DNA of 64,000 bases, from NCBI RefSeq assembly GCF_900313025.1, contig NZ_OMPQ01000005.1, forward strand, positions 1 to 64,000, written 5' to 3'. The position numbers were made by a program, and so were the translations under genes. This document shows, piece by piece, positions 1 through 64,000 of this stretch. How positions within the stretch are numbered: the stretch's first letter is position 1; each line of letters begins with the position of its first letter. A model generated the notes under the pieces. That model saw only the letters and a program-made list of their open reading frames with translations, ran no database searches and had not been told where the DNA came from. This DNA is from Pseudophaeobacter sp. EL27. GTDB lineage: Bacteria > Pseudomonadota > Alphaproteobacteria > Rhodobacterales > Rhodobacteraceae.

Positions 1-90
1 TTGATATACAGCCGTTGATCCATCGAAACGAACCAAACCGCCCACATATCTCTTCAGTTATCATCAATGTCAAAGAGCAACACCAAAAGG
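1..90 (-). promoter_or_regulatory. Probable 16S rRNA operon leader with boxA (operon continues off the left edge)
   Basis: Read on the minus strand, 68-79 is TGCTCTTTGACA, which differs at one base from the E. coli rrn boxA TGCTCTTTAACA. It is followed by a stretch containing GAAGAGATATGTGGGCGGTTTGG, split here as GAAGAGATATG then TGGGCGGTTTGG, which I recall as typical of alphaproteobacterial pre-16S leaders. BoxA recruits the Nus antitermination complex on rRNA transcripts. The rRNA genes would lie left of base 1, transcribed leftward. A TATACT hexamer on the minus strand at 407-412 could be a -10 box, but no good -35 is correctly spaced. The assignment rests on boxA plus recalled leader similarity. 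Confidence 0.55.
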
Positions 91-170
91 CCAAAAACAA
101 GACCACTACGCCAATTCCTTAGCGCAACCGCCTCACATCATACCATCAGATGCCCCAGTCTCTCCTGAGC

Positions 171-346
171 GTCTCAACCGTCTTTCCGATCCGTCAGCAC
201 TGTCTTTCCAGTCCGTCAGCACTGTCTTTCCAGTCCGTCAGCACTGTCTTTCCAGTCCGTCAGCACTGTCTTTCCAGTCCGTCAGCACTGTCTTTCCAGT
301 CCGTCAGCACTGTCTTTCCAGTCCGTCAGCACCGTCTTTCCAGTGT
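171..346. repeat. 22-bp tandem repeat, about eight copies
   Basis: Seven units of GTCAGCACTGTCTTTCCAGTCC run head to tail from 193 to 346. The last unit carries three substitutions, and a degenerate eighth unit sits at 171-192. The five central copies are identical, which suggests recent expansion or homogenisation. There are no unique spacers, so this is a minisatellite and not a CRISPR array. Because 22 is not a multiple of three, the frame rotates between copies, which argues against coding. The array lies about 90 bp upstream of boxA of the leftward rRNA leader, within the presumed promoter or leader region. Confidence 0.9.
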
Positions 347-410
347 GTCAGCAGCGCCTCCGCCGCCCACCGTGCCGCGTCTCCGCTGCCGGTAGAGGGG
401 GTTCTAAGTA

Positions 411-604
411 TAACTCAAAACACCCGCAAGCCCTAAATTACAAAAATCAAAACTTTCTACAAAACAATTCACATAATCAAACAAATTCAACACCTTAACA
501 CAAATCAAAGCCAAACAAACCAACCATTCAAAACCACAATACCAACCCAAAGCACCGCCCCAACCCGACTCGCAACACTTACTCACAACATTACCCACAG
601 ACTC
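411..604. other. Non-coding stretch strongly depleted in G on the plus strand
   Basis: In 421-600 I count 8 G against 64 C on the plus strand, and the stretch is much richer in A/T than the surrounding genes. The minus strand is therefore G/T-rich. An open frame across it (404-598, minus) has no recognisable product and a composition unlike its neighbours, so I do not call it a gene. It lies upstream of the presumed leftward rRNA leader. Such skew can favour R-loops or bent DNA; that is inference. Confidence 0.7.
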
Positions 605-652
605 AAACCGAATAGGTGCGCTGGGAGTCGGTTCGAGTCACAGATGCGAGTC
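567..652. promoter_or_regulatory. Cluster of five GANTC (CcrM-type) sites inside an 8-bp inverted repeat
   Basis: GANTC sites occur at 567-571, 600-604, 625-629, 635-639 and 648-652. The outermost sites are part of an inverted repeat, GACTCGCA at 567-574 and TGCGAGTC at 645-652. In alphaproteobacteria, CcrM methylates GANTC and couples transcription to replication. Five sites in 86 bp is well above the roughly one per 256 bp expected for random sequence. The region lies between the ridA-like terminator and the G-poor stretch. A regulatory role is inference. Confidence 0.5.
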
Positions 653-690
653 GCAAACCTCATGTCTTAGGCCGCCTGATCACCCCAAAA

Positions 691-721
691 GGAAAAAGGC
701 CCGACCAGGGGTCGAGCCTTT
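691..721 (-). terminator. Intrinsic terminator of the RidA-family gene
   Basis: AAAGGC and GACC (695-706) pair with GGTC and GCCTTT (710-721) around a short loop, with a two-base internal bulge on each side. On the minus strand the stem is followed by a T tract (TTTTTCC). It sits 33 bp past the stop of the gene at 754-1104. Confidence 0.8.
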
Positions 722-753
722 GACTTAAGAACTGCCAGCGTCGCGCCCGCCCC

Positions 754-1104
754 TCAGGGCTTGGCAGCGGTCACGATGAACTCCACCAGGAATTCAGGCA
801 GCGCCAGCTTGGCCTCGCCACAGGCGCGCGCGGGCGCATGGCCTTCGGGCACCCAGGCATCCCAGACCGCGTTCATCTCTTCAAAGTCGGCCATATCGGC
901 CAGCCAGATGGTGGTCTGCAGGATTCGGGTCTTGTCCGAACCGACTTCTGCGAGCAGAGCGTCGATCTTGTCGAGGCAGTCCTGGGTCTGCTGTGCGACA
1001 CTTGCCCCTCTGGTGCCAACCTGACCGGCCAAATAAATGGTATCGCCATGCATGACGATCTGGCTCATACGGGCGCCGGTGTGGAGGCGGGTGATTTCAC
1101 TCAT
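754..1104 (-). CDS. RidA/YjgF family protein
   Basis: This 116-residue protein has the length and pattern of the RidA (YjgF/YER057c/UK114) family: an N-terminal strand with a GDTIYLAGQVG-type motif, the helix with Q/D-rich spacing, and a C-terminal PARACGEAKLALPEFLVE segment. RidA enzymes hydrolyse reactive enamines and imines made by PLP enzymes, using an arginine; the R in PARACGEA occupies that position. The C-terminal sequence departs from the classic RidA ending, so a related Rid subfamily is possible. The start ATG has an AGGAAG ribosome site just upstream. It appears monocistronic, with its own terminator. Confidence 0.85.
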   Translation of the reverse strand: MSEITRLHTGARMSQIVMHGDTIYLAGQVGTRGASVAQQTQDCLDKIDALLAEVGSDKTRILQTTIWLADMADFEEMNAVWDAWVPEGHAPARACGEAKLALPEFLVEFIVTAAKP

Positions 1105-1196
1105 AGTAGTCTTCCTGTTTGATTGAGAAATCCCGCCGCCAGAACTGGAGCGGGAGCATTTCTGTGAGGTGGGAACAAAGCCCCCTGCCTATTGTG

Positions 1197-1562
1197 TTAC
1201 TGCGACAGCAGCCAGGTGCCACTGGCAGATTTGCAGAACTTGCGAGACAGTTCGGACTGCGACGAACCGCCATTCGGGTAGGCCCGATGCTGGAGCGAGA
1301 TGCAGCCTCCCCGCTTGGAGGTGACCTTGACCACACCGTGAGAGCTGGTTTCCGGATTGTTCCATTTCACTGAGCTGCCAACCTTTACGCCAGCATGCTC
1401 ATATAGAGCCGCCTCTGCTGCCCGCATGGCATTAAAATCAGCAGGAGCCAGCGGCGATTGCGCCAGGATTTGGCTCAGAGGTTTGGCAGAAACCGGCATA
1501 GCAGCACATGCCGCAAACACAGCCAGAACAAGCGCGGGAAGAAAAGCAGCGGATTTGAACAT
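1197..1562 (-). CDS. Small secreted protein resembling the C-terminal domain of 17-kDa surface antigens
   Basis: This is a 121-residue protein. Residues 1-26 form a typical Sec signal peptide ending at SAKP (cleavage near AKA/AKP). The mature part has W-N-P-E-T, a short glycine-rich loop, two cysteines and a final G-T-W, the pattern seen in the C-terminal domain of RT0821/Lpp0805-type surface antigens, where a W.NP..G motif precedes an R.C...DG.W ending. The two cysteines could form a disulfide in the periplasm. It lies between RidA and the RpiR regulator on the same strand, without tight spacing. Function is unknown; the family link is by eye and tentative. Confidence 0.65.
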   Translation of the reverse strand: MFKSAAFLPALVLAVFAACAAMPVSAKPLSQILAQSPLAPADFNAMRAAEAALYEHAGVKVGSSVKWNNPETSSHGVVKVTSKRGGCISLQHRAYPNGGSSQSELSRKFCKSASGTWLLSQ

Positions 1563-1685
1563 GATATCTCAACCTAAATGGATCTTTGCAGAATACCCCA
1601 GTCGAATGAGAGGCAGACCTAAAGCAACATGGCGCAAGCCTTCCGCCCTGTCCATCCGACAAGGAGAAAATGCCCCCGAGATGCG

Positions 1686-2558
1686 TCAGGAGAACTTGCG
1701 AAACAGACGTGTGGTGTCAAAAAGCTCATCCAGGCGATCATAGCGATCCTTGGTCTTGTCCCAGCTCTCCTCCTGGGTGGCGGCAATCATCGCCTCCAAG
1801 AGCATCATGGTGGAAATATTGGAATCCCAGGCCGAGGGGATCTCAACCCAGCAGTTAAAGGCGTGCTCTGCCACCGCAGCTACCGGGCTGGCCCATTGAT
1901 CGGTGATCAGCACCACTTTGACACCGCGCTCAGCCGCCAGTTCGGCCAGGCGTTGCAGGTTGGTTTCATAGCGACGCACATCGAACATCAACAGGGTGTC
2001 ACCTGCCTCCATATCCAGCACGTAATGCGGCCAGGTGGCGGAAGACGAGGTCATATGAGTGACCCGCTGTCGGATTGCCTGGAAATGGGTAAAGGCATAA
2101 TCCGCCAGGGCGCGGGTAATGCGACCACCAACCACATAGAGACGCCCGTCGGTATTGGCGAGTTGGCGCACCGCCGCATCAAACTGCTCTGAATCGACAT
2201 TGGAGAAGGTCTGACCAAGGTTATCCGTCACCGCCTGGGAAAACCGGTTGAGCAAATGCCCCTCCGGCGCCTCGGACGCCCAGTTCTCCCGCCGCTGGGT
2301 TGGCCCCGAGACCTTGGCTTCCAGCTCTTTCAGCAAGGCCTGATGGAACTGCGGATAGCCCTTGAACCCCAGCTTCTGCACCATCCGCGCCACGGTGGGC
2401 GTAGAGACATCGGCATTGGAGGCCACAATAGTGATCGAAGCCAGCCCGGCCGCCGGATAATTCTCCAGCAGGGAATTGGCAAACTTACGCTCCGACTGGG
2501 TCAGGCTGGCATATTGATCCCGGATCAGCTCTCGCACGGTGAGCGGCGGTTTGGTCAA
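1686..2558 (-). CDS. MurR/RpiR family transcriptional regulator
   Basis: A 290-residue regulator. Residues 1-80 form an RpiR-type helix-turn-helix with LTQSERKFANSLLENYP and DVSTPTVARMVQKLGFKGYP. Residues about 125-260 form a SIS domain (YVVGGRITRALADY, GDTLLMFDVRRYETN), which in this family binds a phosphosugar or similar effector. The start is TTG, preceded by AAGGA at a spacing of seven; the only nearby ATG runs into a stop. It is divergent from the catabolic operon starting at 2717, so it is the natural candidate to control it. The ligand is unlikely to be predictable from the SIS domain alone. Confidence 0.88.
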   Translation of the reverse strand: MTKPPLTVRELIRDQYASLTQSERKFANSLLENYPAAGLASITIVASNADVSTPTVARMVQKLGFKGYPQFHQALLKELEAKVSGPTQRRENWASEAPEGHLLNRFSQAVTDNLGQTFSNVDSEQFDAAVRQLANTDGRLYVVGGRITRALADYAFTHFQAIRQRVTHMTSSSATWPHYVLDMEAGDTLLMFDVRRYETNLQRLAELAAERGVKVVLITDQWASPVAAVAEHAFNCWVEIPSAWDSNISTMMLLEAMIAATQEESWDKTKDRYDRLDELFDTTRLFRKFS

Positions 2559-2664
2559 GGTGACATCCTTCCTCGGGTGATCAAAAAACAGGCGACGGGA
2601 GGTAAGCTATAGCCGAAACGGCCCCATCATTACCAGCTTCGGAGAAATCTCTTCTGAAACTATA

Positions 2665-2700
2665 TTGACAGAATTATCCCTTCATGAAAAGATTTTTCCA
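2665..2700 (+). promoter_or_regulatory. Candidate promoter and RpiR operator for the TRAP/glutamyl operon
   Basis: A consensus -35 TTGACA lies at 2665-2670. Seventeen bases later is a weak -10 (AAAGAT, 2688-2693). Overlapping it is an imperfect palindrome TGAAAAGATTTTTCCA (2685-2700), similar in style to the A/T-rich GAAA...TTTC sites used by RpiR regulators. Its position between the regulator and the operon supports a role as operator. Confidence 0.4.
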
Positions 2701-2716
2701 AACTTGGGAGGAATGA

Positions 2717-3502
2717 ATGGTTTTGAGCGATTCCAATGCTCACTGCGAGGCTTATGAAGTGTTCAACGGCGCAGGCCGTGGGGGGGCTTTGATCCTGTGC
2801 GAGCATGCCAGTCACCATATCCCGCATCGCTATGGCGATCTGGGATTGGCAGAGGCGGATCGCCAGAGCCATGCAGCCTGGGATCCCGGCGCAAAGGCGG
2901 TGGCGCTTGCCCTTTCTGAAGCGCTGGATTCCCCGCTCATTGCCTCTCGCATTTCCCGGCTTGTCTATGATTGCAATCGCCCGCCAGAGGTGGCGTCAGC
3001 AATGCCGGTGAAATCCGAACTGATTGACGTGCCCGGCAATCGCGGCCTGAACGCCGAACAACGTGAAGAGCGCGTTCACACGTCCTATCAGCCCTTTATC
3101 AAGGCTGTCAGCCGGATGATCGAGGCCCGCAAGGCCGAGGGGCTGGAAACCGCCTTGATCACCATTCACAGCTTTACCCCCGTCTATTACGGCACCCCCC
3201 GCGCGGTAGAGATCGGCATTCTGCATGACGACGACACCCGGCTTGCGGATGCCATGCTGGAACAGGCCCCTGCCCTGTCGCCGCGCCGGGTGGAACGCAA
3301 TGAACCCTATGGGCCCGCAGATGGTGTCACCCATTCGTTGCAACTGCATGGTCTCAACAACGGGCTAGCCAATGTGATGATCGAGGTCCGCAACGATCTG
3401 CTGCGCAATCCACAAGAGGAAGCACAGATAGCGGATGAGCTTTTGACCCTGTTGCGCCCAGCGCTGGCAGCAGTGCAGCCAAAGGGAGGCCCAAGTGCCT
3501 AA
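2717..3502 (+). CDS. N-formylglutamate amidohydrolase family protein
   Basis: This 261-residue protein matches the FGase fold: CEHASHHIP at residues 28-36, the R-x-x-D-x-NRP signature at 81-89 (RLVYDCNRP), and H151 in TIHSFTP. Known members hydrolyse N-formylglutamate to glutamate and formate in histidine degradation and belong to a zinc-dependent amidohydrolase group. No hut genes are present here. It is the first gene of an operon with a TRAP transporter, a glutamine-synthetase-like ligase and two dehydrogenases, so hydrolysis of another N-acyl or gamma-glutamyl amide is plausible. The start ATG has GGGAGGA five bases upstream. It overlaps dctQ by eight bases, implying coupling. Confidence 0.85.
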   Translation: MVLSDSNAHCEAYEVFNGAGRGGALILCEHASHHIPHRYGDLGLAEADRQSHAAWDPGAKAVALALSEALDSPLIASRISRLVYDCNRPPEVASAMPVKSELIDVPGNRGLNAEQREERVHTSYQPFIKAVSRMIEARKAEGLETALITIHSFTPVYYGTPRAVEIGILHDDDTRLADAMLEQAPALSPRRVERNEPYGPADGVTHSLQLHGLNNGLANVMIEVRNDLLRNPQEEAQIADELLTLLRPALAAVQPKGGPSA

Positions 3503-4091
3503 AATAATTCTGCGCTATATTCGCGCCGTGGAGGCGATGAACCGGGTGATTGGCCGCTTTGCCATGTATCTCATCTTTGCCCTGATTGCGGTTCTCCTGT
3601 GGTCTTCGGTCTCAAAGACCTTTTTCAACCCTTCGCTTTGGACGCTGGAGATGGCCCAGTTCATCATGGTGGCCTATTACATCCTCGGCGGCCCCTATTC
3701 GATGCAGATGGGATCCAACGTGCGGATGGATCTGTTTTACGGCGGCTGGACCACCCGAACCAAAGCTTTCGTTGACGCCTTCACCGTGCTGTTCCTGATG
3801 GTCTACCTTGGCATTCTGCTCTACGGCGCGGTCAGTTCCATGGCCTATAGCCTCGGCTATTTTGGCCTCGAGCCTTTCTCCTTCTTTGGCGACATCATCG
3901 CCACCTTCTTTACCGAAGGCCCAAGTGCGGCCTGGGGCAAGCTTGGCTATATCGAGCGCAGCTCCACCGCCTGGCGCCCCTATCTGTGGCCGGTGAAATC
4001 CATTCTCTGCTTTGGCGTCTTCCTGATGCTGTTGCAGTGCCTAGCTGAATTGTTCCGCGATATCGGACGTCTTCGCGGAGTTGAAATCTGA
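3495..4091 (+). CDS. dctQ: TRAP transporter small permease (DctQ type)
   Basis: A 198-residue membrane protein with four predicted hydrophobic segments (about residues 18-40, 50-70, 85-120 and 165-190), as in DctQ. The W-T-L-E-M-A-Q pattern and the GSNVRMDLFY loop are typical of the family. DctQ pairs with DctM in the inner membrane to import carboxylates or other small organic anions using the sodium gradient. It has an insertion between helices 3 and 4 (about residues 125-160) that makes it slightly longer than the 160-180 typical for the family. It overlaps the preceding amidohydrolase by eight bases and the following dctM by one. Confidence 0.9.
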   Translation: MPKIILRYIRAVEAMNRVIGRFAMYLIFALIAVLLWSSVSKTFFNPSLWTLEMAQFIMVAYYILGGPYSMQMGSNVRMDLFYGGWTTRTKAFVDAFTVLFLMVYLGILLYGAVSSMAYSLGYFGLEPFSFFGDIIATFFTEGPSAAWGKLGYIERSSTAWRPYLWPVKSILCFGVFLMLLQCLAELFRDIGRLRGVEI

Positions 4092-5593
4092 TGCCTTATG
4101 AATTGATCGCCATTGTCATGTTTGCCGGCATGATGCTGATGCTGATGACCGGCCAGCGGGTCTTTGGTGCCATTGGCTTTGTCGGCGCAGTCGCTGGCAT
4201 GTTGCTCTGGGGCACTGGCGGGGTCGAGATTCCCTTTGCCGCCTCGATGAAGCTGATGAAATGGTATCCACTGCTGACCCTGCCGATGTTCATCTTCATG
4301 GGCTATGTGCTGTCTGAATCCAAAATTGCCGACGACCTCTACCGCATGTTCCATGTCTGGATGGGGCCTGTGCAGGGTGGCCTGGCCATTGGCACCATTG
4401 GTTTGATGGTGCTGGTCTCGGCCATGAACGGTCTGTCCGTTGCGGGTATGGCCATCGGCGCCACCATCGCTCTGCCCGAGCTGTTGCGCCGCGGCTATGA
4501 CAAGATTCTGGTGACCGGCACCATTCAGGCGGGTTCCTCCCTAGGCATTCTGGTGCCACCCTCGGTGGTGCTGGTGCTCTATGCGATGATCGCGCGCCAG
4601 CCTGTTGGCCAGTTGTGGTTGGCCGGCGTGGTGCCCGGCCTGCTGATGGCCACCATGTTCATCATCTACATCTATATCCGCGCCAAGATGCAGCCGCATC
4701 TGGGCCCAGCCATGACCCATGAAGAACTGGCAGAATATGATGAGATCAGCAGCCATCCGCTGCGCCTCAACTACATCGTCCTGGCTGGGATCGTGCTGGT
4801 GCCGCTGCTGGTCAAGCTGGATGTGATTGCGCCAAAATCTGCCATTGGCTTTGCCCTTGGTGCAGCCGCGCTGGCCTTTGTGACCCGCGCCATGCCGATG
4901 TTCTACCGCGATGTCTTTCTGAAGGAGAAACACCGACTGTTGTTTTCCGGTGTGCTGCCGCTGGCGATCTTTGCCACCATGATGGTGCCCTTTGTGAATG
5001 GCTGGACCTCGCTGGTCGAAAGCTCCGCCATTGGCGCCATGACCGCCTTTGTTGCCGCGATCCTGAAGGGACGCATGAACAAGGCGATCTTTGAAACCAC
5101 GGTGCGCTCGACCCTTGGCATCTCCTGCATGTTCATGTGGATCATCCTCGCCGCGCTTGGCTTTGGCGCCATCTTTGATGGCTTGGGTGCGGTGAAGGCG
5201 ATTGAGGATCTCTTTACTGCGCAGCTGGGATTGTCTCCCTGGATGATCCTGATCCTGATGCAGCTCAGCTTTATTGTGATGGGCACCTTTCTGGATGACA
5301 CCGCCATGCTGGTCATCGTGGCGCCGCTCTATGTGCCGCTGGTGGGCGCGCTTGGCTTTGATCTGATCTGGTACGGGGTGCTCTATACCATCACCACCCA
5401 GATCGCCTATATGACGCCGCCCTTCGGCTACAACCTCTTCCTGATGCGCGCCATGGCGCCGCCCGAGATCGGGCTCAAGGATATCTATATCTCCATCATC
5501 CCCTTTGCCGCCGTCATGGTGGTGGCCCTGGCCCTGATCATGGCTTTCCCACAGATCGCCCTGTGGCTGCCGGAACTGGTCTATGGCCGCTGA
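4091..5593 (+). CDS. dctM: TRAP transporter large permease (DctM type)
   Basis: A 500-residue protein with about 12 hydrophobic segments, the transport-path subunit of a TRAP system. Family features include the GQRVFGAIGFVGA start, the AGSSLGILVPPSVVLVLY hairpin loop, and TPPFGYNLFLMR near the C-terminus. It is longer than the ~430-residue standard DctM because of an extra segment near residues 200-280, as in the large-subunit subclass found with amino-acid-derived or keto-acid substrates. It begins at the last base of dctQ. A short hairpin follows at 5619-5633 before dctP. Confidence 0.92.
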   Translation: MPYELIAIVMFAGMMLMLMTGQRVFGAIGFVGAVAGMLLWGTGGVEIPFAASMKLMKWYPLLTLPMFIFMGYVLSESKIADDLYRMFHVWMGPVQGGLAIGTIGLMVLVSAMNGLSVAGMAIGATIALPELLRRGYDKILVTGTIQAGSSLGILVPPSVVLVLYAMIARQPVGQLWLAGVVPGLLMATMFIIYIYIRAKMQPHLGPAMTHEELAEYDEISSHPLRLNYIVLAGIVLVPLLVKLDVIAPKSAIGFALGAAALAFVTRAMPMFYRDVFLKEKHRLLFSGVLPLAIFATMMVPFVNGWTSLVESSAIGAMTAFVAAILKGRMNKAIFETTVRSTLGISCMFMWIILAALGFGAIFDGLGAVKAIEDLFTAQLGLSPWMILILMQLSFIVMGTFLDDTAMLVIVAPLYVPLVGALGFDLIWYGVLYTITTQIAYMTPPFGYNLFLMRAMAPPEIGLKDIYISIIPFAAVMVVALALIMAFPQIALWLPELVYGR

Positions 5594-5618
5594 TGGACCC
5601 CCAAATAACCCAAGAAGA

Positions 5619-5633
5619 GCCCCGCTCGGGGGC
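5619..5633 (+). other. Short intercistronic hairpin between dctM and dctP
   Basis: GCCCC (5619-5623) pairs with GGGGC (5629-5633) around a five-base loop. It lies in the 78-bp gap between the permease and the binding-protein gene. There is no T tract, so it is more likely an mRNA-stability or attenuation element than a full terminator. Confidence 0.5.
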
Positions 5634-5671
5634 CTGATTTCAAGACTGAAATTCAACAAGGAGTGAGAGTA

Positions 5672-6706
5672 ATGACAACAAGACGTAAGTTCCTGCAAAC
5701 CGCCGGTGTGGGGGCAATGGCCGCCCCATTGGCGACCCCAGCCCTGGCAAGCTCCACCATCAAATGGCGGATGCAGACCTATGCCGGTACCGCCCTGGCG
5801 GAACACGTGGTGAAACCCGCCATCGACATGTTCAACCAGATCGCCGGTGACCGCATGCAGATCGAGCTGTTCTACGCCGATCAGCTGGTCCCCACAGGTG
5901 AGCTGTTCCGCGCCATGCAGCGCGGCACCATCGACGCCGTACAGTCGGATGATGACTCGATGGCCTCGCCAACTGAAGTCACCGTCTTTGGCGGCTATTT
6001 CCCCTTCGGCTCGCGCTACTCGCTCGACGTGCCTGTGCTGTTCAACCAGTACGGCCTGAACGAGATCTGGGACGAAGAGTATTCCAAGGTTGGCGTCAAA
6101 CACATCTCGGCCGGTGCCTGGGATCCCTGCCACTTTGCCACCAAAGACCCTATCCGCAGCCTCGCGGATCTGAAGGGCAAGCGCATCTTCACCTTCCCAA
6201 CTGCGGGTCGTTTCCTCAGCCAGTTCGGCGTTGTGCCTGTCACCCTGCCTTGGGAAGACATCGAAGTCGCCCTGCAGACCGGCGAGCTGGACGGCGTTGC
6301 CTGGTCCGGCATCACTGAAGACTACACCGTTGGCTGGGCCGATGTGACCAACTACTTCCTGACCAACAACATCTCTGGCGCCTGGGCTGGGAGCTTCTTT
6401 GCCAACCAGGGCCGCTGGAACGAGCTGCCCGAAGATCTGCAGACCCTGTTCCGAGTCTGCTGTGACCAGTCGCACTACTATCGTCAGTGGTGGTACTGGG
6501 GTGGCGAAGCCTCCCTGCGGGTCAATGGCCCCAAGATGGAGCTCACCACAATTCCCGACGAAGAATGGGCCACCGTCGAAGGCGCTGCGGTTCAGTTCTG
6601 GGATGAAATCGCTGCCGAAAGCCCCACCAAGGCCAAGGTTGTCGAGATCTTCAAGAAGTATAATGCTGACATGCAAAAAGCCGGTCGCCCCTACCGCTAC
6701 GGCTAA
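5672..6706 (+). CDS. dctP: TRAP transporter substrate-binding protein (DctP type), Tat-exported
   Basis: A 344-residue periplasmic binding protein. The start is placed at the ATG at 5672, with AAGGAG eight bases upstream; a GTG three codons earlier overlaps that site. The N-terminus TTRRKFLQTAGVGAM is a twin-arginine signal with cleavage after ALA near residue 26. The mature chain has the DctP/TAXI-like arrangement, including FPTAGRFLSQFG and the conserved arginine region used for carboxylate binding in DctP proteins (near residues 170-185). The ligand is unknown; the operon suggests an amino alcohol or its acid derivative. It is followed by a GC-rich hairpin. Confidence 0.9.
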   Translation: MTTRRKFLQTAGVGAMAAPLATPALASSTIKWRMQTYAGTALAEHVVKPAIDMFNQIAGDRMQIELFYADQLVPTGELFRAMQRGTIDAVQSDDDSMASPTEVTVFGGYFPFGSRYSLDVPVLFNQYGLNEIWDEEYSKVGVKHISAGAWDPCHFATKDPIRSLADLKGKRIFTFPTAGRFLSQFGVVPVTLPWEDIEVALQTGELDGVAWSGITEDYTVGWADVTNYFLTNNISGAWAGSFFANQGRWNELPEDLQTLFRVCCDQSHYYRQWWYWGGEASLRVNGPKMELTTIPDEEWATVEGAAVQFWDEIAAESPTKAKVVEIFKKYNADMQKAGRPYRYG

Positions 6707-6713
6707 ACCAATC

Positions 6714-6740
6714 TGCTCCGGCGCGGCCTGCGCCGGGGCA
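6714..6740 (+). other. GC-rich intercistronic hairpin after dctP
   Basis: TGCTCCGGCGC (6714-6724) pairs with GCGCCGGGGCA (6730-6740), an 11-bp stem with one G-U pair and a five-base loop. No T tract follows. Such stems after binding-protein genes often protect the upstream message and reduce read-through to enzyme genes. Confidence 0.6.
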
Positions 6741-6765
6741 CCCTATCTGTACAGGAAAATGCCCC

Positions 6766-8127
6766 ATGACTGGTGTACTGACTTTTGACGATCTGAAAGC
6801 CCAAGTTGCCGCTGGCGACGTTGATACCGTGCTGGTCTGCCTTGTGGACATGCAGGGTCGCCTGATGGGCAAGCGCTTTCACGCCGGGCATTTTGTTGCT
6901 GGCGCCTATGAGGAAACCCATTGCTGCAACTACCTGCTGGCCACTGACCTCGAGATGGCAACGCCCGATGGCTTTGCCTCGACCAGCTGGGAATCGGGCT
7001 ATGGCGACTATGTGATGAAGCCGGACCTGACCACCCTGCGCGCCCTGCCCTGGCTCGAAGGCACGGTGATGGTGCTCTGTGATGTGCTGGATCATCACCA
7101 CCACGAAGAGGTCCCCCACAGCCCCCGCGCCATTCTGAAGAAACAGATCCGCCGTCTGGACACGCTTGGCTTTGACGCCATGACCGCGACCGAGCTGGAG
7201 TTTTTCCTGTTTGAGAAAAGCTTTGACGAAATCCGCAAAGCGGAATTCCGCGATTTGCAGCCCATTTCGGGCTATAACGAAGACTACCACATCCTGCAGA
7301 CCACCAAGGAAGAGCATGTGATGCGCCCGCTGCGCAATCACCTGTGGAACGCGGGCATCCCGGTGGAATGTACCAAGGGGGAAGCCGAGACGGGCCAGGA
7401 AGAGCTGAACATCAAATACGGCCGCGCCCAGGATACCGCCGACTTCCACACCATTGCCAAACATGCCACCAAAGAGATCGCCTGGCAGCAGGGCCACGCG
7501 GTGACCTTCCTGCCCAAATGGCACCACGACAAGGTTGGCTCCTCCTCTCACGTACATCAGTCGCTGTGGAAAGACGGCAAGCCTGCCTTCTATGACGCTG
7601 AGGATGCGCTTGGCATGTCACCGCTGATGAAAAACTACATGGCCGGCCTGCTGAAATATGCGCCCGATTACACCTATTTCATGGCGCCCTATATCAACAG
7701 CTACAAGCGCTTCATGAAGGGCACCTTTGCCCCGACCCGCATCATCTGGTCGGTGGACAACCGCACCGCCGGCTACCGTCTCTGTGGTGCTGGCAGCAAA
7801 TCAATCCGGGTGGAATGCCGTATTCCGGGGTCGGATATGAACCCCTACCTGGCGATGGCCGCCATGCTGGCCGCCGGGATTGCCGGTATTGAGGAAGGGC
7901 TGGAGCTGCAGCCCCCTGCCAGCGGTGATGTCTATCAGGGCGACAGTGGCATGATCCCTGAAACCCTGCGCCAGGCGCGTCTGAGCCTGAAAGGCTCTGA
8001 CATGTTGCGCGCCGCCATGGGAGACGATGTGGTGGATCACTATACCCGCGCAGCCGAGGTTGAGATCGAAGATTTTGACCGCGTGGTCACCGACTATGAA
8101 ATCGCCCGAGGGTTTGAGCGCGCCTGA
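6766..8127 (+). CDS. Glutamine synthetase family protein (probable gamma-glutamyl-amine ligase)
   Basis: A 453-residue member of the glutamine synthetase superfamily. Visible active-site features: ELEFF at 143-147, GSSSHVHQS at 258-266, NRTAGYR at 332-338, and RVECRIPGSDMNPY at 348-361. The N-terminal beta-grasp domain is short and there is no adenylylation-type Tyr context, as in PuuA, IpuC, GlnA3/GlnA4 and related gamma-glutamyl-amide ligases. These join glutamate to a primary amine with ATP. The neighbouring Fe-alcohol and aldehyde dehydrogenases fit a substrate with a hydroxyl group. A natural H-rich run occurs at 110-113. The start ATG follows AGGAAAA. Confidence 0.85.
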   Translation: MTGVLTFDDLKAQVAAGDVDTVLVCLVDMQGRLMGKRFHAGHFVAGAYEETHCCNYLLATDLEMATPDGFASTSWESGYGDYVMKPDLTTLRALPWLEGTVMVLCDVLDHHHHEEVPHSPRAILKKQIRRLDTLGFDAMTATELEFFLFEKSFDEIRKAEFRDLQPISGYNEDYHILQTTKEEHVMRPLRNHLWNAGIPVECTKGEAETGQEELNIKYGRAQDTADFHTIAKHATKEIAWQQGHAVTFLPKWHHDKVGSSSHVHQSLWKDGKPAFYDAEDALGMSPLMKNYMAGLLKYAPDYTYFMAPYINSYKRFMKGTFAPTRIIWSVDNRTAGYRLCGAGSKSIRVECRIPGSDMNPYLAMAAMLAAGIAGIEEGLELQPPASGDVYQGDSGMIPETLRQARLSLKGSDMLRAAMGDDVVDHYTRAAEVEIEDFDRVVTDYEIARGFERA

Positions 8128-8136
8128 CGGCACGCG

Positions 8137-8168
8137 GCCTCCGGCGGGAATATTTTTGGAAAGATGAA
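8137..8168 (+). repeat. Dispersed intergenic repeat, copy 1
   Basis: The core GCCTCCGGCGGGAATATTTT plus TGGAAAGATGAA lies between the ligase and aldehyde dehydrogenase genes. The same core recurs at 47439-47469 and 58097-58131 and in a variant at 9590-9620. I recall this motif as very common downstream of genes in Roseobacter-group genomes. Confidence 0.75.
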
Positions 8169-8203
8169 AGGGAGCCTCCCTTTCAAACGAGATGAGGAAG
8201 ACC

Positions 8204-9586
8204 ATGGGCCAGACCCTGAAATGTATCTCTCCGATAGACGGATCCGTCTATGCGAGCCGTGAGACACTCAGCCGTGAAGAGGGCTTTGCCACTGCCAATG
8301 CCGCTCGGGCCGCGCAAAAGGCTTGGGCCGCGCGCCCGCTGCAAGAACGCATTGACCTGGTGATGGCAGGTGTCGCCGCTGTTGGCGCCATGAACGACGA
8401 GATTGTGCCGGAGCTGGCCCATATGATGGGGCGCCCTGTGCGCTATGGTGGTGAGTTCGGTGGCTTCAACGAGCGCAGCTCCTACATGGCCGATATCGCC
8501 GAAACGGCATTGGCCGATATCACAGTGGGCGAAGACGAGAACTTCAAACGCTATATCAAGCGGGTTCCCCATGGCGTCGTCTTTATCGTCGCCCCCTGGA
8601 ACTATCCCTACATGACCGCGGTGAACACGCTGGCCCCTGCGCTGATTGCAGGCAATACCGTAGTGCTGAAACATGCCACGCAGACGCTCCTGGTGGGTGA
8701 GCGCATGGCGGCGGCCTTTCATTCTGTCGGCGTCCCTGCGGATGTTTTCCAGAATGTCTTCTTGGATCATGACACCACCTCGGCCCTGATTGCCGATCGC
8801 GCCTTTGACTTTGTCAATTTCACCGGCTCCGTTGGTGGCGGCCAGGCAATGGAACACGCCGCTGCGGGCACCTTTACCGGTGTCGGCACCGAGCTTGGCG
8901 GCAAGGATCCTGGCTATGTGATGGAAGATGCCGATCTGGATGCCGCCGTTGATACCCTGATCGATGGCGCCATGTTCAATGCCGGTCAGTGCTGCTGCGG
9001 TATTGAGCGTATCTATGTGCATGAAAGCCTCTTTGACACATTTGTCGCCAAGGCCGTGGAGATCGTCAAAACCTACAAACTGGGCAACCCACTGGATAAG
9101 GCAACAACCATGGGTCCTATGGCCAATGTGCGTTTTGCAGGTGAGGTCCGCGCCCAGATCGCCGAAGCGGTGGCAGATGGCGCCGTGGCCCATATCGACA
9201 CCATGGCCGAAGATGATGGCGGCGCCTACCTCACGCCGCAGATCCTGACCAATGTCACCCACGATATGCGCGTGATGCGGGATGAGAGCTTTGGCCCGGT
9301 TGTCGGCATCATGAAGGTCTCCTCGGATGAAGAAGCCATCAAGCTGATGAACGACAGCGAGTTTGGCCTCACCGCCTCGCTCTGGACCGGTGATCTGGAT
9401 CGCGCCGCCCGCATCGGCGATGAGATCGAGACCGGCACCATCTTCATGAACCGCGCAGACTATCTGGATCCGGGCCTGTGCTGGACCGGCTGCAAGAACA
9501 CCGGTCGCGGTGGTGGTCTGTCGGTGATCGGCTATCAAAACCTCACCCGCCCCAAGAGCTACCACCTGAAAAAGCAGACAAGCTAA
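8204..9586 (+). CDS. Aldehyde dehydrogenase family protein
   Basis: A 460-residue NAD(P)-dependent aldehyde dehydrogenase. Features: VAPWNYPYM (cofactor site), FTGSVGGG, ELGGKDP with the general-base glutamate, and the catalytic cysteine in FNAGQCCCG, unusual in having three consecutive cysteines. The start is taken as ATG 8204, four codons after another ATG, because GAGGAAG is well spaced from it. It would oxidise the aldehyde made by the following alcohol dehydrogenase, possibly as a gamma-glutamylamino aldehyde like that handled by PuuC. It lies in the same operon as the ligase, separated by 76 bp holding a repeat. Confidence 0.88.
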   Translation: MGQTLKCISPIDGSVYASRETLSREEGFATANAARAAQKAWAARPLQERIDLVMAGVAAVGAMNDEIVPELAHMMGRPVRYGGEFGGFNERSSYMADIAETALADITVGEDENFKRYIKRVPHGVVFIVAPWNYPYMTAVNTLAPALIAGNTVVLKHATQTLLVGERMAAAFHSVGVPADVFQNVFLDHDTTSALIADRAFDFVNFTGSVGGGQAMEHAAAGTFTGVGTELGGKDPGYVMEDADLDAAVDTLIDGAMFNAGQCCCGIERIYVHESLFDTFVAKAVEIVKTYKLGNPLDKATTMGPMANVRFAGEVRAQIAEAVADGAVAHIDTMAEDDGGAYLTPQILTNVTHDMRVMRDESFGPVVGIMKVSSDEEAIKLMNDSEFGLTASLWTGDLDRAARIGDEIETGTIFMNRADYLDPGLCWTGCKNTGRGGGLSVIGYQNLTRPKSYHLKKQTS

Positions 9587-9589
9587 CAT

Positions 9590-9649
9590 ATCATCTTTCT
9601 AGAAATATTCCGGGGGAGCTTGCCAGAGGCAAGCGGGGGCAGCGCCCCC
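9590..9649 (-). repeat. Dispersed intergenic repeat, copy 2, with two GC hairpins
   Basis: The minus strand shows a variant of the repeat core (CGGAATATTTCTAGAAAGATGA). On the plus strand it is followed by two stems: GCTTGC/GCAAGC at 9618-9634 and GGGGGC/GCCCCC at 9635-9649. It lies between the aldehyde and alcohol dehydrogenase genes and may separate their message levels. Confidence 0.6.
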
Positions 9650-9677
9650 TCCCCGGTCTCAACACAGGAACACGCAG

Positions 9678-10823
9678 ATGTCTCTCGTTGGAAACTGGTC
9701 CTACCCGACCGCAATCAAATTCGGCGCTGGCCGGATCAAAGAACTGGGCGATGCCTGCGCCGCTGCCGGTATCAAGAAACCGCTGCTGGTCACCGACAAG
9801 GGCCTGGCAGATCTGCCGGTCACCAAGGGCACCCTCGACATCATGGAGGCCGCAGGCCTGGGTCGAGGCATGTTCTTTGAGGTCGATCCCAACCCGAATG
9901 AAAAGAATCTCGAAGCCGGTGTCGCAGCCTATAAGGCCGGCGGCCATGACGGTGTGATCGCCTTTGGCGGCGGCTCGGGACTGGATCTGGGCAAGATGGT
10001 TGCCTTTATGTGCGGCCAGACCCGCCCGATCTGGGACTTTGAAGACATCGGCGATTGGTGGACCCGCGCCGATGCAGAGGCCATCGCGCCCATCATCGCC
10101 GTGCCCACCACTGCGGGCACCGGCTCGGAAGTGGGGCGGGCCAGCGTGATCACCGATAGCGTCAGCCATGTGAAAAAAATCATCTTCCACCCCAAGGTGC
10201 TGCCAGCCGTGGTGATCTGCGATCCCGAACTGACCGTGGGCATGCCGAAATTCATCACCGCCGGCACCGGTCTGGATGCCTTTGCCCATTGCGTCGAGGC
10301 TTTCTCCAGCCCCCACTACCACCCAATGTCGCAGGGTATTGCCCTGGAAGGCATGCGTCTGGTCAAGGACTACCTGCCGCGCGCCTATGCCGATGGCACG
10401 GATATCGAAGCCCGCGCCCAGATGATGTCAGCGGCGGCCATGGGCGCCACCGGTTTTCAGAAAGGCCTCGGCGCCATTCATGCCATGAGCCATCCTATTG
10501 GGGCCCATTTCAACACCCACCATGGCACCACCAATGCTGTCTGCATGCCTGCGGTGCTGGAGTTCAATGCGCCCGAGATTGCGGATCGCTTCAATATGGC
10601 GGCGGCCTATCTAGGGATTGAGGGCGGCTTTGACGGCTTCCGTTCTTACGTGCAGGAGTTGAATGACAGCATGGGCATCCCGCGCAAGCTCTCTGAGCTG
10701 GGCGTCACCGAAGCCTCGATCCCGGATCTGGTCAAAGGCGCGATCATTGACCCCTCTTGCGGTGGCAACCCGATCGAGCTGACCGAAGCCAACCTCACCG
10801 AGCTGTTCAAAGCCGCTTTGTGA
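9678..10823 (+). CDS. Iron-containing alcohol dehydrogenase
   Basis: A 381-residue group III alcohol dehydrogenase. The GGGSGLDLGK motif (near residue 95) binds the dinucleotide, TTAGTGSEVG follows, and the metal ligands come from the DAFAHCVEA and HAMSHPIGAHFNTHHG segments (near residues 197-275). These enzymes oxidise primary alcohols using NAD and Fe(II) or Zn. It is the last gene of the operon and has a terminator 30 bp downstream. With the upstream ligase it suggests oxidation of an amino alcohol or its gamma-glutamyl amide. AGGAAC precedes the ATG. Confidence 0.9.
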   Translation: MSLVGNWSYPTAIKFGAGRIKELGDACAAAGIKKPLLVTDKGLADLPVTKGTLDIMEAAGLGRGMFFEVDPNPNEKNLEAGVAAYKAGGHDGVIAFGGGSGLDLGKMVAFMCGQTRPIWDFEDIGDWWTRADAEAIAPIIAVPTTAGTGSEVGRASVITDSVSHVKKIIFHPKVLPAVVICDPELTVGMPKFITAGTGLDAFAHCVEAFSSPHYHPMSQGIALEGMRLVKDYLPRAYADGTDIEARAQMMSAAAMGATGFQKGLGAIHAMSHPIGAHFNTHHGTTNAVCMPAVLEFNAPEIADRFNMAAAYLGIEGGFDGFRSYVQELNDSMGIPRKLSELGVTEASIPDLVKGAIIDPSCGGNPIELTEANLTELFKAAL

Positions 10824-10855
10824 GCACGCAAGTCGTCAAAAATTGAGATGCACAT

Positions 10856-10884
10856 AGGGCCTCCAGCAGACTGCTGGGGGCCCT
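10856..10884 (+). terminator. Terminator of the TRAP/glutamyl operon
   Basis: AGGGCCTCCAGCAG (from 10856) pairs with GCTGGGGGCCCT around ACT, with one mismatch region, followed by CTTCTTA. It lies just after the alcohol dehydrogenase stop and before the convergent LacI-type gene. Confidence 0.7.
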
Positions 10885-10914
10885 CTTCTTAGAAATGACT
10901 TTGTGCAAAGTTGC

Positions 10915-11919
10915 CTACAGTGATTGACCCAGGCTGATGCTGGGGCTGAGTGTTTCGCAAATGGGCGCTAGTTCAGTATCGCTGTCGCGCGCTTCCAACA
11001 AGATCTCAGCCGCCCGCTCCCCAATTGGGCGGCGGCAGGCATCTGTTGTGGCCAATTGCAAGGGCAGGCCCTCAAGGATCTGGAGATTGTTGAAGCCCGC
11101 CAGTGCCACATCCTGTGGCACCCTAAGCCTCGCCGCCAGGCAATGCATGTAGCCGCCCACACTCATCACATCGCTGGAATAGTAGATGCAATCCAGATCG
11201 GGATGCCTGTCCAACATCTGCGCCGTCAGCTGCCGCCCCGTGGCGATAGAACTGTCCCCGGAATACTGCTCCAGATCCACCAGTTCCAGGCCCTGCTCCG
11301 CAAGCCCCTCGGTGAAACCATCAAATCGTTTCCGGGCGCGAAAGTCCTGCGGCATCTTGGTGCCGATAAAGCCGATGCGCCGATAGCCTTGTGCCAGGAT
11401 CTGCGCTGCCATGTCCCGCCCCGCCTGCAGGTGTGAAATGCCAACACAGTGCCGCAATGGCGTACCATCGACATCCATCACCTCAACCACCGGGCAATCA
11501 GCCTGCAACAGCATGCGCCGGGTGGCATCATTGTGCTCCAGCCCGGCCACGATAAGACCAGAAGGTCGCCAGCTCAGCATCTCACGGATGACCTCCTCTT
11601 CCTCGTCCAGCTCATAGCCCGAGACCCCGACAACGGGCTTTAACGGGCTTTGCTTCAGAACAGACGAAATCCCCGACAGCACCTCGGGAAAGACAAAACT
11701 ATTGAGCGAGGGCACCACCACCGCCACCAGGTTCACCGATTGCGACGACAGTGATCCGGCAATTCGATTGGGCACATAGCCATGGACGCGGGCGATCTCT
11801 TCGACTTTGGCACGGGTTGATTTTGAAACATCCCGCGCGCCTCGCAGCGCACGACTGGCGGTCATTTCGCTGACACCGGCAAGCCGGGCCACATCCTTCA
11901 GGAGCATTTTCTTGGTCAT
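10915..11919 (-). CDS. LacI family transcriptional regulator
   Basis: A 334-residue LacI/GalR-type repressor. The start is placed at ATG 11919: LLKDVARLAGVSEMTASRAL is the standard N-terminal helix-turn-helix, then the VHGYVPN hinge approach and a periplasmic-binding-like core with an S-S-D-V-M subdomain near residue 240. A longer open frame runs upstream to 12024, but it would translate through operator-like sequence and is rejected. The gene is divergent from gap, and palindromes AACGTTA...TAACGTT lie between them. The core resembles GntR-type gluconate repressors, which suggests a sugar-acid or phosphosugar effector. Confidence 0.88.
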   Translation of the reverse strand: MTKKMLLKDVARLAGVSEMTASRALRGARDVSKSTRAKVEEIARVHGYVPNRIAGSLSSQSVNLVAVVVPSLNSFVFPEVLSGISSVLKQSPLKPVVGVSGYELDEEEEVIREMLSWRPSGLIVAGLEHNDATRRMLLQADCPVVEVMDVDGTPLRHCVGISHLQAGRDMAAQILAQGYRRIGFIGTKMPQDFRARKRFDGFTEGLAEQGLELVDLEQYSGDSSIATGRQLTAQMLDRHPDLDCIYYSSDVMSVGGYMHCLAARLRVPQDVALAGFNNLQILEGLPLQLATTDACRRPIGERAAEILLEARDSDTELAPICETLSPSISLGQSL

Positions 11920-11995
11920 GAGCGCATCGTCTTGTACTTCGTGCCCCGCCGCAAGGGCAGCTGGGCCAGACACACGGAATTGAGGGTTGCTTTCT

Positions 11996-12040
11996 GTAAC
12001 CGTTATCGATACCGATATCGACAACGTTATCGCTAACGTT
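11996..12040. promoter_or_regulatory. LacI-type operators between the regulator and gap
   Basis: A perfect 18-bp palindrome AACGTTA-TCGC-TAACGTT lies at 12023-12040. Beside it, GTAACCGTTATCGATAC at 11996-12012 is a less symmetric copy, and CGATATCG at 12013-12020 is a third symmetric element. LacI-family dimers bind such sites with a central CG. The pair is well placed to control both divergent genes. Confidence 0.65.
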
Positions 12041-12083
12041 AGTTTCTTCCCTTCAAAACCCTGTCACAACTCGGAGCTTTCGC

Positions 12084-13121
12084 ATGACCCTCAAAATCGC
12101 AATCAATGGATTTGGCCGCATTGGCCGTGGTGTGTTGCGCGCGCTTTTGGAAAGCGGTGCCCGTGACATCGAAGTGGTGGCCATCAATGATCTCGCCCCG
12201 GCGGCAAGCCTGGCACATCTGCTGAAATACGATTCCGTGCATGGCCGCCTGAAAACGCCCGTCGACTATGGCCCCGACCATCTGACCGTGAACGGGACCA
12301 CCATTCGCCTGACCGCAATGCGCGACCCCAAAGACCTGCCCTGGGCGGATGTGGATATCGCCTTTGAATGTACCGGGCATTTCACCAACCGCGCCGCCGC
12401 CTCGGCCCATCTGGCCAATGGGTCCAAACGCGTCCTGCTTTCTGCCCCTGGCAAAGAAATGGACCGCACCGTGGTTTACGGCGTTAACCACACCGACCTG
12501 ACAGCAGCGGATCTGATTGTCTCCAATGCCTCCTGCACCACAAATTGCCTGGCCCCGCTGGCGCAGGTGCTGGACCAGAGCTTTGGCATTCAGACCGGGT
12601 ATATGACCACGATCCACGCCTATACCGGCGATCAACCCACCCATGACAGCCCGCATAGCGACCTCTACCGTGGTCGCGCCGCCGCCCTGTCGATGGTGCC
12701 AACCTCCACCGGCGCAGCCCGCGCCATCGCCGAAGTGTTGCCGCAGCTCAAGGGCCGCCTTGAGGGTTCCGCCATCCGGGTGCCAACGCCCAATGTCTCT
12801 GTGGTGGATCTGAGCTTCATGCCCGCGCGCCCGGCAACGGTCGAGGCCATCAATGCCGCCGTAAAAGCCGCAGCCGAAGGGCCGCTAAAGGGCGTGCTTT
12901 CCTTTGAACAGGACCCGATGGTCTCGGTGGATTTCAACCACGACCCGCATTCCTCCTGTTTTGCGGCGGCCCAGACCTCAGTCACTGCGGGTGGCCTGAT
13001 CCGGGTGGTCAGCTGGTATGATAATGAATGGGGGTTTTCCAACCGGATGCTGGACACCGGGCGGCACATGGGCAGCCTGATTGCCGCCACGCAGCCAGAG
13101 CCCTTGGCCGAGGCGGTGTAA
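12084..13121 (+). CDS. gap: Glyceraldehyde-3-phosphate dehydrogenase, type I
   Basis: A 345-residue GAPDH. Features: INGFGRIGRG (NAD fold), KYDSVHG, the active-site SNASCTTNCLAP with the catalytic cysteine, and TIHAYTGDQ and WYDNEWGFSNRM. It interconverts glyceraldehyde 3-phosphate and 1,3-bisphosphoglycerate. The phosphate loop reads HSDLYRGRAA where standard glycolytic forms have KDWRGGR-type sequence, so it may be a gluconeogenic paralogue. It is divergent from a LacI-type repressor with operators between, so it is likely regulated by carbon source. CGGAG precedes the ATG. A histidine kinase gene follows after 120 bp. Confidence 0.92.
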   Translation: MTLKIAINGFGRIGRGVLRALLESGARDIEVVAINDLAPAASLAHLLKYDSVHGRLKTPVDYGPDHLTVNGTTIRLTAMRDPKDLPWADVDIAFECTGHFTNRAAASAHLANGSKRVLLSAPGKEMDRTVVYGVNHTDLTAADLIVSNASCTTNCLAPLAQVLDQSFGIQTGYMTTIHAYTGDQPTHDSPHSDLYRGRAAALSMVPTSTGAARAIAEVLPQLKGRLEGSAIRVPTPNVSVVDLSFMPARPATVEAINAAVKAAAEGPLKGVLSFEQDPMVSVDFNHDPHSSCFAAAQTSVTAGGLIRVVSWYDNEWGFSNRMLDTGRHMGSLIAATQPEPLAEAV

Positions 13122-13240
13122 CCCTGCAAGGCAGCCGCTCCTGACCCGGCTTTTGCTTGCTAAGAGCTGCCTGAAAATGGCATCCTTCACTTGAGCAAAC
13201 TGCACGGGCCGCGCGCGGCTCCAGCCAAAGGGGAAAGCGT

Positions 13241-15241
13241 CTGAAATCCGTTCGTCTCAGATTGCTCTTGCTGGCCCTGCTGCCGCTGGCAGTGCTCATG
13301 CCTCTGTTGCTGACATTGGCAATGGCACGGTGGAATGCGGATTATGACGCCGTTCTTATCGCCAAGGTCGAAAGTGATCTGCGCATTGCCGAGCAATATC
13401 TGGGCCATCTGCAAACCGGCAGCGCCGAAAGCCTGCGCAGCATTGCCAATTCAACCGCCTTTCAACAGGCGCTCTCCAAAGGCCCCGCCGAGGTCCAGTC
13501 TCATCTCGAGGTCCTGCGCGAAGACCTGCAACTGGATTTTCTGGAGTATCTCACCCCGGCCGATCTGGCCTCACCTCGGGGACAATGGCCGGTCATTCAG
13601 GCCGCTACCCAGGGCCAGCGGGCTTCGCAGATCGACATATTTAGCGCTGAAGCCCTCACCGATGCGGCACCACATCTGGTCGATCAGGCCCGCATCCCCC
13701 TGATCGAGACCGAGGCCGCAGCCCCAACCACGCGCGACGTCGAAGATCGTGGCATGGTGCTGCACACAGCTGCGCCCGTTGTCGCTTTCGGTCATCACGG
13801 CGTGCTGCGCGGGGGGCGCCTGCTCAACCGCAATCTCGATTTTATCGATACTTTGAATGCGCTGGTTTACCTTGGCGGCCCGGCGGATCAGAACCGCCAG
13901 GGCACTGCCACCCTGTTTCTGGAAGATACCCGTATCTCCACCAATGTGCGCCTCTTTGAGGAGGTGCGCGCCCTTGGCACCCGCGTCTCGGCGGTGGTGC
14001 GTAACAAGGTACTGGGCGAGGGGCTGACCTGGCTGGATCGCGCCTTTGTGGTCAATGACTGGTATATCTCAGGCTATCTGCCTCTGACCGACAGCTACGG
14101 CAAACGGGTTGGCATGCTCTATGTGGGTTTCCTTGAGGCCCCCTATTCCGCCGCCAAGCGAGAGGCCTATTGGACCATTGTCGCGGTCTTCCTGGCTGTC
14201 CTTGCGCTTTCGGCCCCCTTGTTCTTATGGCTTGCCAAGGGGATCTTCTCCCCTTTGGAACGGATGAGCCTGACCATGAAGCGGGTCGAGCGTGGTGATC
14301 TGGCGGCCCGCAATGGCACCACCCGACGACAGGACGAAATTGGTCAGGTGGCCGGGCACCTGGACAGCCTGCTCGACCAGATCCAGGAGCGCGACCAGCG
14401 CCTGCGGGATTGGGCCGGAGAGCTGAACCAGAGGGTGGATCGGCGCACAGTTGAATTGAGGGCGGCCAATCAAAAGCTGGAAGAGACTTTCAAACAGCTG
14501 GTGATGAGCGAAAAGCTGGCCTCGATCGGGGAAATCACCGCGGGCGTCGCCCATGAGATCAACAATCCGGTGGCGGTGATCCAGGGCAATGTTGATGTGA
14601 TGCGGATGACCCTGGGCCCTGCCGCACAGGAGGTCGGAACCGAGCTGGACCTCATTGACAATCAAGTCATGCGCATTGGCGCCATCGTCGGCAAGCTGCT
14701 CCAATTTGCCCGTCCCTCCGAGTTTGGCACTTTTGAGGAAAGCCTCTATCTCGCACCTCTAGTCAGCGACTGTCTGGTCTTGGTGGATCACGTGATCTCC
14801 CAACAGGAAATCAGGGTGGAAAAACGCTTCGATCTCGGCCCCGACCCCGTTCCACCTGTCCGCATCGACCCCGGAGAACTGCAGCAAGTGGTGATCAATC
14901 TCATCCTCAATGCTGCTCAGGCCATGGAGGGTGCAGGCCATTTACGTCTCTCACTGGAAGCTGCAAACCGCGATGGGCGCGATGGGGCTCTGCTGACGGT
15001 GGCCGACAGCGGCTGCGGCATTGCTGAGGATCAGCTCTCGGCGGTGTTCAACCCGTTTTACACCACCAAACTGGGCGAAGGCACCGGTCTGGGGCTCTCG
15101 ATCAGCCAGACCCTGATACAGCGCGCTGGCGGTATCATCTGCGTGCGTAACCGCAAAGGTGGCGGCGCCGCCTTCTCCATCTGGTTGCCCGCTGCAGACG
15201 ATGGGTCTCAGCAGAATGCGGCCCCAACTGCCGCCCAATAA
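13241..15241 (+). CDS. Sensor histidine kinase, two-transmembrane (DctB/NtrB-like)
   Basis: A membrane sensor of about 666 residues. No ATG or GTG lies at the N-terminus. A CTG at 13241 with AAGGGG seven bases upstream gives MKSVRLRLLLLAL, a sensible start; a TTG at 13262 is the alternative but lacks a ribosome site. Transmembrane segments are near 8-27 and 309-332 around a periplasmic domain of about 280 residues. A HAMP linker follows, then a coiled coil, HisKA with H438 (AGVAHEINNP), and a HATPase domain (NAAQAM, DSGCGI, GTGLGLSI). It converges on the regulator at 15423-16799, its likely partner. Confidence 0.88.
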   Translation: MKSVRLRLLLLALLPLAVLMPLLLTLAMARWNADYDAVLIAKVESDLRIAEQYLGHLQTGSAESLRSIANSTAFQQALSKGPAEVQSHLEVLREDLQLDFLEYLTPADLASPRGQWPVIQAATQGQRASQIDIFSAEALTDAAPHLVDQARIPLIETEAAAPTTRDVEDRGMVLHTAAPVVAFGHHGVLRGGRLLNRNLDFIDTLNALVYLGGPADQNRQGTATLFLEDTRISTNVRLFEEVRALGTRVSAVVRNKVLGEGLTWLDRAFVVNDWYISGYLPLTDSYGKRVGMLYVGFLEAPYSAAKREAYWTIVAVFLAVLALSAPLFLWLAKGIFSPLERMSLTMKRVERGDLAARNGTTRRQDEIGQVAGHLDSLLDQIQERDQRLRDWAGELNQRVDRRTVELRAANQKLEETFKQLVMSEKLASIGEITAGVAHEINNPVAVIQGNVDVMRMTLGPAAQEVGTELDLIDNQVMRIGAIVGKLLQFARPSEFGTFEESLYLAPLVSDCLVLVDHVISQQEIRVEKRFDLGPDPVPPVRIDPGELQQVVINLILNAAQAMEGAGHLRLSLEAANRDGRDGALLTVADSGCGIAEDQLSAVFNPFYTTKLGEGTGLGLSISQTLIQRAGGIICVRNRKGGGAAFSIWLPAADDGSQQNAAPTAAQ

Positions 15242-15300
15242 GCAGCGCCTCATCACTCCGTCTATTTATGTATTTGCAAACATTCGGTTCTGGGTGCCCC

Positions 15301-15370
15301 GCGCCGTGCACAGCACGGCGCGCCCGGCCCAAGGCCATTGGCTCTGTTCTGGCGCAGCCAGAACAGAGCC
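15301..15370. terminator. Two stem-loops between the convergent kinase and regulator genes
   Basis: GCGCCGTGC/GCACGGCGC (15301-15309 with 15313-15321, loop ACA) and a 13-bp stem GGCTCTGTTCTGG/CCAGAACAGAGCC (15340-15352 with 15358-15370). Both are symmetric and could stop transcription from either side, though T tracts are poor. Confidence 0.6.
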
Positions 15371-15422
15371 TGGGCGCGGGAGAGCTACCTGTTGCAAAAA
15401 GATGCGCTGCGCAGTGGCTCGA

Positions 15423-16799
15423 TCACACGTCCCAGCTAGAACATTTCCGATCAACGGTTTTACGCGAGACCCCCAGGCGCCGGGCCGCCTCTGCCCGGTT
15501 GCCGTCACAGGCATCCAGGACATGCATGATATGGCGCTGTGTCACCAGATCGAGGGATTCAACCGCCGCGACGCCAGCAATGCCGCCCTTGCCAGCAAAC
15601 TCCTCTGGAAACTCCCCCAGGATCACCGACCGCTCAATCAAATTGCGCAATTCCCGCACATTCCCCGGCCAGTCATAGCGTGAGAATTTCAGCAGAGTTT
15701 CCTCGTTCAACTCCAGTGCGGCCATGCCCAGACTGCTGGCAAATTGCTCCATAAACAGCGCGGCCAGCTCGACAATATCCTCCACCCGATCTTTCAAGGG
15801 CGGCATCTTGATTTCAACCACATTGATCCGGTGGTAGAGATCGGCGCGAAACCGACCCTCTGCCACCGCCTGTTGCAGATCCGCATTGGTGGCAAACAGA
15901 AAGCGCAGATTGAGCGGGATGTCCCGCTCTGCCCCCACCGGCCGCACCCGCTGATCCTCCAGCACCCGCAGCAGCGCCGCCTGGACCTGATCCGGCATCT
16001 GCGCCACCTCGTCCAAAAACAGAGTGCCGCCATCCGCATGCAGGAACAATCCGTCCTTGCGTCGGTTTTGATCGTCAATCAGACCAAACAGCTCATGCGC
16101 GATGCGATCCGGCGCGATGGCTGCACAGTTCACCGCCACAAAAGGTTTTTCCGCCCGCTCCGACAGTGAATGCAGCGTGCGGGCCGCAATTTCTTTGCCG
16201 GTGCCGCTGGCGCCAGTAAACAGAACTGGCGTTGGCAGCGGTGCGAGGCGATGCAGCATATCGCGCGCCTGACTGATCGCCGTGGACTTGCCCAACAAGC
16301 GCCCGCGCGCGGCGTTGCCTTCGGCAGAAAGCTCATGCTTCAGCAGGTAGTTTTCGCGGCGCAGATACTTGCGATCCAGCGCCCTCGCCACCGAATTGAG
16401 GATCTGATTGGCCCGAAAGGGTTTCAGCACAAAATCCGCCACCCCGGCTCGCAGCGCCAGGATGGCCGTTTCCAGATCGGCATAGGCAGTGACCAGAATG
16501 GTATCGGCAAAGAGACCCACCCGCCGCTGTTCCTGCACCCATTCCAGGCCCGTCTTTCCCGGCATCACATTGTCCAGAATGATCAGATCAAAATGCGCCT
16601 GATCCAGAATGGTCGAGGCCGCCGCAGCCGAGGCCGCCTGCTCCACCCGCTTGCAGCGCGGTTCCAGAATTTTGGTGAGAAAATTGCGCATCCCCGGCTC
16701 GTCATCAATCACCAGGATCGAGGCCCCGGCCAGGTTTTCGCCATATTCGTCGCTCGTGCTGTCAGCCGGACGCATTGCCGTCACCATCCCGTCTCTCAT
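15423..16799 (-). CDS. NtrC-type response regulator lacking the GAFTGA loop
   Basis: About 458 residues: receiver domain with phosphoacceptor D76 (LIILDNVMPGKTG), AAA+ domain with Walker A GASGTGKE (196-203) and Walker B GGTLFLDE (257-264), and a C-terminal Fis-type helix-turn-helix (GNRAEAARRLGVSRKTVDRK). Between ELFG (236-239) and Walker B the sequence reads LIDDQNRRKDGLFLHAD; the GAFTGA motif needed to contact sigma-54 is missing. Rhodobacter capsulatus NtrC is a precedent that works with housekeeping sigma. The ATG at 16799 suits GGGGAGG better than one two codons upstream. It follows the formate dehydrogenase genes by 63 bp and likely controls them with the convergent kinase. Confidence 0.85.
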   Translation of the reverse strand: MRDGMVTAMRPADSTSDEYGENLAGASILVIDDEPGMRNFLTKILEPRCKRVEQAASAAAASTILDQAHFDLIILDNVMPGKTGLEWVQEQRRVGLFADTILVTAYADLETAILALRAGVADFVLKPFRANQILNSVARALDRKYLRRENYLLKHELSAEGNAARGRLLGKSTAISQARDMLHRLAPLPTPVLFTGASGTGKEIAARTLHSLSERAEKPFVAVNCAAIAPDRIAHELFGLIDDQNRRKDGLFLHADGGTLFLDEVAQMPDQVQAALLRVLEDQRVRPVGAERDIPLNLRFLFATNADLQQAVAEGRFRADLYHRINVVEIKMPPLKDRVEDIVELAALFMEQFASSLGMAALELNEETLLKFSRYDWPGNVRELRNLIERSVILGEFPEEFAGKGGIAGVAAVESLDLVTQRHIMHVLDACDGNRAEAARRLGVSRKTVDRKCSSWDV

Positions 16800-16862
16800 C
16801 CCCATGCCTCCCCGAGCCTTACGCCTTTAGCTGCAAAAATCAAACCTTACGGCCTCCCTCAT

Positions 16863-18092
16863 CTACTCTGCTGGAGAGACCGTTCCCTTGTCCTTGTCGC
16901 TTTGTGCCTGCTGCTCCTGCATCTCCTCCAGCCAGATCGAATGGTGCTGCTTGGCCCAGGCCTCATCCACCTCACCTGACCCCATGGCATCATAAGCGCC
17001 CTCCATGCCAACCGAACCGATATAGATATGGGCGATGATGATCGCCATCAGCACAAAGGCCAGAATGGCATGCCAGGCCTGAGCCAGCTGCATTTCCTCC
17101 TGCGGCGCCAGCGCAACGGGCAGCTGGCCAAGGCCCAGGAGTTCAGACAGACCTGTCGCGTTCAATAATCCAAAGGTCTTGGCAAAGAGCGGCAGCTCAT
17201 AAGGGAACAACAGGGACAACCCAGACAGCGAGATCGAGGCGCCAAAGAGCACCACCGACCAGAAGATCAGCTTTTGCCCGGCGTTGAATTTCTTGGCCGG
17301 CGGATGGGCTGAGCCGATGATGCCGCCAAACTGGCGCAGCCAGGTCAGGTCAGTACGGTTGGGAATATTATGCACGACCCACATCACAAAGATCATCACC
17401 AAACCAACAATAAAGCCCCAGGCCACCACATTGTGCAGCCATTTGCTCAGGTCCAGCAGCCCCGCGTTAAGTCCCTTGCCCAAGTAAGGCGCAATAATCA
17501 GCCGCCCAAACAGAGACAGGATTCCAGTAATACCGAGGATGATAAAGGATCCCGCCAGCAGCCAATGACCAAGGCGTTCGACACTCTTGAACCGGGTCAC
17601 CGTGCGACCAGTCTTTTCACCGTCAATCTTGATCCTGCCGCGCAGCACAAAGAACACCACCAGCGCCCCGATGGTGCCGAGCAGCAACCAACCGCCATAG
17701 TGGCGCAGGGGGCCTGCGCGAAATTCGAGCCAACGCATGCCGCCATCCTGCACCAACACCTTGCCCACATCGCCACCGCTGGACACTGAAACCTGAGCAG
17801 AATCATAGCGCAGCTGCCGCCAAAGCTCAGGGTCCGAGACCCCGCCCAGGGTGCCAAGCTGTTCGCTCATCCCGGCTGCGGCATCCGGATTGCCAATGTT
17901 GTCCTGACGAAAACGCTCATCCAGTTTTTGCTGCTGTTGCCGCGCCAGAATATCATCCAGGGTCTGCGCACCCCCTGTTGCACTGCGGTCCACCGTCACC
18001 CCGGCCTCAGCCTCCTGTGCCAATGCCAGACCAGGCAGCAGGGAAAAACACAGCATCAGCTGAAGGGAAAAGAGAAATGCCAGGCGCAGCAT
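16863..18092 (-). CDS. fdhI: Formate dehydrogenase cytochrome b subunit (gamma)
   Basis: A 409-residue membrane subunit. The first 25 residues form a signal peptide. A periplasmic extension of about 125 residues (rich in Q and D, unusual compared with ~210-residue E. coli FdoI) precedes a first membrane span near 135, then the cytochrome b561-type core with four spans. Histidines in RLGHWLLAG and SKWLHNVVAWGF, plus further ones near the C-terminus, are candidate ligands for two b-type haems. It passes electrons from the beta subunit to quinone. AAAGGAGT precedes the ATG at 18092; an upstream ATG lacks a site. Sits 99 bp after fdhB. Confidence 0.9.
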   Translation of the reverse strand: MLRLAFLFSLQLMLCFSLLPGLALAQEAEAGVTVDRSATGGAQTLDDILARQQQQKLDERFRQDNIGNPDAAAGMSEQLGTLGGVSDPELWRQLRYDSAQVSVSSGGDVGKVLVQDGGMRWLEFRAGPLRHYGGWLLLGTIGALVVFFVLRGRIKIDGEKTGRTVTRFKSVERLGHWLLAGSFIILGITGILSLFGRLIIAPYLGKGLNAGLLDLSKWLHNVVAWGFIVGLVMIFVMWVVHNIPNRTDLTWLRQFGGIIGSAHPPAKKFNAGQKLIFWSVVLFGASISLSGLSLLFPYELPLFAKTFGLLNATGLSELLGLGQLPVALAPQEEMQLAQAWHAILAFVLMAIIIAHIYIGSVGMEGAYDAMGSGEVDEAWAKQHHSIWLEEMQEQQAQSDKDKGTVSPAE

Positions 18093-18190
18093 GGGCCAGA
18101 CTCCTTTGCAGGTCATGGATAGAAAGTAGCAGATCGCAGGCGGCCCACATTGCGCAGGCCGCCCCCGTCTCATTTGAACATCAGAGGCGT

Positions 18191-18784
18191 TTAGCCGCCC
18201 TTTTGCTCATAGGCTGTGCCCCAGCCCCAGGCACCGGAGCCAAAGCCGCGGGCCACAATGCGTTCCCGGTAGATTTCGGAAACCATATCGCCGTCACCAG
18301 CCAGCAGCGCCTTGGTGGAACACATCTCAGCACAGATCGGCAGCTTGCCTTCGGCGATCCGGTTACGGCCATATTTGGAGAACTCCGCATTGGAGTGGTT
18401 CTCCTCGGGGCCACCGGCGCAGAAGGTGCATTTGTCCATCTTGCCACGGCTGCCAAAGGCACCCGCCTGCGGATATTGCGGCGCGCCAAAGGGACACGCG
18501 TAGAAGCAATAGCCACAACCAATACACAGATCTTTGGAGTGCAGCACCACGCCATCGGCTGTCTGGTAGAAACAATCCACCGGACAGACCGCCATGCAGG
18601 GCGCATCAGAACAATGCATACAGGCCACAGAGAGCGAGCGCTCTCCGGGTTGGCCGTCATTCAGCGTGACGACCCTACGGCGGTTTATGCCCCAGGGCAC
18701 TTCGTGCTCGTTTTTACAGGCGGTGACGCAGGCGTTGCATTCAATGCAGCGTTCGGCGTCGCAGAGGAACTTTGCTCTTGCCAT
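18191..18784 (-). CDS. fdhB: Formate dehydrogenase iron-sulfur subunit (beta)
   Basis: A 197-residue ferredoxin-like subunit with four [4Fe-4S] cysteine groups: CIECNACVTACKNEH, CMHCSDAPCMAVCPVDC, CIGCGYCFYACPFG, and CTFCAGG with CAEMCST. It carries electrons from the molybdopterin subunit to cytochrome b. It lacks the C-terminal membrane helix found in E. coli FdnH, so it is of the shorter Fdh3B-like type. It starts 12 bases after fdhA ends, in the same operon. Confidence 0.93.
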   Translation of the reverse strand: MARAKFLCDAERCIECNACVTACKNEHEVPWGINRRRVVTLNDGQPGERSLSVACMHCSDAPCMAVCPVDCFYQTADGVVLHSKDLCIGCGYCFYACPFGAPQYPQAGAFGSRGKMDKCTFCAGGPEENHSNAEFSKYGRNRIAEGKLPICAEMCSTKALLAGDGDMVSEIYRERIVARGFGSGAWGWGTAYEQKGG

Positions 18785-18796
18785 GTCTCTCTCTCC

Positions 18797-21691
18797 TTAT
18801 GCTGCAGTGATTTTGCAAAGAGTGCATTTGCTCTCTTGCATTTGGGTGACGCTGTCATAGCCATAGGTGAAGGCCACATTGGCGCTTTCGCCCAAGACAT
18901 AAGGATCTGCACCTTCGGGATATTTGTCCCGCAGATCCTTACCCTGGAAGTGACCACCAAAATGGAAGGGCATGAAGGCAACGCCTGCCCCGACACGTTC
19001 GGTGACCATGGCCATAACTTTGACCTTGCCGCCCTCGGGGCCTTCGACCCAGCACTGTTCGCCGTCCCGCACGCCCAGGTTATTGGCGTCGCGCGTGTTG
19101 ATTTCGACAAACATGTCCTGCTGCAATTCTGCCAGCCAGGGGTTCGAGCGCGTCTCTTCGCCGCCACCCTCATATTCCACCAGTCGCCCGGAGGTGAGGA
19201 TGATCGGATAATCCTTGGAGACGTCGTTTTTCTGGATCGAGGCATAGAGGGTCGGCAGACGGTAAGCTTGACGGTCCTCATATGTTGGGTAGTCCTCAAC
19301 CAGATCGCGGCGGTTGGTATAGAGCGGCTCGCGGTGAATAGGCACCGGATCCGGGAAGGTCCAGACCATAGCGCGGGCTTTGGCATTGCCGAAGGGCGCA
19401 CATTCATGCTTGATCGCCACCCGCTGAATACCGCCAGAGAGGTCGGTTTTCCAGTTGGTCTTGGGACCGGCCACGGCCTCGATCGAGGCGCGCTCTTCGT
19501 CGGTCAGATCACCGTCCCAGCCCAGATCCATCAGCATCTGCATGGTGAACTCGGGGTATCCATCCTGGATTTCCGAATTCTTGCTGTAGACGCCTTCGGC
19601 CAGCAGGTTGTCGCCATCCCGCTCAACGCCAAAACGGGCGCGGAAGGTGAGACCACCCTGAGAAACCGGTTTCGACATATCATAGAGGTTTGGCGTGCCG
19701 GGGTGGTTCATCTCAGCCGTGCCCCAGCAGGGCCATGGCAGACCGTAGTAATCGCCATCGGCGGGACCACCTACAGCCCGCAGCGTGGTGCGGTCAAAGG
19801 TATGTTGGTTGGCCATATGCAGTTTCAGCCGCTCGGGGCTTTGACCCGTGTAGCCAATGGTCCAGAGCCCCTTGTTGAACTCCCGCGTGATGCTTTCAAC
19901 AACCGGTGTTTCAGCGTCTTCCATCTCAATATTGCGGAACAGACGATCGCCCCAGCCAAACTTGTTGGCGAACTTGGCCATGATGACCTCATCCGGCAGG
20001 CTCTCAAACAGCGGCTCGACAATGCGATCGCGCCACTGGAAAGACCGGTTTGAAGCAGTGACAGAGCCACGGGTTTCAAACTGGGTACAGGCCGGCAGCA
20101 GATAGACGCCATCGGTGCGATCCTGAAGCACGGCAGAGACCGTTGGATAGGGGTCGATCACGACCAGCATATCCAGCTTTTCCATTGCCGTTTTCATTTC
20201 CGTCATCCGGGTCTGCGAATTGGGCGCGTGCCCCCACAGAACCATGGCCCGCACATTGTTGGGCTGATCGATATTGTCCTTGTCCTCAAGGATGCCATCA
20301 ATCCAGCGACTGACCGGAATACCTTTCAGGTTCTGCAAGCTCTTTTCCTTGCCGTCAGCCCCTGTCAGCATATCAAACTGGGCTGAGAGCCACTCGGGGT
20401 CTTCCTCCCAGACGCGCGCCCAATGAGCCCAGGCGCCTTTGGACAACCCATAGTAGCCCGGCAGCGTATGCGAGAGCACGCCCAGATCGGTGGCCCCCTG
20501 CACGTTGTCATGGCCCCGGAAGATATTGGTGCCGCCACCAGAGGCGCCCATGTTGCCCAACGCCAGCTGCAGGATGCAATAGGCACGGGTGTTGTTGTTG
20601 CCAGTGGTGTGCTGGGTGCCGCCCATGCACCAGATCACGGTGCCGGGACGGTTGTTGGCCAGGGTACGCGCAACGCGCTCGAGCTGCTCGCCTGGTGCAC
20701 CGGTGACGCGCTCAACCTCTTCTGGGTTCCAGGCTTTCACCTCGTCGCGGATCTGATCCATCCCCCAGACACGGGTGCGGATGAACTCTTTGTCTTCCCA
20801 ACCGTTCTCGAAGATATGCCACAGGATACCCCAGACCAGCGCCACATCGGTGCCGGGACGGAAGCGGACATATTCATCCGCATGGGCCGCGGTGCGGGTA
20901 AAGCGTGGATCACAGACGATGACCGGTGCGTTGTTCTGCTCCTTGGCCTTCAAAAGGTGCAACAACGAGACGGGATGCGCCTCAGCCGGGTTGCCACCAA
21001 TGATGAAGATGGATTTGGAATTATGAATGTCGTTATAGGAGTTGGTCATGGCGCCGTAGCCCCATGTATTGGCGACGCCCGCAACGGTGGTCGAGTGACA
21101 GATCCGCGCCTGATGGTCGACGTTATTGGTGCCCCAATAGGCCGCGAATTTGCGGAACAGATAGGCCTGTTCGTTGTTATACTTGGCCGAGCCCAGCCAA
21201 TAGACGCTGTCCGGGCCGCTCTCTTCGCGGATATCCATCATGCCGCCACCAACCTCGTCGATGGCCTGTTCCCAGGAGATGCGCTTCCACTCGCCGCCCT
21301 CTTTCTTCATCGGGTATTTCAGGCGGCGCTCGCCATGGGCATGTTCGCGCACCGATGCGCCCTTGGCGCAATGGGCCCCGAGATTGAAAGGGCTGTCCCA
21401 ACCGGGCTCTTGCCCGACCCAGACACCACTATCCACTTCGGCCACAACGGTGCAGCCAACAGAACAATGGGTACAGACGGATTTGATGGTTTCAACCGCG
21501 CCTGCCGCGGCTGTTGCAGCCGTTGCCTGAGTGACAGTTCCACCCGTGGCACTGATGGCAGCCAGGCCGCCAATGGCCAGGCCAGAGCCGCGCAGAAATG
21601 AGCGGCGGTCAACGGAAGTTTCCGCGACATTATTGAGGATCGAGCTCCGCTGGGGGCGTCTCGCAACCCCGTTGGTCTTTTTCCTAAGCAT
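18797..21691 (-). CDS. fdhA: Formate dehydrogenase molybdopterin subunit (alpha), cysteine type
   Basis: A 964-residue catalytic subunit. The Tat signal is at residues 29-48 (RRSFLRGSGLAIGG). Residues C73, C76, C80 and C108 bind an N-terminal [4Fe-4S] cluster. The metal ligand is cysteine, C198 followed by H199 in ARICHSTTV; the codon is TGC, so there is no selenocysteine. The bis-MGD domains end with the C-terminal dinucleotide-binding barrel. It oxidises formate to CO2 in the periplasm. The start ATG at 21691 has GGGAGG upstream; an earlier possible start is less well placed. Family members use Mo or W; this cannot be told here. Confidence 0.93.
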   Translation of the reverse strand: MLRKKTNGVARRPQRSSILNNVAETSVDRRSFLRGSGLAIGGLAAISATGGTVTQATAATAAAGAVETIKSVCTHCSVGCTVVAEVDSGVWVGQEPGWDSPFNLGAHCAKGASVREHAHGERRLKYPMKKEGGEWKRISWEQAIDEVGGGMMDIREESGPDSVYWLGSAKYNNEQAYLFRKFAAYWGTNNVDHQARICHSTTVAGVANTWGYGAMTNSYNDIHNSKSIFIIGGNPAEAHPVSLLHLLKAKEQNNAPVIVCDPRFTRTAAHADEYVRFRPGTDVALVWGILWHIFENGWEDKEFIRTRVWGMDQIRDEVKAWNPEEVERVTGAPGEQLERVARTLANNRPGTVIWCMGGTQHTTGNNNTRAYCILQLALGNMGASGGGTNIFRGHDNVQGATDLGVLSHTLPGYYGLSKGAWAHWARVWEEDPEWLSAQFDMLTGADGKEKSLQNLKGIPVSRWIDGILEDKDNIDQPNNVRAMVLWGHAPNSQTRMTEMKTAMEKLDMLVVIDPYPTVSAVLQDRTDGVYLLPACTQFETRGSVTASNRSFQWRDRIVEPLFESLPDEVIMAKFANKFGWGDRLFRNIEMEDAETPVVESITREFNKGLWTIGYTGQSPERLKLHMANQHTFDRTTLRAVGGPADGDYYGLPWPCWGTAEMNHPGTPNLYDMSKPVSQGGLTFRARFGVERDGDNLLAEGVYSKNSEIQDGYPEFTMQMLMDLGWDGDLTDEERASIEAVAGPKTNWKTDLSGGIQRVAIKHECAPFGNAKARAMVWTFPDPVPIHREPLYTNRRDLVEDYPTYEDRQAYRLPTLYASIQKNDVSKDYPIILTSGRLVEYEGGGEETRSNPWLAELQQDMFVEINTRDANNLGVRDGEQCWVEGPEGGKVKVMAMVTERVGAGVAFMPFHFGGHFQGKDLRDKYPEGADPYVLGESANVAFTYGYDSVTQMQESKCTLCKITAA

Positions 21692-21710
21692 ATAAGCCTC
21701 CCTTGCTAGC

Positions 21711-21728
21711 CCTTTCACCAGTGAAAGG
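21711..21728 (-). other. Hairpin in the leader of fdhA
   Basis: CCTTTCA and TGAAAGG flank the four bases CCAG, a 7-bp stem just upstream of the fdhA ribosome site, in the 130-bp gap after the small Tat protein gene. It may set the level of fdhA translation or processing. Confidence 0.5.
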
Positions 21729-21821
21729 ACGCGCTTGGTTCAAGGAAACCACGGGGCGGTCGGGCGTCTCGCTACCAGTTGCCTGTGGTCGATGAATCGT
21801 CTTGTCTGCAACCGGCGCTGG

Positions 21822-22013
21822 TTAGAACCGGGTGCTGTCGTAATAGGCGCGGGTATGCGCGGTATCCTGCATCTTGTCGGATGCCAGATTGGGCTCGGAA
21901 GCCTCGGCCTCGGTGCCGCTGCTGGCAACCGCCACCGCAGCCAGTGGCGCACCTGTCGCCGCCATTTTCAGAAAGTCGCGGCGGCTGCTGGCCCCCTCAT
22001 CTTTCTTGCTCAT
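21822..22013 (-). CDS. Small Tat-signal protein of the formate dehydrogenase region (FdhX type)
   Basis: A 63-residue protein: SSRRDFLKMAATG is a twin-arginine signal, a short hydrophobic stretch follows, and the remaining 28 residues are polar with a conserved-looking YYDSTRF end. It matches the family known as the formate dehydrogenase region Tat target, which is found only next to fdhA. Its role is unknown; a periplasmic scaffold or assembly factor is likely. It lies 86 bp after the TorD gene. Confidence 0.82.
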   Translation of the reverse strand: MSKKDEGASSRRDFLKMAATGAPLAAVAVASSGTEAEASEPNLASDKMQDTAHTRAYYDSTRF

Positions 22014-22099
22014 GTGAACTCCTCCTCCTGACGCCTGGGGTCAGGTACCTGTTTCACGGGGTTACAGCGCCAAAGGTTACCCCAGCGCCCTTTTGCGGA

Positions 22100-22768
22100 T
22101 TACTCCGCGCTCATCCGAAAGGCTTCGGCTTCGATCTCCATGAACTGCCGCCCGACGGCGCCGAGCGCGGCATAGAGAACCGAAGATTTGGCACCTTCGA
22201 GATCCGAAAAGAAATGACCGGCCCAGGGGCCGATATGTTTGGCAAAGAATTGCTTTTGTCTGGCCAGATCTGCCGCCGTGCCAAAGCGTCCGGCAATCAT
22301 CGCGCCCATCATCTCCATCAGGGAGGCAATGTTGTCCTCGGGCTCATAGGCATTGGGCGCACGGGTTATCCCACCAGCCGCCATGTCCTGACGCAGCTGC
22401 GCCAGTGGTTTTTCATTCAGGAAACCGGTCAAATAATAGCTGGCATAGGGCAGCAACTCGCCCCGCCCCAAACCAATGAACAGCTTGTTGAATTCGCGCT
22501 CTGCAGAGGCGGGTTTGCTGTGGCGTGCCAGTTTGGCCAGCGCATTGATTGCGTCTCCCAAGCCACTGTCATCGCCTGCCAGTCCAGAGGTCTGCCCCAG
22601 CAGCATCTCATCCGGTGGCCCCGCCAGCATCACGCCAAGGTAGTTATAGAGGTCTGCGCGCATCTGGTCCTCTGTCCCAATCGCGACCGGTGGTACCGGG
22701 GCCTCTGGCAGGGTCTCAAGTTCTGTCATCATTTCAGGCTCCTTGCGGGTCATCTCGCTGAGGCTCAT
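22100..22768 (-). CDS. TorD/DmsD family chaperone
   Basis: A 222-residue all-helical protein with the TorD signature region LLPYASYYLTGFLNEKPLAQLR and the E-P-E-D-N-I motif about 30 residues later. These chaperones bind the Tat signal peptide of molybdoenzymes and help insert the cofactor before export, which fits the adjacent Tat-exported FdhA. It overlaps the DUF3306 stop by four bases (ATGA), indicating translational coupling. A second methionine at residue 14 is an alternative start. Confidence 0.87.
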   Translation of the reverse strand: MSLSEMTRKEPEMMTELETLPEAPVPPVAIGTEDQMRADLYNYLGVMLAGPPDEMLLGQTSGLAGDDSGLGDAINALAKLARHSKPASAEREFNKLFIGLGRGELLPYASYYLTGFLNEKPLAQLRQDMAAGGITRAPNAYEPEDNIASLMEMMGAMIAGRFGTAADLARQKQFFAKHIGPWAGHFFSDLEGAKSSVLYAALGAVGRQFMEIEAEAFRMSAE

Positions 22769-23409
22769 GTCGTCGCTCCTTCAAAGGAAAAGCGCATGCG
22801 CCGGGGCGCGGCTGTGATCTGTGTTTCGGTGGGTTGGGTTACATCCTCGGCCGGATTGACCGGATCAGTCCGGGGCTCGACAGAAGCCCCCACTGGTGCG
22901 GAGGCCATGGCCGGGAGTTCTGGTTCTTCCAGAGCGGCAACTTCCCCGTCAGAAGGGTGTTCCGGGTCTGCTTCCGGTGCCGCTTCGGCAGCAGCCCGTT
23001 CCGCCTCGGCCTCCTGCGCCAGGGCCTCGACATGTTTTGTCATGCCCTTGCCGACCTGATAGGCGGTTTGCATCCCCTCAATGACGCAGGCGGCATCAGT
23101 GAAATCCTCGCCGTAATCCACCAGCCCATCCACACAGGCCAGCACCGGATTGGCGCGCCACAGATGCCGCAGCGCCCGTGTCTTGATCCGGGCGGGGATC
23201 TGATCCGTCAGAAAGACCTTGAAATCATCCCCTTCCTTCAGGCTCTCAGGGTCAGGCAGCTCCAGCGCCGCCAGGATTTCTTCGTCGCTTTGCTCTGCCA
23301 ATTCCGCATCACGCGCGGCAGACCGCGCTGCAACCGCTGCCTGCTCTTCAGCCTCGGCCTCTGCCGCAACCGCCGCCTGTCGACGGGACCAGAAATCCCC
23401 CCGGCTCAT
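22765..23409 (-). CDS. DUF3306 domain protein of the formate dehydrogenase locus
   Basis: A 214-residue protein with the DUF3306 pattern: FWSRRQAAV at the start, an acidic/alanine-rich helix, then LRHLWRANPVLACVDGLVDYGEDFTDAA, which is the core. The C-terminal third is low-complexity and Pro/Glu-rich. DUF3305 and DUF3306 genes almost always sit together upstream of fdhA in proteobacteria; a maturation or membrane-assembly role is presumed but unproven. It overlaps both neighbours by four bases. Confidence 0.87.
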   Translation of the reverse strand: MSRGDFWSRRQAAVAAEAEAEEQAAVAARSAARDAELAEQSDEEILAALELPDPESLKEGDDFKVFLTDQIPARIKTRALRHLWRANPVLACVDGLVDYGEDFTDAACVIEGMQTAYQVGKGMTKHVEALAQEAEAERAAAEAAPEADPEHPSDGEVAALEEPELPAMASAPVGASVEPRTDPVNPAEDVTQPTETQITAAPRRMRFSFEGATT

Positions 23410-23975
23410 TGTACCCGCCCCCGCTTGGACAGAGCAGGCGAGCGATATACATCAGTGAGCTGAGAAATACGGGGGTCGCCAATACCGTCTTCGCTGGCGC
23501 CAACATCCTTTTTGTCGCGCCGCCGTTTCTTGAACTCTTCCTCGTGGAAATGCGCCAGCGTGAACTCCCGCAACCAGGCCACCAGCCCCGAAGGCATCGC
23601 CACCTTCTCCACCAGTTCTTCGCCGCTGTCGGCATAGTCCTGCGCCTCAAATGGCGAAGCGGTGACTAGCGTGACCTCCAGTGGGAAACCCCCTTCACTG
23701 GTCTCGCGCATGATCACATAGAGGCTCGGTGGATTGGTGGTCAGCGCCTGCATGTAGGCCTCGGCCTCGGCGCGGTGCAGCTCCAGCGGCAGGGTAGCGG
23801 CATGGTATTCGCTGACGCCGCCCTCGCTGCGCAGCAACTGCCATTCCGCCGCCGCAGCAGCAGGCAGCAGCCCTGAGACGGTCCAGCTCCACTTGGCCCA
23901 GCGGGTCACCCCCGGTGCGCGGCGCAGAACCACCCCAACCGGCATCACATCCGTTTTCTCTGTGCTTTGACTCAC
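23406..23975 (-). CDS. DUF3305 domain protein of the formate dehydrogenase locus
   Basis: About 190 residues. The core MPVGVVLRRAPGVTRWAKW starts at 23945; the ORF could begin at a GTG at 23975 (V-S-Q-S-T-E) or the ATG at 23945, and further upstream frame has unrelated composition. Conserved features are the R-x-P-G-V-T-R-W-A-K-W motif, the L-H-R-A-E-A-E-A-Y segment and a C-terminal basic tail (KKRRRDKKD). The partner DUF3306 follows with a four-base overlap. Role in formate dehydrogenase biogenesis is inferred from constant gene neighbourhood. Confidence 0.82.
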   Translation of the reverse strand: MSQSTEKTDVMPVGVVLRRAPGVTRWAKWSWTVSGLLPAAAAAEWQLLRSEGGVSEYHAATLPLELHRAEAEAYMQALTTNPPSLYVIMRETSEGGFPLEVTLVTASPFEAQDYADSGEELVEKVAMPSGLVAWLREFTLAHFHEEEFKKRRRDKKDVGASEDGIGDPRISQLTDVYRSPALSKRGRVQ

Positions 23976-24367
23976 CCTGTCACGATGCCTTTTGTCATTT
24001 CCCACTGTCACAGCTGCAGCCCGATCGAATACCGCCAGACCATCATTTGTTGCAGCAAGACTGCGCCGACAGGGCGGCGCCTCGAAAGGCTGAAGTTGCG
24101 GGAAGAAGATAAAACAGCCCATGCGGGACAAATTGGGGTGCTGCAATTCCAGCTGCCCAAGGCTGCGGTCGAATTGTCTATTTTGACAAAAAAACTCAGG
24201 AAACCCGCGCACCACCAAATGGCGAATCACTTGCCCAGAATGAGAGGGTTTGGAGCCGCCTCTGACACTCAAAACCGGTTTACCTCAGCCAAGAATCAAA
24301 GCTAGTCTGACCTCCCAGCCAGCGGTCAGTCCGACAGGATCTTGCCGAAATACACGCGAGGAAAACA
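23976..24367. promoter_or_regulatory. Divergent control region of the formate dehydrogenase arms, with inverted repeat
   Basis: A 392-bp region without genes between the two arms. At 24174-24189 lies a perfect inverted repeat TTGTC-N6-GACAA, a good size for a Fis-type or other dimeric regulator. The regulator at 15423-16799 is the obvious candidate. No convincing -12/-24 sigma-54 promoter was seen, and no strong -10 follows the TTGACA at 24183. GAGG is the ribosome site for the gene at 24368. Confidence 0.5.
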
Positions 24368-26329
24368 ATGGCCAAGCAATTGATTTTATGTGATTGTTCA
24401 GGGACACAAAGCCTAGACCCTGAGGCCCTCTCGGCGGCAACGGGCCTCAGGTGCAGCCCAGTCCATTCAGCCCTGTGCACCACCCAGGCCGAGGTCACTG
24501 CTGCTGCAATTTCAAGTGGCGAATCGGTGATTTGCTGTACCCAGGAAAAAAGATTTTTTGCAGATCTCGCGGCGGAATTGGAGCAGCCAGAGCCCCCGGT
24601 GCTCGACCTGCGGGATCGGGCGGGTTGGTCCTCAGATACCGGTGATCTGATACCCAAAATGTCCGCCCTGGTAGCCGAGGCCGCTTTGGAGATTCCAGCT
24701 GGGAAATCCCTGGATGTAACCTGTGAAGGGCTGTGCCTGATCCTCGGCGCACCTGATATCGCCCTGGCAGCCGCCGAACGGCTTCAGGATGTGCTGGGGG
24801 TCACAGTTTTGCTGGAGACAGGTGCCGAAGATCCCGCGAGCCTCTTGTCGGGCCGTGAATTCGACGTGATCCGGGGTAAGTTGCGGCGGGCCAAGGGCGC
24901 GTTGGGGCAGTTTCAGGTGCATTTTGATGCCCTGCAACAGTTGGATGCAACCGGACGCCAGTGGAGCTGGACTCCGGCCCGCGACGGCGCACAATCGGAC
25001 TGCGATCTCATTCTGGATCTGCGCGGCGGCACGCCGCTGTTTCCTGCCCCGGAAAAGCGCGAGGGCTACCTGCGCGCCGATCCCAAGAACCCGCAAGCCG
25101 TTGCCGATACCCTTCTGACGGCCTCGCAGATGGTGGGAACCTTTGAAAAACCGCTCTACCTGAACCACGAGCCGCTGCTCTGTGCCCATTCGCGTGCTTC
25201 CCAATCGGGCTGCAACAAATGTCTGGACCATTGCCCGACATCGGCCATCAGCTCTGCCGGGGATCATGTCAGTATTGACCCCATGATCTGCGCCGGCTGT
25301 GGCGCCTGTGCGGCGCTCTGCCCCTCTGGTGCCATCACCTATGACGCGCCCGCAACGGATGCGCAGTTTCGCCGTATTCAGACCCTGGCCAAGGCCTATC
25401 TGACAGCCGGAGGCCAAAGTCCCCGCCTGTTGGTCGTCAGCCCACATGGCAGCGAGATGATCAGCCTTGCGGCTCGTTTTGGCCGCGGGTTGCCCGCCGA
25501 TGCGGTGCCGCTGGAAGTCTCCGCGCTCAATGCCTTTGGTCATGCCGAAATCCTGGCGGCCCTCGCTGCGGGGTTTGCAGATGTTTCAATCCTGCTGAGC
25601 CCGGGTGTCGACCGTGATGTACAGGAAGCCGAGCTCGCACTGGCGCTGGCAATTGGCGGCCCGGGGAAGGCGCGCCTGCTGGATATCACCGACCCCGAGG
25701 CGCTGAGCGATGCGCTCTATCAATCGGATGCGCCCGCCCCGCTGGCGACGCCAATCCGTCCGATGGGGTCACGTCGTCAGATCACCCGACAGGCGGCCAT
25801 GGCGCTGCAGCCAGAGGCGCAGCACCTGTCCCTGCCCGATCAGGCCCCCTATGGCGCTGTGTTGGTCGATCAGGACAGCTGCACGCTGTGTCTGTCCTGT
25901 GTCTCGCTCTGCCCCTCTGGCGCCCTGGGTGACAATCCTGATCTGCCCCAGCTGAGGTTCCAGGAAGAGGCCTGCCTGCAATGTGGCATCTGCGCCAATA
26001 CCTGCCCCGAAGATGCGATCTCTTTTGAGCCAAGGCTCAACCTGGACCCCGCCGCTCTGTCGCAGGTGGTTCTGCACGAGGAAGATCCCTTTGCCTGCGT
26101 TGAATGCGGTGCTTTGTTTGGGGTGAAATCCACCATTGAGAAGATCACCGAGAAACTGGCCGGAAAACACGCGATGTTTGCCCGTCCTGAAATGGCCCGG
26201 ATGATCCAGATGTGCGACGATTGCCGGGTTCAGGCCCAGTTCCACCAAAAGGACAGCCCGCTTGCCGGGGCAGAACGGCCAAGGGTGCGCACAACAGAGG
26301 ATTATCTGAGCAAACGCCGGGACCACTAA
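24368..26329 (+). CDS. Polyferredoxin-like 4Fe-4S protein of the formate dehydrogenase locus
   Basis: A 653-residue cytoplasmic protein with four ferredoxin-type cysteine groups: CNKCLDHCP (near 282), CAGCGACAALCP, CTLCLSCVSLCP (near 506) and CLQCGICANTCP. The N-terminus begins with a CDCSGTQ motif seen in HdrA-like proteins, and the C-terminus has CVECGALF and CDDCR, likely a zinc or extra cluster site. It is found next to fdh genes in many proteobacteria. It may supply electrons or sulfur during cofactor insertion. It heads the plus-strand arm, divergent from DUF3305. Confidence 0.82.
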   Translation: MAKQLILCDCSGTQSLDPEALSAATGLRCSPVHSALCTTQAEVTAAAISSGESVICCTQEKRFFADLAAELEQPEPPVLDLRDRAGWSSDTGDLIPKMSALVAEAALEIPAGKSLDVTCEGLCLILGAPDIALAAAERLQDVLGVTVLLETGAEDPASLLSGREFDVIRGKLRRAKGALGQFQVHFDALQQLDATGRQWSWTPARDGAQSDCDLILDLRGGTPLFPAPEKREGYLRADPKNPQAVADTLLTASQMVGTFEKPLYLNHEPLLCAHSRASQSGCNKCLDHCPTSAISSAGDHVSIDPMICAGCGACAALCPSGAITYDAPATDAQFRRIQTLAKAYLTAGGQSPRLLVVSPHGSEMISLAARFGRGLPADAVPLEVSALNAFGHAEILAALAAGFADVSILLSPGVDRDVQEAELALALAIGGPGKARLLDITDPEALSDALYQSDAPAPLATPIRPMGSRRQITRQAAMALQPEAQHLSLPDQAPYGAVLVDQDSCTLCLSCVSLCPSGALGDNPDLPQLRFQEEACLQCGICANTCPEDAISFEPRLNLDPAALSQVVLHEEDPFACVECGALFGVKSTIEKITEKLAGKHAMFARPEMARMIQMCDDCRVQAQFHQKDSPLAGAERPRVRTTEDYLSKRRDH

Positions 26330-26504
26330 ACGTTTAGAACCTTGCTTTCTTGCCCTTAGGCGCAGTTGGCGGATGCACCAAAGCTGCAAGTCAGATAGAT
26401 AATAGCAAATGAATGAGGCAAGAGCGCGCCAGACCCGCGCTCTGCCCTCAAAGCCAGACAGTCAAAGCCCCCTTCCGGGCGACCATCAAAGGAGCAACTC
26501 CCGC

Positions 26505-27572
26505 GTGTCCATTACCCGAGAATCCGTCCTCGCGGCCCTAAAAAGCATTTCCGATCCTGTCAGCGGCCAGGACATTGTCGCTGCAGGGCTCACACGGGGC
26601 CTTACCGTTGACGGTGGCAGCGTGTTGTTTGTTCTGGAGATCGACCCCAACAAATCTGACCTCTACACCCCTATCCGGGATCAGGCGGAGGCCCTTGTCA
26701 AAGACCTCGAAGGCGCGGAAAAAGTCTCGGTGATGCTCACCGGGCATTCCGCCAAGGCGCCGCCCCCCGATTTGAAACCTTCAAAACCCGCACCAGCCCA
26801 GGGGCCACAGAAAATTCCTGGCGTTGATCGCATTCTTGCTGTTGCCTCGGGCAAGGGCGGCGTCGGCAAATCAACCGTCTCTGCCAACCTCGCCTGCGCG
26901 CTGGCGGCCCAGGGACGGCGTGTCGGGTTGTTGGATGCCGATGTCTATGGCCCCTCGCAGCCGCGGATGCTGGGCGTTTCTGGCCGCCCTGCCAGCCCGG
27001 ATGGCAAAACCATCCTGCCGCTGCGCAACCATGGCGTCACCATGATGTCGATTGGGCTGATGACCAATGATGATCAGGCGGTGGTCTGGCGTGGCCCGAT
27101 GCTGATGGGGGCGCTGCAGCAGATGCTGATGCAGGTGCAATGGGGCGCTTTGGACGTGCTGATCGTGGATCTGCCACCGGGCACCGGCGATGTGCAGATG
27201 ACCCTGGCGCAAAAGGCCCAGGTGGATGGTGCGGTTATTGTCTCGACCCCGCAGGATGTGGCGCTGATTGATGCCCGCAAAGGCATCGATATGTTCAACA
27301 AGCTCAACGTGCCAATCCTCGGCATGATCGAGAACATGTCGACCCATATCTGCTCCAACTGCGGCCATGAGGAGCATGTCTTTGGCCATGGCGGTGTTGC
27401 GGCTGAGGCAGCCAAGCTCAACGTGCCTTTGCTGGCCGAGATCCCGCTGCATCTGGATGTGCGGCTGGCGGCAGACAGCGGCGCGCCCATCGTGGCTGCC
27501 AAACCTGACAGTGCCCAGGCACAGGCCTTTTTCGATGTCGCCAAGACCCTGGTGGACCGAGGCGCCGCATGA
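26505..27572 (+). CDS. mrp: Mrp/ApbC family iron-sulfur carrier ATPase
   Basis: A 355-residue P-loop ATPase. The start is GTG 26505, with AAGGAGC upstream; an earlier ATG adds 32 residues of unlikely sequence. Residues 1-80 are a DUF59/MIP18-like domain, 116-123 are GKGGVGKS, and C283/C286 form the CxxC (CSNC) that holds a bridging [4Fe-4S] cluster. Mrp proteins transfer clusters to apoproteins. Located after the polyferredoxin gene, it may serve the many clusters of formate dehydrogenase, or it may be the general housekeeping copy. Overlaps the next gene by four bases. Confidence 0.9.
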   Translation: MSITRESVLAALKSISDPVSGQDIVAAGLTRGLTVDGGSVLFVLEIDPNKSDLYTPIRDQAEALVKDLEGAEKVSVMLTGHSAKAPPPDLKPSKPAPAQGPQKIPGVDRILAVASGKGGVGKSTVSANLACALAAQGRRVGLLDADVYGPSQPRMLGVSGRPASPDGKTILPLRNHGVTMMSIGLMTNDDQAVVWRGPMLMGALQQMLMQVQWGALDVLIVDLPPGTGDVQMTLAQKAQVDGAVIVSTPQDVALIDARKGIDMFNKLNVPILGMIENMSTHICSNCGHEEHVFGHGGVAAEAAKLNVPLLAEIPLHLDVRLAADSGAPIVAAKPDSAQAQAFFDVAKTLVDRGAA

Positions 27573-28273
27573 GTGAGCTCTCCTTCCCGCCTCTGATGTC
27601 TGGCCTTGCCGTGACCGGGCAGGAAGACCCGTTCGAGGCTGCCTGTCAGCGGGCGGTCTTGGGCTGTGACGCTGGATTGGTGACCTACAATTTGGGTGCG
27701 GATCAGTTGCGTGCCGCCCTGGTCTTTGCACCAGAGGTCCCCCTGCACAAGGCCATGGCAATGTTGCCCACCTGCGGGATCGGATTGCAAAATGCCCTGG
27801 GGGCGCTGGCGCCACCGGAAGTCGCGGTGCATCTGGAATGGGGCGGTGGCTTGCGCATCAACGGCGGGCGTTGCGGCCGGTTGCGCATCGCGGCCAGCTC
27901 CACAGACCCCGAGGTCACACCGGACTGGCTGGTGGTCGGGCTGGAGCTGCCCCTTTGGCCCGCCAGTGAAGACAGCGGCGAGACCCCAGACCAAACCGCG
28001 CTTTATGCCGAAGGCTGCGCTGAGGTGAAGGCGCCAGCTCTGCTTGAGAGCTGGGCGCGCCACGCGCTGCACTGGATTTCGCGCTGGGAACAAGACGGGC
28101 TGGAACCCCTGCATGCCGAATGGCGCGGTCTTGCCCATGGGATCGGCGAAGAGGGACAATGGCAGGACGCCACAGGTACCTTCCTCGGTGTCGACGAAGA
28201 TTTTGGCATGCTTTTGCGTGACGCAGAGCGCACCCGGCTCATCCCTTTGACCACATTATTGGAGACCTCATGA
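27569..28273 (+). CDS. Biotin/lipoate ligase-like protein lacking the catalytic lysines
   Basis: A 234-residue protein of the biotin/lipoate A/B ligase fold with a C-terminal DUF4444-like segment (WEQDGLEPLHAEWRGLAH). By eye, HLEWGGGLRINGGRCGRL (88-105) aligns with the BirA core KWPNDLYLQDRKLAG; the two BirA lysines fall at E90 and C102 here. The enzyme is therefore unlikely to activate biotin in the usual way. The ATG overlaps the mrp stop, and its own stop overlaps the next gene. A role in cofactor or cluster handling is guessed from the context only. Confidence 0.7.
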   Translation: MSELSFPPLMSGLAVTGQEDPFEAACQRAVLGCDAGLVTYNLGADQLRAALVFAPEVPLHKAMAMLPTCGIGLQNALGALAPPEVAVHLEWGGGLRINGGRCGRLRIAASSTDPEVTPDWLVVGLELPLWPASEDSGETPDQTALYAEGCAEVKAPALLESWARHALHWISRWEQDGLEPLHAEWRGLAHGIGEEGQWQDATGTFLGVDEDFGMLLRDAERTRLIPLTTLLETS

Positions 28274-28752
28274 TGTATCTCGCCCGCGCCATCCATTTCG
28301 ACGAGAGCGATCAGAATGTCTTTGCCAATCCGGCCCGCACCGGGGAATGGTGTATTTCCGGCGGCTTTGAATTTTCCAACTGGGTTGAAGGCGACCTCAC
28401 CGGAAAGCAACGTCAGGCTTTTGCAAATGGTTGGTTGGGGTTAGAGACATCCGGTCGAGTGACCTTTGTTGCAGTTACACAGATTGAGCAGGGGGAGTTG
28501 GATCAATTGCTTGAGCTTCTGGCGCAGCATTTTGTATCCTTCTACGGCGCTCCGGATCTTGCCAGTGCACGCCCTGTTGCCCTTGAGGAACTGCAGCAAA
28601 TGCAGGACCTCTGCGGCGAAAACCCACCCAACACCCTGCTCACTGTAGCCAGAGAACTCAATGGCGCCGGTGTCAGAGAAAACTATCGCAGCATTGAGCC
28701 GCAGTCGGCTGGACTGGAGCAATTCGCCCTTCACGTCAGCCCCGAAGACTAA
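28270..28752 (+). CDS. DUF6505 family protein
   Basis: A 160-residue soluble protein beginning YLARAIHFDESDQNVF with the block RTGEWCISGGFEFSNW, which I recall as the DUF6505 family of Rhodobacteraceae. No catalytic motif is recognisable. It overlaps the ligase-like gene by four bases, so both are co-translated. It ends the plus-strand arm of the formate dehydrogenase region. Confidence 0.7.
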   Translation: MMYLARAIHFDESDQNVFANPARTGEWCISGGFEFSNWVEGDLTGKQRQAFANGWLGLETSGRVTFVAVTQIEQGELDQLLELLAQHFVSFYGAPDLASARPVALEELQQMQDLCGENPPNTLLTVARELNGAGVRENYRSIEPQSAGLEQFALHVSPED

Positions 28753-29123
28753 CCTTATCTGGCAAGCGAACTCTCCCGCCCGTCGGTAGATCCCTACGGG
28801 CTCCCCTCCCGTTGGGCCCAGCGCCGCTAACGCGGCGCAGGGCCACTTTCTGGAAGAGACAGGTCAAGGGCCGCAAAGCGGCCCTGCCGTCAGGCAGGGT
28901 TTACCCTTGAGGTGTCTTTGGCCCAATAAAATATCATGGTCCTTGCGGGGCAAACCTGCCCCTTCAAGGGCCTCTCAGCAGATCTTCCTTCTTGCGCCGC
29001 GCAGCGGCGCCACCCCCAACACCGCCAAGGTCTTATTGGCAAAGCCAATTGCACCTGCGGGGGCGGGAGCCTCCCCTTTGCATGAACTTGCGTTATCGGA
29101 AGCAGCCAGCGCACCGGCTTCAC
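28753..29123. other. Gene-free region with at least four GC-rich stem-loops between convergent genes
   Basis: Stems: GCGCCGC/GCGGCGC at 28821-28838; GGGCCGC/GCGGCCC at 28868-28884; CCCTGCC/GGCAGGG at 28882-28899; and the same GCGCCGC/GCGGCGC stem again at 28994-29010. A fifth, ATTGGC/GCCAAT, lies at 29036-29050. The second and third stems share bases 28882-28884 and cannot form together. No believable gene is present. The array probably ends transcripts from both sides. Confidence 0.6.
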
Positions 29124-29753
29124 TCAGGCATATTTCTCCAAAAACGCCTCAGCCGTGAGGCTGCGAAAATCCGGCAGGCAGGCGCGCAGGCGGGCGTGGT
29201 CCCAATCCCACCAGGCCAGCTCTATCATCTGCTCTGCCACCAGTGCCTTATAGCGGCGGCGGATTAGTTGAGCGGTATTGCCGCCAACAATTGTATAGGG
29301 CGCCACATCCTTGGTCACCACCGTACCCGAGGCCACAACAGCCCCATGGCCAATGGTCACCTCCGGCTTGATCAGCGCTCCGTGACCAATCCAGGTGTCA
29401 TGGCCAATGTGCGCCCGGCGACTGGCCCGATGGGCAAACCACTCCGCATCATCCGGGACATCATCCCAGTACAGAGCCGAGCGATAGTGGAAATGATGTA
29501 GTGAGGCCTTCTCCATCGGGTGGTCCGTCGCCCCAATGCGCGTTGCACTGGCGATATTGGAGAACTTCCCCACCTGAGCATTGGCAATGTCGCTGTTGCG
29601 GTCACAGTAAGAGTAGTCGCCAAAATGGCTATTGGCCACGCGGCTGCCTGCACCAATCTCCACATAGGCACCAAAACTACTGTCGCTGATCTGACAATCG
29701 GGGTGAAAAAACGGGGTCTCTGGGGATAGTTTGGCCAAGGGGTTTCTTTCCAA
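29124..29753 (-). CDS. Hexapeptide-repeat acyltransferase of phosphonate loci
   Basis: A 209-residue left-handed beta-helix protein. The hexapeptide pattern runs through IGAGSRVANSHFGDYSY, IGHDTWIGHGALIKPEV and IGHGAVVASGTVVT, ending with an R-R-R-Y and a C-terminal helix. H81 (DHP, near TDHPMEKASLHHF) is the likely catalytic histidine. It matches the family of phosphonate-metabolism acyltransferases (chloramphenicol acetyltransferase-like) often placed with phn genes. Its substrate is unknown. It follows the PhnE gene by 62 bp on the same strand. Confidence 0.8.
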   Translation of the reverse strand: MERNPLAKLSPETPFFHPDCQISDSSFGAYVEIGAGSRVANSHFGDYSYCDRNSDIANAQVGKFSNIASATRIGATDHPMEKASLHHFHYRSALYWDDVPDDAEWFAHRASRRAHIGHDTWIGHGALIKPEVTIGHGAVVASGTVVTKDVAPYTIVGGNTAQLIRRRYKALVAEQMIELAWWDWDHARLRACLPDFRSLTAEAFLEKYA

Positions 29754-29815
29754 TGTCTACCCCAGCCATTCATCTGGAATGACTGGGGGCGTAGTTCAAT
29801 TTAAGGCTTGAGATT

Positions 29816-31195
29816 TCAGGGCAGCAGGAAGGCCTTGCCATCCGCGCGGGCTTTGCGCTTGGACGTGCCAGTTTCCCCCTTGATCAGGCGGCGGCGCAGC
29901 CAGCCGGAGAGCCAATCCATCATCATCACCATCAGGATGATCAACACGATGTAATAGGCCACCTCTTCCCAGTCCTTCTGGGTGATGATCGCTTGGGTCA
30001 GCAGCAGGCCAATGCCGCCACCGGTGATGGCCCCGATGATGGTGGCCGACCGGGTGTTGGATTCCAGGAAGTACAAGAGCTGGCTCAGCAGCACCGGCGT
30101 GATCTGCGGGATCACCCCAAAGCGGTAGCGCTGTGCCGGTTTTGCCCCGGTTGAAGAAATACCCTCGATCTGCTTCTCATCGACGTTTTCCAAGGCCTCC
30201 GAGAAGATCTTGCCGAAGGTGCCGGTATCCGTGACCAGAATGGCCAGGGCTCCGGTCAAGGGGCCTGGGCCAAAGGCCCGTGCCAGAACCACTGTCCAGA
30301 TCAGCGAGTCCACGCCGCGCAGGAAGTCAAAGAAGCGGCGCACGATAAACCGCAGCGGCCCAAAGGGAGAGAAGTTGCGCGCCGCAATGAAGGCCAGTGG
30401 CAGGGCAAAGATACCCGCACCGATGGTGCCGAGGAAAGCCATCAACAGCGTCTCGGCAATGGCCCAGGCGACATCCTGATGACGCCACATCTTGTTGTTC
30501 CAAAAATCATGGAAGATTGCCCCGGCCTCACCCGTTGCGGCGCGTGTCATCACCTCGCCAAAGCCCATGCCGTGATAGGGGCTGTCGAGGGTAAAGAAGA
30601 ACAGCTCCCAGCCGGTGAAATACCGGAACACTTCCGCACGGTTGCGGGTCACGGTCAGGCGTCCGGCCTCGGTTTTGATCGCCAGACGGTTTTTGGAGAT
30701 GCTGATCCAGTCTGGCACCTCACCTGCGGGCAATTCCGCCTGCACGCCCTTGGCCCGCGTTGGTGTCGCGCGCACCATGCCATAGCCGGGGATGTCATAT
30801 TCGATGCTCTCAGCGCCAAAGCGCACCAGATGACCGTTCTCTAGATCAATCACGGTATCGCTTGCAGCGGTGTCACCCAGAGTGACCCAGGCGGGGCTTT
30901 CCCCTTCTGGGTAGGTGCCTTTGCGTTCACCCTCAATGGCGACCGAAACAGAGGCATCGCGGTTGTCACGGGTCACATGGGTCTTGTAGCTATAGGTGTC
31001 ACTCACCAGGGTCTGCGCGTTCTGCCAGCTGACCCGCTGCCAGAGACCCGGCATATCAAAGGCAAAGAACACGTAGGTCATATAGGCCAGGATCAGGGCT
31101 GGCAGGGCAAAGCCCATCAGCTTCTTCTTGAAGAACAGGCGGTCCATGTCCTGCTTCAGGCTGGCGGGAGTCAATTCGGCCTCTAGAATGGTCAT
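29816..31195 (-). CDS. phnE: Phosphonate ABC transporter permease, long form
   Basis: A 459-residue membrane permease. A first span near residues 30-50 is followed by an extracytoplasmic domain of about 170 residues, then the six-span PhnE core starting near 240 (ALPLAFIAARNFSPFG, ALVTDTGTFGKIFSEALENVD, the EAA loop). The single-domain PhnE is about 270 residues, so this one carries an insert. It pairs with the other PhnE as a heterodimer. Its start overlaps the upstream phnE by four bases. Confidence 0.9.
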   Translation of the reverse strand: MTILEAELTPASLKQDMDRLFFKKKLMGFALPALILAYMTYVFFAFDMPGLWQRVSWQNAQTLVSDTYSYKTHVTRDNRDASVSVAIEGERKGTYPEGESPAWVTLGDTAASDTVIDLENGHLVRFGAESIEYDIPGYGMVRATPTRAKGVQAELPAGEVPDWISISKNRLAIKTEAGRLTVTRNRAEVFRYFTGWELFFFTLDSPYHGMGFGEVMTRAATGEAGAIFHDFWNNKMWRHQDVAWAIAETLLMAFLGTIGAGIFALPLAFIAARNFSPFGPLRFIVRRFFDFLRGVDSLIWTVVLARAFGPGPLTGALAILVTDTGTFGKIFSEALENVDEKQIEGISSTGAKPAQRYRFGVIPQITPVLLSQLLYFLESNTRSATIIGAITGGGIGLLLTQAIITQKDWEEVAYYIVLIILMVMMMDWLSGWLRRRLIKGETGTSKRKARADGKAFLLP

Positions 31196-32061
31196 GCTTT
31201 GGCTCCATTGATCAAACGGTCACGCATGCCGCTCGAGATCTGATCGACCACGACGATGGTGACAAATAGCAAAAGGAAGATGGCGGCGGCCTCGTCATAG
31301 CGCCCCTGCCCCCAGGACATGGCGTTTTTCAGCTCGTAGCCGATGCCGCCAGCACCCACAAAGCCGAGGATGGCGGAGGCGCGGATGTTGATTTCAAAAC
31401 GCAACAGGGCATAGCTCACATAGTTGGGGCCCACCTGCGGGATGACACCCAGCCACATGCGCTGGCCCCAGCTGCCGCCCACGGATTCGAGCCCTTCAAC
31501 GGGTTTCAGCGAGGCATTTTCATTCACTTCGGAAAACAGCTTGCCCAGCGCGCCAGCCGTGTGGATGGCGATGGCGATCATGGCCGGCACCGGTCCACCG
31601 CCCAGCAGAAAGATCAGCACCAGGGCAATGACAATCTCTGGAATGGCCCGGCAGATATCCATGATACGGCGAAACAGCGGGATTAGACGCGGCCAGGGCG
31701 CCATGCCGCGGGTCGACAAGAGCGACAGCAGGGTGCCAAAAACCAGCCCCACCAGGGTCGAGGCCGCTGCAATGTTCAACGTCTCAACCAGAGCGGGAAA
31801 GAAATTGACCAGATGGCCAGGCAGCTCAGTGAGTTTCTCGCTGGCTTCCGCCAGAACCTCACTCGGGTAGTCAAAGACATGGGTGATGCCATCGTAGAAC
31901 GAGCCCGCATTGCGGCCATCGGCGGTTCGGAACCCCGCCATCATCAATGCGACAAACACCACCAAAATTATGCCACCATAAAGACGCTTGCGTCGGGTCA
32001 TCTCGCCATATTGGGCGCGAATATCCGCCGTTGTTAGGGGCGCTGCGGTCAGATCTGCCAT
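31192..32061 (-). CDS. phnE: Phosphonate ABC transporter permease
   Basis: A 289-residue permease with six hydrophobic segments and the EAA signature GALGKLFSEVNENA. It is the shorter of two PhnE proteins encoded here. The pair would form the membrane channel for a phosphonate taken up by PhnD and energised by PhnC. It follows phnD by 117 bp and overlaps the long phnE by four bases. Confidence 0.92.
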   Translation of the reverse strand: MADLTAAPLTTADIRAQYGEMTRRKRLYGGIILVVFVALMMAGFRTADGRNAGSFYDGITHVFDYPSEVLAEASEKLTELPGHLVNFFPALVETLNIAAASTLVGLVFGTLLSLLSTRGMAPWPRLIPLFRRIMDICRAIPEIVIALVLIFLLGGGPVPAMIAIAIHTAGALGKLFSEVNENASLKPVEGLESVGGSWGQRMWLGVIPQVGPNYVSYALLRFEINIRASAILGFVGAGGIGYELKNAMSWGQGRYDEAAAIFLLLFVTIVVVDQISSGMRDRLINGAKA

Positions 32062-32178
32062 CTTTGCCGTCCTGAATTGGGAATGTGCGATCCCAGCCCT
32101 TTAGGGGGTGGGTTTTCACTGGGAAACGGGGTCCGGACACTGCTGCCCGGACCCCGCAGAAAGAGCCGCGTGAGAGTC

Positions 32179-33081
32179 TTAGTTGGACTTCAGCTGACGG
32201 GCTTCGATGATTGCCTGATAGGCATCATGGCCGATTGGCATAACGCCTTTGGCCTCACCGGAGAGCACACCATAGGCACATTCCGGGTCCATTGCAGGCA
32301 GCGAGGCCATCAGAGCGGTGAACTTGACTTTGACGTCTTCTGGCAGGTCTTTGCGCAGAACGATGGGGCCTTCTGGGATCGGCTTGGACTGCCAGATCTG
32401 CACCAGGTCATTCATGTCAACCAGGCCAGCATCTACAGCACGACGCAGGGCGCCGGAGTTGTAGCCATCTTCCCAGTTGCCCAGACCGTCGGCCCAGGTC
32501 ACGCCGCCATCAAAGTCGCCGTTGTTGACGCCAACGATGGTCTGCTCGTGACCGCCGGAGAATTTGACTTCGCCAAAGTAGTCACCCGAGGTCATGGTGG
32601 AGCCGGTGATTTCAGGGATCTCGATCGACGGGATCAAAAAGCCAGAGGTCGAGTTAGGATCGCCAAAGCCAAAGACCTTACCCTGCATGTCTTCCAGCGA
32701 GGTGATGCCGCTGTCGGCGCGGGCAAAGCCGACCGAGTAGTAGCCGTAGCCGCCGTCAACGTTGACTTTAACCAGGATCGGCTCAACTGCCTCCGGGTCG
32801 GACAGGTAGGTTTTTGCGTAGCCGGAAGCCCCCAGCCATGCCATGTCGAGCGTGCCGCCCAGCAGACCCTGGATAACGCCGTTGTAATCGGCAGGGGCGA
32901 ACAGCTTGGTTTCAACACCCAGCAGCTCCTCGGTTTTTTCGCGCAGGCATTCGTTGTTGTTCAGACGGTCCTGAGCGTTTTCGCCGCCCAAGAGACCAAT
33001 GCGGAACTGGGTGATTTCTTCGGCCATGACGGGTGTGGTCAGGGCAGTCGAGGCCAGTGCGGCCAGCAGCAGTTTTTTCAT
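32179..33081 (-). CDS. phnD: Phosphonate ABC transporter binding protein
   Basis: A 300-residue periplasmic binding protein. The ATG at 33081 follows CCGGAG at a spacing of seven and starts MKKLLLAALASTALTTPVMA, a Sec signal; an upstream frame is longer but has no site and no signal. PhnD features are GGENAQDRL near the mature N-terminus, TFGDPNSTSG-like FGDPNSTSGF and the W-A-D-G pocket. It captures phosphonates such as 2-aminoethylphosphonate. Located between phnC and phnE in one operon. Confidence 0.92.
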   Translation of the reverse strand: MKKLLLAALASTALTTPVMAEEITQFRIGLLGGENAQDRLNNNECLREKTEELLGVETKLFAPADYNGVIQGLLGGTLDMAWLGASGYAKTYLSDPEAVEPILVKVNVDGGYGYYSVGFARADSGITSLEDMQGKVFGFGDPNSTSGFLIPSIEIPEITGSTMTSGDYFGEVKFSGGHEQTIVGVNNGDFDGGVTWADGLGNWEDGYNSGALRRAVDAGLVDMNDLVQIWQSKPIPEGPIVLRKDLPEDVKVKFTALMASLPAMDPECAYGVLSGEAKGVMPIGHDAYQAIIEARQLKSN

Positions 33082-33151
33082 CTTTTTTCTCCGGTTAAGT
33101 TTTCCCGCTCCCCCATCGGGCACGGGTGATGAAATTGGATTGTTTGGGTGT

Positions 33152-33964
33152 TCAGGCTTCTGCCATCTCGGCCCGGATGGTGGCATCCAGGGTTTCGATC
33201 TCGGTCGAGGTTGCCGCTTCCGAGAAGCTTGCATCGGCGCCGTAGATCTCGCGGGCAACGCCAGTTGTCAGCTGTTCGGGCAGCCCATCAAAGACGATGC
33301 GCCCATCGCGCATGCCGACAACCCGGTCGCAATAGCGGCGCGCGGTATCCAGCGTGTGCAGGTTGGCAATCACGGTGCGCCCGTCTTCTTCATAGATGCG
33401 GCGCAGGGCCTCCATAACGGTCTGGGCATTCATCGGATCCAGCGAGGCAATCGGCTCATCCGCCAGAATGATCTTTGGGTCCTGCATCAGGGCGCGGGCA
33501 ATGGCGACACGCTGTTGCTGACCACCCGACAGGGCCTCGGCCCGTTTGGCGGCATGTTCGGCGATGCCAAGACGATCGAGAATATCAATGGCCTTGTGGA
33601 TGTCTTCCATCGGGAACAGGTTGAACATGGTGGCAAAGGTGGAGCGCCGGTTGAGCGTCCCGTGCAGCACATTGGAGACCACATCCATACGCGGCACCAG
33701 ATTGAACTGCTGAAAGATCATCGCGCATTCAGACTGCCAGGCGCGTTTGTCTCCGCCCCGCAGACCGGCAATGTCGCGGCCTTCAAATACGATACGGCCT
33801 TCGCTGGCATCGGACAGACGGTTGATCATCCGCAGCAGGGTGGATTTGCCGGCACCAGAACGTCCGATCACCCCGATCATGCAGGGTTTGTCGATGTCCA
33901 ATGTCGCAGCATCCACCGCGATCTTGTCACCAAAGCGTTTAGTCAATTTGTCGATACGCAGCAC
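33152..33964 (-). CDS. phnC: Phosphonate ABC transporter ATPase
   Basis: A 270-residue ABC ATPase. The GTG at 33964 follows GAGGGA; an earlier ATG at 34009 lacks a site. Walker A is GRSGAGKST, the signature [15 protein letters not shown], and Walker B IILADEP. It energises phosphonate import. It heads the operon phnC-phnD-phnE-phnE-acyltransferase and starts 184 bp from rpe, which is divergent. No C-P lyase genes are in the window. Confidence 0.92.
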
Positions 33965-34147
33965 AGTCGGTCCCTCTCGTTTCGGGCACTGACTAAGGCG
34001 GGCAATCAAACGATTTGTGTCAGGGGAATGAAGCTTTTGTAAATCTCATTGATTTGACTCGGCAATCTGCCCCTGTGCAGAGCGCCAGCAAGCAGGTATA
34101 TGGCGGCTGAACACTCCTCTTTTGTCCTTCCAAAAGGAATCTGCGCA

Positions 34148-34837
34148 ATGTCCTTTGACCGTAAGATCAAGATTGCCCCTTCCATCCTCTCCGCTGATTT
34201 TGCCAATTTTGGCCAGGAAATTCAGGCCATTGAGGCCCAGGGGGCTGACTGGGTGCATGTGGATGTGATGGATGGCCACTTTGTGCCCAACCTCACCTTT
34301 GGCCCGATGGCGGTCAAAGCTTTCCGCCCGCATGTCAAAACCCTGATGGACGTGCATCTGATGATCTCGCCGGTGGATGCCTATATCGACGCCTACGCCG
34401 ATGCCGGGGCAGATGTGCTGACCGCGCATATCGAGGCAGGCCCGCATATCCACCGCACCCTGCAGGCGATCCGCGCGGCCGGCATGAAGGCTGGCGTCGC
34501 GCTCAACCCAGGCACCCCGGCCGAAGCGGTTGCGCATCTGTTGGACCTCACCGACCTGATCTGTGTGATGACAGTAAACCCCGGATTTGGTGGACAAAAA
34601 TTCATCGACATGACCGCCAAAGTCCGCCAGCTGCGCCAGATGATCGGGGACCGCCCCGTTCATATTGAGATCGACGGTGGTGTGGATCCCAAGACGGCAC
34701 CGCTGGTTGTCGAAGCTGGTGCTGACGTTCTGGTCGCAGGGTCTGCAGTGTTCAAGGGCGGTTCTGTTGCCAACCCCGATGTCTACGGCGAAAACATGCG
34801 CCTCATTCGGGCCGCAGCCGAAGGCCATTGGGCGTAA
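34148..34837 (+). CDS. rpe: Ribulose-phosphate 3-epimerase
   Basis: A 229-residue TIM barrel. Features: HVDVMDGHFVPN, the MTVNPGFGGQ loop, and EIDGGV with the catalytic aspartate. It interconverts ribulose 5-phosphate and xylulose 5-phosphate in the pentose phosphate pathway. The ATG at 34148 has AAGGA nine bases upstream; an earlier ATG adds 16 residues and is unlikely. It has its own terminator at 34893-34918. Confidence 0.95.
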   Translation: MSFDRKIKIAPSILSADFANFGQEIQAIEAQGADWVHVDVMDGHFVPNLTFGPMAVKAFRPHVKTLMDVHLMISPVDAYIDAYADAGADVLTAHIEAGPHIHRTLQAIRAAGMKAGVALNPGTPAEAVAHLLDLTDLICVMTVNPGFGGQKFIDMTAKVRQLRQMIGDRPVHIEIDGGVDPKTAPLVVEAGADVLVAGSAVFKGGSVANPDVYGENMRLIRAAAEGHWA

Positions 34838-34892
34838 TCCACGCGGCCGCAAGCGCCTCCTCCAGCTGATCTATTCACTATACGCAAAATCA

Positions 34893-34918
34893 GAGCGGCC
34901 CTACGGGGTCGCTTTTTT
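34893..34918 (+). terminator. Terminator of rpe
   Basis: AGCGGCCC and GGGGTCGCT form an imperfect stem around TAC, followed by six T. It lies 56 bp after the rpe stop. Confidence 0.8.
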
Positions 34919-35140
34919 GTGCCAGATACCCGTCTCACCAATCCACCACTAACGCAGCCGCCGCGAGACTGCGGAATGAACAGTTGTGGCAAATGCAAAT
35001 CGGTTTTCAGGAAAATTAACCGAATCAAGCCAGTTTGACCCTGTCGTTTTGGGTTTGGCAGTGTTTTGCCCTCTGGTGCGCAACTGCTGAAAGAAGGTTG
35101 TTTCGCTGGCAACGCCCTAGAGAATAGAAGGTTCGTATAG

Positions 35141-37081
35141 GTGAATAAAGACTCTCTCCTGTTCAAATTGGCTGTGCCAATCCCACTTTGCCTGTGCCTA
35201 GGCCTACTAATCGCAGGGGTGTTCCTCCCCTCCTCTATGCGAAACAATGCCATTTCAGCCGCCACCGAAGGCGCAAGTCAGACCGCTGCACAAATCAAGG
35301 CCATTCGAGGCTATTACACCAAGCATGTTATTGCGGACGTCAAAGCCTCCGGTGATCTGTCTCCCGGCAGTGAACACCAGAATAACCCAAACGTGGTTCC
35401 GCTGCCTGCAACACTTGTGCACGACATCAGCGCGCTTGTTTCAGGAGAGCAGATTAGCTTCTCGCTTTATAGCCCCTACCCCTTTGATAATCGCGCTGAC
35501 CGCCCTCAGGATAGCTTCATGGAGCAGGCCTGGGAGGCCTTATCAAACGACCCAGAAACCAATTTCCAGCAAACCGAAGTTGTCGATGGGAGCACCTTCC
35601 TGCGTGTAGCCGTTGCGGATCAGATGAGTTCGGAAGTCTGTGTAGCCTGTCACAACACGGTAGCGGGCTCCCCCAAGACCGATTGGCAATTGGGAGACCT
35701 GCGCGGCGTGATCGAGGTGCGGCGAAATCTCGATCCCGTTTTGGCCAGTACCCAGGCCCTGTCGCGCAATATCCTCATCGCCCTCGCTGTAGTGGGTACC
35801 ATACTGCTTGTGGTCTGCATTTCGGTTGCCCGCTCGGTCATCCGCCCAATTGAACGCATCTGCTCTGACATTGCCGCCGTCTCGGCTGGCAATCTGGAGA
35901 CAGAGGTGACATCGGCAGATCGCAAAGATGAAATCGGCAAGATTGGCCAGGCTCTGGTTGAGTTGCAAACCGATCTGCAAAAGGCCCGCGTCGGCGAGGA
36001 ACGCCGTGCCGCGTTGCAACAAGAACAACATGACGTGGTTCAACACCTCAGCTCCGGACTTGTCCGACTGTCTCGTGGTGATTTCTCTCAACCCATCGAG
36101 GCCGAGTTCTCCGGCGCCCATGAAAAACTCCGCCAGAACTTCAACCAGACCATTGATACCCTTTCTGGCACGGTTGCCCAGGTTATTGAGGCCTCGGAAT
36201 CAATCGGCAGCGGCGCCACCGAAATCAGCCAGGCCTCTGATGACCTGTCGCACCGCACCGAGAGCCAGGCTGCAACGCTGGAGCAGACGGCAGCGGCGCT
36301 GGACCAGATGACGGCTTCGGTCAAAGCCGCCGCCGAAGGCGCCCGCAGTGTCGAAGCCACCATGGACGAAGCCAAGCATGAGGCCAAAAGCAGCGGTGAA
36401 GTGGTTGCCAATGCGGTCGCGGCCATGACCGAGATTTCAGATTCCTCCAGCCATATTGGTCAGATCATCACGGTGATTGATGACATTGCCTTCCAGACCA
36501 ACCTGCTGGCGCTGAATGCCGGGGTTGAGGCCGCACGTGCGGGTGAAGCAGGGCGTGGCTTTGCGGTGGTCGCCGCCGAGGTGCGTGGCCTTGCAGGGCG
36601 CTCCTCTGAGGCCGCTATGGAAATTAAAGCGCTGATCAGCGCCAGCGCAGAGCAGGTCGGGCGCGGCGTCGATTTGGTTGGCAAAGCTGGTGAAGCACTC
36701 AACACCATTGCAGGTCGAGTGAACCAGATTTCCGAGCTGGTTTCTGGTATTACCGAAGGCGCCGTTGAGCAATCCACCGGCCTGGCCGAGATCAATATTG
36801 GCGTCACTCAGCTTGATCAGGTCACCCAGCAGAATGCCGCCATGGTTGAACAATCCACCGCAGCCGGTCATCTGCTCAAGGGCGATGCGCTCAAACTCAC
36901 CCAGGTTGTCGCAGGCTTTCAAACCCTTGGCAGCCATGGCGCCGCCAAACCGCAAAGTGCCTCGCCCCCCTCTTCGGAACCCGCCGTCACCCAAGATTAT
37001 CTGGCCTGGGACGATGAACCGGTCCAGCAACAGGTCAATGCCCCTTTCGATAGCGGCGAAGAAAAATGGCAGGACTTCTAA
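35141..37081 (+). CDS. Methyl-accepting chemotaxis protein with a CxxCH (Tll0287-like) sensor domain
   Basis: A 646-residue chemoreceptor. Span 1 is at 8-30, span 2 at 211-230, and the periplasmic domain between them contains CVACH at 167-171 followed by [11 protein letters not shown]. This is the pattern of DUF3365/Tll0287-like sensor domains, in which CxxCH can hold a c-type haem. A HAMP domain follows (about 231-285), then the signalling hairpin with [20 protein letters not shown]. It would sense a redox state or a small gas and control flagellar motors. The start is GTG with GAAGG upstream. No che genes are nearby. Confidence 0.87.
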
Positions 37082-37234
37082 GGTCCACAGCGATTGGCGG
37101 CGAGGACAATAGTCTTCGCCGCAATCCATTTCACGGGATCAAAATTGGTAACATCCCAAAGGCACCGACCCGGCTACTTCGACCTGTCGCCCCGTCAATC
37201 GGCCCCGTCAATCCGGCCAGTCGCAATGAAACCC

Positions 37235-38728
37235 TCACCTAAGCTGCTGGGAAAATTGCTCCAACAGTTTGTGTTTCAGGATTTTTCCGGTCGGAGCGGC
37301 CGGCAGGGCCTTGGTCAGAACGATCTGCGCCGGGCATTTATACCCCACCAGTTGTTCGCGAACGAACCGCAGCAGATCCGCCACTTCGGGGCGATCCCCT
37401 TTGGCAAACTGCACAAAGGCCAGAACCTCTTCGTCGCCTTTGCCACGTCGCCCCACCACGGCTGATTGCACCACCTGCGGGTGGGCATTCAACGCCGCCT
37501 CGACCTCAGGCGGGAAGACATTGAAACCCCCATGAATGATCAGCTCTTTTGAGCGCCCCTCGATATGCAGGAACCCCTGCCCGTCCAACCGGCCCAGATC
37601 ACCACTGCTCAACCAGCCTTCCGCATCCAGAACCTTGGCGGTCTCTTCCGGGTTGCGGTAATAGCCCAGCATCACATTGTCGCCGCGCAACTGCACCTCG
37701 CCGATGCCATCGCCACCGCCCGCCACACTCTCATCAATCCGCAGCTCCACCCCGGGCAATGGCGGCCCGACCGAGATATCAGGATCGCCGGGTGTACTGG
37801 TCTTGGTGGCACAGACGCCAGCCGTGGCCTCGGTCATGCCATAGCCGTTTTGCAAGGCCACGCCATAAAACCCCTCGGCCCGGCGTTTCCAGTCCGGGTC
37901 CAGTGGTGCCGCCCCAGAGGAGACATATTGCAACACCGGGCTATCAAGCCGGTCCAGCCCCTGTTCCTTGGCAAATTGCATCACCAGGGCATGCATCTGG
38001 GGCACCGCCGCCAGACGCGTCACCCCTCGGCGCAGCGCATCATAGAGCTTTGCCGCCGAAAACCGCGCCTCCAGCCAGACCTCTGCCCCGGCATAAAGCG
38101 CCGCTGTCATCACCGAGGCCAGACCAAAGACATGGGTCATCGGCAGAACCCCATAGATCACATCCCCCGGCACCATATCGCGCAGCTCAGCCGAGGTTTT
38201 GCCACCAAAAAGCAGGTTCTTATGAGTCAGCATCACCCCCTTGGGGTCTCCGGTGGTGCCGGTGGTATAGAGCAGCACCGCGACACCTGCGGGTGCGTCA
38301 CCAGAACTGGGATAGGGGCAGGTCATATGCATCACCCCAAAGCTGCCAGAAATTTCCTTGGCTCCCAGTCGCGTCGCATGGGCCTGTGCTGTGCCCTCAA
38401 CCTGGGTGGAAATCAACACCATGGCCGGGCTTGCATGGTCCAGGATCCGATCCACTTCACTGATGCTCATCCGGGCATTCACCGGCACCGCCACCGCACC
38501 ACATTGCGAGGCTGCCATGAGCGAGGCCACCACCGCGCAGCAGTTTTCGGCCAGCACCATCACCCGGTCACCGGGTCGCACTCCTGCGCCTGTCATCACC
38601 TGCGACAGCTCATCCGTGGCCTTGGACAATTCGCCATAGGTCCAGCGGGTTCCCAGACTGTCACTGAAACCGGGCGCCTCGGGGTGCGCGCTGGCCTGTA
38701 CTGCCAATAGATCATGCCATAGCTTCAT
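37235..38728 (-). CDS. Class I adenylate-forming enzyme (acyl-CoA ligase)
   Basis: A 497-residue AMP-binding enzyme. The P-loop motif is YTTGTTGDPKGVMLTHKN (near 160), followed by NGYGMTEA and the C-terminal hinge region with GRSKELIIHGGFNVFP and final PTGKILK lysine. It activates a carboxylic acid to its CoA thioester. The ATG at 38728 follows GGGAGGT; an earlier ATG is rejected. It is the last gene of the beta-oxidation operon, 53 bp after the hydratase. Confidence 0.9.
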   Translation of the reverse strand: MKLWHDLLAVQASAHPEAPGFSDSLGTRWTYGELSKATDELSQVMTGAGVRPGDRVMVLAENCCAVVASLMAASQCGAVAVPVNARMSISEVDRILDHASPAMVLISTQVEGTAQAHATRLGAKEISGSFGVMHMTCPYPSSGDAPAGVAVLLYTTGTTGDPKGVMLTHKNLLFGGKTSAELRDMVPGDVIYGVLPMTHVFGLASVMTAALYAGAEVWLEARFSAAKLYDALRRGVTRLAAVPQMHALVMQFAKEQGLDRLDSPVLQYVSSGAAPLDPDWKRRAEGFYGVALQNGYGMTEATAGVCATKTSTPGDPDISVGPPLPGVELRIDESVAGGGDGIGEVQLRGDNVMLGYYRNPEETAKVLDAEGWLSSGDLGRLDGQGFLHIEGRSKELIIHGGFNVFPPEVEAALNAHPQVVQSAVVGRRGKGDEEVLAFVQFAKGDRPEVADLLRFVREQLVGYKCPAQIVLTKALPAAPTGKILKHKLLEQFSQQLR

Positions 38729-38781
38729 CACCGCACCTCCCAGCTGGTTGTTGTTGCCCGACACATGTTACGAGCAAAGGA

Positions 38782-39564
38782 CTATTTGGCCCCAAAATCC
38801 GGCGGGCGTTTTTGCAGAAAGGCCGCGATCCCCTCGCCTGCCTCCGGCGCACCCGCCGCCTGGGCCATTGCGTTGCGCTCGCGGTCGAGCTGCGCCGTCT
38901 CGCTGACCTCATAGGCCTCGGCCATCATATGGCGGATCTCTCGCTGCGCCTCGGGTGGGCCCTTGGCCAGATGATCGGCCAGGGACTGCGCCGCTGCCAA
39001 GACCTGATCGCCTGGCACCACCACGTTCACCGCCCCCAGGGCCTCCATGCGCTCCGCTGTGACAGGTCGCGCCAAGAGGCAAATCTCCATCGCCAAGGGG
39101 CGCGGCAGGATGCGCGCCAGAGAGGAGGTCAACCCACCATCCGGCACCAGCCCCGCCTTGACATAGGCCGCGGTGAATTTGACACCCGCCTCGGCCACGA
39201 TGAGATCCGCCGCCAGCGCCAGCGACAGGCCTGCCCCGGCAGCTCCGCCTTCAACTGCAGCGATCACCGGCACCGGAGCGCCCCGCAGCCCGCGGATCAC
39301 CCCGTGCAATTCATCAACCTTGCCCCGGCGCTCTGCCTCCGTCAGGCCACGCCGCTCGATCAGCACATTCAAATCACCACCAGCGCAGAAAAAACCACCC
39401 TCAGATGTCAGCAGAATAGCGCGAATACGGGGCTCCTGTGCCAGCGTTACCGCATCATTTATGGCCTGATACAGGTCTGGGGACAGGGCCCCACGCCGCG
39501 CCGCATTCATGTTCACCACAACGGCGCGATCACCCTGATCTTCCAGCCGAGCCAATACCGTCAT
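38782..39564 (-). CDS. Enoyl-CoA hydratase/isomerase family protein
   Basis: A 260-residue crotonase-fold enzyme. The oxyanion-hole motif is GGFFCAGGDL, and the second region AVEGGAAGAGLSLALAADLIVA. Hydration of a 2-enoyl-CoA is the usual reaction. The residue at the typical first catalytic glutamate is near E112-G-G-A-A, and the second is G-G-L, so isomerase or other activity is possible. It overlaps the thioesterase stop by four bases. Confidence 0.88.
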   Translation of the reverse strand: MTVLARLEDQGDRAVVVNMNAARRGALSPDLYQAINDAVTLAQEPRIRAILLTSEGGFFCAGGDLNVLIERRGLTEAERRGKVDELHGVIRGLRGAPVPVIAAVEGGAAGAGLSLALAADLIVAEAGVKFTAAYVKAGLVPDGGLTSSLARILPRPLAMEICLLARPVTAERMEALGAVNVVVPGDQVLAAAQSLADHLAKGPPEAQREIRHMMAEAYEVSETAQLDRERNAMAQAAGAPEAGEGIAAFLQKRPPDFGAK

Positions 39565-40028
39565 TTTCTGATCCTTTTGAACACACCCGTTGCGGTGGCC
39601 AGAAGCCGCCCCTCGTCGTCGTGCAATTCCCCGAACACATGGGCAATGGAGGCGCCGCCGCCGGTCACCTTTGCGGTTGCGGCAATACCCCCGCCCCGCG
39701 CCGCTGCAACATAGGACAGCGTCAGTGAGACCGTGACCAGGGCAGCATGGTTTTCACGGTCAAAAAACTGCGAAGCGGTATTGCCGCAAACCACATCCAG
39801 CACCGTTGCCACGATACCCCCATGCAGGATGCCATGGCGGTTCAGATGCGGCGGCTGCAAATCCAGCTGCACCACACAGGAGCCATCGCGCCGATCTATG
39901 GTGGTCTTATAGCCCACCAATTGCTGCACCCCCGGATCTTCGATCTGGAAGGTCAGGTCCGTGTCTGACGGGCCAGTGTCACACTGGCCCGTTTTAGGCT
40001 GGTCTGCCTCAGGCGGCACTTTGGTCAA
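39561..40028 (-). CDS. PaaI-type hotdog thioesterase
   Basis: About 155 residues of the hotdog fold with NRHGILHGGIVATVLDVV, the PaaI signature, and a final GVFKRI. It likely releases CoA from acyl or aryl intermediates to rescue the pool. The start is set at TTG 40028, preceded by GGAG at seven bases and overlapping the acyl-CoA dehydrogenase end by 20 bases; an ATG at 40061 lacks a site. A 25-bp palindrome lies inside the first codons (39968-39992). Confidence 0.75.
   Translation of the reverse strand: MTKVPPEADQPKTGQCDTGPSDTDLTFQIEDPGVQQLVGYKTTIDRRDGSCVVQLDLQPPHLNRHGILHGGIVATVLDVVCGNTASQFFDRENHAALVTVSLTLSYVAAARGGGIAATAKVTGGGASIAHVFGELHDDEGRLLATATGVFKRIRK
39968..39992 (-). other. 25-bp perfect palindrome inside the 5' part of the thioesterase gene
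   Basis: ACGGGCCAGTGT, one centre base, then ACACTGGCCCGT. A 12-bp stem would form in the mRNA 17 bases after the acyl-CoA dehydrogenase stop. On the plus strand it is followed by TTTT; on the minus strand it is not. It may slow ribosomes or control the thioesterase's translation. Confidence 0.75.
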
Positions 40029-41151
40029 TAAAACGCTCCAGCTGAGTATCGGTGTCACCAAACCGGTGATCCGCCATCACGATCCGCTTGGCGATATGAG
40101 CCAGCTCATACTCTTCGGTCATGGCAATGCCACCGTGCAGCTGAATGCTTTCCTCTGCGACCAGACGGCCAGCGCGGCCAACCAGGTTACGCGCCGCTGC
40201 GATCTGCAGGGCCTGCTCTGCGGCAGAGGTATCCAGGTGACCCGCCGCATTGATCACGGCAGAGCGCGCCTGTTCCAGCTCGATCAACAGGGTGGCCATC
40301 CGGTGTTGCAATGCCTGAAAGCTGCCAATTGGCCGCCCAAACTGTTGCCGCGTCAGCAGGTATTCCCGCGTCAGCTCGGTGGCGGCCTCCATCGCCCCCA
40401 GCGTTTCAGCGGCCAAAGCCACCTCTGCCCGGTTACAGGCCCGTTTCAGCGCCGGGTAGGCCGCGCCAGCCGCTCCAAGACGTGCCTCCGCCGTAAGGCG
40501 CAGGCCTTCCAGATCGACCTCAGCCGCACGCCCGCCGGCCAACAAGGCATAGCCACGCAGTGACAGGCCAGCACTGTCGCGCGGCACCAGGAACAGGGAG
40601 ATCCCCGCTTCGTCGCCAGCCGCACCAGACTCGCGCGCCGTGACAATCAGGTAATCCGCCGCTTCCGCATTGATGACAACCGCCTTGCGACCGGACAGAA
40701 CGATCTCGTCGCCCGCAACCGTTGCAGTGGTTTCCACCTGCGCCAGATCATAACGGCTGTTGGGCTCTCCATGGGCCAGGGCCAGGTGGATTTCGCCACC
40801 GATGACCTGCTCCACCAGTTCTTTTTGGGTCTCGTTGCCCAGGGCAGCAATCAGGCCGCCGCCCAGGATGGCGGTATCCAGCAACGGCTCCACTGCCCCC
40901 GCACGGCCCAGTTCTTCAAAAACGGTGGTGAGGTCAAAGCCCGCACCGGCAAAACCGCCATCCTCTTCGCTGAACAGGGCTCCAATCACGCCCAGCTCGG
41001 CCAGTTTGCCCCAGATCGCGGCATCAAAACCCAGGGTGTTGTCCGCATTGCCCAATCGTGTGCTGGCGCGCAGGCCTTCCTGGTTGTCCCGCAGGAACCG
41101 ACGCAGGCTGTCCTGCAGCATTTGACGTTCTTCTGTCAGATCGAAGTTCAT
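40009..41151 (-). CDS. Acyl-CoA dehydrogenase, small subunit of a probable pair
   Basis: A 380-residue acyl-CoA dehydrogenase. It has an N-terminal helical domain, central beta domain and C-terminal helical domain with RQQFGRPIGSFQALQHRMA. The C-terminal portion ends IQLHGGIAMTEEYELAHIAKR. It overlaps the next dehydrogenase gene by four bases (ATGA). It is FAD-dependent and would pass electrons to ETF. Adjacent pairs like this form alpha2beta2 enzymes in steroid and branched-acid degradation. Confidence 0.9.
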   Translation of the reverse strand: MNFDLTEERQMLQDSLRRFLRDNQEGLRASTRLGNADNTLGFDAAIWGKLAELGVIGALFSEEDGGFAGAGFDLTTVFEELGRAGAVEPLLDTAILGGGLIAALGNETQKELVEQVIGGEIHLALAHGEPNSRYDLAQVETTATVAGDEIVLSGRKAVVINAEAADYLIVTARESGAAGDEAGISLFLVPRDSAGLSLRGYALLAGGRAAEVDLEGLRLTAEARLGAAGAAYPALKRACNRAEVALAAETLGAMEAATELTREYLLTRQQFGRPIGSFQALQHRMATLLIELEQARSAVINAAGHLDTSAAEQALQIAAARNLVGRAGRLVAEESIQLHGGIAMTEEYELAHIAKRIVMADHRFGDTDTQLERFIDQSAA

Positions 41152-42347
41152 GCCCCGCCTCCCAGTTTGACTTTGGCAATGATGTTCTTCTGGACCTCGT
41201 TGGAGCCCCCAAAGATCGAGAGTTTGCGATTGTTGAAATACTGCGGAGCAGTGGCGGCGCTGCCTTCCGGCCCCATTTCGGGCTCATTGCCACCTTCCAG
41301 CGCCTCTGAAACAAAGGGCATCGCATAGGCCCCCGCCGCGCGACGTGCCAGATCATTGATCTCCTGGCGGATTTCCGTGCCCTTCACTTTCAGCATCGAG
41401 CTTTCAACACCCGGCGCCTGGCCCGAGGCCGCCCGCGAAATGATCCGCAGGTTGGTGGTAGACATAGCCATCAGATCGATCTCGGCCCGTGCCACACGGG
41501 CAGCAAAATGCGGGTTCTCGCTCAGCGGTTTGCCCCGGTGCATCTGGCTGCTGGCCATGCGTTTCACGGCGTCCAGACCGGCGCGGCTAAAGCCAACACC
41601 GGCGATGTTGGTGCGCTCATGGGTCAGCAGGTATTTGGCATAGGTCCAGCCTTTGTTTTCTTCACCCACCAGGTTTTCCACCGGCACTTTGACATCCGTA
41701 AACCAGACCTCGTTCACCTCATGGGTACCGTCCAGCAGGATAATCGGGCGGACTTCGATACCCGGCGTGTCCATGTCGATCAGCAGAAAGGAAATGCCCG
41801 ACTGCTGCTTGGCATCCGGGTCGGTGCGCACCAGGCAGAAGATCCAGTTTGCGTGCTGGCCCAGGGTGGTCCAGGTTTTCTGCCCGTTGACCACATAGTG
41901 ATCCCCCTCCCGCACTGCGCGGGTTTTCAGGCTGGCCAGATCCGATCCGGCACCGGGTTCGGAATAGCCCTGACACCACCAGTCTTCACCGGACAGAATG
42001 CGGGGCAGGTAGTGGTCCTGCTGCGCCTTGGAGCCGAACTTTTGCAACACGGGTGCCAGCATCGCCAGGCCAAAAGGCACGATGCGGGGCGCATGGGCGC
42101 GGCAGCATTCTTCTTCAAAGATATGGCGCTGTACCGCGTTCCATTCGCAGCCGCCAAATTCCTGAGGCCAGTTTGGCGCCAACCAACCCTGCTCATTCAA
42201 AATGGCATGCCATTTTTCATGGCCTTCTTTGCCAAGCTCGCGACCAACGCGGATGGTGTCGGACATTTCCTTTGGTAGTTTTTGTGCTAGAAACTCTTGC
42301 ACTTCGGCGCGAAACGCCTGCTCTTCAACAGAGTAATTCAGATCCAT
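41148..42347 (-). CDS. Acyl-CoA dehydrogenase, large subunit of a probable pair
   Basis: A 399-residue dehydrogenase with the family signature GYSEPGAGSDLASL and the C-terminal FGGSNEVQKNIIAK. ATG 42347 follows GGAGGAA; the longer frame has no site. The usual catalytic glutamate position is held by glycine in FGGSNE, as in the heterotetrameric group. It is 107 bp downstream of the thiolase and overlaps the second dehydrogenase by four bases. Confidence 0.9.
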   Translation of the reverse strand: MDLNYSVEEQAFRAEVQEFLAQKLPKEMSDTIRVGRELGKEGHEKWHAILNEQGWLAPNWPQEFGGCEWNAVQRHIFEEECCRAHAPRIVPFGLAMLAPVLQKFGSKAQQDHYLPRILSGEDWWCQGYSEPGAGSDLASLKTRAVREGDHYVVNGQKTWTTLGQHANWIFCLVRTDPDAKQQSGISFLLIDMDTPGIEVRPIILLDGTHEVNEVWFTDVKVPVENLVGEENKGWTYAKYLLTHERTNIAGVGFSRAGLDAVKRMASSQMHRGKPLSENPHFAARVARAEIDLMAMSTTNLRIISRAASGQAPGVESSMLKVKGTEIRQEINDLARRAAGAYAMPFVSEALEGGNEPEMGPEGSAATAPQYFNNRKLSIFGGSNEVQKNIIAKVKLGGGA

Positions 42348-42454
42348 TTGGTGCTTCCTCCCCGAAAGCCGCCCCCCGGCCAAAGGCCGGGGCGCGCCCA
42401 TACGGGCCTCGATGGGCCGTTTGGGCGCTCCTTTGTTGGTTTAAATGCTTTAGA

Positions 42455-43630
42455 TCAGTAGATCTCAAACAGGCCTGCAGCGCCCATACCGCCACCGATA
42501 CACATGGTGACAACACCCAGCTTGGCGCCGCGACGTTTGCCTTCCCGCAGGATATGGCCAGTCATCCGGGCACCGGTCATGCCAAAGGGGTGACCAATCG
42601 CAATAGAGCCGCCGTTGACGTTGCATTTCTCGTCATCAATGCCCAACCGGTCGCGACTATAAAGCGCCTGGCTGGCGAAGGCTTCATTCAGCTCCCAGAT
42701 GTCGATGTCATCCACGGTCAGACCATGGCGTTCCAACAGACGTGGCACTGCAAAAACCGGACCAATGCCCATCTCGTCCGGCTCGCAACCCGCAACGCAG
42801 AACCCTTTGAAGGCGCCCATGGCCTCAATGCCGCGCTGCTCGGCCTCTTTGCTGTCCATCAGCACAACGGCCGCCGCACCATCAGACAACTGGCTGGCAT
42901 TGCCTGCGGTGACAAAATTGCCGTCGCCACGGACAGGCGCTAGACCGGACAGACCTTCGAGCGTAGTTGTTGGACGGTTGCATTCATCCCGGTCGACAAC
43001 GGCCTCAACCTTGCTGATCTCGCCGGTCTCTTTATCCTTTACCGCCATGGTGGTGGTCATCGGCACAATCTCGTCATCAAAGATTCCGTTCGCCTGAGCC
43101 GCCGCAATACGCTGCTGGCTGCGCAGCCCGTAAGCATCCTGGTCTTCGCGGCTGATGCCATAGCGATCCGCAACAATGTCGGCGGTCTCGATCATGGTCA
43201 TGTAGATTGCCGGCTTATTGGCCAAAATCCAGGGATCCGCCGCCGGGCGCATCTTGGACTGCACCATCGAGATACTCTCGACGCCGCCAGCAACCATGGG
43301 GCCGGAGCCGCCTTCGGTGATCGCTTGTGCGGCCAGAGCGATGCTCTGCAAACCAGAGGAGCAGAACCGGTTCACGGTCATGCCGGAGGCTGTCACCGGC
43401 AGGCCGGCGCGAATAGCGATCTGACGTCCGATGTTGCCACCGGTTTCCCCCTCGGGCAGACCACAGCCGATGATGCAATCTTCGATCTCGCTGCCAGACA
43501 GGCCTGCACGGGCGACAGCGGCTTCAACCGCATGACCGCCCATCGAGGCACCATGGGTCATGTTGAAAGATCCCCGGAAGGATTTGGCCAGCCCGGTGCG
43601 GGCGGCAGAGACAATAACGGCCTGTTTCAT
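42455..43630 (-). CDS. Acetyl-CoA acyltransferase (thiolase)
   Basis: A 391-residue thiolase with the nucleophile in [16 protein letters not shown] (C near 91), the [10 protein letters not shown] end and [10 protein letters not shown]. It cleaves 3-oxoacyl-CoA with CoA in beta-oxidation. It starts at the last base of the preceding multifunctional gene stop (TAATG), so translation is coupled. Confidence 0.93.
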
Positions 43631-45726
43631 TAGCTGTTTTCCTTGTTGAGATCATCAAAGCTGCGGCCTTCGGCCACCAGTTCTTCCAGCAGCGGCGCGG
43701 GTTGCCAGAAATAGTCGTCTTCTTCGGCACCTGCCTTGATCGTGGCCAGAACCTTATCCAGCCCTTCGATATCCGCCCATTTCAGTGGCCCGCCGCGATA
43801 ACGCGGGAAGCCATAGCCAAAGAGCAGCGTCATATCGACATCCAACGGGCGGCGCGCGATGCCTTCGCCGACAACCTTGGCGGCCTCGTTGACCATGGCA
43901 GCCATATAGCGGGTGACAATTTCCTCATCCGTGAAGGCACGTGGGGTAATCCCCTTTTCAGCGCGTTCCGCCGCGATCAGATCCGACACTTCCGGGTTTG
44001 GCGTGCCACCACGCTTGCCGGCCTCGTAGATGTAATAACCCTTGCCGGTCTTCTGACCAAAGTTGCCGGCCTCACACATCTTGTCGACATAGGAGCTGTC
44101 GCGTTCGCGTGGGTCCATGCCCTCGGCGCGCTTGCGCTTGCGCATGGCCCAGCCGATGTCGAGCCCGGCCAGATCCGCCACCGCAAAGGGCCCCATGGCA
44201 AAGCCAAAATCAGTCAGCGCCTTGTCAATCTGATAGGGCGAGGCCCCATCCAGGATCATGTGATCCGCCGCCTTGCGATAGGTCGCCAGAATGCGGTTGC
44301 CGATAAAGCCATCGCAGACGCCGGCGCGCACCGAGATCTTCTTCAGCCGTTTGCCCAGTTCAAATCCGGTTGCCACCACGTCCAGCGCGGTTTTGTCGGC
44401 AACGACGATCTCCAGCAGTTTCATCACATGAGCAGGCGAGAAGAAATGCAGCCCGATCACATCTTCGGGACGCGAAGTGCAGGCGGCAATTTCATTCACA
44501 TCCAGATAGGAGGTGTTCGAAGCCAGGATCGCACCCTTTTTACAAACAGCATCCAGTTTGCCAAAGACCACCTTTTTGACGCTCATCTCTTCAAAGACGG
44601 CTTCAATGACCAGATCAACATCGCTCAGCGCCGCATAATCTGTCGCCAGAGTCAGCGCCTCTTCAGTCAATTGGGTGAACTGCGCCTCAGAAATCTTGCC
44701 ACGCTTCAGCGCGCCTTGCAGATTGCCCGCAATGCGACCCTTGGCAGCCTCGGCAGCCTCCTCGGTCATCTCCAACATTACAACCGGCAGCCCTGACAAC
44801 AGCGCTGCGGTGGCAATGCCCGCGCCCATGGTGCCACCACCAATAACGCCAATCGAGGCCAGCTCGCGTGGTGCAACCCCTTTGAGTTCCGGCAGTTTGC
44901 TGACTGCGCGCTCCGAGAAGAAGGCATGGATCATGCCTTGGCGCTGATCTGAATTCATCAACTCCATGAACAGTTCACGCTCGCGCTTCAGCCCCTCTTC
45001 CAGGCTGCTCGATTCAGCAGCAGCCTGAACCGCACGCACACAGGTCGCAGGCGACAACTGGCCCCGGCCCTTTTTCAGTGTGGCCTCGTAAACAGCATCA
45101 AAATTAATTGCTTCAGGGGCAGGCAATTCACCTACCGCACGACGAGGTGCGTCGTGATCCAGCAATTCCTGCGCATAGGCCAGACCTATTTCACGAGGCT
45201 CACCCTCAGAAATCTTATCGATGATACCGGCTTCCAGCGCCTCTTTGGCACCAACCTGGCGCCCGGAGGTGATCATCTCCAGCGCCTTTTCCGTGCCAGC
45301 AACGCGCGGCAGACGTTGGGTGCCACCAGCACCAGGCAAGATGCCCAGATGTACTTCGGGCAGACCCATTCTCGCTGAGGGCACTGCAATACGATAATGC
45401 GAAGACAGCGCCACTTCCAAGCCGCCCCCCAAAGCGGTGCCATGCAAAGCTGAGACCACGATCAATGGAGAGGCTTCAATACGGTTGCAGAGATCGGGCA
45501 AAAAGATGCCGCGTAGTGGCTTGCCAAATTCAGTGATATCGGCGCCCGCAAAATAGGTGCGACCCTCTCCGTAGATCAAAACCGCCTTGGCGCCCTCTTG
45601 TTCGGCCCGCTCGATCCCGGCCAGCAGGCCTTCGCGAATATCAAAGCCCAGCGCATTTACCGGCGGGTTCTGTGCTTTCAGAACCGCAACATCTCCAATG
45701 CGCTCATATCCAATGGCATCAGTCAT
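43630..45726 (-). CDS. Multifunctional enoyl-CoA hydratase/3-hydroxyacyl-CoA dehydrogenase
   Basis: About 698 residues. Residues 1-190 are a crotonase domain ([27 protein letters not shown]-like [14 protein letters not shown]), then the NAD-binding domain with [16 protein letters not shown] (near 300), and two C-terminal 3-hydroxyacyl-CoA domains. It does two steps of beta-oxidation in one chain. ATG 45726 follows GAGGAAA; the longer frame is rejected. It heads the seven-gene operon. Confidence 0.92.
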
Positions 45727-46166
45727 TCCAATTTCCTCTTTCCCGGCGGCCCGCCAAACAGGTGCTCGGCCCGGCCTCAGTGTTTCTTCGATCTCAGCAC
45801 AAGCCATACCGCAGCGCCAAGCCCCTGGTCGATAGGCTGCCCCAGAACCCTGCGTCACAGCCATCGCCCCCCCCTGCGGTTTGAAGCGCATCTAGCCCGA
45901 GCTTAAAATTCCATCATGCAGAACGCAGTTCCACAGAATTGGAGGCACACTAGGCAAGAGCAACGCAGTGATCAAGCAAGAATCTTGCGCAACACAGGGG
46001 AAATGCCGCGCTGCGGAAAGTGACGCTGGGGTAAAAACAGGTTGTGACAAAACCCTGCCGATGAACCGAAAAAGGACAGCAACCCAAGGCCGCTGTCCTT
46101 CTTTACCCTATGACGCCGCATTCCCCGCATCTGCCCTAGGGCAGTTTTGAACTAGGAAAGCAGACC
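45727..46166. other. 440-bp intergenic region with promoter side for the beta-oxidation operon
   Basis: No gene is supported. The left part should carry the promoter of the leftward operon, but no clear -35/-10 was seen. The right part holds a terminator (46066-46100). A longer open frame running through the left part into the multifunctional gene has no ribosome site. Confidence 0.4.
46066..46100 (-). terminator. Terminator after the Tm-1-like gene
   Basis: AAGGACAGC (46072-46080) pairs with GCTGTCCTT (46092-46100) around an 11-base loop. On the minus strand the stem is followed by a T tract (TTTTTC). Confidence 0.8.
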
Positions 46167-47405
46167 TTAAACCGTAGTCTTGATGATACCGCTGGCGGTC
46201 CAACTGTCGAATATCTCCAGCACTTTTTCACAAAAGGCAGCATCATTGATGTGGCAATCTTGCTCGGTCAACTCGGCATTTTGAGGACAGGCGCGGCGCA
46301 TCGACTCACAAAAGGCAGTCAGCCCTTCGGCATCATGCAGATCCCCGCCGGGACGATCCCATTCATTGCACCCCTGATTGGGCAAAATCACCGCCACCGG
46401 AGCCCGGGCCTGCGACAGTTTCTCGCAAATGGCCTGCGCAACGGTGCGACGTTCTTCAGGCTCCAGCACTGCTGACGACAGCAGCCGGTTATGCGCATGG
46501 GTTGGCCGCCCTTGCAGCTGTACAGGCACCCCTTGCCAGCCGACAAAATCCACCAGATCATAACAGCCCGGCGCCACCAGCTGCGGTGTCCCGGCCCGTC
46601 CCGCATTGGTCAAGCGATCCGCCCCCGCCGACAACCCGCCGAACAAGTGGTTTGATACCTCTTGCGGTGCAAAATCCATCACCACAGCAAAGGCACCCTC
46701 ACCCGCAAGACTCTCAAAAGCACGTCCCCCCATGCCGGTGGCATGAAACACCGCAACCTCAAATCCACGCGCCTCCAACGCGGGTTTCAGCGTCACCATA
46801 TAGCGCAGCACTGTCTTGCCAAACGAAGTCATGCCAATCAGTGGCCGCTCCCGGCGCGGCGCCTCAACAGCACGCGCAGCCCCCAAGACCGCCCCCGCAG
46901 CCTGACTCAGCGCAGCCTTGCAGATGGAATTCAACCCATATAGCCCACCGGACCAAAGGATCATCTGCACATCCGCAGGGATCCGTTCCGGCGGCATCAG
47001 CGGCGAAAATGCCACTGTAGAGACCACATATTTTGGCACCCCAACGGGCAGCGCCTGACAGAGATCTAGGGCCAGATCGGTACCCATGGTGCCGCCCAAA
47101 ACGATCACCCCATGGATCTGGCCTGCGCGATACAGCTCCAGCGCCTTGGCCGCAGCTCCCGCGCCCATAATCTGCATCGCAGTATTCTCATCCCCCGAGG
47201 CAATCGCCGCTTCAATCGAACTGCCACCGGCTTCAGCCACCTGATGTTTGCTGACATCCGTCGGCCGGCTGGGATCGCCCAGCACACTGACATCCATCGA
47301 CAAGACCCGACCACCCTGACCATGAATGACCTCCGCCAGATAGTGCAGCTCATCATCCTTGGTATCATAGGTCCCCGCGACCAGAATCGTTTTTACAGCC
47401 GTCAT
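46167..47405 (-). CDS. Tm-1-like ATP-binding domain protein (UPF0261)
   Basis: A 412-residue protein. KTILVAGTYDTKDDEL and VLGGTMGTDLALDLC are characteristic of the Tm-1 N-terminal ATP-binding domain, and DFAPQEVSNHLFGGLSAGADRLTNA is the C-terminal signature. In plants this family confers resistance to tomato mosaic virus; in bacteria it is often next to transporters or phosphoenolpyruvate-mutase-like genes and its role is unknown. ATG 47405 has GGGAGGG upstream; the longer frame is rejected. It follows the aldehyde dehydrogenase by 90 bp and ends this part of the operon. Confidence 0.85.
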   Translation of the reverse strand: MTAVKTILVAGTYDTKDDELHYLAEVIHGQGGRVLSMDVSVLGDPSRPTDVSKHQVAEAGGSSIEAAIASGDENTAMQIMGAGAAAKALELYRAGQIHGVIVLGGTMGTDLALDLCQALPVGVPKYVVSTVAFSPLMPPERIPADVQMILWSGGLYGLNSICKAALSQAAGAVLGAARAVEAPRRERPLIGMTSFGKTVLRYMVTLKPALEARGFEVAVFHATGMGGRAFESLAGEGAFAVVMDFAPQEVSNHLFGGLSAGADRLTNAGRAGTPQLVAPGCYDLVDFVGWQGVPVQLQGRPTHAHNRLLSSAVLEPEERRTVAQAICEKLSQARAPVAVILPNQGCNEWDRPGGDLHDAEGLTAFCESMRRACPQNAELTEQDCHINDAAFCEKVLEIFDSWTASGIIKTTV

Positions 47406-47438
47406 GTCACCCTCCCGACGCCATAGGCGCCCCTCTAT

Positions 47439-47494
47439 CATCTTTCTTCAAATATTCCCGCCGGAGGCCACTGGTTTTGCCCCGCAAAACCAGT
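47439..47494 (-). repeat. Dispersed intergenic repeat, copy 3, with adjoining hairpin
   Basis: On the minus strand the core GGCCTCCGGCGGGAATATTT then GAAGAAAGATG lies at 47439-47469. Just upstream on that strand is an 11-bp hairpin ACTGGTTTTGC/GCAAAACCAGT at 47470-47494, immediately after the aldehyde dehydrogenase stop. Confidence 0.75.
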
Positions 47495-47495
47495 T

Positions 47496-48980
47496 TCACA
47501 ACTGGATCCAGGCCGTTTTTAGGTCGACATATTTATCCAGCGCATGCAGGGATTTATCATGCCCATTGCCAGATTGCCCAACCCCACCCAAAGGCACGGT
47601 GTTATCCGCTCCGCCATAGGTGTTCACATGCACAACACCGGCACGGATCCCCGCAACCATGCGATGCGCGCGCGACAAGTCTGAGGTCCATACCCCGGCA
47701 GCCAGACCAAAATCGGTTGCATTGGCCAGGCTCAGGGCCTCGGCCTCCCCCTCAAATTTGGTCACTGACAGGACCGGCCCAAAAACCTCGCGCTGGAACA
47801 GCGCATGGTCGCGCGCCACATAGGTGACAATGGTCGGCGACATGTAGCTGCCGCCGGTGTCTTGCAGAATACGGCAGCCTCCGGTGATCACCTGTCCACC
47901 CTCGGACCGGGCCATATCCATAAAGGACAGATTGCGCCGCAACTGATCCTCAGAGTTCACCGCTCCAATCTGGCTGTCCAGATCCAAAGGATCGCCAACC
48001 CGCAAAGCCTCGGCCTCGGCCTTCAACAGCGCCACAAATTCATCATGCACCGAGGCCTCCACCAAGAGACGCGAGCCCGCCACACAGACCTGGCCGGAAT
48101 TGCGGAAAATCCCCATGGCCGAGACCTTGGCGGCCTTGGCCAGGTCCTTTGTGTCTGCAAAGACGATGTTGGGCGATTTGCCCCCCAGTTCCAAATAGCA
48201 GCGCTTGAGGTTGGAACGCGCCGAGGCCTCCAGCAATTTGCGCCCGGTGCCGCCTGATCCAGTAAAGGTCAACACATCGACCCCCATGGACATCGCCAGG
48301 GCTGCCCCGGTTTCAACGCCAGAGCCGGTCACCACATTGAAGACCCCATCGGGCAGTCCGCATTCAACGCAGATCTCTGCCAGCCGTAGCAACGTCAAAG
48401 AGGCCGTTTCCGCCGGTTTCAACACTACGGAATTGCCCATGGCCAGGGCCGGCGCCAGCTTCCAGGCGCCGATCATCAGTGGAAAGTTCCAGGGCACGAT
48501 GGCGCCAACCACTCCAACCGGCGCGCGGTGCACCAACCCCAGGACATCTGCCTGGGTTGGCGCCACCTCGCCTGCCACCTTGTCCAGCGCCTCGGCATAA
48601 TAGCGAAAGGTCCCGGCAGCCGATCCCGGCTCGGCCTTCAGCGCCATGTTGAATTCGGTGCCGTTATCGCGCACGCCCAGAACCGCCAGCTCCACTGCCT
48701 CTGCATCGATCCGGTCTGCAATACGGTGCAGCACCTTTTTACGTGCGGCGGGGGACTGACCCGCCCAGCGGCCATCCTCGAATGCCCGCCGCGCCGAGGC
48801 GACAGCGCGCTCGACATCTGTTGCAGAGGCGCCCTCCAGCGTGGTTAAAATAGCCCCTTCAATCGGCGAAGTAACTTCGAGTGGCGTCCCCGAACCTCCT
48901 TGCCACGATCCTTCAAGAAAGAGTTTTTGCGGCGGAACATCAGCTTTCCGAAGCTGGTTGATGCGGTTTTGGTCTGCCAT
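47496..48980 (-). CDS. Aldehyde dehydrogenase family protein
   Basis: A 494-residue aldehyde dehydrogenase. Features: VPWNFPLMIGAWKLAPALA, FTGSGGTGR, the general-base ELGGKSPNIV, the catalytic cysteine in GQVCVAGSRL, and a C-terminal QSGNGHDKS. It resembles betaine-, 4-guanidinobutyraldehyde- and gamma-glutamylamino-butyraldehyde-oxidising enzymes. Its ATG has AAGGAGG, the strongest ribosome site seen in the window, yet it lies inside the end of tctA: the two genes overlap by 136 bases. Confidence 0.9.
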   Translation of the reverse strand: MADQNRINQLRKADVPPQKLFLEGSWQGGSGTPLEVTSPIEGAILTTLEGASATDVERAVASARRAFEDGRWAGQSPAARKKVLHRIADRIDAEAVELAVLGVRDNGTEFNMALKAEPGSAAGTFRYYAEALDKVAGEVAPTQADVLGLVHRAPVGVVGAIVPWNFPLMIGAWKLAPALAMGNSVVLKPAETASLTLLRLAEICVECGLPDGVFNVVTGSGVETGAALAMSMGVDVLTFTGSGGTGRKLLEASARSNLKRCYLELGGKSPNIVFADTKDLAKAAKVSAMGIFRNSGQVCVAGSRLLVEASVHDEFVALLKAEAEALRVGDPLDLDSQIGAVNSEDQLRRNLSFMDMARSEGGQVITGGCRILQDTGGSYMSPTIVTYVARDHALFQREVFGPVLSVTKFEGEAEALSLANATDFGLAAGVWTSDLSRAHRMVAGIRAGVVHVNTYGGADNTVPLGGVGQSGNGHDKSLHALDKYVDLKTAWIQL

Positions 48981-50464
48981 TCGGCCTCCTTCAGCTCTTT
49001 GCGGTCGCGCCAGACGCGCAGGATATGACTCGCAAGAACCAAGATGATGATAGTGAAAAGAATGAACGATATCGGTCGGTTGATGAAGTCCAGCGGCTCC
49101 TTCACCCGGGCCATGCCCGAGCGCAGCTTGACCTCCATTATGCCGCCCAGAACCATGCCCAGAATGATCGGCACCGCCGGCAGGGACAGGCGTTTGAGGA
49201 TAAAACCAAAGAGCCCAAAGCCCGCCGCAATCAAGCAGTCAGTGGCTGAGTTGCGCAGGGAGTAGACCCCAACAAAGCTGAGCGTCAGGATACAGACCCC
49301 CAGGAAGCGATTGGGGATTTTCACCACTTGAACCAGTGCGCGGGTGGCAAAGAGCAAAAATCCCAGCACCAGCACATTGAGGATCAACAGTGCCAGATAG
49401 AGCGCCACAACAAAATCCATATCATTCTGGAACAGACCCGGCCCCGGAACCACGTTGTGCACGTAGAACACGCTCAGCATCATGGCCGTCAGCGCTTCGC
49501 CCGGAATGCCCAGCGCCAAAAGCGGCACCATCGCGGCGGCGGGCACCGCGTTATTGGCGGTCTCGGCAGCGATCAACCCCTCGGAGGAGCCTTTGCCAAA
49601 GTCCTGTGGCCGTTTTGAGGTCTTCTGTGCGTAGGTATAGGACATGAACTGGGCGGTGAACTCGCCAACGCCGGGGATCATCCCCATCAAGACACCAAAG
49701 CTGGCTGAGACGGCCGTGACCCGCGGATGGCGTGTCAGCTCTCGCAGGCCTTGGAACATGCCGCCGCGCAGCTTGGTGATACGGACCTTTTCGTCCTCAT
49801 CCATCAGCAGTGCAAAGGCCTGGCTCAGCGCAAAAAGGCCCAGCACCACCACGATCAGGTTCACCCCGCCGCCGAGGAAGTCCTGATCAAAGGTGTAGCG
49901 CTGGGTGTATTTCACCGGCTCCATGCCGATGGTGTTGAGAAAAATCCCAAGACAGGCCAGCGCGCCGGCGATCAAGGCCTGACCGCGATGGGCGACCACC
50001 ACCAGGATCAACCCCAGGAGGGCGGCGAGGAAGATCTCGCGGCTGCCAAACATCGGCGCCACCTTGGCCAGAACCGGGGCAAAGAGGATCAGACAAACGA
50101 CCGAGAAAACACCACCAAAAAAGCTGGCAGAATAGGCCAGGCTCAGGGCGCGGCGCGGCTCTCCGCGGGCAGTCATCGGATAGCCATCATAGGTGGTCAG
50201 CGCATTGACGGCTGTGCCCGGCGTGTTGATCAGGATGGCCGGGATGGCGCCGCCATACATCGAGGAGCCGTAAATCCCCAACAGCACCGTCAGGCCAACG
50301 ATGGGATCCATCGAGAAGGTTGCAGGCAGCAGAATGGCAATGGCTACCGCCGGGCCAACGCCGGGGATCGCGCCAATCAGGACACCACCGACCGAGCCTG
50401 CCAGCAGCGCCAGCGCCACGTCCCAGCGCATCAGGATGTCGATTGCAGAGAGGATAAGATCCAT
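48845..50464 (-). CDS. tctA: TTT transporter large permease (TctA)
   Basis: A 539-residue permease with ten or more spans and the signature GIYGSSMYGGAIPAILINTPGTA and TPGDAAV-like regions. TctA forms the channel for tricarboxylate or other anionic substrate. It is about 35 residues longer than most TctA proteins because the reading frame runs 136 bases into the next gene; the extra tail is Lys/Arg-rich (RRKNSFLKDRGKEVRGRHSK). A lost stop codon is likely. Located 15 bp after tctB. Confidence 0.9.
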   Translation of the reverse strand: MDLILSAIDILMRWDVALALLAGSVGGVLIGAIPGVGPAVAIAILLPATFSMDPIVGLTVLLGIYGSSMYGGAIPAILINTPGTAVNALTTYDGYPMTARGEPRRALSLAYSASFFGGVFSVVCLILFAPVLAKVAPMFGSREIFLAALLGLILVVVAHRGQALIAGALACLGIFLNTIGMEPVKYTQRYTFDQDFLGGGVNLIVVVLGLFALSQAFALLMDEDEKVRITKLRGGMFQGLRELTRHPRVTAVSASFGVLMGMIPGVGEFTAQFMSYTYAQKTSKRPQDFGKGSSEGLIAAETANNAVPAAAMVPLLALGIPGEALTAMMLSVFYVHNVVPGPGLFQNDMDFVVALYLALLILNVLVLGFLLFATRALVQVVKIPNRFLGVCILTLSFVGVYSLRNSATDCLIAAGFGLFGFILKRLSLPAVPIILGMVLGGIMEVKLRSGMARVKEPLDFINRPISFILFTIIILVLASHILRVWRDRKELKEAEWQTKTASTSFGKLMFRRKNSFLKDRGKEVRGRHSKLLRRLKGLF

Positions 50465-50479
50465 CAGAAACCCCGAGAC

Positions 50480-51010
50480 CTAGAAGTAGAGAATGAAGAA
50501 GTTGCGCAAGGTCCCCGGCAGGTACTCATAGAGCAATGCACCGGGAATTCTGACGGCCAGGATACCTTTGAACAGCACCACGACCATCAGCGCAAAGCTG
50601 AGGCTGATGCCCATCATGAACCGACCGCGATAGCCCATACGGCGCGCCAGCAGCGGTACAAAGACCAGGGTCACAGGCAAATAGCCAATCAGAGGCACCA
50701 AAAACACATAGCCCATGAACCAAAGCGCATATTCAGCGCTGCGCCCCCATTGCCGGGTTTCCCAAAGGTCGTACCGCGAGGCCCTTCGCCAGGGCAGCTG
50801 ATAGAAGTGCAATCCCCCAAGCAGCACCATGCCGCCGAGGCTGACGGCAGGCCAGAACCGGGGCTGGGCAAAGAGCTTGGCCTTTTTGACCCAGGTGGTT
50901 TGCTCGCCTATCAGCACCAGAAGCAGCACCGAGAGAGTCAGAAATACGAGGGCAAAAACCAGCTGTCCGCGCCGGGGGCCAACAAAGTGGCGTTCTCGTT
51001 CAGTGGTCAT
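50480..51010 (-). CDS. tctB: TTT transporter small permease (TctB)
   Basis: A 176-residue protein with four hydrophobic segments (near 20-42, 55-70, 95-120 and 130-160). It is the accessory membrane subunit of the TctCBA system. The first residues RERHFVGPRRGQLVFA are the cytoplasmic start. It lies 69 bp after tctC and 15 bp before tctA. Confidence 0.87.
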   Translation of the reverse strand: MTTERERHFVGPRRGQLVFALVFLTLSVLLLVLIGEQTTWVKKAKLFAQPRFWPAVSLGGMVLLGGLHFYQLPWRRASRYDLWETRQWGRSAEYALWFMGYVFLVPLIGYLPVTLVFVPLLARRMGYRGRFMMGISLSFALMVVVLFKGILAVRIPGALLYEYLPGTLRNFFILYF

Positions 51011-51079
51011 GAGGGGGATCTTTTTCGCGCTAAAACGGGAACCGGGGCCACAACGGGCCCCGGCAGGAGGAGAGGAGCG

Positions 51080-52024
51080 TTACTCCAGGATCGAGCTGAT
51101 CTTTGCCATGGTGGCAATATCGGTTGCCACGCGGGCAGCACTGTCAGGTGCACTCTGCCAGTAGACCAGCGCGCCGGTTTCTGCAGCCACGGCCTGGGCC
51201 CGTTCGCTCATCATGGTTTTCTGTGCCACCGCGATGATCTTTTCGCGCACATCCTGTGGCGTGTCTTTGGCGACAAACAAACCGTTCCACAGGGCGATGT
51301 TCAGACCTGCGTCCAGCTCACCAATGGCAGGTGCGTCGGGGACCAGCGGGATACGCTCATCGGTGATCGAAACCAGAACCTTGACCTGATCGAGGCAGGG
51401 CAGGATCAGCTGCAGCGTGGTGTTGATCACATCCGCATCGCCCGAGGCCAGGGTGTTGCAATCCAGCGCATCAAAGGCCGCATCCGACCCCCACTCAAAA
51501 CCAGCATTCTTGGCAAAGGCCTTGGTCACCTGGGTGGGCGTCAACACATCGCCAAAATGGCCCAGGGCCACGTCGTTTTCCTTTGCATGGGCGGCCAGCT
51601 CTTCCATGCTGGAGTAAGGCGCATCCGCCGAAGTGGCGATAACAAAGGGATAGGTGAGGAAGATCCCCAGCGGGTCAAACTTTTCCGGGGTCAGCGGCGG
51701 GATGTCGATCTGGTGGCCCATGACCGGCACGCCGATCACAAAGGAGCCCACGGTGTAGCCATCTGCTGGCGCATTGGCCACCTCGATCGCGCCCGGGAAG
51801 GGGCCGCCACCGCCGCCGGGCTTGTTCACTACGGCGGCAGCAACGCCATATTCTGCCTGAAAATCATCCGCGATCATCCGCGTCAGGACATCCTCCAGAT
51901 CACCGGGAGGCCAGGGTACGATAAAGCTCACAGGCTTTTCCGGATATTCCGCCTGCGCTGCCACAGCGCTGAGGCCAAGTGCGGCCGCGGCAGCGGCGCC
52001 TTTCACGAGATGGGTCAGTTTCAT
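51080..52024 (-). CDS. tctC: TTT transporter binding protein (TctC)
   Basis: A 314-residue periplasmic binding protein. Residues 1-25 form a Sec signal ending VAAQAEYPEKPV. Bug/TctC features: FIVPWPPGDLED, VVNKPGGGG, and the P-D-A-P-A-I-G-E-L motif near 230. Its ligand is not known; neighbouring genes suggest an amine-derived acid or amino acid analogue. It is divergent from the IclR regulator. Confidence 0.92.
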   Translation of the reverse strand: MKLTHLVKGAAAAAALGLSAVAAQAEYPEKPVSFIVPWPPGDLEDVLTRMIADDFQAEYGVAAAVVNKPGGGGGPFPGAIEVANAPADGYTVGSFVIGVPVMGHQIDIPPLTPEKFDPLGIFLTYPFVIATSADAPYSSMEELAAHAKENDVALGHFGDVLTPTQVTKAFAKNAGFEWGSDAAFDALDCNTLASGDADVINTTLQLILPCLDQVKVLVSITDERIPLVPDAPAIGELDAGLNIALWNGLFVAKDTPQDVREKIIAVAQKTMMSERAQAVAAETGALVYWQSAPDSAARVATDIATMAKISSILE

Positions 52025-52062
52025 TTCAGTCTCCCGGTTGGTGCTGAGGTTTCAGCGTCATC

Positions 52063-52092
52063 GGTTCATTATTTGAACCATTGGTTTGAATT
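52063..52092. promoter_or_regulatory. Operator-like inverted repeats between tctC and the IclR gene
   Basis: GGTTCA-N5-TGAACC is a perfect 17-bp repeat at 52063-52079. AACC-ATT-GGTT overlaps it at 52077-52087. IclR regulators bind short palindromes of this type. The 174-bp gap is otherwise A/T-rich. Confidence 0.55.
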
Positions 52093-52198
52093 TAGATTGA
52101 CAGGCCACCCGCTTATCTGTCAACAAAATATCAACGCAGGTGTTTGTTTTTCCAAACTCACGCCTCTGGTTCGGCCAAAACGGAGTTTGAAACGGCAC

Positions 52199-52978
52199 AT
52201 GGGAACTGTCAGCAAAGCCCTTAAACTGTTAAGTTTTTTCTCTCCTGAGCGCACCGAGATTGGGCTCAGTGACCTCACGCGCCTGTCAAGCATGAACAAG
52301 GCAACGGTCTATCGCCTCATGGGCGAGCTGCAAGAATCAGGCTTTGTTGAACAGGGGGAAAACGACCGCGCCTACCGGTTGGGGCCGCAGGTTTTGCACC
52401 TGGCTGCCCTGCGCGAAGCCTCTACCCCGATTCTGTCGGTGTCACGCCGCGTTCTGCGCGAACTCAGCGACGAAACCGGGGAGACCACCCATGTCTCGCT
52501 TGGCCATGAGACCCAGGTACAAACCCTCAGCCACGCCTATTCCCCCAGTCATGCCACCAAGGTCACCATGGAGGACGCCCAGACCGTGACCTATCACGCC
52601 ACCAGTTCCGGTCTTGCCATTCTGGCCTATGCCGATCCGGATTTTGTTGAACAGATCCTGTCACAGCCCCTGAAGGCCCATACCAGCATGACGCTGGTGA
52701 ATCCTGAAGAGATCCGCGCCAAGCTAACGAGTATCCGAGAGACTGGCCTCTCTGACACCCTGGGCAGCTTTGAACTGGAAGTGCATTCCCATGCGGTGCC
52801 GATCTTTGGCGCCGACCATAAGGCCATCGGGGCCCTGGCCGTTGCGGCGCCCGCCTCACGCATGTCCCCGCCGCAGCAAGAGACCATCCGCGCAGCCCTG
52901 CGCCGTGCCGGTGCCGCCCTGACCCATCGCATCGGCGGCAGCCCACCCGCTGACTATCCTCAAAGCGCTGCCCCGTGA
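52199..52978 (+). CDS. IclR family transcriptional regulator
   Basis: A 259-residue regulator. Residues 1-70 are the winged helix (GTVSKALKLLSFFSPER, SSMNKATVYRLMGELQESG), and residues 80-250 the IclR effector domain with THVSLGHE and a C-terminal ALAVAAPASRM motif. The ATG at 52199 follows a GGAG spaced 14 bases away, so the start is not strong. A very long open frame continues upstream but is antisense to tctA-tctC and rejected. It likely controls tctCBA and the aminotransferase. Confidence 0.88.
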   Translation: MGTVSKALKLLSFFSPERTEIGLSDLTRLSSMNKATVYRLMGELQESGFVEQGENDRAYRLGPQVLHLAALREASTPILSVSRRVLRELSDETGETTHVSLGHETQVQTLSHAYSPSHATKVTMEDAQTVTYHATSSGLAILAYADPDFVEQILSQPLKAHTSMTLVNPEEIRAKLTSIRETGLSDTLGSFELEVHSHAVPIFGADHKAIGALAVAAPASRMSPPQQETIRAALRRAGAALTHRIGGSPPADYPQSAAP

Positions 52979-53039
52979 CCTCTTTCTTTTCCTTCTCAGA
53001 CAGCACGGCCCTCTCCGGGCCTCACCAGGAGTTTCCACG

Positions 53040-54395
53040 ATGAAAGATTCCAATTTCCTCAAAGAGCACAACGCCAAATCCCTTTGGCACCCCATGGCGC
53101 ATCCCGCCGACAGCCAAGCCAACCCGCCGGCCATCATCACCGGCGCGCAGGGCGTGCGGATCAGCGATATTGACGGCCATGAGGTGATTGATGCCGTTGG
53201 CGGGCTGTGGAACGTCAACCTCGGGTTTTCCTGCCAGCCGGTCAAGGATGCCATTGCCGCCCAATTGGATGTGCTGCCCTATTACTCCACCTTTCGCGGC
53301 ACCAGCAACGATCAGGTCATCCAGCTGGCCGAGGTGCTGCGCGATTTCTTTGCCCCAGACGGGCTGACCCGGGCCTTCTTTACCTCTGGTGGGTCGGATT
53401 CGGTGGAAACCGCGCTGCGCCTGGCGCGACAGTATCACAAGATCCGCGGCGAGGCTGGCCGGACCAAGTTCCTCAGCCTGAAAAAAGGCTATCACGGCAC
53501 TCACATGGGCGGCGCTTCGGTGAATGGCAATGCCAATTTCCGCACCCAGTATGAGCCGCTCCTGCCCGGTTGCCACCACATTCCGGCCCCCTATACCTAT
53601 CGCAATCCCTTCAATGAGAGCGATCCGGAAAAACTGGCGCAGCTCTGCCTGCAGGCCTTGGAAGATGAGATCGCCTTTCAGGGCGCGGGCACGATTGCCG
53701 CCTTCATCATGGAGCCGATCCTTGGCGCTGGAGGTGTCATCCCGCCACATGAGAGCTTCATGCCGGGGGTGCGCGAGATCTGTACCAAAAATGGCATCTT
53801 GCTGATCGCAGATGAGGTGATCACCGCCTTTGGCCGCACCGGGTCTTGGTCCGGCTCGCGGCACTGGGGGGTGCAGCCAGATTTCATGTGTACCGCCAAG
53901 GCGATCACCAATGGCTATTTCCCCTTTGGCGCCGTGATGATCGCCGATGCGGTGGCAGAGGTGTTCGAGCAGGATGAAACAGGCCGTGCAGCCATTGGTC
54001 ACGGCTATACCTATTCCGGCCACCCGGTTGGTGCAGCCGCCGCGCTTGCCTGTCTGCAGGAAACCCTACGTCTGGATGTGCCGACAAACGCCGCAGCCCG
54101 AGGACAAGAACTGCATCAGGGGCTGCTGGCTCTGCAAGAGAAACACGCGCTGATTGGTGATGTCCGGGGCGGGCATGGGTTGATGTGCGCGATGGAGTTG
54201 GTCTCTGATCGCACCAGCAAGACCTCGATCGACAAACAAACCACGGCCACTGTGCAAGAGGTCACCTACCAGAATGGCGCCATGGTGCGCATCTCAGGGC
54301 CCAATATCATCCTCTCGCCCCCGCTGGTTCTCACCTCGGAAGATGTCCAGAGCATCCTCTCCGCGTTGGAAGCCGGCTTTGCGGCCGTGCGCTAA
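53040..54395 (+). CDS. Class III aminotransferase
   Basis: A 451-residue PLP enzyme. Features: LWHPMAHP and YYSTFRGTSN (substrate pocket), FFTSGGSDSVETALRLARQYH, ADEVITAFGRTG, and the PLP lysine in CTAKAITNGYFPFG. Such enzymes transfer amino groups from an omega-amino acid or polyamine to pyruvate or 2-oxoglutarate. It may act on the amine that TctCBA imports or on the product of the ligase at 54593. It starts 61 bp after the IclR gene, CAGGAG upstream. Confidence 0.9.
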   Translation: MKDSNFLKEHNAKSLWHPMAHPADSQANPPAIITGAQGVRISDIDGHEVIDAVGGLWNVNLGFSCQPVKDAIAAQLDVLPYYSTFRGTSNDQVIQLAEVLRDFFAPDGLTRAFFTSGGSDSVETALRLARQYHKIRGEAGRTKFLSLKKGYHGTHMGGASVNGNANFRTQYEPLLPGCHHIPAPYTYRNPFNESDPEKLAQLCLQALEDEIAFQGAGTIAAFIMEPILGAGGVIPPHESFMPGVREICTKNGILLIADEVITAFGRTGSWSGSRHWGVQPDFMCTAKAITNGYFPFGAVMIADAVAEVFEQDETGRAAIGHGYTYSGHPVGAAAALACLQETLRLDVPTNAAARGQELHQGLLALQEKHALIGDVRGGHGLMCAMELVSDRTSKTSIDKQTTATVQEVTYQNGAMVRISGPNIILSPPLVLTSEDVQSILSALEAGFAAVR

Positions 54396-54451
54396 CAGCG
54401 CCCCAAACGCCACCGCAGCCGACCTATGGTCGGCTGCCACCAGATACCATG

Positions 54452-54481
54452 GCGGGCCCGAAGCATATGCTTCGGGCCCGC
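54452..54481. terminator. 30-bp perfect palindrome between convergent genes
   Basis: GCGGGCCCGAAGCAT is followed directly by its reverse complement ATGCTTCGGGCCCGC. On the plus strand TGCTTTTC follows. It can form a strong stem from either direction and probably ends both the aminotransferase and the ligase transcripts. Confidence 0.75.
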
Positions 54482-54592
54482 TGCTTTTCAAAGCGCCGCT
54501 CACGCGGCGCGGCTGTGCTATACGGTGAACTTGGCTGCTATCGCCCAAGCCAGTTTTTCGCCAAGCCCAGTGTCGCCAAATCCAAAACCCAA

Positions 54593-55882
54593 TCAGACGA
54601 AATGAACGTAGAAATCCCGCATCCCATCCCCCTCAAGGTCGCGAGTTTTTCGTACCTCTTTGCGCTTCATAAAGACATGGTTGGCGACCAAGTCCACGCC
54701 CACGGCCTCTGACAAAACGGTATCGCGTTCCAAATCGGTGACCGCGCCTTTAAGGTCAATCGCCGTCCCCTCCCGCGCATCTGTACGGTCAAACCCGTCG
54801 CCTGTCTCCATGGCAGGCAACTCATAGCCCTTCTCCACACCCAGCAAGGACGCCTGCAGAACTGCCGCCACAGCGGTATAGGGATTAGCGGAAGCATCCG
54901 CCATCCGGTGCTCCAACCGGGCTTTCGCCCCGCCCTCCGAGCTGATCCGCGTGGTCACATTGCGATGATCCCCGCCCCAGTTCTGCCAATAGCCCGACAA
55001 AGATCCCGGCTGCAGGCGCATATAGCTGTTCGCGGTGGGCGCAATCAGCCCGGCGAGGCCCTTGTGATGCTGCAACACACCAGCCAGACAGCCGCGCGCC
55101 AGATCATTCATATGTTCAGGCCCCCCGCGCGGCCCCGAAGAGAGCGCATTGCCCCCGGCCTCATCCACAAAAGAAAAGTTGATATGCATGCCAGATCCAC
55201 CGGCCTCGGCCACGGGTTTGGGCATGAAGGTCAGAACAATCCCATATTCCAAGGCAATTTCACGCGCCATCAGGCGGAACAATACAATGTCATCCACTGC
55301 CTGCACCGCATCATCAAAGGTCAGCGTGTATTCAAACTGCGGCGAGTCGAACTCCGCCGTGATCATATCCAGCGAGAACCCCATCTCATCTGCCATGGCC
55401 CAGATCCGGTCGTTAAACCGCAAAGGATCAGCAAAAGGCCCGGTGCCATAGACCACGCCTCCCGGCGCATCATAGGGCATCAACCGTCCCCGATCATCCG
55501 CCTGCAACGCATAGGCCTCCAGCTCAATCCCCACCTTTGGACTCAGCCCCTTTACTTGCCAGCCTGCAACTGCGCGCCTCAGCGCCCCGCGCGGGCACAG
55601 AGACAGTGGTTCGCCCTCAACATCATAAAGATCACCCAAAACCACCTTGGTCGAAGCATGCCAGCTGTCGCGAATATCGTCATGCTGCCAACGCAGCTCC
55701 ATATCCGGCATGCCCTGTTTGACCAGGGATCCCGGCGCATCCAGCAAATCGCGATCATAATGTGTGCCAAAAACGGACCGGCAAAACCGCGTATCGCCAT
55801 CGCCAATTTTGGAGTTCGGCAGGTATTTCCCCCGCATGATGCTGAGGTGGTCGCAAAACATCGCACGCAAGCGGGTCTTCAT
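54593..55882 (-). CDS. Glutamine synthetase family protein (second gamma-glutamyl ligase)
   Basis: A 429-residue member of the glutamine synthetase superfamily. Features: GIELEAY (118-124), TAEFDSPQFEY (175-185), GGSGMHINFS (228-237), and the C-terminal EHRMADASANPYTA. The N-terminal domain is nearly absent compared with standard GlnA and it begins close to the catalytic barrel. It is distinct from the first copy in this window (6766-8127). With the P450 and amidotransferase nearby it resembles TdnQ/AtdA1- or IpuC-type ligases that join glutamate to an amine. ATG 55882 follows AAGGATT; the longer frame is rejected. Confidence 0.85.
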   Translation of the reverse strand: MKTRLRAMFCDHLSIMRGKYLPNSKIGDGDTRFCRSVFGTHYDRDLLDAPGSLVKQGMPDMELRWQHDDIRDSWHASTKVVLGDLYDVEGEPLSLCPRGALRRAVAGWQVKGLSPKVGIELEAYALQADDRGRLMPYDAPGGVVYGTGPFADPLRFNDRIWAMADEMGFSLDMITAEFDSPQFEYTLTFDDAVQAVDDIVLFRLMAREIALEYGIVLTFMPKPVAEAGGSGMHINFSFVDEAGGNALSSGPRGGPEHMNDLARGCLAGVLQHHKGLAGLIAPTANSYMRLQPGSLSGYWQNWGGDHRNVTTRISSEGGAKARLEHRMADASANPYTAVAAVLQASLLGVEKGYELPAMETGDGFDRTDAREGTAIDLKGAVTDLERDTVLSEAVGVDLVANHVFMKRKEVRKTRDLEGDGMRDFYVHFV

Positions 55883-56020
55883 GGTGGGAATCCTTCCGGG
55901 TTGGTAACGTCGATTTGTCACGGCTGCCTTTGATCTGGCACAGCTTCTGATGATTAGTAGTTAACATATTTAGCGATTCTGAGGGACTGATTTCTAGCCT
56001 CCTCCTGAACAACCGGGGAC

Positions 56021-57280
56021 TCAGCGGCGGGTGACACGCACTGGCAGCTCCTTGATGCCGCCCACAAAGTTCGAACGCAGGAACTTTTGCGGGCCTGCTG
56101 CCTCAATATGGCTGATCCGTTTTGCCAGTTCCTGAAACAGTACCGTGACCTCCAGCCGCGCCAGCCACATGCCCAGGCAGACGTGGGGGCCGAACTGGCC
56201 AAAGGACAGATGGCGATTGGGGCTGCGCATCAGGTTCACCCGGAAAGGCTCATCAAAATAGCTGTCATCGCGATTGGCTGAGATGAACCAGTAAAGAACC
56301 TTGTCGCCCTCCCGGATCAGCTTGTCATGCATCTCAAAATCCCGCGTCGCGGTGCGGCGGAAATAGAGCGCAGGCGTCGCCCAGCGGATAATCTCATCCG
56401 CCGCCGTCTCCCAGACCGCCCCGCCCGCCTGCATCTGTTGCAAAAGCTCGGGTTGATGACACAGGGCCTGAATGCCCGCAGCAATGGAATAGCGCGTGGT
56501 GTCATTGCCCGCCGCCACCAAAAGGCAAAAGAAATTGCGAAACTCGGTCTCGGTAATCGTGGATCCATCCTTGGCGGGCTCCAAAATCATATTGAGCACC
56601 CCGGAGGTATCTCCAGCCTTTGCCTTATCCGCCATCAACTCCTTGGCATAAACATAGAGCTCCGCCCCGGCCGGCGAGTTAAACGGCATCATCCGGTACT
56701 CATCGGTTTGCAGCTTATCCATGACATGGGCGGTGAAATCCGGATCGGTATTGGCGATCAGCGCATCGCCTTTCTCCACCAGCCAGGGCAGATCCACCTC
56801 CGGCAACCCGACCACACGGCCCAGCATTCGCATCGGCAATTGCCGGGCGATCTCTTTGGTGGCATCAAAACTGCCCTTCTCCAGTATTGGGTCAAGGATC
56901 TCGGCGCAGATATCGCGGATTTCCTGCTCATACTGCGCCATCGAGGTCTTGGAGAAGGCCTTCATCAGCTTCATCCGCACCTTGGAATGCTCCGGTGGAT
57001 CAGTCTCCTGAAAGGTGCGGCGCGCCAGATATTCTTCATAGCTCTGGTCTTCCATGCGGATCCCACGCGCCGAAGAGAACACCTCGGTGTTCTTGTTCAT
57101 CTGGGTGATGTCATCGTAGCGGGTTACCGACCAAAAATTTTCACCCCCTGCGTATTCGGTCCAATGCAGCGGATCCTCACGGCGCAGACGTGCAAAGGTG
57201 TTATGGGGCGCGCCCATAGCAAAGGTATCATGGCTGCTCAGATCGGCATGGCCGTCGTCCTGTGGTGTCCAGATGGTCAT
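56021..57280 (-). CDS. Cytochrome P450
   Basis: A 419-residue bacterial P450 (soluble type). Features: I-helix AGNDTT at 257-262, E296xxR299, and the haem segment FGQFGPHVCLG with C368. The extra residue between F and G is normal for the steroid- and terpene-type families (FGxxGxHxC). It inserts one oxygen atom from O2. No ferredoxin or reductase gene is close. It lies 139 bp upstream of the ligase on the same strand, so both may be co-transcribed, and the amidotransferase is divergent. Confidence 0.93.
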   Translation of the reverse strand: MTIWTPQDDGHADLSSHDTFAMGAPHNTFARLRREDPLHWTEYAGGENFWSVTRYDDITQMNKNTEVFSSARGIRMEDQSYEEYLARRTFQETDPPEHSKVRMKLMKAFSKTSMAQYEQEIRDICAEILDPILEKGSFDATKEIARQLPMRMLGRVVGLPEVDLPWLVEKGDALIANTDPDFTAHVMDKLQTDEYRMMPFNSPAGAELYVYAKELMADKAKAGDTSGVLNMILEPAKDGSTITETEFRNFFCLLVAAGNDTTRYSIAAGIQALCHQPELLQQMQAGGAVWETAADEIIRWATPALYFRRTATRDFEMHDKLIREGDKVLYWFISANRDDSYFDEPFRVNLMRSPNRHLSFGQFGPHVCLGMWLARLEVTVLFQELAKRISHIEAAGPQKFLRSNFVGGIKELPVRVTRR

Positions 57281-57329
57281 ATTGGGCTTCCCGAATGCTT
57301 GCTTTGTGTATATTATGTGGCGCTATAAA

Positions 57330-57341
57330 TATGTAAACATA
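57330..57341. promoter_or_regulatory. GntR/FCD-type operator candidate in the P450-amidotransferase divergent region
   Basis: TATGTAAACATA is a perfect palindrome with the GT-N2-AC core typical of FCD-class GntR regulators. It lies in the 79-bp space between the two start codons. The FCD regulator at 58141-58791 is close by. Confidence 0.45.
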
Positions 57342-57359
57342 AAACTCACGAGCCAATCC

Positions 57360-58064
57360 ATGCACTTAGCAATTCTGGTCACTAATACAGACAAGAGCCC
57401 CTTTGCCGCTCAGCACCCACAGGATGGAGAAAAATTCACTCGACTCATCCAAATGGCGCGACCAGACTGGAAGACAACGGCCTTCCAAATCCACGAAGGC
57501 CAGTTCCCACCAGACATAACAACTTTTGATGGCGCGATGATCACCGGCAGCCCGGCCTCAACCCGCAGCGGTCTCCCCTGGATTGCGCCGCTGCTCACCC
57601 TCATTCAGGACATGGACAAAAGGCATTTCCCGCTGTTTGGCGCCTGTTTTGGGCATCAGGCAATCGCCCTGGCTCTGGACGGGACCGTGGGCGAAAACCC
57701 TAATGGCTGGGTCCACGGGCTGGTGCGAAATGAATTGCAAACCTCCCCCCCCTGGGCAAAACCACTACCTCAGCACTTCAACCTTTACGGCTCACACAGC
57801 GAATATGTCTCGCAGCTTCCCGCAGGCGCCACGCCCTGCTCCAACAGTACCGGGTTGAACGCCGGCTTTACGGTCGACAGCCATATCTGGACCAGCCAGC
57901 ACCATCCCGAGATGAGCCCTGATTTCATCACCGCCCTCACCAAAGAAATGCGCAGCGCCCTTGGCCCCGACCGATATAAACAGGCCACTTCCAGCCTGGC
58001 CGCCCCGGCAGATCAAGCGGCATTTGCGGAAAGCCTCGCCCGCTTCTTTGAACAGGCGCAATAG
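57360..58064 (+). CDS. Class I glutamine amidotransferase-like protein
   Basis: A 234-residue protein. The nucleophile is C96 in GACFGHQ, and H182/E184 in HHPE complete the triad. It resembles the stand-alone amidotransferase fold of GMP synthase and the TdnT/AtdA2-like hydrolases of aniline pathways. A role in hydrolysing a gamma-glutamyl amide is suggested by the divergent P450 and ligase genes. ATG 57360 is used; the frame extends upstream into the P450 gene without support. Confidence 0.85.
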   Translation: MHLAILVTNTDKSPFAAQHPQDGEKFTRLIQMARPDWKTTAFQIHEGQFPPDITTFDGAMITGSPASTRSGLPWIAPLLTLIQDMDKRHFPLFGACFGHQAIALALDGTVGENPNGWVHGLVRNELQTSPPWAKPLPQHFNLYGSHSEYVSQLPAGATPCSNSTGLNAGFTVDSHIWTSQHHPEMSPDFITALTKEMRSALGPDRYKQATSSLAAPADQAAFAESLARFFEQAQ

Positions 58065-58096
58065 GCAGCCCCCGCATCCGGAGCACACAGCCCCCA

Positions 58097-58131
58097 TTTT
58101 CATTTGGCCAAAAATATCCCCGCCGGAGGCA
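58097..58131 (-). repeat. Dispersed intergenic repeat, copy 4
   Basis: On the minus strand GCCTCCGGCGGGGATATTTT plus TGGCCAAATGAAA. It sits between the convergent amidotransferase and GntR genes. It matches copies 1 and 3 over the whole core. Confidence 0.75.
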
Positions 58132-58140
58132 AACAAGCTC

Positions 58141-58791
58141 TCAGCCCAGTGCCGCCAGAAGATCCATCGCGGTGACCTGATCAAACTGCACATGTTGGGT
58201 CATGCGCCGCGCAGCCCCGATCTGGTCGTGGGAATAAATCAGCTCGGCAATCTCGCGATGCTCTTTGGCCGATTGCGCGATTGAACCCGGATAGTGATAA
58301 CGGGCCCGGTAATAGGCCATCAATTTGCGCGCATTGGTCTTGATCATCTCCACCAGAAACGGGTTGCCTGCGCCCATGGCCACACCTGCGTGAAACCCTA
58401 GGTTCAACTGGTAATAGCCATTGGGATCACCATCCCCCTTTTCAGCTGCATGGGCCTCACAGGCCCGCACAATCTGCTCCAGCTCCGCCGCCTGCGCCGG
58501 GCTCATCCGACGCGCGGCCAGACCCGCCGCCTGCCCTTCCAGATTGGCATGCACCTCCAGAATAGCCAGAAACTCTTCCAGACTGGGCTTGAACAGTACC
58601 GCCCCCTTGCGCGGCAGCCGCCGGATCAGGCCCGCAGTTTCCAGCTGAATAAAGACCTCCCGGATGGGTGTCCGTGACACCCCATGACGCGCGGCCAGTC
58701 CAGCCTCATCCAGAACGTCACCTGGGTTCAATTGCCCGGCATCAATATCCACAAGGATCGCATTCAATAGCCCTTCGCTCTGCCCTGCCAA
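58141..58791 (-). CDS. GntR family regulator, FCD class
   Basis: A 216-residue regulator. Residues 1-70 form the winged helix (LDEAGLAARHGVSRTPIREVFIQL), and residues 80-210 the FCD domain with E-x-R/N and H residues (near N128, H132) that usually bind a metal. It probably binds a carboxylate. It lies 93 bp after the nitronate monooxygenase gene and may end that operon or be transcribed alone. Confidence 0.88.
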   Translation of the reverse strand: MAGQSEGLLNAILVDIDAGQLNPGDVLDEAGLAARHGVSRTPIREVFIQLETAGLIRRLPRKGAVLFKPSLEEFLAILEVHANLEGQAAGLAARRMSPAQAAELEQIVRACEAHAAEKGDGDPNGYYQLNLGFHAGVAMGAGNPFLVEMIKTNARKLMAYYRARYHYPGSIAQSAKEHREIAELIYSHDQIGAARRMTQHVQFDQVTAMDLLAALG

Positions 58792-58884
58792 TGCCGCCGC
58801 CCTTTGTTGCCGCCCGTTCTCCCCAGATCATAGGTTGCAGGGCGGAACAAGGCAACAAAACCCCGCCCCGACAGCGCATTGGCC

Positions 58885-60021
58885 CTACTCTTCCAGCAGG
58901 GCCCCCAGCCGCTCAAAAGCCGTCAGGAAATCCTCCTTGAAGCCCTGCACCACGCCGCCTGCCGACATTGCCTGGTTCATCAGGCCAACCCCCTGGCCAA
59001 CCCAATAGGTGGCCAGGTCCTGCGCGCCCTCATGGCCTTTTTGCGACATCTGATCAATCCGGTGCAGCGCCGGCTCTGACACCAGGGTCTGCAGCGGCAT
59101 TGGCAGTGGTTTGGGTGCGCCCTTGACCTCCCAGGCCTCGGTCCAGGCGCTGACCAACTGGCGCGAAGGCTTGCCCGTGCGCGAGCGTGAGCGGACGGTA
59201 TCGCGGCTGCTGGCCGCCAGCATCTTTTCCTTCACCACCGGGTTGGTCTCAGCTTCGGCGGTGGTCAGCCAGACAGAGCCACACCAGGCGCCTGCCGCCC
59301 CCATGGCCATGGCCGCCGCCATCTGAGCGCCGGTCGCAATGCCCCCCGCCGCCAGAACCGGCACCCCGGATCCGGCAATGGCCTGCACCACCTCCGGCAC
59401 CAGCACCATGGTTGAAATCTCGCCGGTATGGCCACCGGCCTCACCACCAGCGGCAATGATCACATCCACACCCGCTGCAACCTGAGCGCGGGCATGTTCC
59501 GCCGTGCCCACCAGCGCCCCCACAGCCACGTCCTGCGCCTTGCCGCGTTCCAGCATCTCCTGCGGCGGCAGGCCCAGCGCATTGGCGATCAGAGCAATTG
59601 GATGGGAGAAGGCCACATCCAGACTGCGCCGCGCGCCTTCGGCGCTGATGTTTTCGCGAAACACCAGCTGCTCGGCCCGCACCGGATCGAGGTTTCCGGG
59701 TTCAACCCCGTATTTCTGCATCACGTCATCGGCAAAATCCTTATGCCCCTCGGGCACCATGGCCAGGATCGCCGCATCCGGAATATCCTCCCCTTTGGCC
59801 TCAAACTTATTGGGCACGATAAGGTCGACGCCGTAGGGCTTGCCATTCACATGGGCATCAATCCAGGTCAGCTCTTCTTCCAGCTCCTCTGGCGACATCA
59901 TGGCGGCGCCAAAAATCCCCATTCCGCCAGCATTGGTGACCGCTGCCACCACATCGCGGCAATGAGAAAAGGCAAAAAGCGGAAACTCGATGCCAAGCCG
60001 TTTACAAAGTTCCGAGTTCAT
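58885..60021 (-). CDS. Nitronate monooxygenase family protein
   Basis: A 378-residue FMN TIM barrel. Features: VVAAVTNAGGMGIFGAA and AGGEAGGHTGEISTMVLVPEVV, which hold the FMN. It belongs to the 2-nitropropane dioxygenase superfamily; members oxidise nitronates or reduce enoyl-CoA-type double bonds. The place of this one after an acyl-CoA carboxylase suggests a role in an acyl-CoA route. It overlaps the carboxylase alpha gene by four bases. Confidence 0.87.
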   Translation of the reverse strand: MNSELCKRLGIEFPLFAFSHCRDVVAAVTNAGGMGIFGAAMMSPEELEEELTWIDAHVNGKPYGVDLIVPNKFEAKGEDIPDAAILAMVPEGHKDFADDVMQKYGVEPGNLDPVRAEQLVFRENISAEGARRSLDVAFSHPIALIANALGLPPQEMLERGKAQDVAVGALVGTAEHARAQVAAGVDVIIAAGGEAGGHTGEISTMVLVPEVVQAIAGSGVPVLAAGGIATGAQMAAAMAMGAAGAWCGSVWLTTAEAETNPVVKEKMLAASSRDTVRSRSRTGKPSRQLVSAWTEAWEVKGAPKPLPMPLQTLVSEPALHRIDQMSQKGHEGAQDLATYWVGQGVGLMNQAMSAGGVVQGFKEDFLTAFERLGALLEE

Positions 60022-62000
60022 TCCGTGTTCTCCTGTGTCGCCATTGCCTGCTCAATCTGCACCAAGAGATCGCCCGCCTTCACTTGGCAAGGTGCCGTGA
60101 CAGCCACCTCGCTCACGGTTCCTGCCACCTCGGCCAGAATCTCATGCTGCATTTTCATCGCCTCCAACACCGCCAGACGGGTGCCCACCTCAACCGGGTC
60201 TCCTACGCGCACGCAGAGCTCCAGCAGGTTGCCGTGCATCGGGGCGGGTGTTTCACCACCACCAGCGGCCGCGCCAGCGCCAGCCCCAGACCGCTGTCGG
60301 GTCACCTTCAACATCCGCGTACCGGTAGCGAGAAACAGATCCTCCCCAACCATCAGGTGGTTGCGCAGATCCATACGCAGCCCATCCAACCGCAGACAAT
60401 CCCCCTGCTGTTGCAGATGATGTTCCGCTTCGCCGACCTGTACCCGGATGCCATCGCGGCTCTCGTGCAGCAACACGGTTGCTCTCTCGCCTGCGGCCTC
60501 CAGCACCAACCGCGCCTGCAAAGCCCCTTGACTGGACCAGCCCAGCAGCTCTGCCGGGGTCTCTGCCCGCTTGGCCAATGCCGCCTGATCTACGCGGTAG
60601 ATCAATGCCGCCGCCAGCGCCAAATCAGCGCTGGAGATTTCAGGTGGAACCAGAGGGTCAAAGTGATCGCCAATAAAGCTGGTCGTCGCCGCGCCTTTGG
60701 CAAACTCGGCATGGCCCAGGACATCCATCAGGAAGTCGCGATTGCAGGCCGGCCCAAAGATTACGGTGTCACCCAGCGCCGCGATCAGGCGCTCCAAGGC
60801 CTCTGCACGGGTCGCCCCATGGGCGATGACCTTGGCCAGCATCGGATCATAAAAGGCTGAGACCTCCTGCCCCGAAACAATGCCCGCATCCACCCGGATG
60901 CCCGCACCGGTGGCGGGCTGCCATTGGTGGATCTGCCCGGATTGGGGCAAGAACCCCTGGCCGGGGTCCTCGGCATAGAGCCGCACCTCGATGGCATGAC
61001 CCTTCAGGGTTACATCTTCCTGTGCCACGCCCAGCGCCTGACCGCGCGCTGCGCGAATCTGCAGCGCCACCAAATCAAGCCCGGTGACCATTTCAGTGAC
61101 GGGATGCTCCACCTGCAGGCGGGTGTTCATTTCCAGAAAGTAGAAAGCACCGTTTTTGTCCAACAGGAACTCCACCGTTCCGGCGCCCAGATAGCTGATG
61201 GCGCGGGCGGCTTCCACGGCGGCAGCCCCCATCTCAGCGCGCAGCTCTGGCGTCATCACCGGACAGGGGGCTTCCTCCACCACCTTTTGATGGCGACGCT
61301 GCACCGAACAGTCGCGCTCACCCAGATGGATGGTGTGACCTGAGGCATCGGCAAAGACCTGGATTTCTACGTGACGCGGGCGCATCACCGCCTTTTCCAG
61401 GATCATCTCTTCCGAGCCAAAGGCCGAGAGCGCCTCGCTTTTCGCCAGCTCCAGCGCAGTGACAAAATCCTCCGCCTCTGTGACCAATCGCATGCCACGG
61501 CCACCGCCGCCCGCTGCGGCCTTGATCATCACCGGATAGCCTATCTTTGCAGCCTCGGCCTGCAACACCACAGGGGATTGATCCGCCCCTTCATAGCCGG
61601 GGACGCAGGGCACCCCTGCTTTGATCATCCGGCGTTTCGCGGCTGCCTTGTTCCCCATCAGGGCAATGGCCTCGGCGCTGGGGCCAATGAAGGTAAGCCC
61701 TGCCTCGGCGCAGGCCGCGGCAAATTTGGCATTCTCCGACAGGAAACCATAGCCGGGATGCACCGCCTGCGCCCCTGTTTCCTTGGCCGCTGCCAAGACC
61801 TTGGCGGCATCGAGATAACTATCCCCCACTGGGCCTGCGCCAATGCAGACGGCCTGGTCGGCAAAGGCGACATGCGGGCTTTGCGCGTCGGCCTCGGTAT
61901 AGACCGCGATGCATTTGATCCCCATCGCACGCGCCGTGCGCATGATGCGCAGGGCGATCTCGCCGCGATTGGCCACCAGAATTGAATTGAATTCTGTCAT
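60018..62000 (-). CDS. Acyl-CoA carboxylase alpha subunit (biotin carboxylase plus BCCP)
   Basis: A 660-residue protein. Residues 1-445 are biotin carboxylase (ILVANRGEIALRIMRTA, ATP-grasp with AAAGGGGRGMRLV, and LEMNTRLQVEHPVTE), then a linker and a biotinyl domain with the lysine in LEAMKMQHEI near 630. It carboxylates its own biotin for the partner at 62018. Sequence resembles methylcrotonyl- and geranyl-CoA carboxylases. ATG 62000 follows GGGAGAGG; the longer frame is rejected. Confidence 0.93.
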   Translation of the reverse strand: MTEFNSILVANRGEIALRIMRTARAMGIKCIAVYTEADAQSPHVAFADQAVCIGAGPVGDSYLDAAKVLAAAKETGAQAVHPGYGFLSENAKFAAACAEAGLTFIGPSAEAIALMGNKAAAKRRMIKAGVPCVPGYEGADQSPVVLQAEAAKIGYPVMIKAAAGGGGRGMRLVTEAEDFVTALELAKSEALSAFGSEEMILEKAVMRPRHVEIQVFADASGHTIHLGERDCSVQRRHQKVVEEAPCPVMTPELRAEMGAAAVEAARAISYLGAGTVEFLLDKNGAFYFLEMNTRLQVEHPVTEMVTGLDLVALQIRAARGQALGVAQEDVTLKGHAIEVRLYAEDPGQGFLPQSGQIHQWQPATGAGIRVDAGIVSGQEVSAFYDPMLAKVIAHGATRAEALERLIAALGDTVIFGPACNRDFLMDVLGHAEFAKGAATTSFIGDHFDPLVPPEISSADLALAAALIYRVDQAALAKRAETPAELLGWSSQGALQARLVLEAAGERATVLLHESRDGIRVQVGEAEHHLQQQGDCLRLDGLRMDLRNHLMVGEDLFLATGTRMLKVTRQRSGAGAGAAAGGGETPAPMHGNLLELCVRVGDPVEVGTRLAVLEAMKMQHEILAEVAGTVSEVAVTAPCQVKAGDLLVQIEQAMATQENTE

Positions 62001-62017
62001 TGTCTGATCCTCTCCCA

Positions 62018-63634
62018 TCAGGCCCGCCCCACGCCAAAGGCATTGGGGTTGAGATCGCGGCGACGTGCTTCCATGCAGGTGGCGAGGCAAAAGCCAATCA
62101 CCGCCCGACTGTCACGCGGGTCGATCATCCCCATGTCGAGCATCCGCCCCGAGGTGAAAAACGCGTCCGATTGGTTGTCAAAATGCGCCGCGATCCCGGC
62201 ACTCTGCTTGGCCAGACGTGCTTCATCTACCTCAACACCCTTACGCTCCGCCGTGCGCCGCGCCACCTGCTCCATGGTCAGGGCCGCCTGTTCGCCGCCC
62301 ATCACACCCGTCATGGCATTGGGCCAGGTGAACAGGAAGTCGGCGCCAAAGGCATGGCCGCACATGCCGTAGTTGCCCGCGCCAAAACTGGCCCCGGTAT
62401 AGAGCGAGATCTTGGGCACCCGTAGATTGGTCACCGCCTGGATCATCTTGGAGCCATGTTTGATCATGCCCGCGCGCTCATAGGCGGTCCCAACCATGTA
62501 CCCAGTGGTATTGCCCAGAAAGATCACCGGCGTGCCCGCCTGATCCATCGCCTGCAGGAAATGTGTCGCCTTGGTGGCGCCATCGGGATCAATCGGGCCG
62601 TTGTTGCCCAGGATGCCCACCGGCTGACCCATGATATGCGCCTGCAGACAGACCAATGCCGGGCCGTAGTCTGGCTTGAAGTCGCGCAGGCGCGAGCCAT
62701 CCACCAGCCGCGCCGCCAGCTCTCGCATGTCATAGGGCTTGCGGTAGTCAGCCGGAATCGCCCCGGCGAGTTCCTCGCCCGCGTATTTGGGCGGATCATA
62801 CTCAACAGGTCCCTCAGTGCCCCGCTGCCAACCCAGACCTGCCATCACATCACGGGCGATCTCCAGCCCATGGGCGTCATCCTCGGCCAGATACTCCACC
62901 AGGCCGGTGACCTCGGCGTGCATCTCGGCACCGCCCAGATCCGCATCGCGAGCGATCTCGCCTGTGGCGGCCTGCACCAGTGCCGCCCCGGCCAGCATTG
63001 CCATACCGTTGCCTTTGACCCCGATCACATAGTCCGACAGGCCGGGCTGATAGGCGCCCCCCGCGGTCGAGGCCCCGTGCAACACCGTGATCACCGGATT
63101 ACCCGCCGCCGAAAGCCGCGCCAGACCGGCAAACATGCCGCCACCATGAGCCCAGAGCTCAACCGTGTAGCGCGTGAGATCGGCCCCGGCACTCTCCACC
63201 AGATGCACAAAGGGCAGTTTCTGTTTCAGAGCGATGTCTATCGCCCCCAGGGCCTTATCCACTGATTTGCCGGTCATTGCGCCGGCATTGATTCCCGCAT
63301 CATCGACAAAGACCATACAGCGCACACCCGATACATAGCCGATCCCCAGAATGATCGAGGCCCCCGGGATCGAGGTCTCCGGGTCGGTGTCATCCACCAG
63401 ATAGGAGGCCATATTGTAGAGCTCAAGGAAAGGCATGCCGGGGTCGAGCAATGCGGCCAGACGTTCGCGTGGCGACAGCTGGCCACGTTTGTCAAAAACC
63501 GGGCGGCGTTGCTCCGATTTGGCTGCGGCACGAGCTTCCAAGGTGCGCATCCGCTCGACCTGGGCCAACATATCAGCCCGGTTCTGGGCAAAGCTGTCAC
63601 TAGCGGTGTTGATCCTGCTTTGAAAGGCTTTCAT
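62018..63634 (-). CDS. Acyl-CoA carboxylase beta subunit (carboxyltransferase)
   Basis: A 538-residue carboxyltransferase with the two crotonase-like halves: GASTAGGAYQPGLSDYVIG and GASFGAGNYGMCGHAF for the oxyanion holes. It transfers carboxyl from biotin to an enoyl-CoA such as 3-methylcrotonyl- or geranyl-CoA. The size equals AtuC from terpene-degrading Pseudomonas, as far as I recall. The AtuA-like gene upstream supports that group, not propionyl-CoA carboxylase. It begins 80 bp after that gene, 17 bp before the alpha subunit. Confidence 0.92.
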   Translation of the reverse strand: MKAFQSRINTASDSFAQNRADMLAQVERMRTLEARAAAKSEQRRPVFDKRGQLSPRERLAALLDPGMPFLELYNMASYLVDDTDPETSIPGASIILGIGYVSGVRCMVFVDDAGINAGAMTGKSVDKALGAIDIALKQKLPFVHLVESAGADLTRYTVELWAHGGGMFAGLARLSAAGNPVITVLHGASTAGGAYQPGLSDYVIGVKGNGMAMLAGAALVQAATGEIARDADLGGAEMHAEVTGLVEYLAEDDAHGLEIARDVMAGLGWQRGTEGPVEYDPPKYAGEELAGAIPADYRKPYDMRELAARLVDGSRLRDFKPDYGPALVCLQAHIMGQPVGILGNNGPIDPDGATKATHFLQAMDQAGTPVIFLGNTTGYMVGTAYERAGMIKHGSKMIQAVTNLRVPKISLYTGASFGAGNYGMCGHAFGADFLFTWPNAMTGVMGGEQAALTMEQVARRTAERKGVEVDEARLAKQSAGIAAHFDNQSDAFFTSGRMLDMGMIDPRDSRAVIGFCLATCMEARRRDLNPNAFGVGRA

Positions 63635-63703
63635 CGACCTGTCCTCATTCCGGTATTCTTACGCATAGACGGCTGGGCTGGCCGTCCGAACTGTTGTTTT
63701 TTG

Positions 63704-63716
63704 TGATGAAACATCA
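63704..63716. promoter_or_regulatory. Inverted repeat before the carboxylase genes
   Basis: TGATG-AAA-CATCA overlaps the stop codon of the AtuA-like gene. It is too short for a strong terminator and may be an operator. Confidence 0.3.
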
Positions 63717-64000
63717 TGCTGTGCCTCGCAGTTTCGCCCAAAGATCGGCATCCACAGGGATAGGCGCCGCCAAAAGCAACTGGCCATAGCCCTTGGCCTG
63801 GGGATCATTGCGCAGCGACGAGGTGCCGCCGCCGCCCAAAGTGCCATGCAGCAGAATGTTCATCGACTCAGATCCCGGCAGATAGAAGCGCTGGATCTCG
63901 CCGTCGCAGAAATGGCCAAAGACCTTTTGCAGGTGCTCAGGCGTCAGGCCTGCCCAGATCCAGGGCATCAGCGCAGGGTCCCGCGCCATCACGCCGATAT
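63714..64000 (-). CDS. AtuA-like protein, C-terminal fragment cut by the window edge
   Basis: The last 95 or so residues of a longer protein; translation runs in from beyond 64000. The segment MNILLHGTLGGGGTSSLRND with the following PQAKGYGQLL is like the C-terminal domain of AtuA (acyclic terpene utilisation) proteins, which usually read NFLLHGALGGGG...LDPQGK. AtuA is often found with acyl-CoA carboxylases, but its function is not settled. It is upstream of and co-directional with the carboxylase operon. Confidence 0.65.
   Translation of the reverse strand, partial: IGVMARDPALMPWIWAGLTPEHLQKVFGHFCDGEIQRFYLPGSESMNILLHGTLGGGGTSSLRNDPQAKGYGQLLLAAPIPVDADLWAKLRGTA

Follow-up and report, generated by a model that had tools for sequence, protein, structure and literature searches.

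Genes for a glutamine-synthetase-like ligase, a cytochrome P450, and a class I amidotransferase-like hydrolase form a fixed module of real genes in the window (the whole stretch of 64,000 nucleotides that was analysed). The gene set is common to marine roseobacters, where it constitutes a conserved cluster with no prior functional explanation. We propose, with a probability of about 0.5, that the module is a peripheral part of aromatic-amine catabolism that would feed a phenethylamine-type amine, most likely tyramine, into the homoprotocatechuate pathway. Judging from the neighbouring genes, an aromatic amine such as tyramine is probably the substrate. A search of the open-access literature found no description of the module or of gamma-glutamyl-tyramine in bacterial catabolism.

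Table 1. Genes of the module and its surroundings, in window coordinates.
Feature	Position	Strand	Family matches and residues	Named loci with the gene (best 80 of at least 533)
UPF0261/Tm-1-like protein, frequent neighbour	46167..47441	-	PF06792 + PF23189	33 of 80
Aldehyde dehydrogenase, PuuC nearest	47496..48980	-	PF00171; PuuC 521 bits, below equivalog cut-off of 850	44 of 80
TctA large permease	48845..50464	-	PF01970	45 of 80
TctB small permease	50480..51010	-	PF07331	
TctC solute-binding protein	51080..52024	-	PF03401	48 of 80
IclR-type regulator	52175..52978	+	PF09339 + PF01614	50 of 80
Class III aminotransferase	53040..54395	+	PF00202; PRK07481 subfamily 744 bits, cut-off 575	51 of 80
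Glutamine-synthetase-like ligase (predicted gamma-glutamyl-amine ligase)	54593..55921	-	442 aa; PF00120 Gln-synt_C 243 bits	
Cytochrome P450	56021..57280	-	419 aa; PF00067 66.5 bits; heme Cys368, E296/R299, T261	
Class I amidotransferase-like hydrolase	57360..58064	+	234 aa from ATG; PF00117 GATase 49.9 bits; C96/H182/E184	
FCD/GntR-type regulator	58141..58791	-	PF07729 + PF00392	69 of 80, near P450

Open reading frames and Pfam matches, which exceed the gathering cut-offs for all three core proteins, confirm the adjacency described in the initial annotation. The ligase and P450 genes share a strand and are separated by approx. 100 bp; the hydrolase gene is divergent from that of the P450, with approx. 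80 bp between their starts. As the likely start of the hydrolase is the ATG at 57360, within an open frame spanning 57198-58064 (+), its nucleophile is numbered C96, in agreement with the residue originally named. The aminotransferase and aldehyde dehydrogenase suggested earlier for later steps are present and fit such a role, and the TctCBA genes also lie close to the module. The start of the IclR-type regulator, which lies within a longer open frame, is uncertain. A PADLOC scan of the hydrolase and the ligase gave no match.

The ligase scores far below the cut-offs of the glutamine synthetase equivalogs (TIGR00653, 163 bits versus 429; TIGR03105, 185 versus 470) and likewise far below that of PuuA (NF045547, 175 versus 650). 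One of its relatives is the 'glutamine synthetase' chain 8wwu (E 1.4e-25), which we take to be NpaA1. In an alignment with solved enzymes, the residues that line up with the metal, ATP, and glutamate sites of glutamine synthetase are kept in all loci scored (114-115 of 115). The column of the ammonium-base Glu is replaced by L, M, or F in 114 of 114 ligases scored; in glutamine synthetase this flap residue is the catalytic one that deprotonates ammonium. The nearest solved relatives of the P450 are of the CYP125, CYP126, and CYP124 types. Its heme Cys, the E and R of the ExxR motif, and T261 are present in 118 of 118 loci, and position 260, the acid of the I-helix acid-alcohol pair, is D in 112 and E in 6 of them. 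The region around E77-D78 is taken to be substrate-recognising; this acidic stretch looks common to ligase-linked P450s, the comparison being with one unlinked P450. The best solved relative of the hydrolase is gamma-glutamyl peptidase 1, and its triad is intact, with C96 kept in 104 of 104 sequences scored and H182 and E184 each in 105 of 105.

Ligase and hydrolase genes adjoin the P450 gene in the same arrangement and orientation in all 80 named loci. As these are the best-matching of at least 533 confirmed relatives, the sample is skewed to close kin. The constancy of the arrangement goes beyond chance proximity. In a wider set, the hydrolase lies within the same locus in 103 of 117 cases. 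The three genes are thus far from the rare association that was raised at the outset as a possible outcome of genome comparison. An isopropylamine-type P450 would be expected to come with its own ferredoxin and ferredoxin reductase. A [2Fe-2S] ferredoxin gene adjoins the ligase in 53 of the 80 named relatives (best 80 of at least 533). The ferredoxin has no match in the window, and its best match in the same genome (40% identical) is on a different contig.

Linkage of the module to homoprotocatechuate and decarboxylase genes was found by locus comparison. Ring-cleavage genes (any of HpaD, HpaE, HpaH, a LigB-type dioxygenase, or an MppR-like protein) occur close to the P450 gene in 22 of 117 loci, and this label requires a minimum of 11 changes on a quick P450 tree, which has several long branches, with a warning from the tool about joins between them, and from which L145 was excluded because of a stop inside its P450 stretch. 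In particular, L064 carries on a single strand an aminotransferase, HpaE, HpaD, an HpaG-like protein, HpaH, the P450, the ligase, the ferredoxin, TctCBA, and UPF0261, and its HpaD and HpaE score above the equivalog cut-offs. One 21-kb locus of Oricola (L182) combines matches to UPF0261, aldehyde dehydrogenase, TctABC, IclR, aminotransferase, ferredoxin, ligase, P450, hydrolase, and FCD with an HpaR-like protein, HpaE, two HpaD types, a decarboxylase, an HpaG-like protein, HpaH, and HpaI. A gene for an aromatic-amino-acid decarboxylase accompanies the P450 gene in 18 of the 80 named loci; HpaD, HpaE, HpaH, HpaI, or the decarboxylase lies within 10 kb in only 21 of these best 80 of at least 533, and within that distance the 41 rows of the window's own clade show no ring-cleavage genes. 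The hydrolase was not matched in the ring-cleavage clusters L064, L096-L099, L111, L113, and L114, nor was the aminotransferase in L096, L097, L099, L111, and L113; those clusters may therefore use a different sequence of steps.

The genome-level profile points in the same direction. Across 149 genera, HpaD (matches above the family cut-off only, in 50 genomes, with the weaker G050 and G154 left out) occurs in 31 of 34 genomes with the P450 versus 19 of 115 without it (p ~1e-15). The corresponding figures for HpaH are 33 of 34 and 31 of 115, based on the full 64 matches at E 1e-60, of which 58 exceed the cut-off. The control PaaA was found in 28 of 34 versus 46 of 115 genomes, an association that vanishes among HpaD-positive genomes (25 of 31 with the P450, 15 of 19 without), and phenylacetyl-CoA epoxidase was rejected as the main partner for this reason. 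A paaA gene lies approx. 3 kb past the end of the window, and Ruegeria sp. TM1040 has paaABCD beside the module. The decarboxylase is present in 30 of 34 P450-positive versus 41 of 115 P450-negative genomes and tracks HpaD regardless of the P450 (27 of 31 with it, 16 of 19 without).

HpaD is accompanied by no HpaB_N match in 25 of the 34 P450-positive genomes, in a search for 4-hydroxyphenylacetate hydroxylases that was confined to the HpaB_N family. HpaB is not rarer where the P450 is present (6 of 34 versus 12 of 115), and 14 of 50 HpaD-positive genomes have neither; other sources of the catechol must therefore exist, and the absence of HpaB is weak evidence. In the genus to which the window belongs, HpaD is found in 12 of 12 genomes and an HpaB_N match only in the window's genome, where the protein scores under both HpaB equivalog cut-offs. 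That genome encodes HpaD and the decarboxylase on one other contig and HpaE, HpaD_Fe, an HpaG-like FAH protein, HpaH, and HpaI on another; HpaD, HpaE, HpaD_Fe, HpaH, and HpaI exceed their equivalog cut-offs.

In the proposed pathway, an aromatic-amino-acid decarboxylase whose gene lies elsewhere in the genome would first convert tyrosine into tyramine. The ligase would couple L-glutamate to the amino group of the phenethylamine-type amine, and the P450, together with a [2Fe-2S] ferredoxin, would hydroxylate the glutamyl conjugate; were the amine tyramine, hydroxylation at ring C3 would yield gamma-glutamyl-dopamine. The hydrolase would then release dopamine and glutamate via C96, the class III aminotransferase and aldehyde dehydrogenase would convert dopamine into 3,4-dihydroxyphenylacetate, and HpaD, E, G, H, and I would cleave and degrade the latter. 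We infer the identity of the amine, the site of hydroxylation, the order of the steps, and the ferredoxin partner of the P450. A wider version, in which marine alphaproteobacteria commonly degrade tyrosine via tyramine, with the P450 replacing HpaBC by acting on the gamma-glutamyl conjugate and the hydrolase freeing dopamine, is put forward more tentatively, at slightly less than even odds. Several observations count against the main proposal, among them the limited number of loci with Hpa or decarboxylase genes nearby, the HpaD-positive genomes that have neither the P450 nor HpaB, the tracking of HpaD by the decarboxylase regardless of the P450, and the ring-cleavage clusters with no hydrolase or aminotransferase match. 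In addition, TctC proteins usually bind carboxylates, and the decarboxylases are closer to solved DOPA decarboxylase than to tyrosine decarboxylase (730 versus 374 bits for L097; 390 versus 347 for the window's genome).

The latter observation suggests dopamine as the amine, in which case ring hydroxylation would be unnecessary. In a rival scheme the entry is the same, and the P450 would either attack another position of a ready catechol such as gamma-glutamyl-dopamine or perform oxidative N-dealkylation at the carbon beside the amide nitrogen, to give glutamine and an arylacetaldehyde. The clusters with neither hydrolase nor aminotransferase match, which combine ring-cleavage genes with the ligase, the P450, and aldehyde dehydrogenase, are consistent with this scheme; N-dealkylation would, however, make both enzymes superfluous in the window's lineage, although the hydrolase is as widespread as described above and the aminotransferase is found in 51 of the best 80 of at least 533 loci, and we consider the scheme rather unlikely. 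It is very unlikely that the ring is opened with the glutamyl tag still attached, giving gamma-glutamyl-4-aminobutanal to be finished in the Puu manner by the PuuC-like dehydrogenase and the hydrolase. PuuC is indeed the top-scoring equivalog for the dehydrogenase, and the clusters L109, L111, and L113 contain HpaD_Fe-like, HpaG-like, and MppR-like proteins and gave no match to HpaH or HpaI, one scored representative of each kind falling well under the equivalog cut-offs; but the PuuC match reaches 521 bits against a cut-off of 850, and HpaD and HpaE of both L064 and the window's genome pass the cut-offs of equivalogs acting on free 3,4-dihydroxyphenylacetate. In the Puu putrescine pathway (PuuA, PuuC, PuuD), glutamylation, aldehyde oxidation, and gamma-glutamyl hydrolysis form a unit. 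The present locus shares the PuuC-like dehydrogenase and differs in its P450 and in a ligase far from PuuA; no PuuB-type oxidase was seen among the 17 proteins scanned between 43.6 and 63.6 kb.

The substrates named in the initial annotation, aniline and isopropylamine, are probably wrong, given that gene linkage and the phylogenetic profile favour a phenethylamine-type amine. The isopropylamine (Ipu) pathway of Pseudomonas sp. KIE171 and Arthrobacter (Paenarthrobacter) aurescens TC1 comprises a glutamate ligase (IpuC), a multicomponent P450 whose substrate is the gamma-glutamyl amide, and an amidotransferase-type hydrolysis postulated for TC1 (PMC6776027); these match the three genes of the module at the level of enzyme class. 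A comparable alkylamine route, with side-chain hydroxylation of a gamma-glutamyl-alkylamide by the P450 and hydrolysis to an amino alcohol, finds a further parallel in a Mesorhizobium plasmid that carries a P450, a 2Fe-2S protein, a permease, a ligase, a gamma-Glu-GABA-hydrolase-family gene, and an alcohol dehydrogenase. Nevertheless, it appears quite unlikely here: the Mesorhizobium P450 is just 34% identical, the alcohol dehydrogenase expected from the Ipu scheme, which serves later steps on an aliphatic substrate, was not found among the same 17 proteins, and the module is instead strongly linked to homoprotocatechuate cleavage genes, and also linked to decarboxylase and aminotransferase genes. 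An aniline-type pathway in which the P450 substitutes for the Rieske dioxygenase is highly improbable. The aniline and 1-naphthylamine systems (AtdA1, TdnQ, NpaA1) do combine a glutamine-synthetase-like ligase, a GAT-like hydrolase, and an oxygenase (PMC11335346), but that oxygenase is a Rieske dioxygenase acting on a ring-bound amine to give catechol. The 17 proteins scanned (43.6-63.6 kb) include no Rieske component, alpha or beta subunit, and the aniline pathway was rejected on that ground; furthermore, ring-cleavage genes of the homoprotocatechuate type imply a carboxymethyl side chain, and a decarboxylase of the linked family would yield arylethylamines, not anilines. Homarine was also considered as a substrate and dropped, as a literature search gave nothing to support it.

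Taken as a whole, the earlier interpretation is partly supported. Its glutamylate-oxidise-hydrolyse logic is well supported by conservation, by intact catalytic residues, and by close analogy with isopropylamine degradation. Substituting a P450 for the Rieske oxygenase has a precedent, as a multicomponent P450 already serves the isopropylamine route (PMC6776027). The aromatic-amine variant of this ligase-P450-amidotransferase logic is probably the new part. The window's genome has the same central ring-cleavage families as the 4-hydroxyphenylacetate/homoprotocatechuate pathway (HpaBC, HpaDEFGHI), which is entered through 4-hydroxyphenylacetate and HpaBC, whereas the entry proposed here would be a glutamylated amine and a P450.

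If the proposed tyramine-type route is correct, gamma-glutamylation would shield the amine and provide a handle, and the module would represent an aromatic branch of the isopropylamine-type logic. Glutamylation-assisted P450 chemistry would thus reach from a small alkylamine to marine biogenic aromatic amines. This reading also suggests a source of substrate for genomes that have the homoprotocatechuate pathway but lack HpaB, and it gives a conserved, unexplained roseobacter cluster a testable function.

The ligase, cytochrome P450 and amidotransferase-like hydrolase of the initial annotation are borne out at their positions by open reading frames and Pfam domains, and several metabolic and regulatory genes surround them. 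The module is flanked by an acyl-CoA carboxylase and a β-oxidation set, and the phenylacetyl-CoA pathway gene paaA lies approx. 3 kb outside the window. In Ruegeria sp. TM1040, the module's regulator is directly adjoined by paaABCD.

Module genes and surroundings in and beside the window
Feature	Position	Strand	Remarks
Acyl-CoA ligase, enoyl-CoA hydratase, two acyl-CoA dehydrogenases, FadB-like protein	37235-45891		one flank
UPF0261/Tm-1-like protein	46167-47441		surroundings
Class III aminotransferase, IclR regulator, TctCBA, FCD/GntR regulator			surroundings
PuuC-like aldehyde dehydrogenase			surroundings
Glutamine-synthetase-like ligase	54593-55921	minus	Gln-synt_C, above Pfam gathering score
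Cytochrome P450	56021-57280	minus	p450, above Pfam gathering score
Amidotransferase-like hydrolase	likely ATG 57360	plus	GATase, above Pfam gathering score
Nitronate-monooxygenase-like protein, biotin carboxylase, carboxyltransferase	58885-63634		other flank
paaA	G000:C6:67097-67960		outside the window

With the window's genome included in all counts, a close P450 relative is found in 12/12 genomes of the genus (one a contig-end fragment, one broken into two pieces), and relatives occur in 34/149 genomes of the family (E 1e-80), 11/385 of the class (1e-75) and 5/398 of the phylum sample (1e-70). The three genes do not rarely occur together: in all of the 80 named loci that match best among at least 533 confirmed relatives, the ligase and hydrolase adjoin the P450, the ligase on the P450 strand and the hydrolase on the opposite one. 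Among these best 80, of which 64 exceed 21 kb and the remainder have a flank cut, the neighbours include the FCD regulator (69), ferredoxin (53), aminotransferase (51), IclR (50), TctC (48), aldehyde dehydrogenase (44), decarboxylase (18), HpaI (17) and HpaD (7); the UPF0261/Tm-1-like protein also often adjoins the module (33). In a wider set, the hydrolase is present in 103 of 117 loci; of the 14 loci lacking a match, L065, L066, L101 and L106 are short contigs, and L065 and L109 give weak matches under a looser threshold.

Ligase residues that line up with the glutamine synthetase sites for metal, ATP and glutamate are kept in every scored locus (114-115 of 115). Where true glutamine synthetase has the flap glutamate that acts on ammonium, a position located by alignment to solved enzymes, the ligase has L, M or F in all 114 sequences scored. 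The identities GlnA, type III glutamate-ammonia ligase and PuuA are ruled out because the ligase scores far under their curated cut-offs. Relatives of the P450 retain the heme cysteine, ExxR and the I-helix pair, and those of the hydrolase, whose closest solved relative by sequence search is gamma-glutamyl peptidase 1, retain C96, H182 and E184.

In some relatives, the P450-ligase pair adjoins genes for homoprotocatechuate meta-cleavage. At one such locus, L064, HpaD (406 bits; cut-off 321) and HpaE (777; 638) exceed the NCBIfam cut-offs and HpaH falls slightly under (341; 351.5), as does HpaR at L100 (117; 121); HpaI at L049 is under as well (343; 369). Oricola nitratireducens carries the full set, from decarboxylase through HpaI, within one 21-kb locus. 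A second cluster form (L096-L099, L101, L109, L111, L113) encodes LigB-type dioxygenases with HpaG-like and MppR-like proteins; one representative per kind was scored, and these fall well under equivalog cut-offs, so their precise substrates are less certain. Ring-cleavage genes lie near the P450 in 22/117 loci, and HpaD, HpaE, HpaH, HpaI or the decarboxylase lies within 10 kb in 21 of the best 80 of at least 533; in the window's own clade (41 rows), ring-cleavage genes occur within 10 kb in none. Since the ring-cleavage label requires a minimum of 11 changes on the P450 tree, gains and losses being indistinguishable, the link is unlikely to be a single inherited accident. In 17 kb of a Streptomyces canus plasmid (L113), neither a hydrolase nor an aminotransferase is annotated; genes for a ligase, P450, ferredoxin, reductase, MppR-like protein and ring cleavage all lie on this plasmid. 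The window's genome encodes, on separate contigs, two unrelated 3,4-dihydroxyphenylacetate 2,3-dioxygenase types (TIGR02295 and TIGR02298), both over equivalog cut-offs.

The association extends to whole genomes. In 149 family genomes, one per genus, HpaD (counted only over its cut-off) occurs in 31/34 genomes with the P450 versus 19/115 without it (Fisher p 1.1e-15, such p-values not being strict because the genomes share descent). HpaH follows (33/34 versus 31/115), and each of the 34 P450-positive genomes carries at least one of the two. The control, PaaA, is found in 28/34 versus 46/115 but shows no difference within HpaD-positive genomes (25/31 versus 15/19), whereas the P450-HpaD link persists both with PaaA (25/28 versus 15/46) and without it (6/6 versus 4/69). 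One idea is that the P450 itself is the missing hydroxylase. HpaD occurs without HpaB_N in 25 of the 34 P450-positive genomes, and within the genus HpaD is present in 12/12 genomes and HpaB_N in the window's genome only, where the protein is under both HpaB cut-offs. However, 14/50 HpaD-positive genomes carry neither P450 nor HpaB_N, and HpaB_N frequency does not differ significantly between genomes with and without the P450 (6/34 versus 12/115, p 0.25).

As to the amine, at L096-L098 an aromatic-amino-acid-type, pyridoxal-dependent decarboxylase sits between the P450 and ring-cleavage genes; such a decarboxylase also adjoins HpaD in the window's genome, and is near the P450 in 18 of the best 80 of at least 533 loci. 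It occurs in 30/34 P450-positive versus 41/115 P450-negative genomes, at a threshold that lets in paralogs of as little as 49% identity. Of the 43 genomes with both it and HpaD, 20 have the two within 4 kb of each other. This linkage, combined with the presence of an aminotransferase and an aldehyde dehydrogenase, points to conversion of an arylethylamine to an arylacetate. Among HpaD-positive genomes, the decarboxylase is equally frequent with and without the P450; thus, it is part of the Hpa pathway in general and not specific to this module. The substrate would be a phenethylamine-type amine, with tyramine, which would explain the need for an oxygenase, as first candidate. The chief result against tyramine is that the decarboxylases resemble DOPA decarboxylase more than tyrosine decarboxylase (somewhat in the window's genome, clearly at L097), so the amine may instead be dopamine.

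The initial annotation had proposed a route like those for aniline and isopropylamine. Its glutamylation-oxidation-hydrolysis type of mechanism is supported, and the steps would follow in that order, while the probable substrate shifts from those amines to a phenethylamine-type one. Such logic is not new, as isopropylamine degradation employs the same classes: a ligase for glutamate, a P450 system and a hydrolase of amidotransferase type (PMC6776027). Aniline-type systems combine a ligase and GAT-like enzyme with a Rieske oxygenase instead of a P450 (PMC11335346). A gene group on a Sagittula stellata plasmid may be a sister module serving another amine: its ligase, hydrolase and P450 (40% identical) lie next to genes for a salicylyl-CoA hydroxylase, ring-hydroxylating dioxygenase subunits and a TRAP transporter. 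A search of the open-access literature found no account of a module such as that of the window. The seemingly new element is that, in roseobacters and their relatives, this logic is tied to genes of the homoprotocatechuate pathway and to the decarboxylase.
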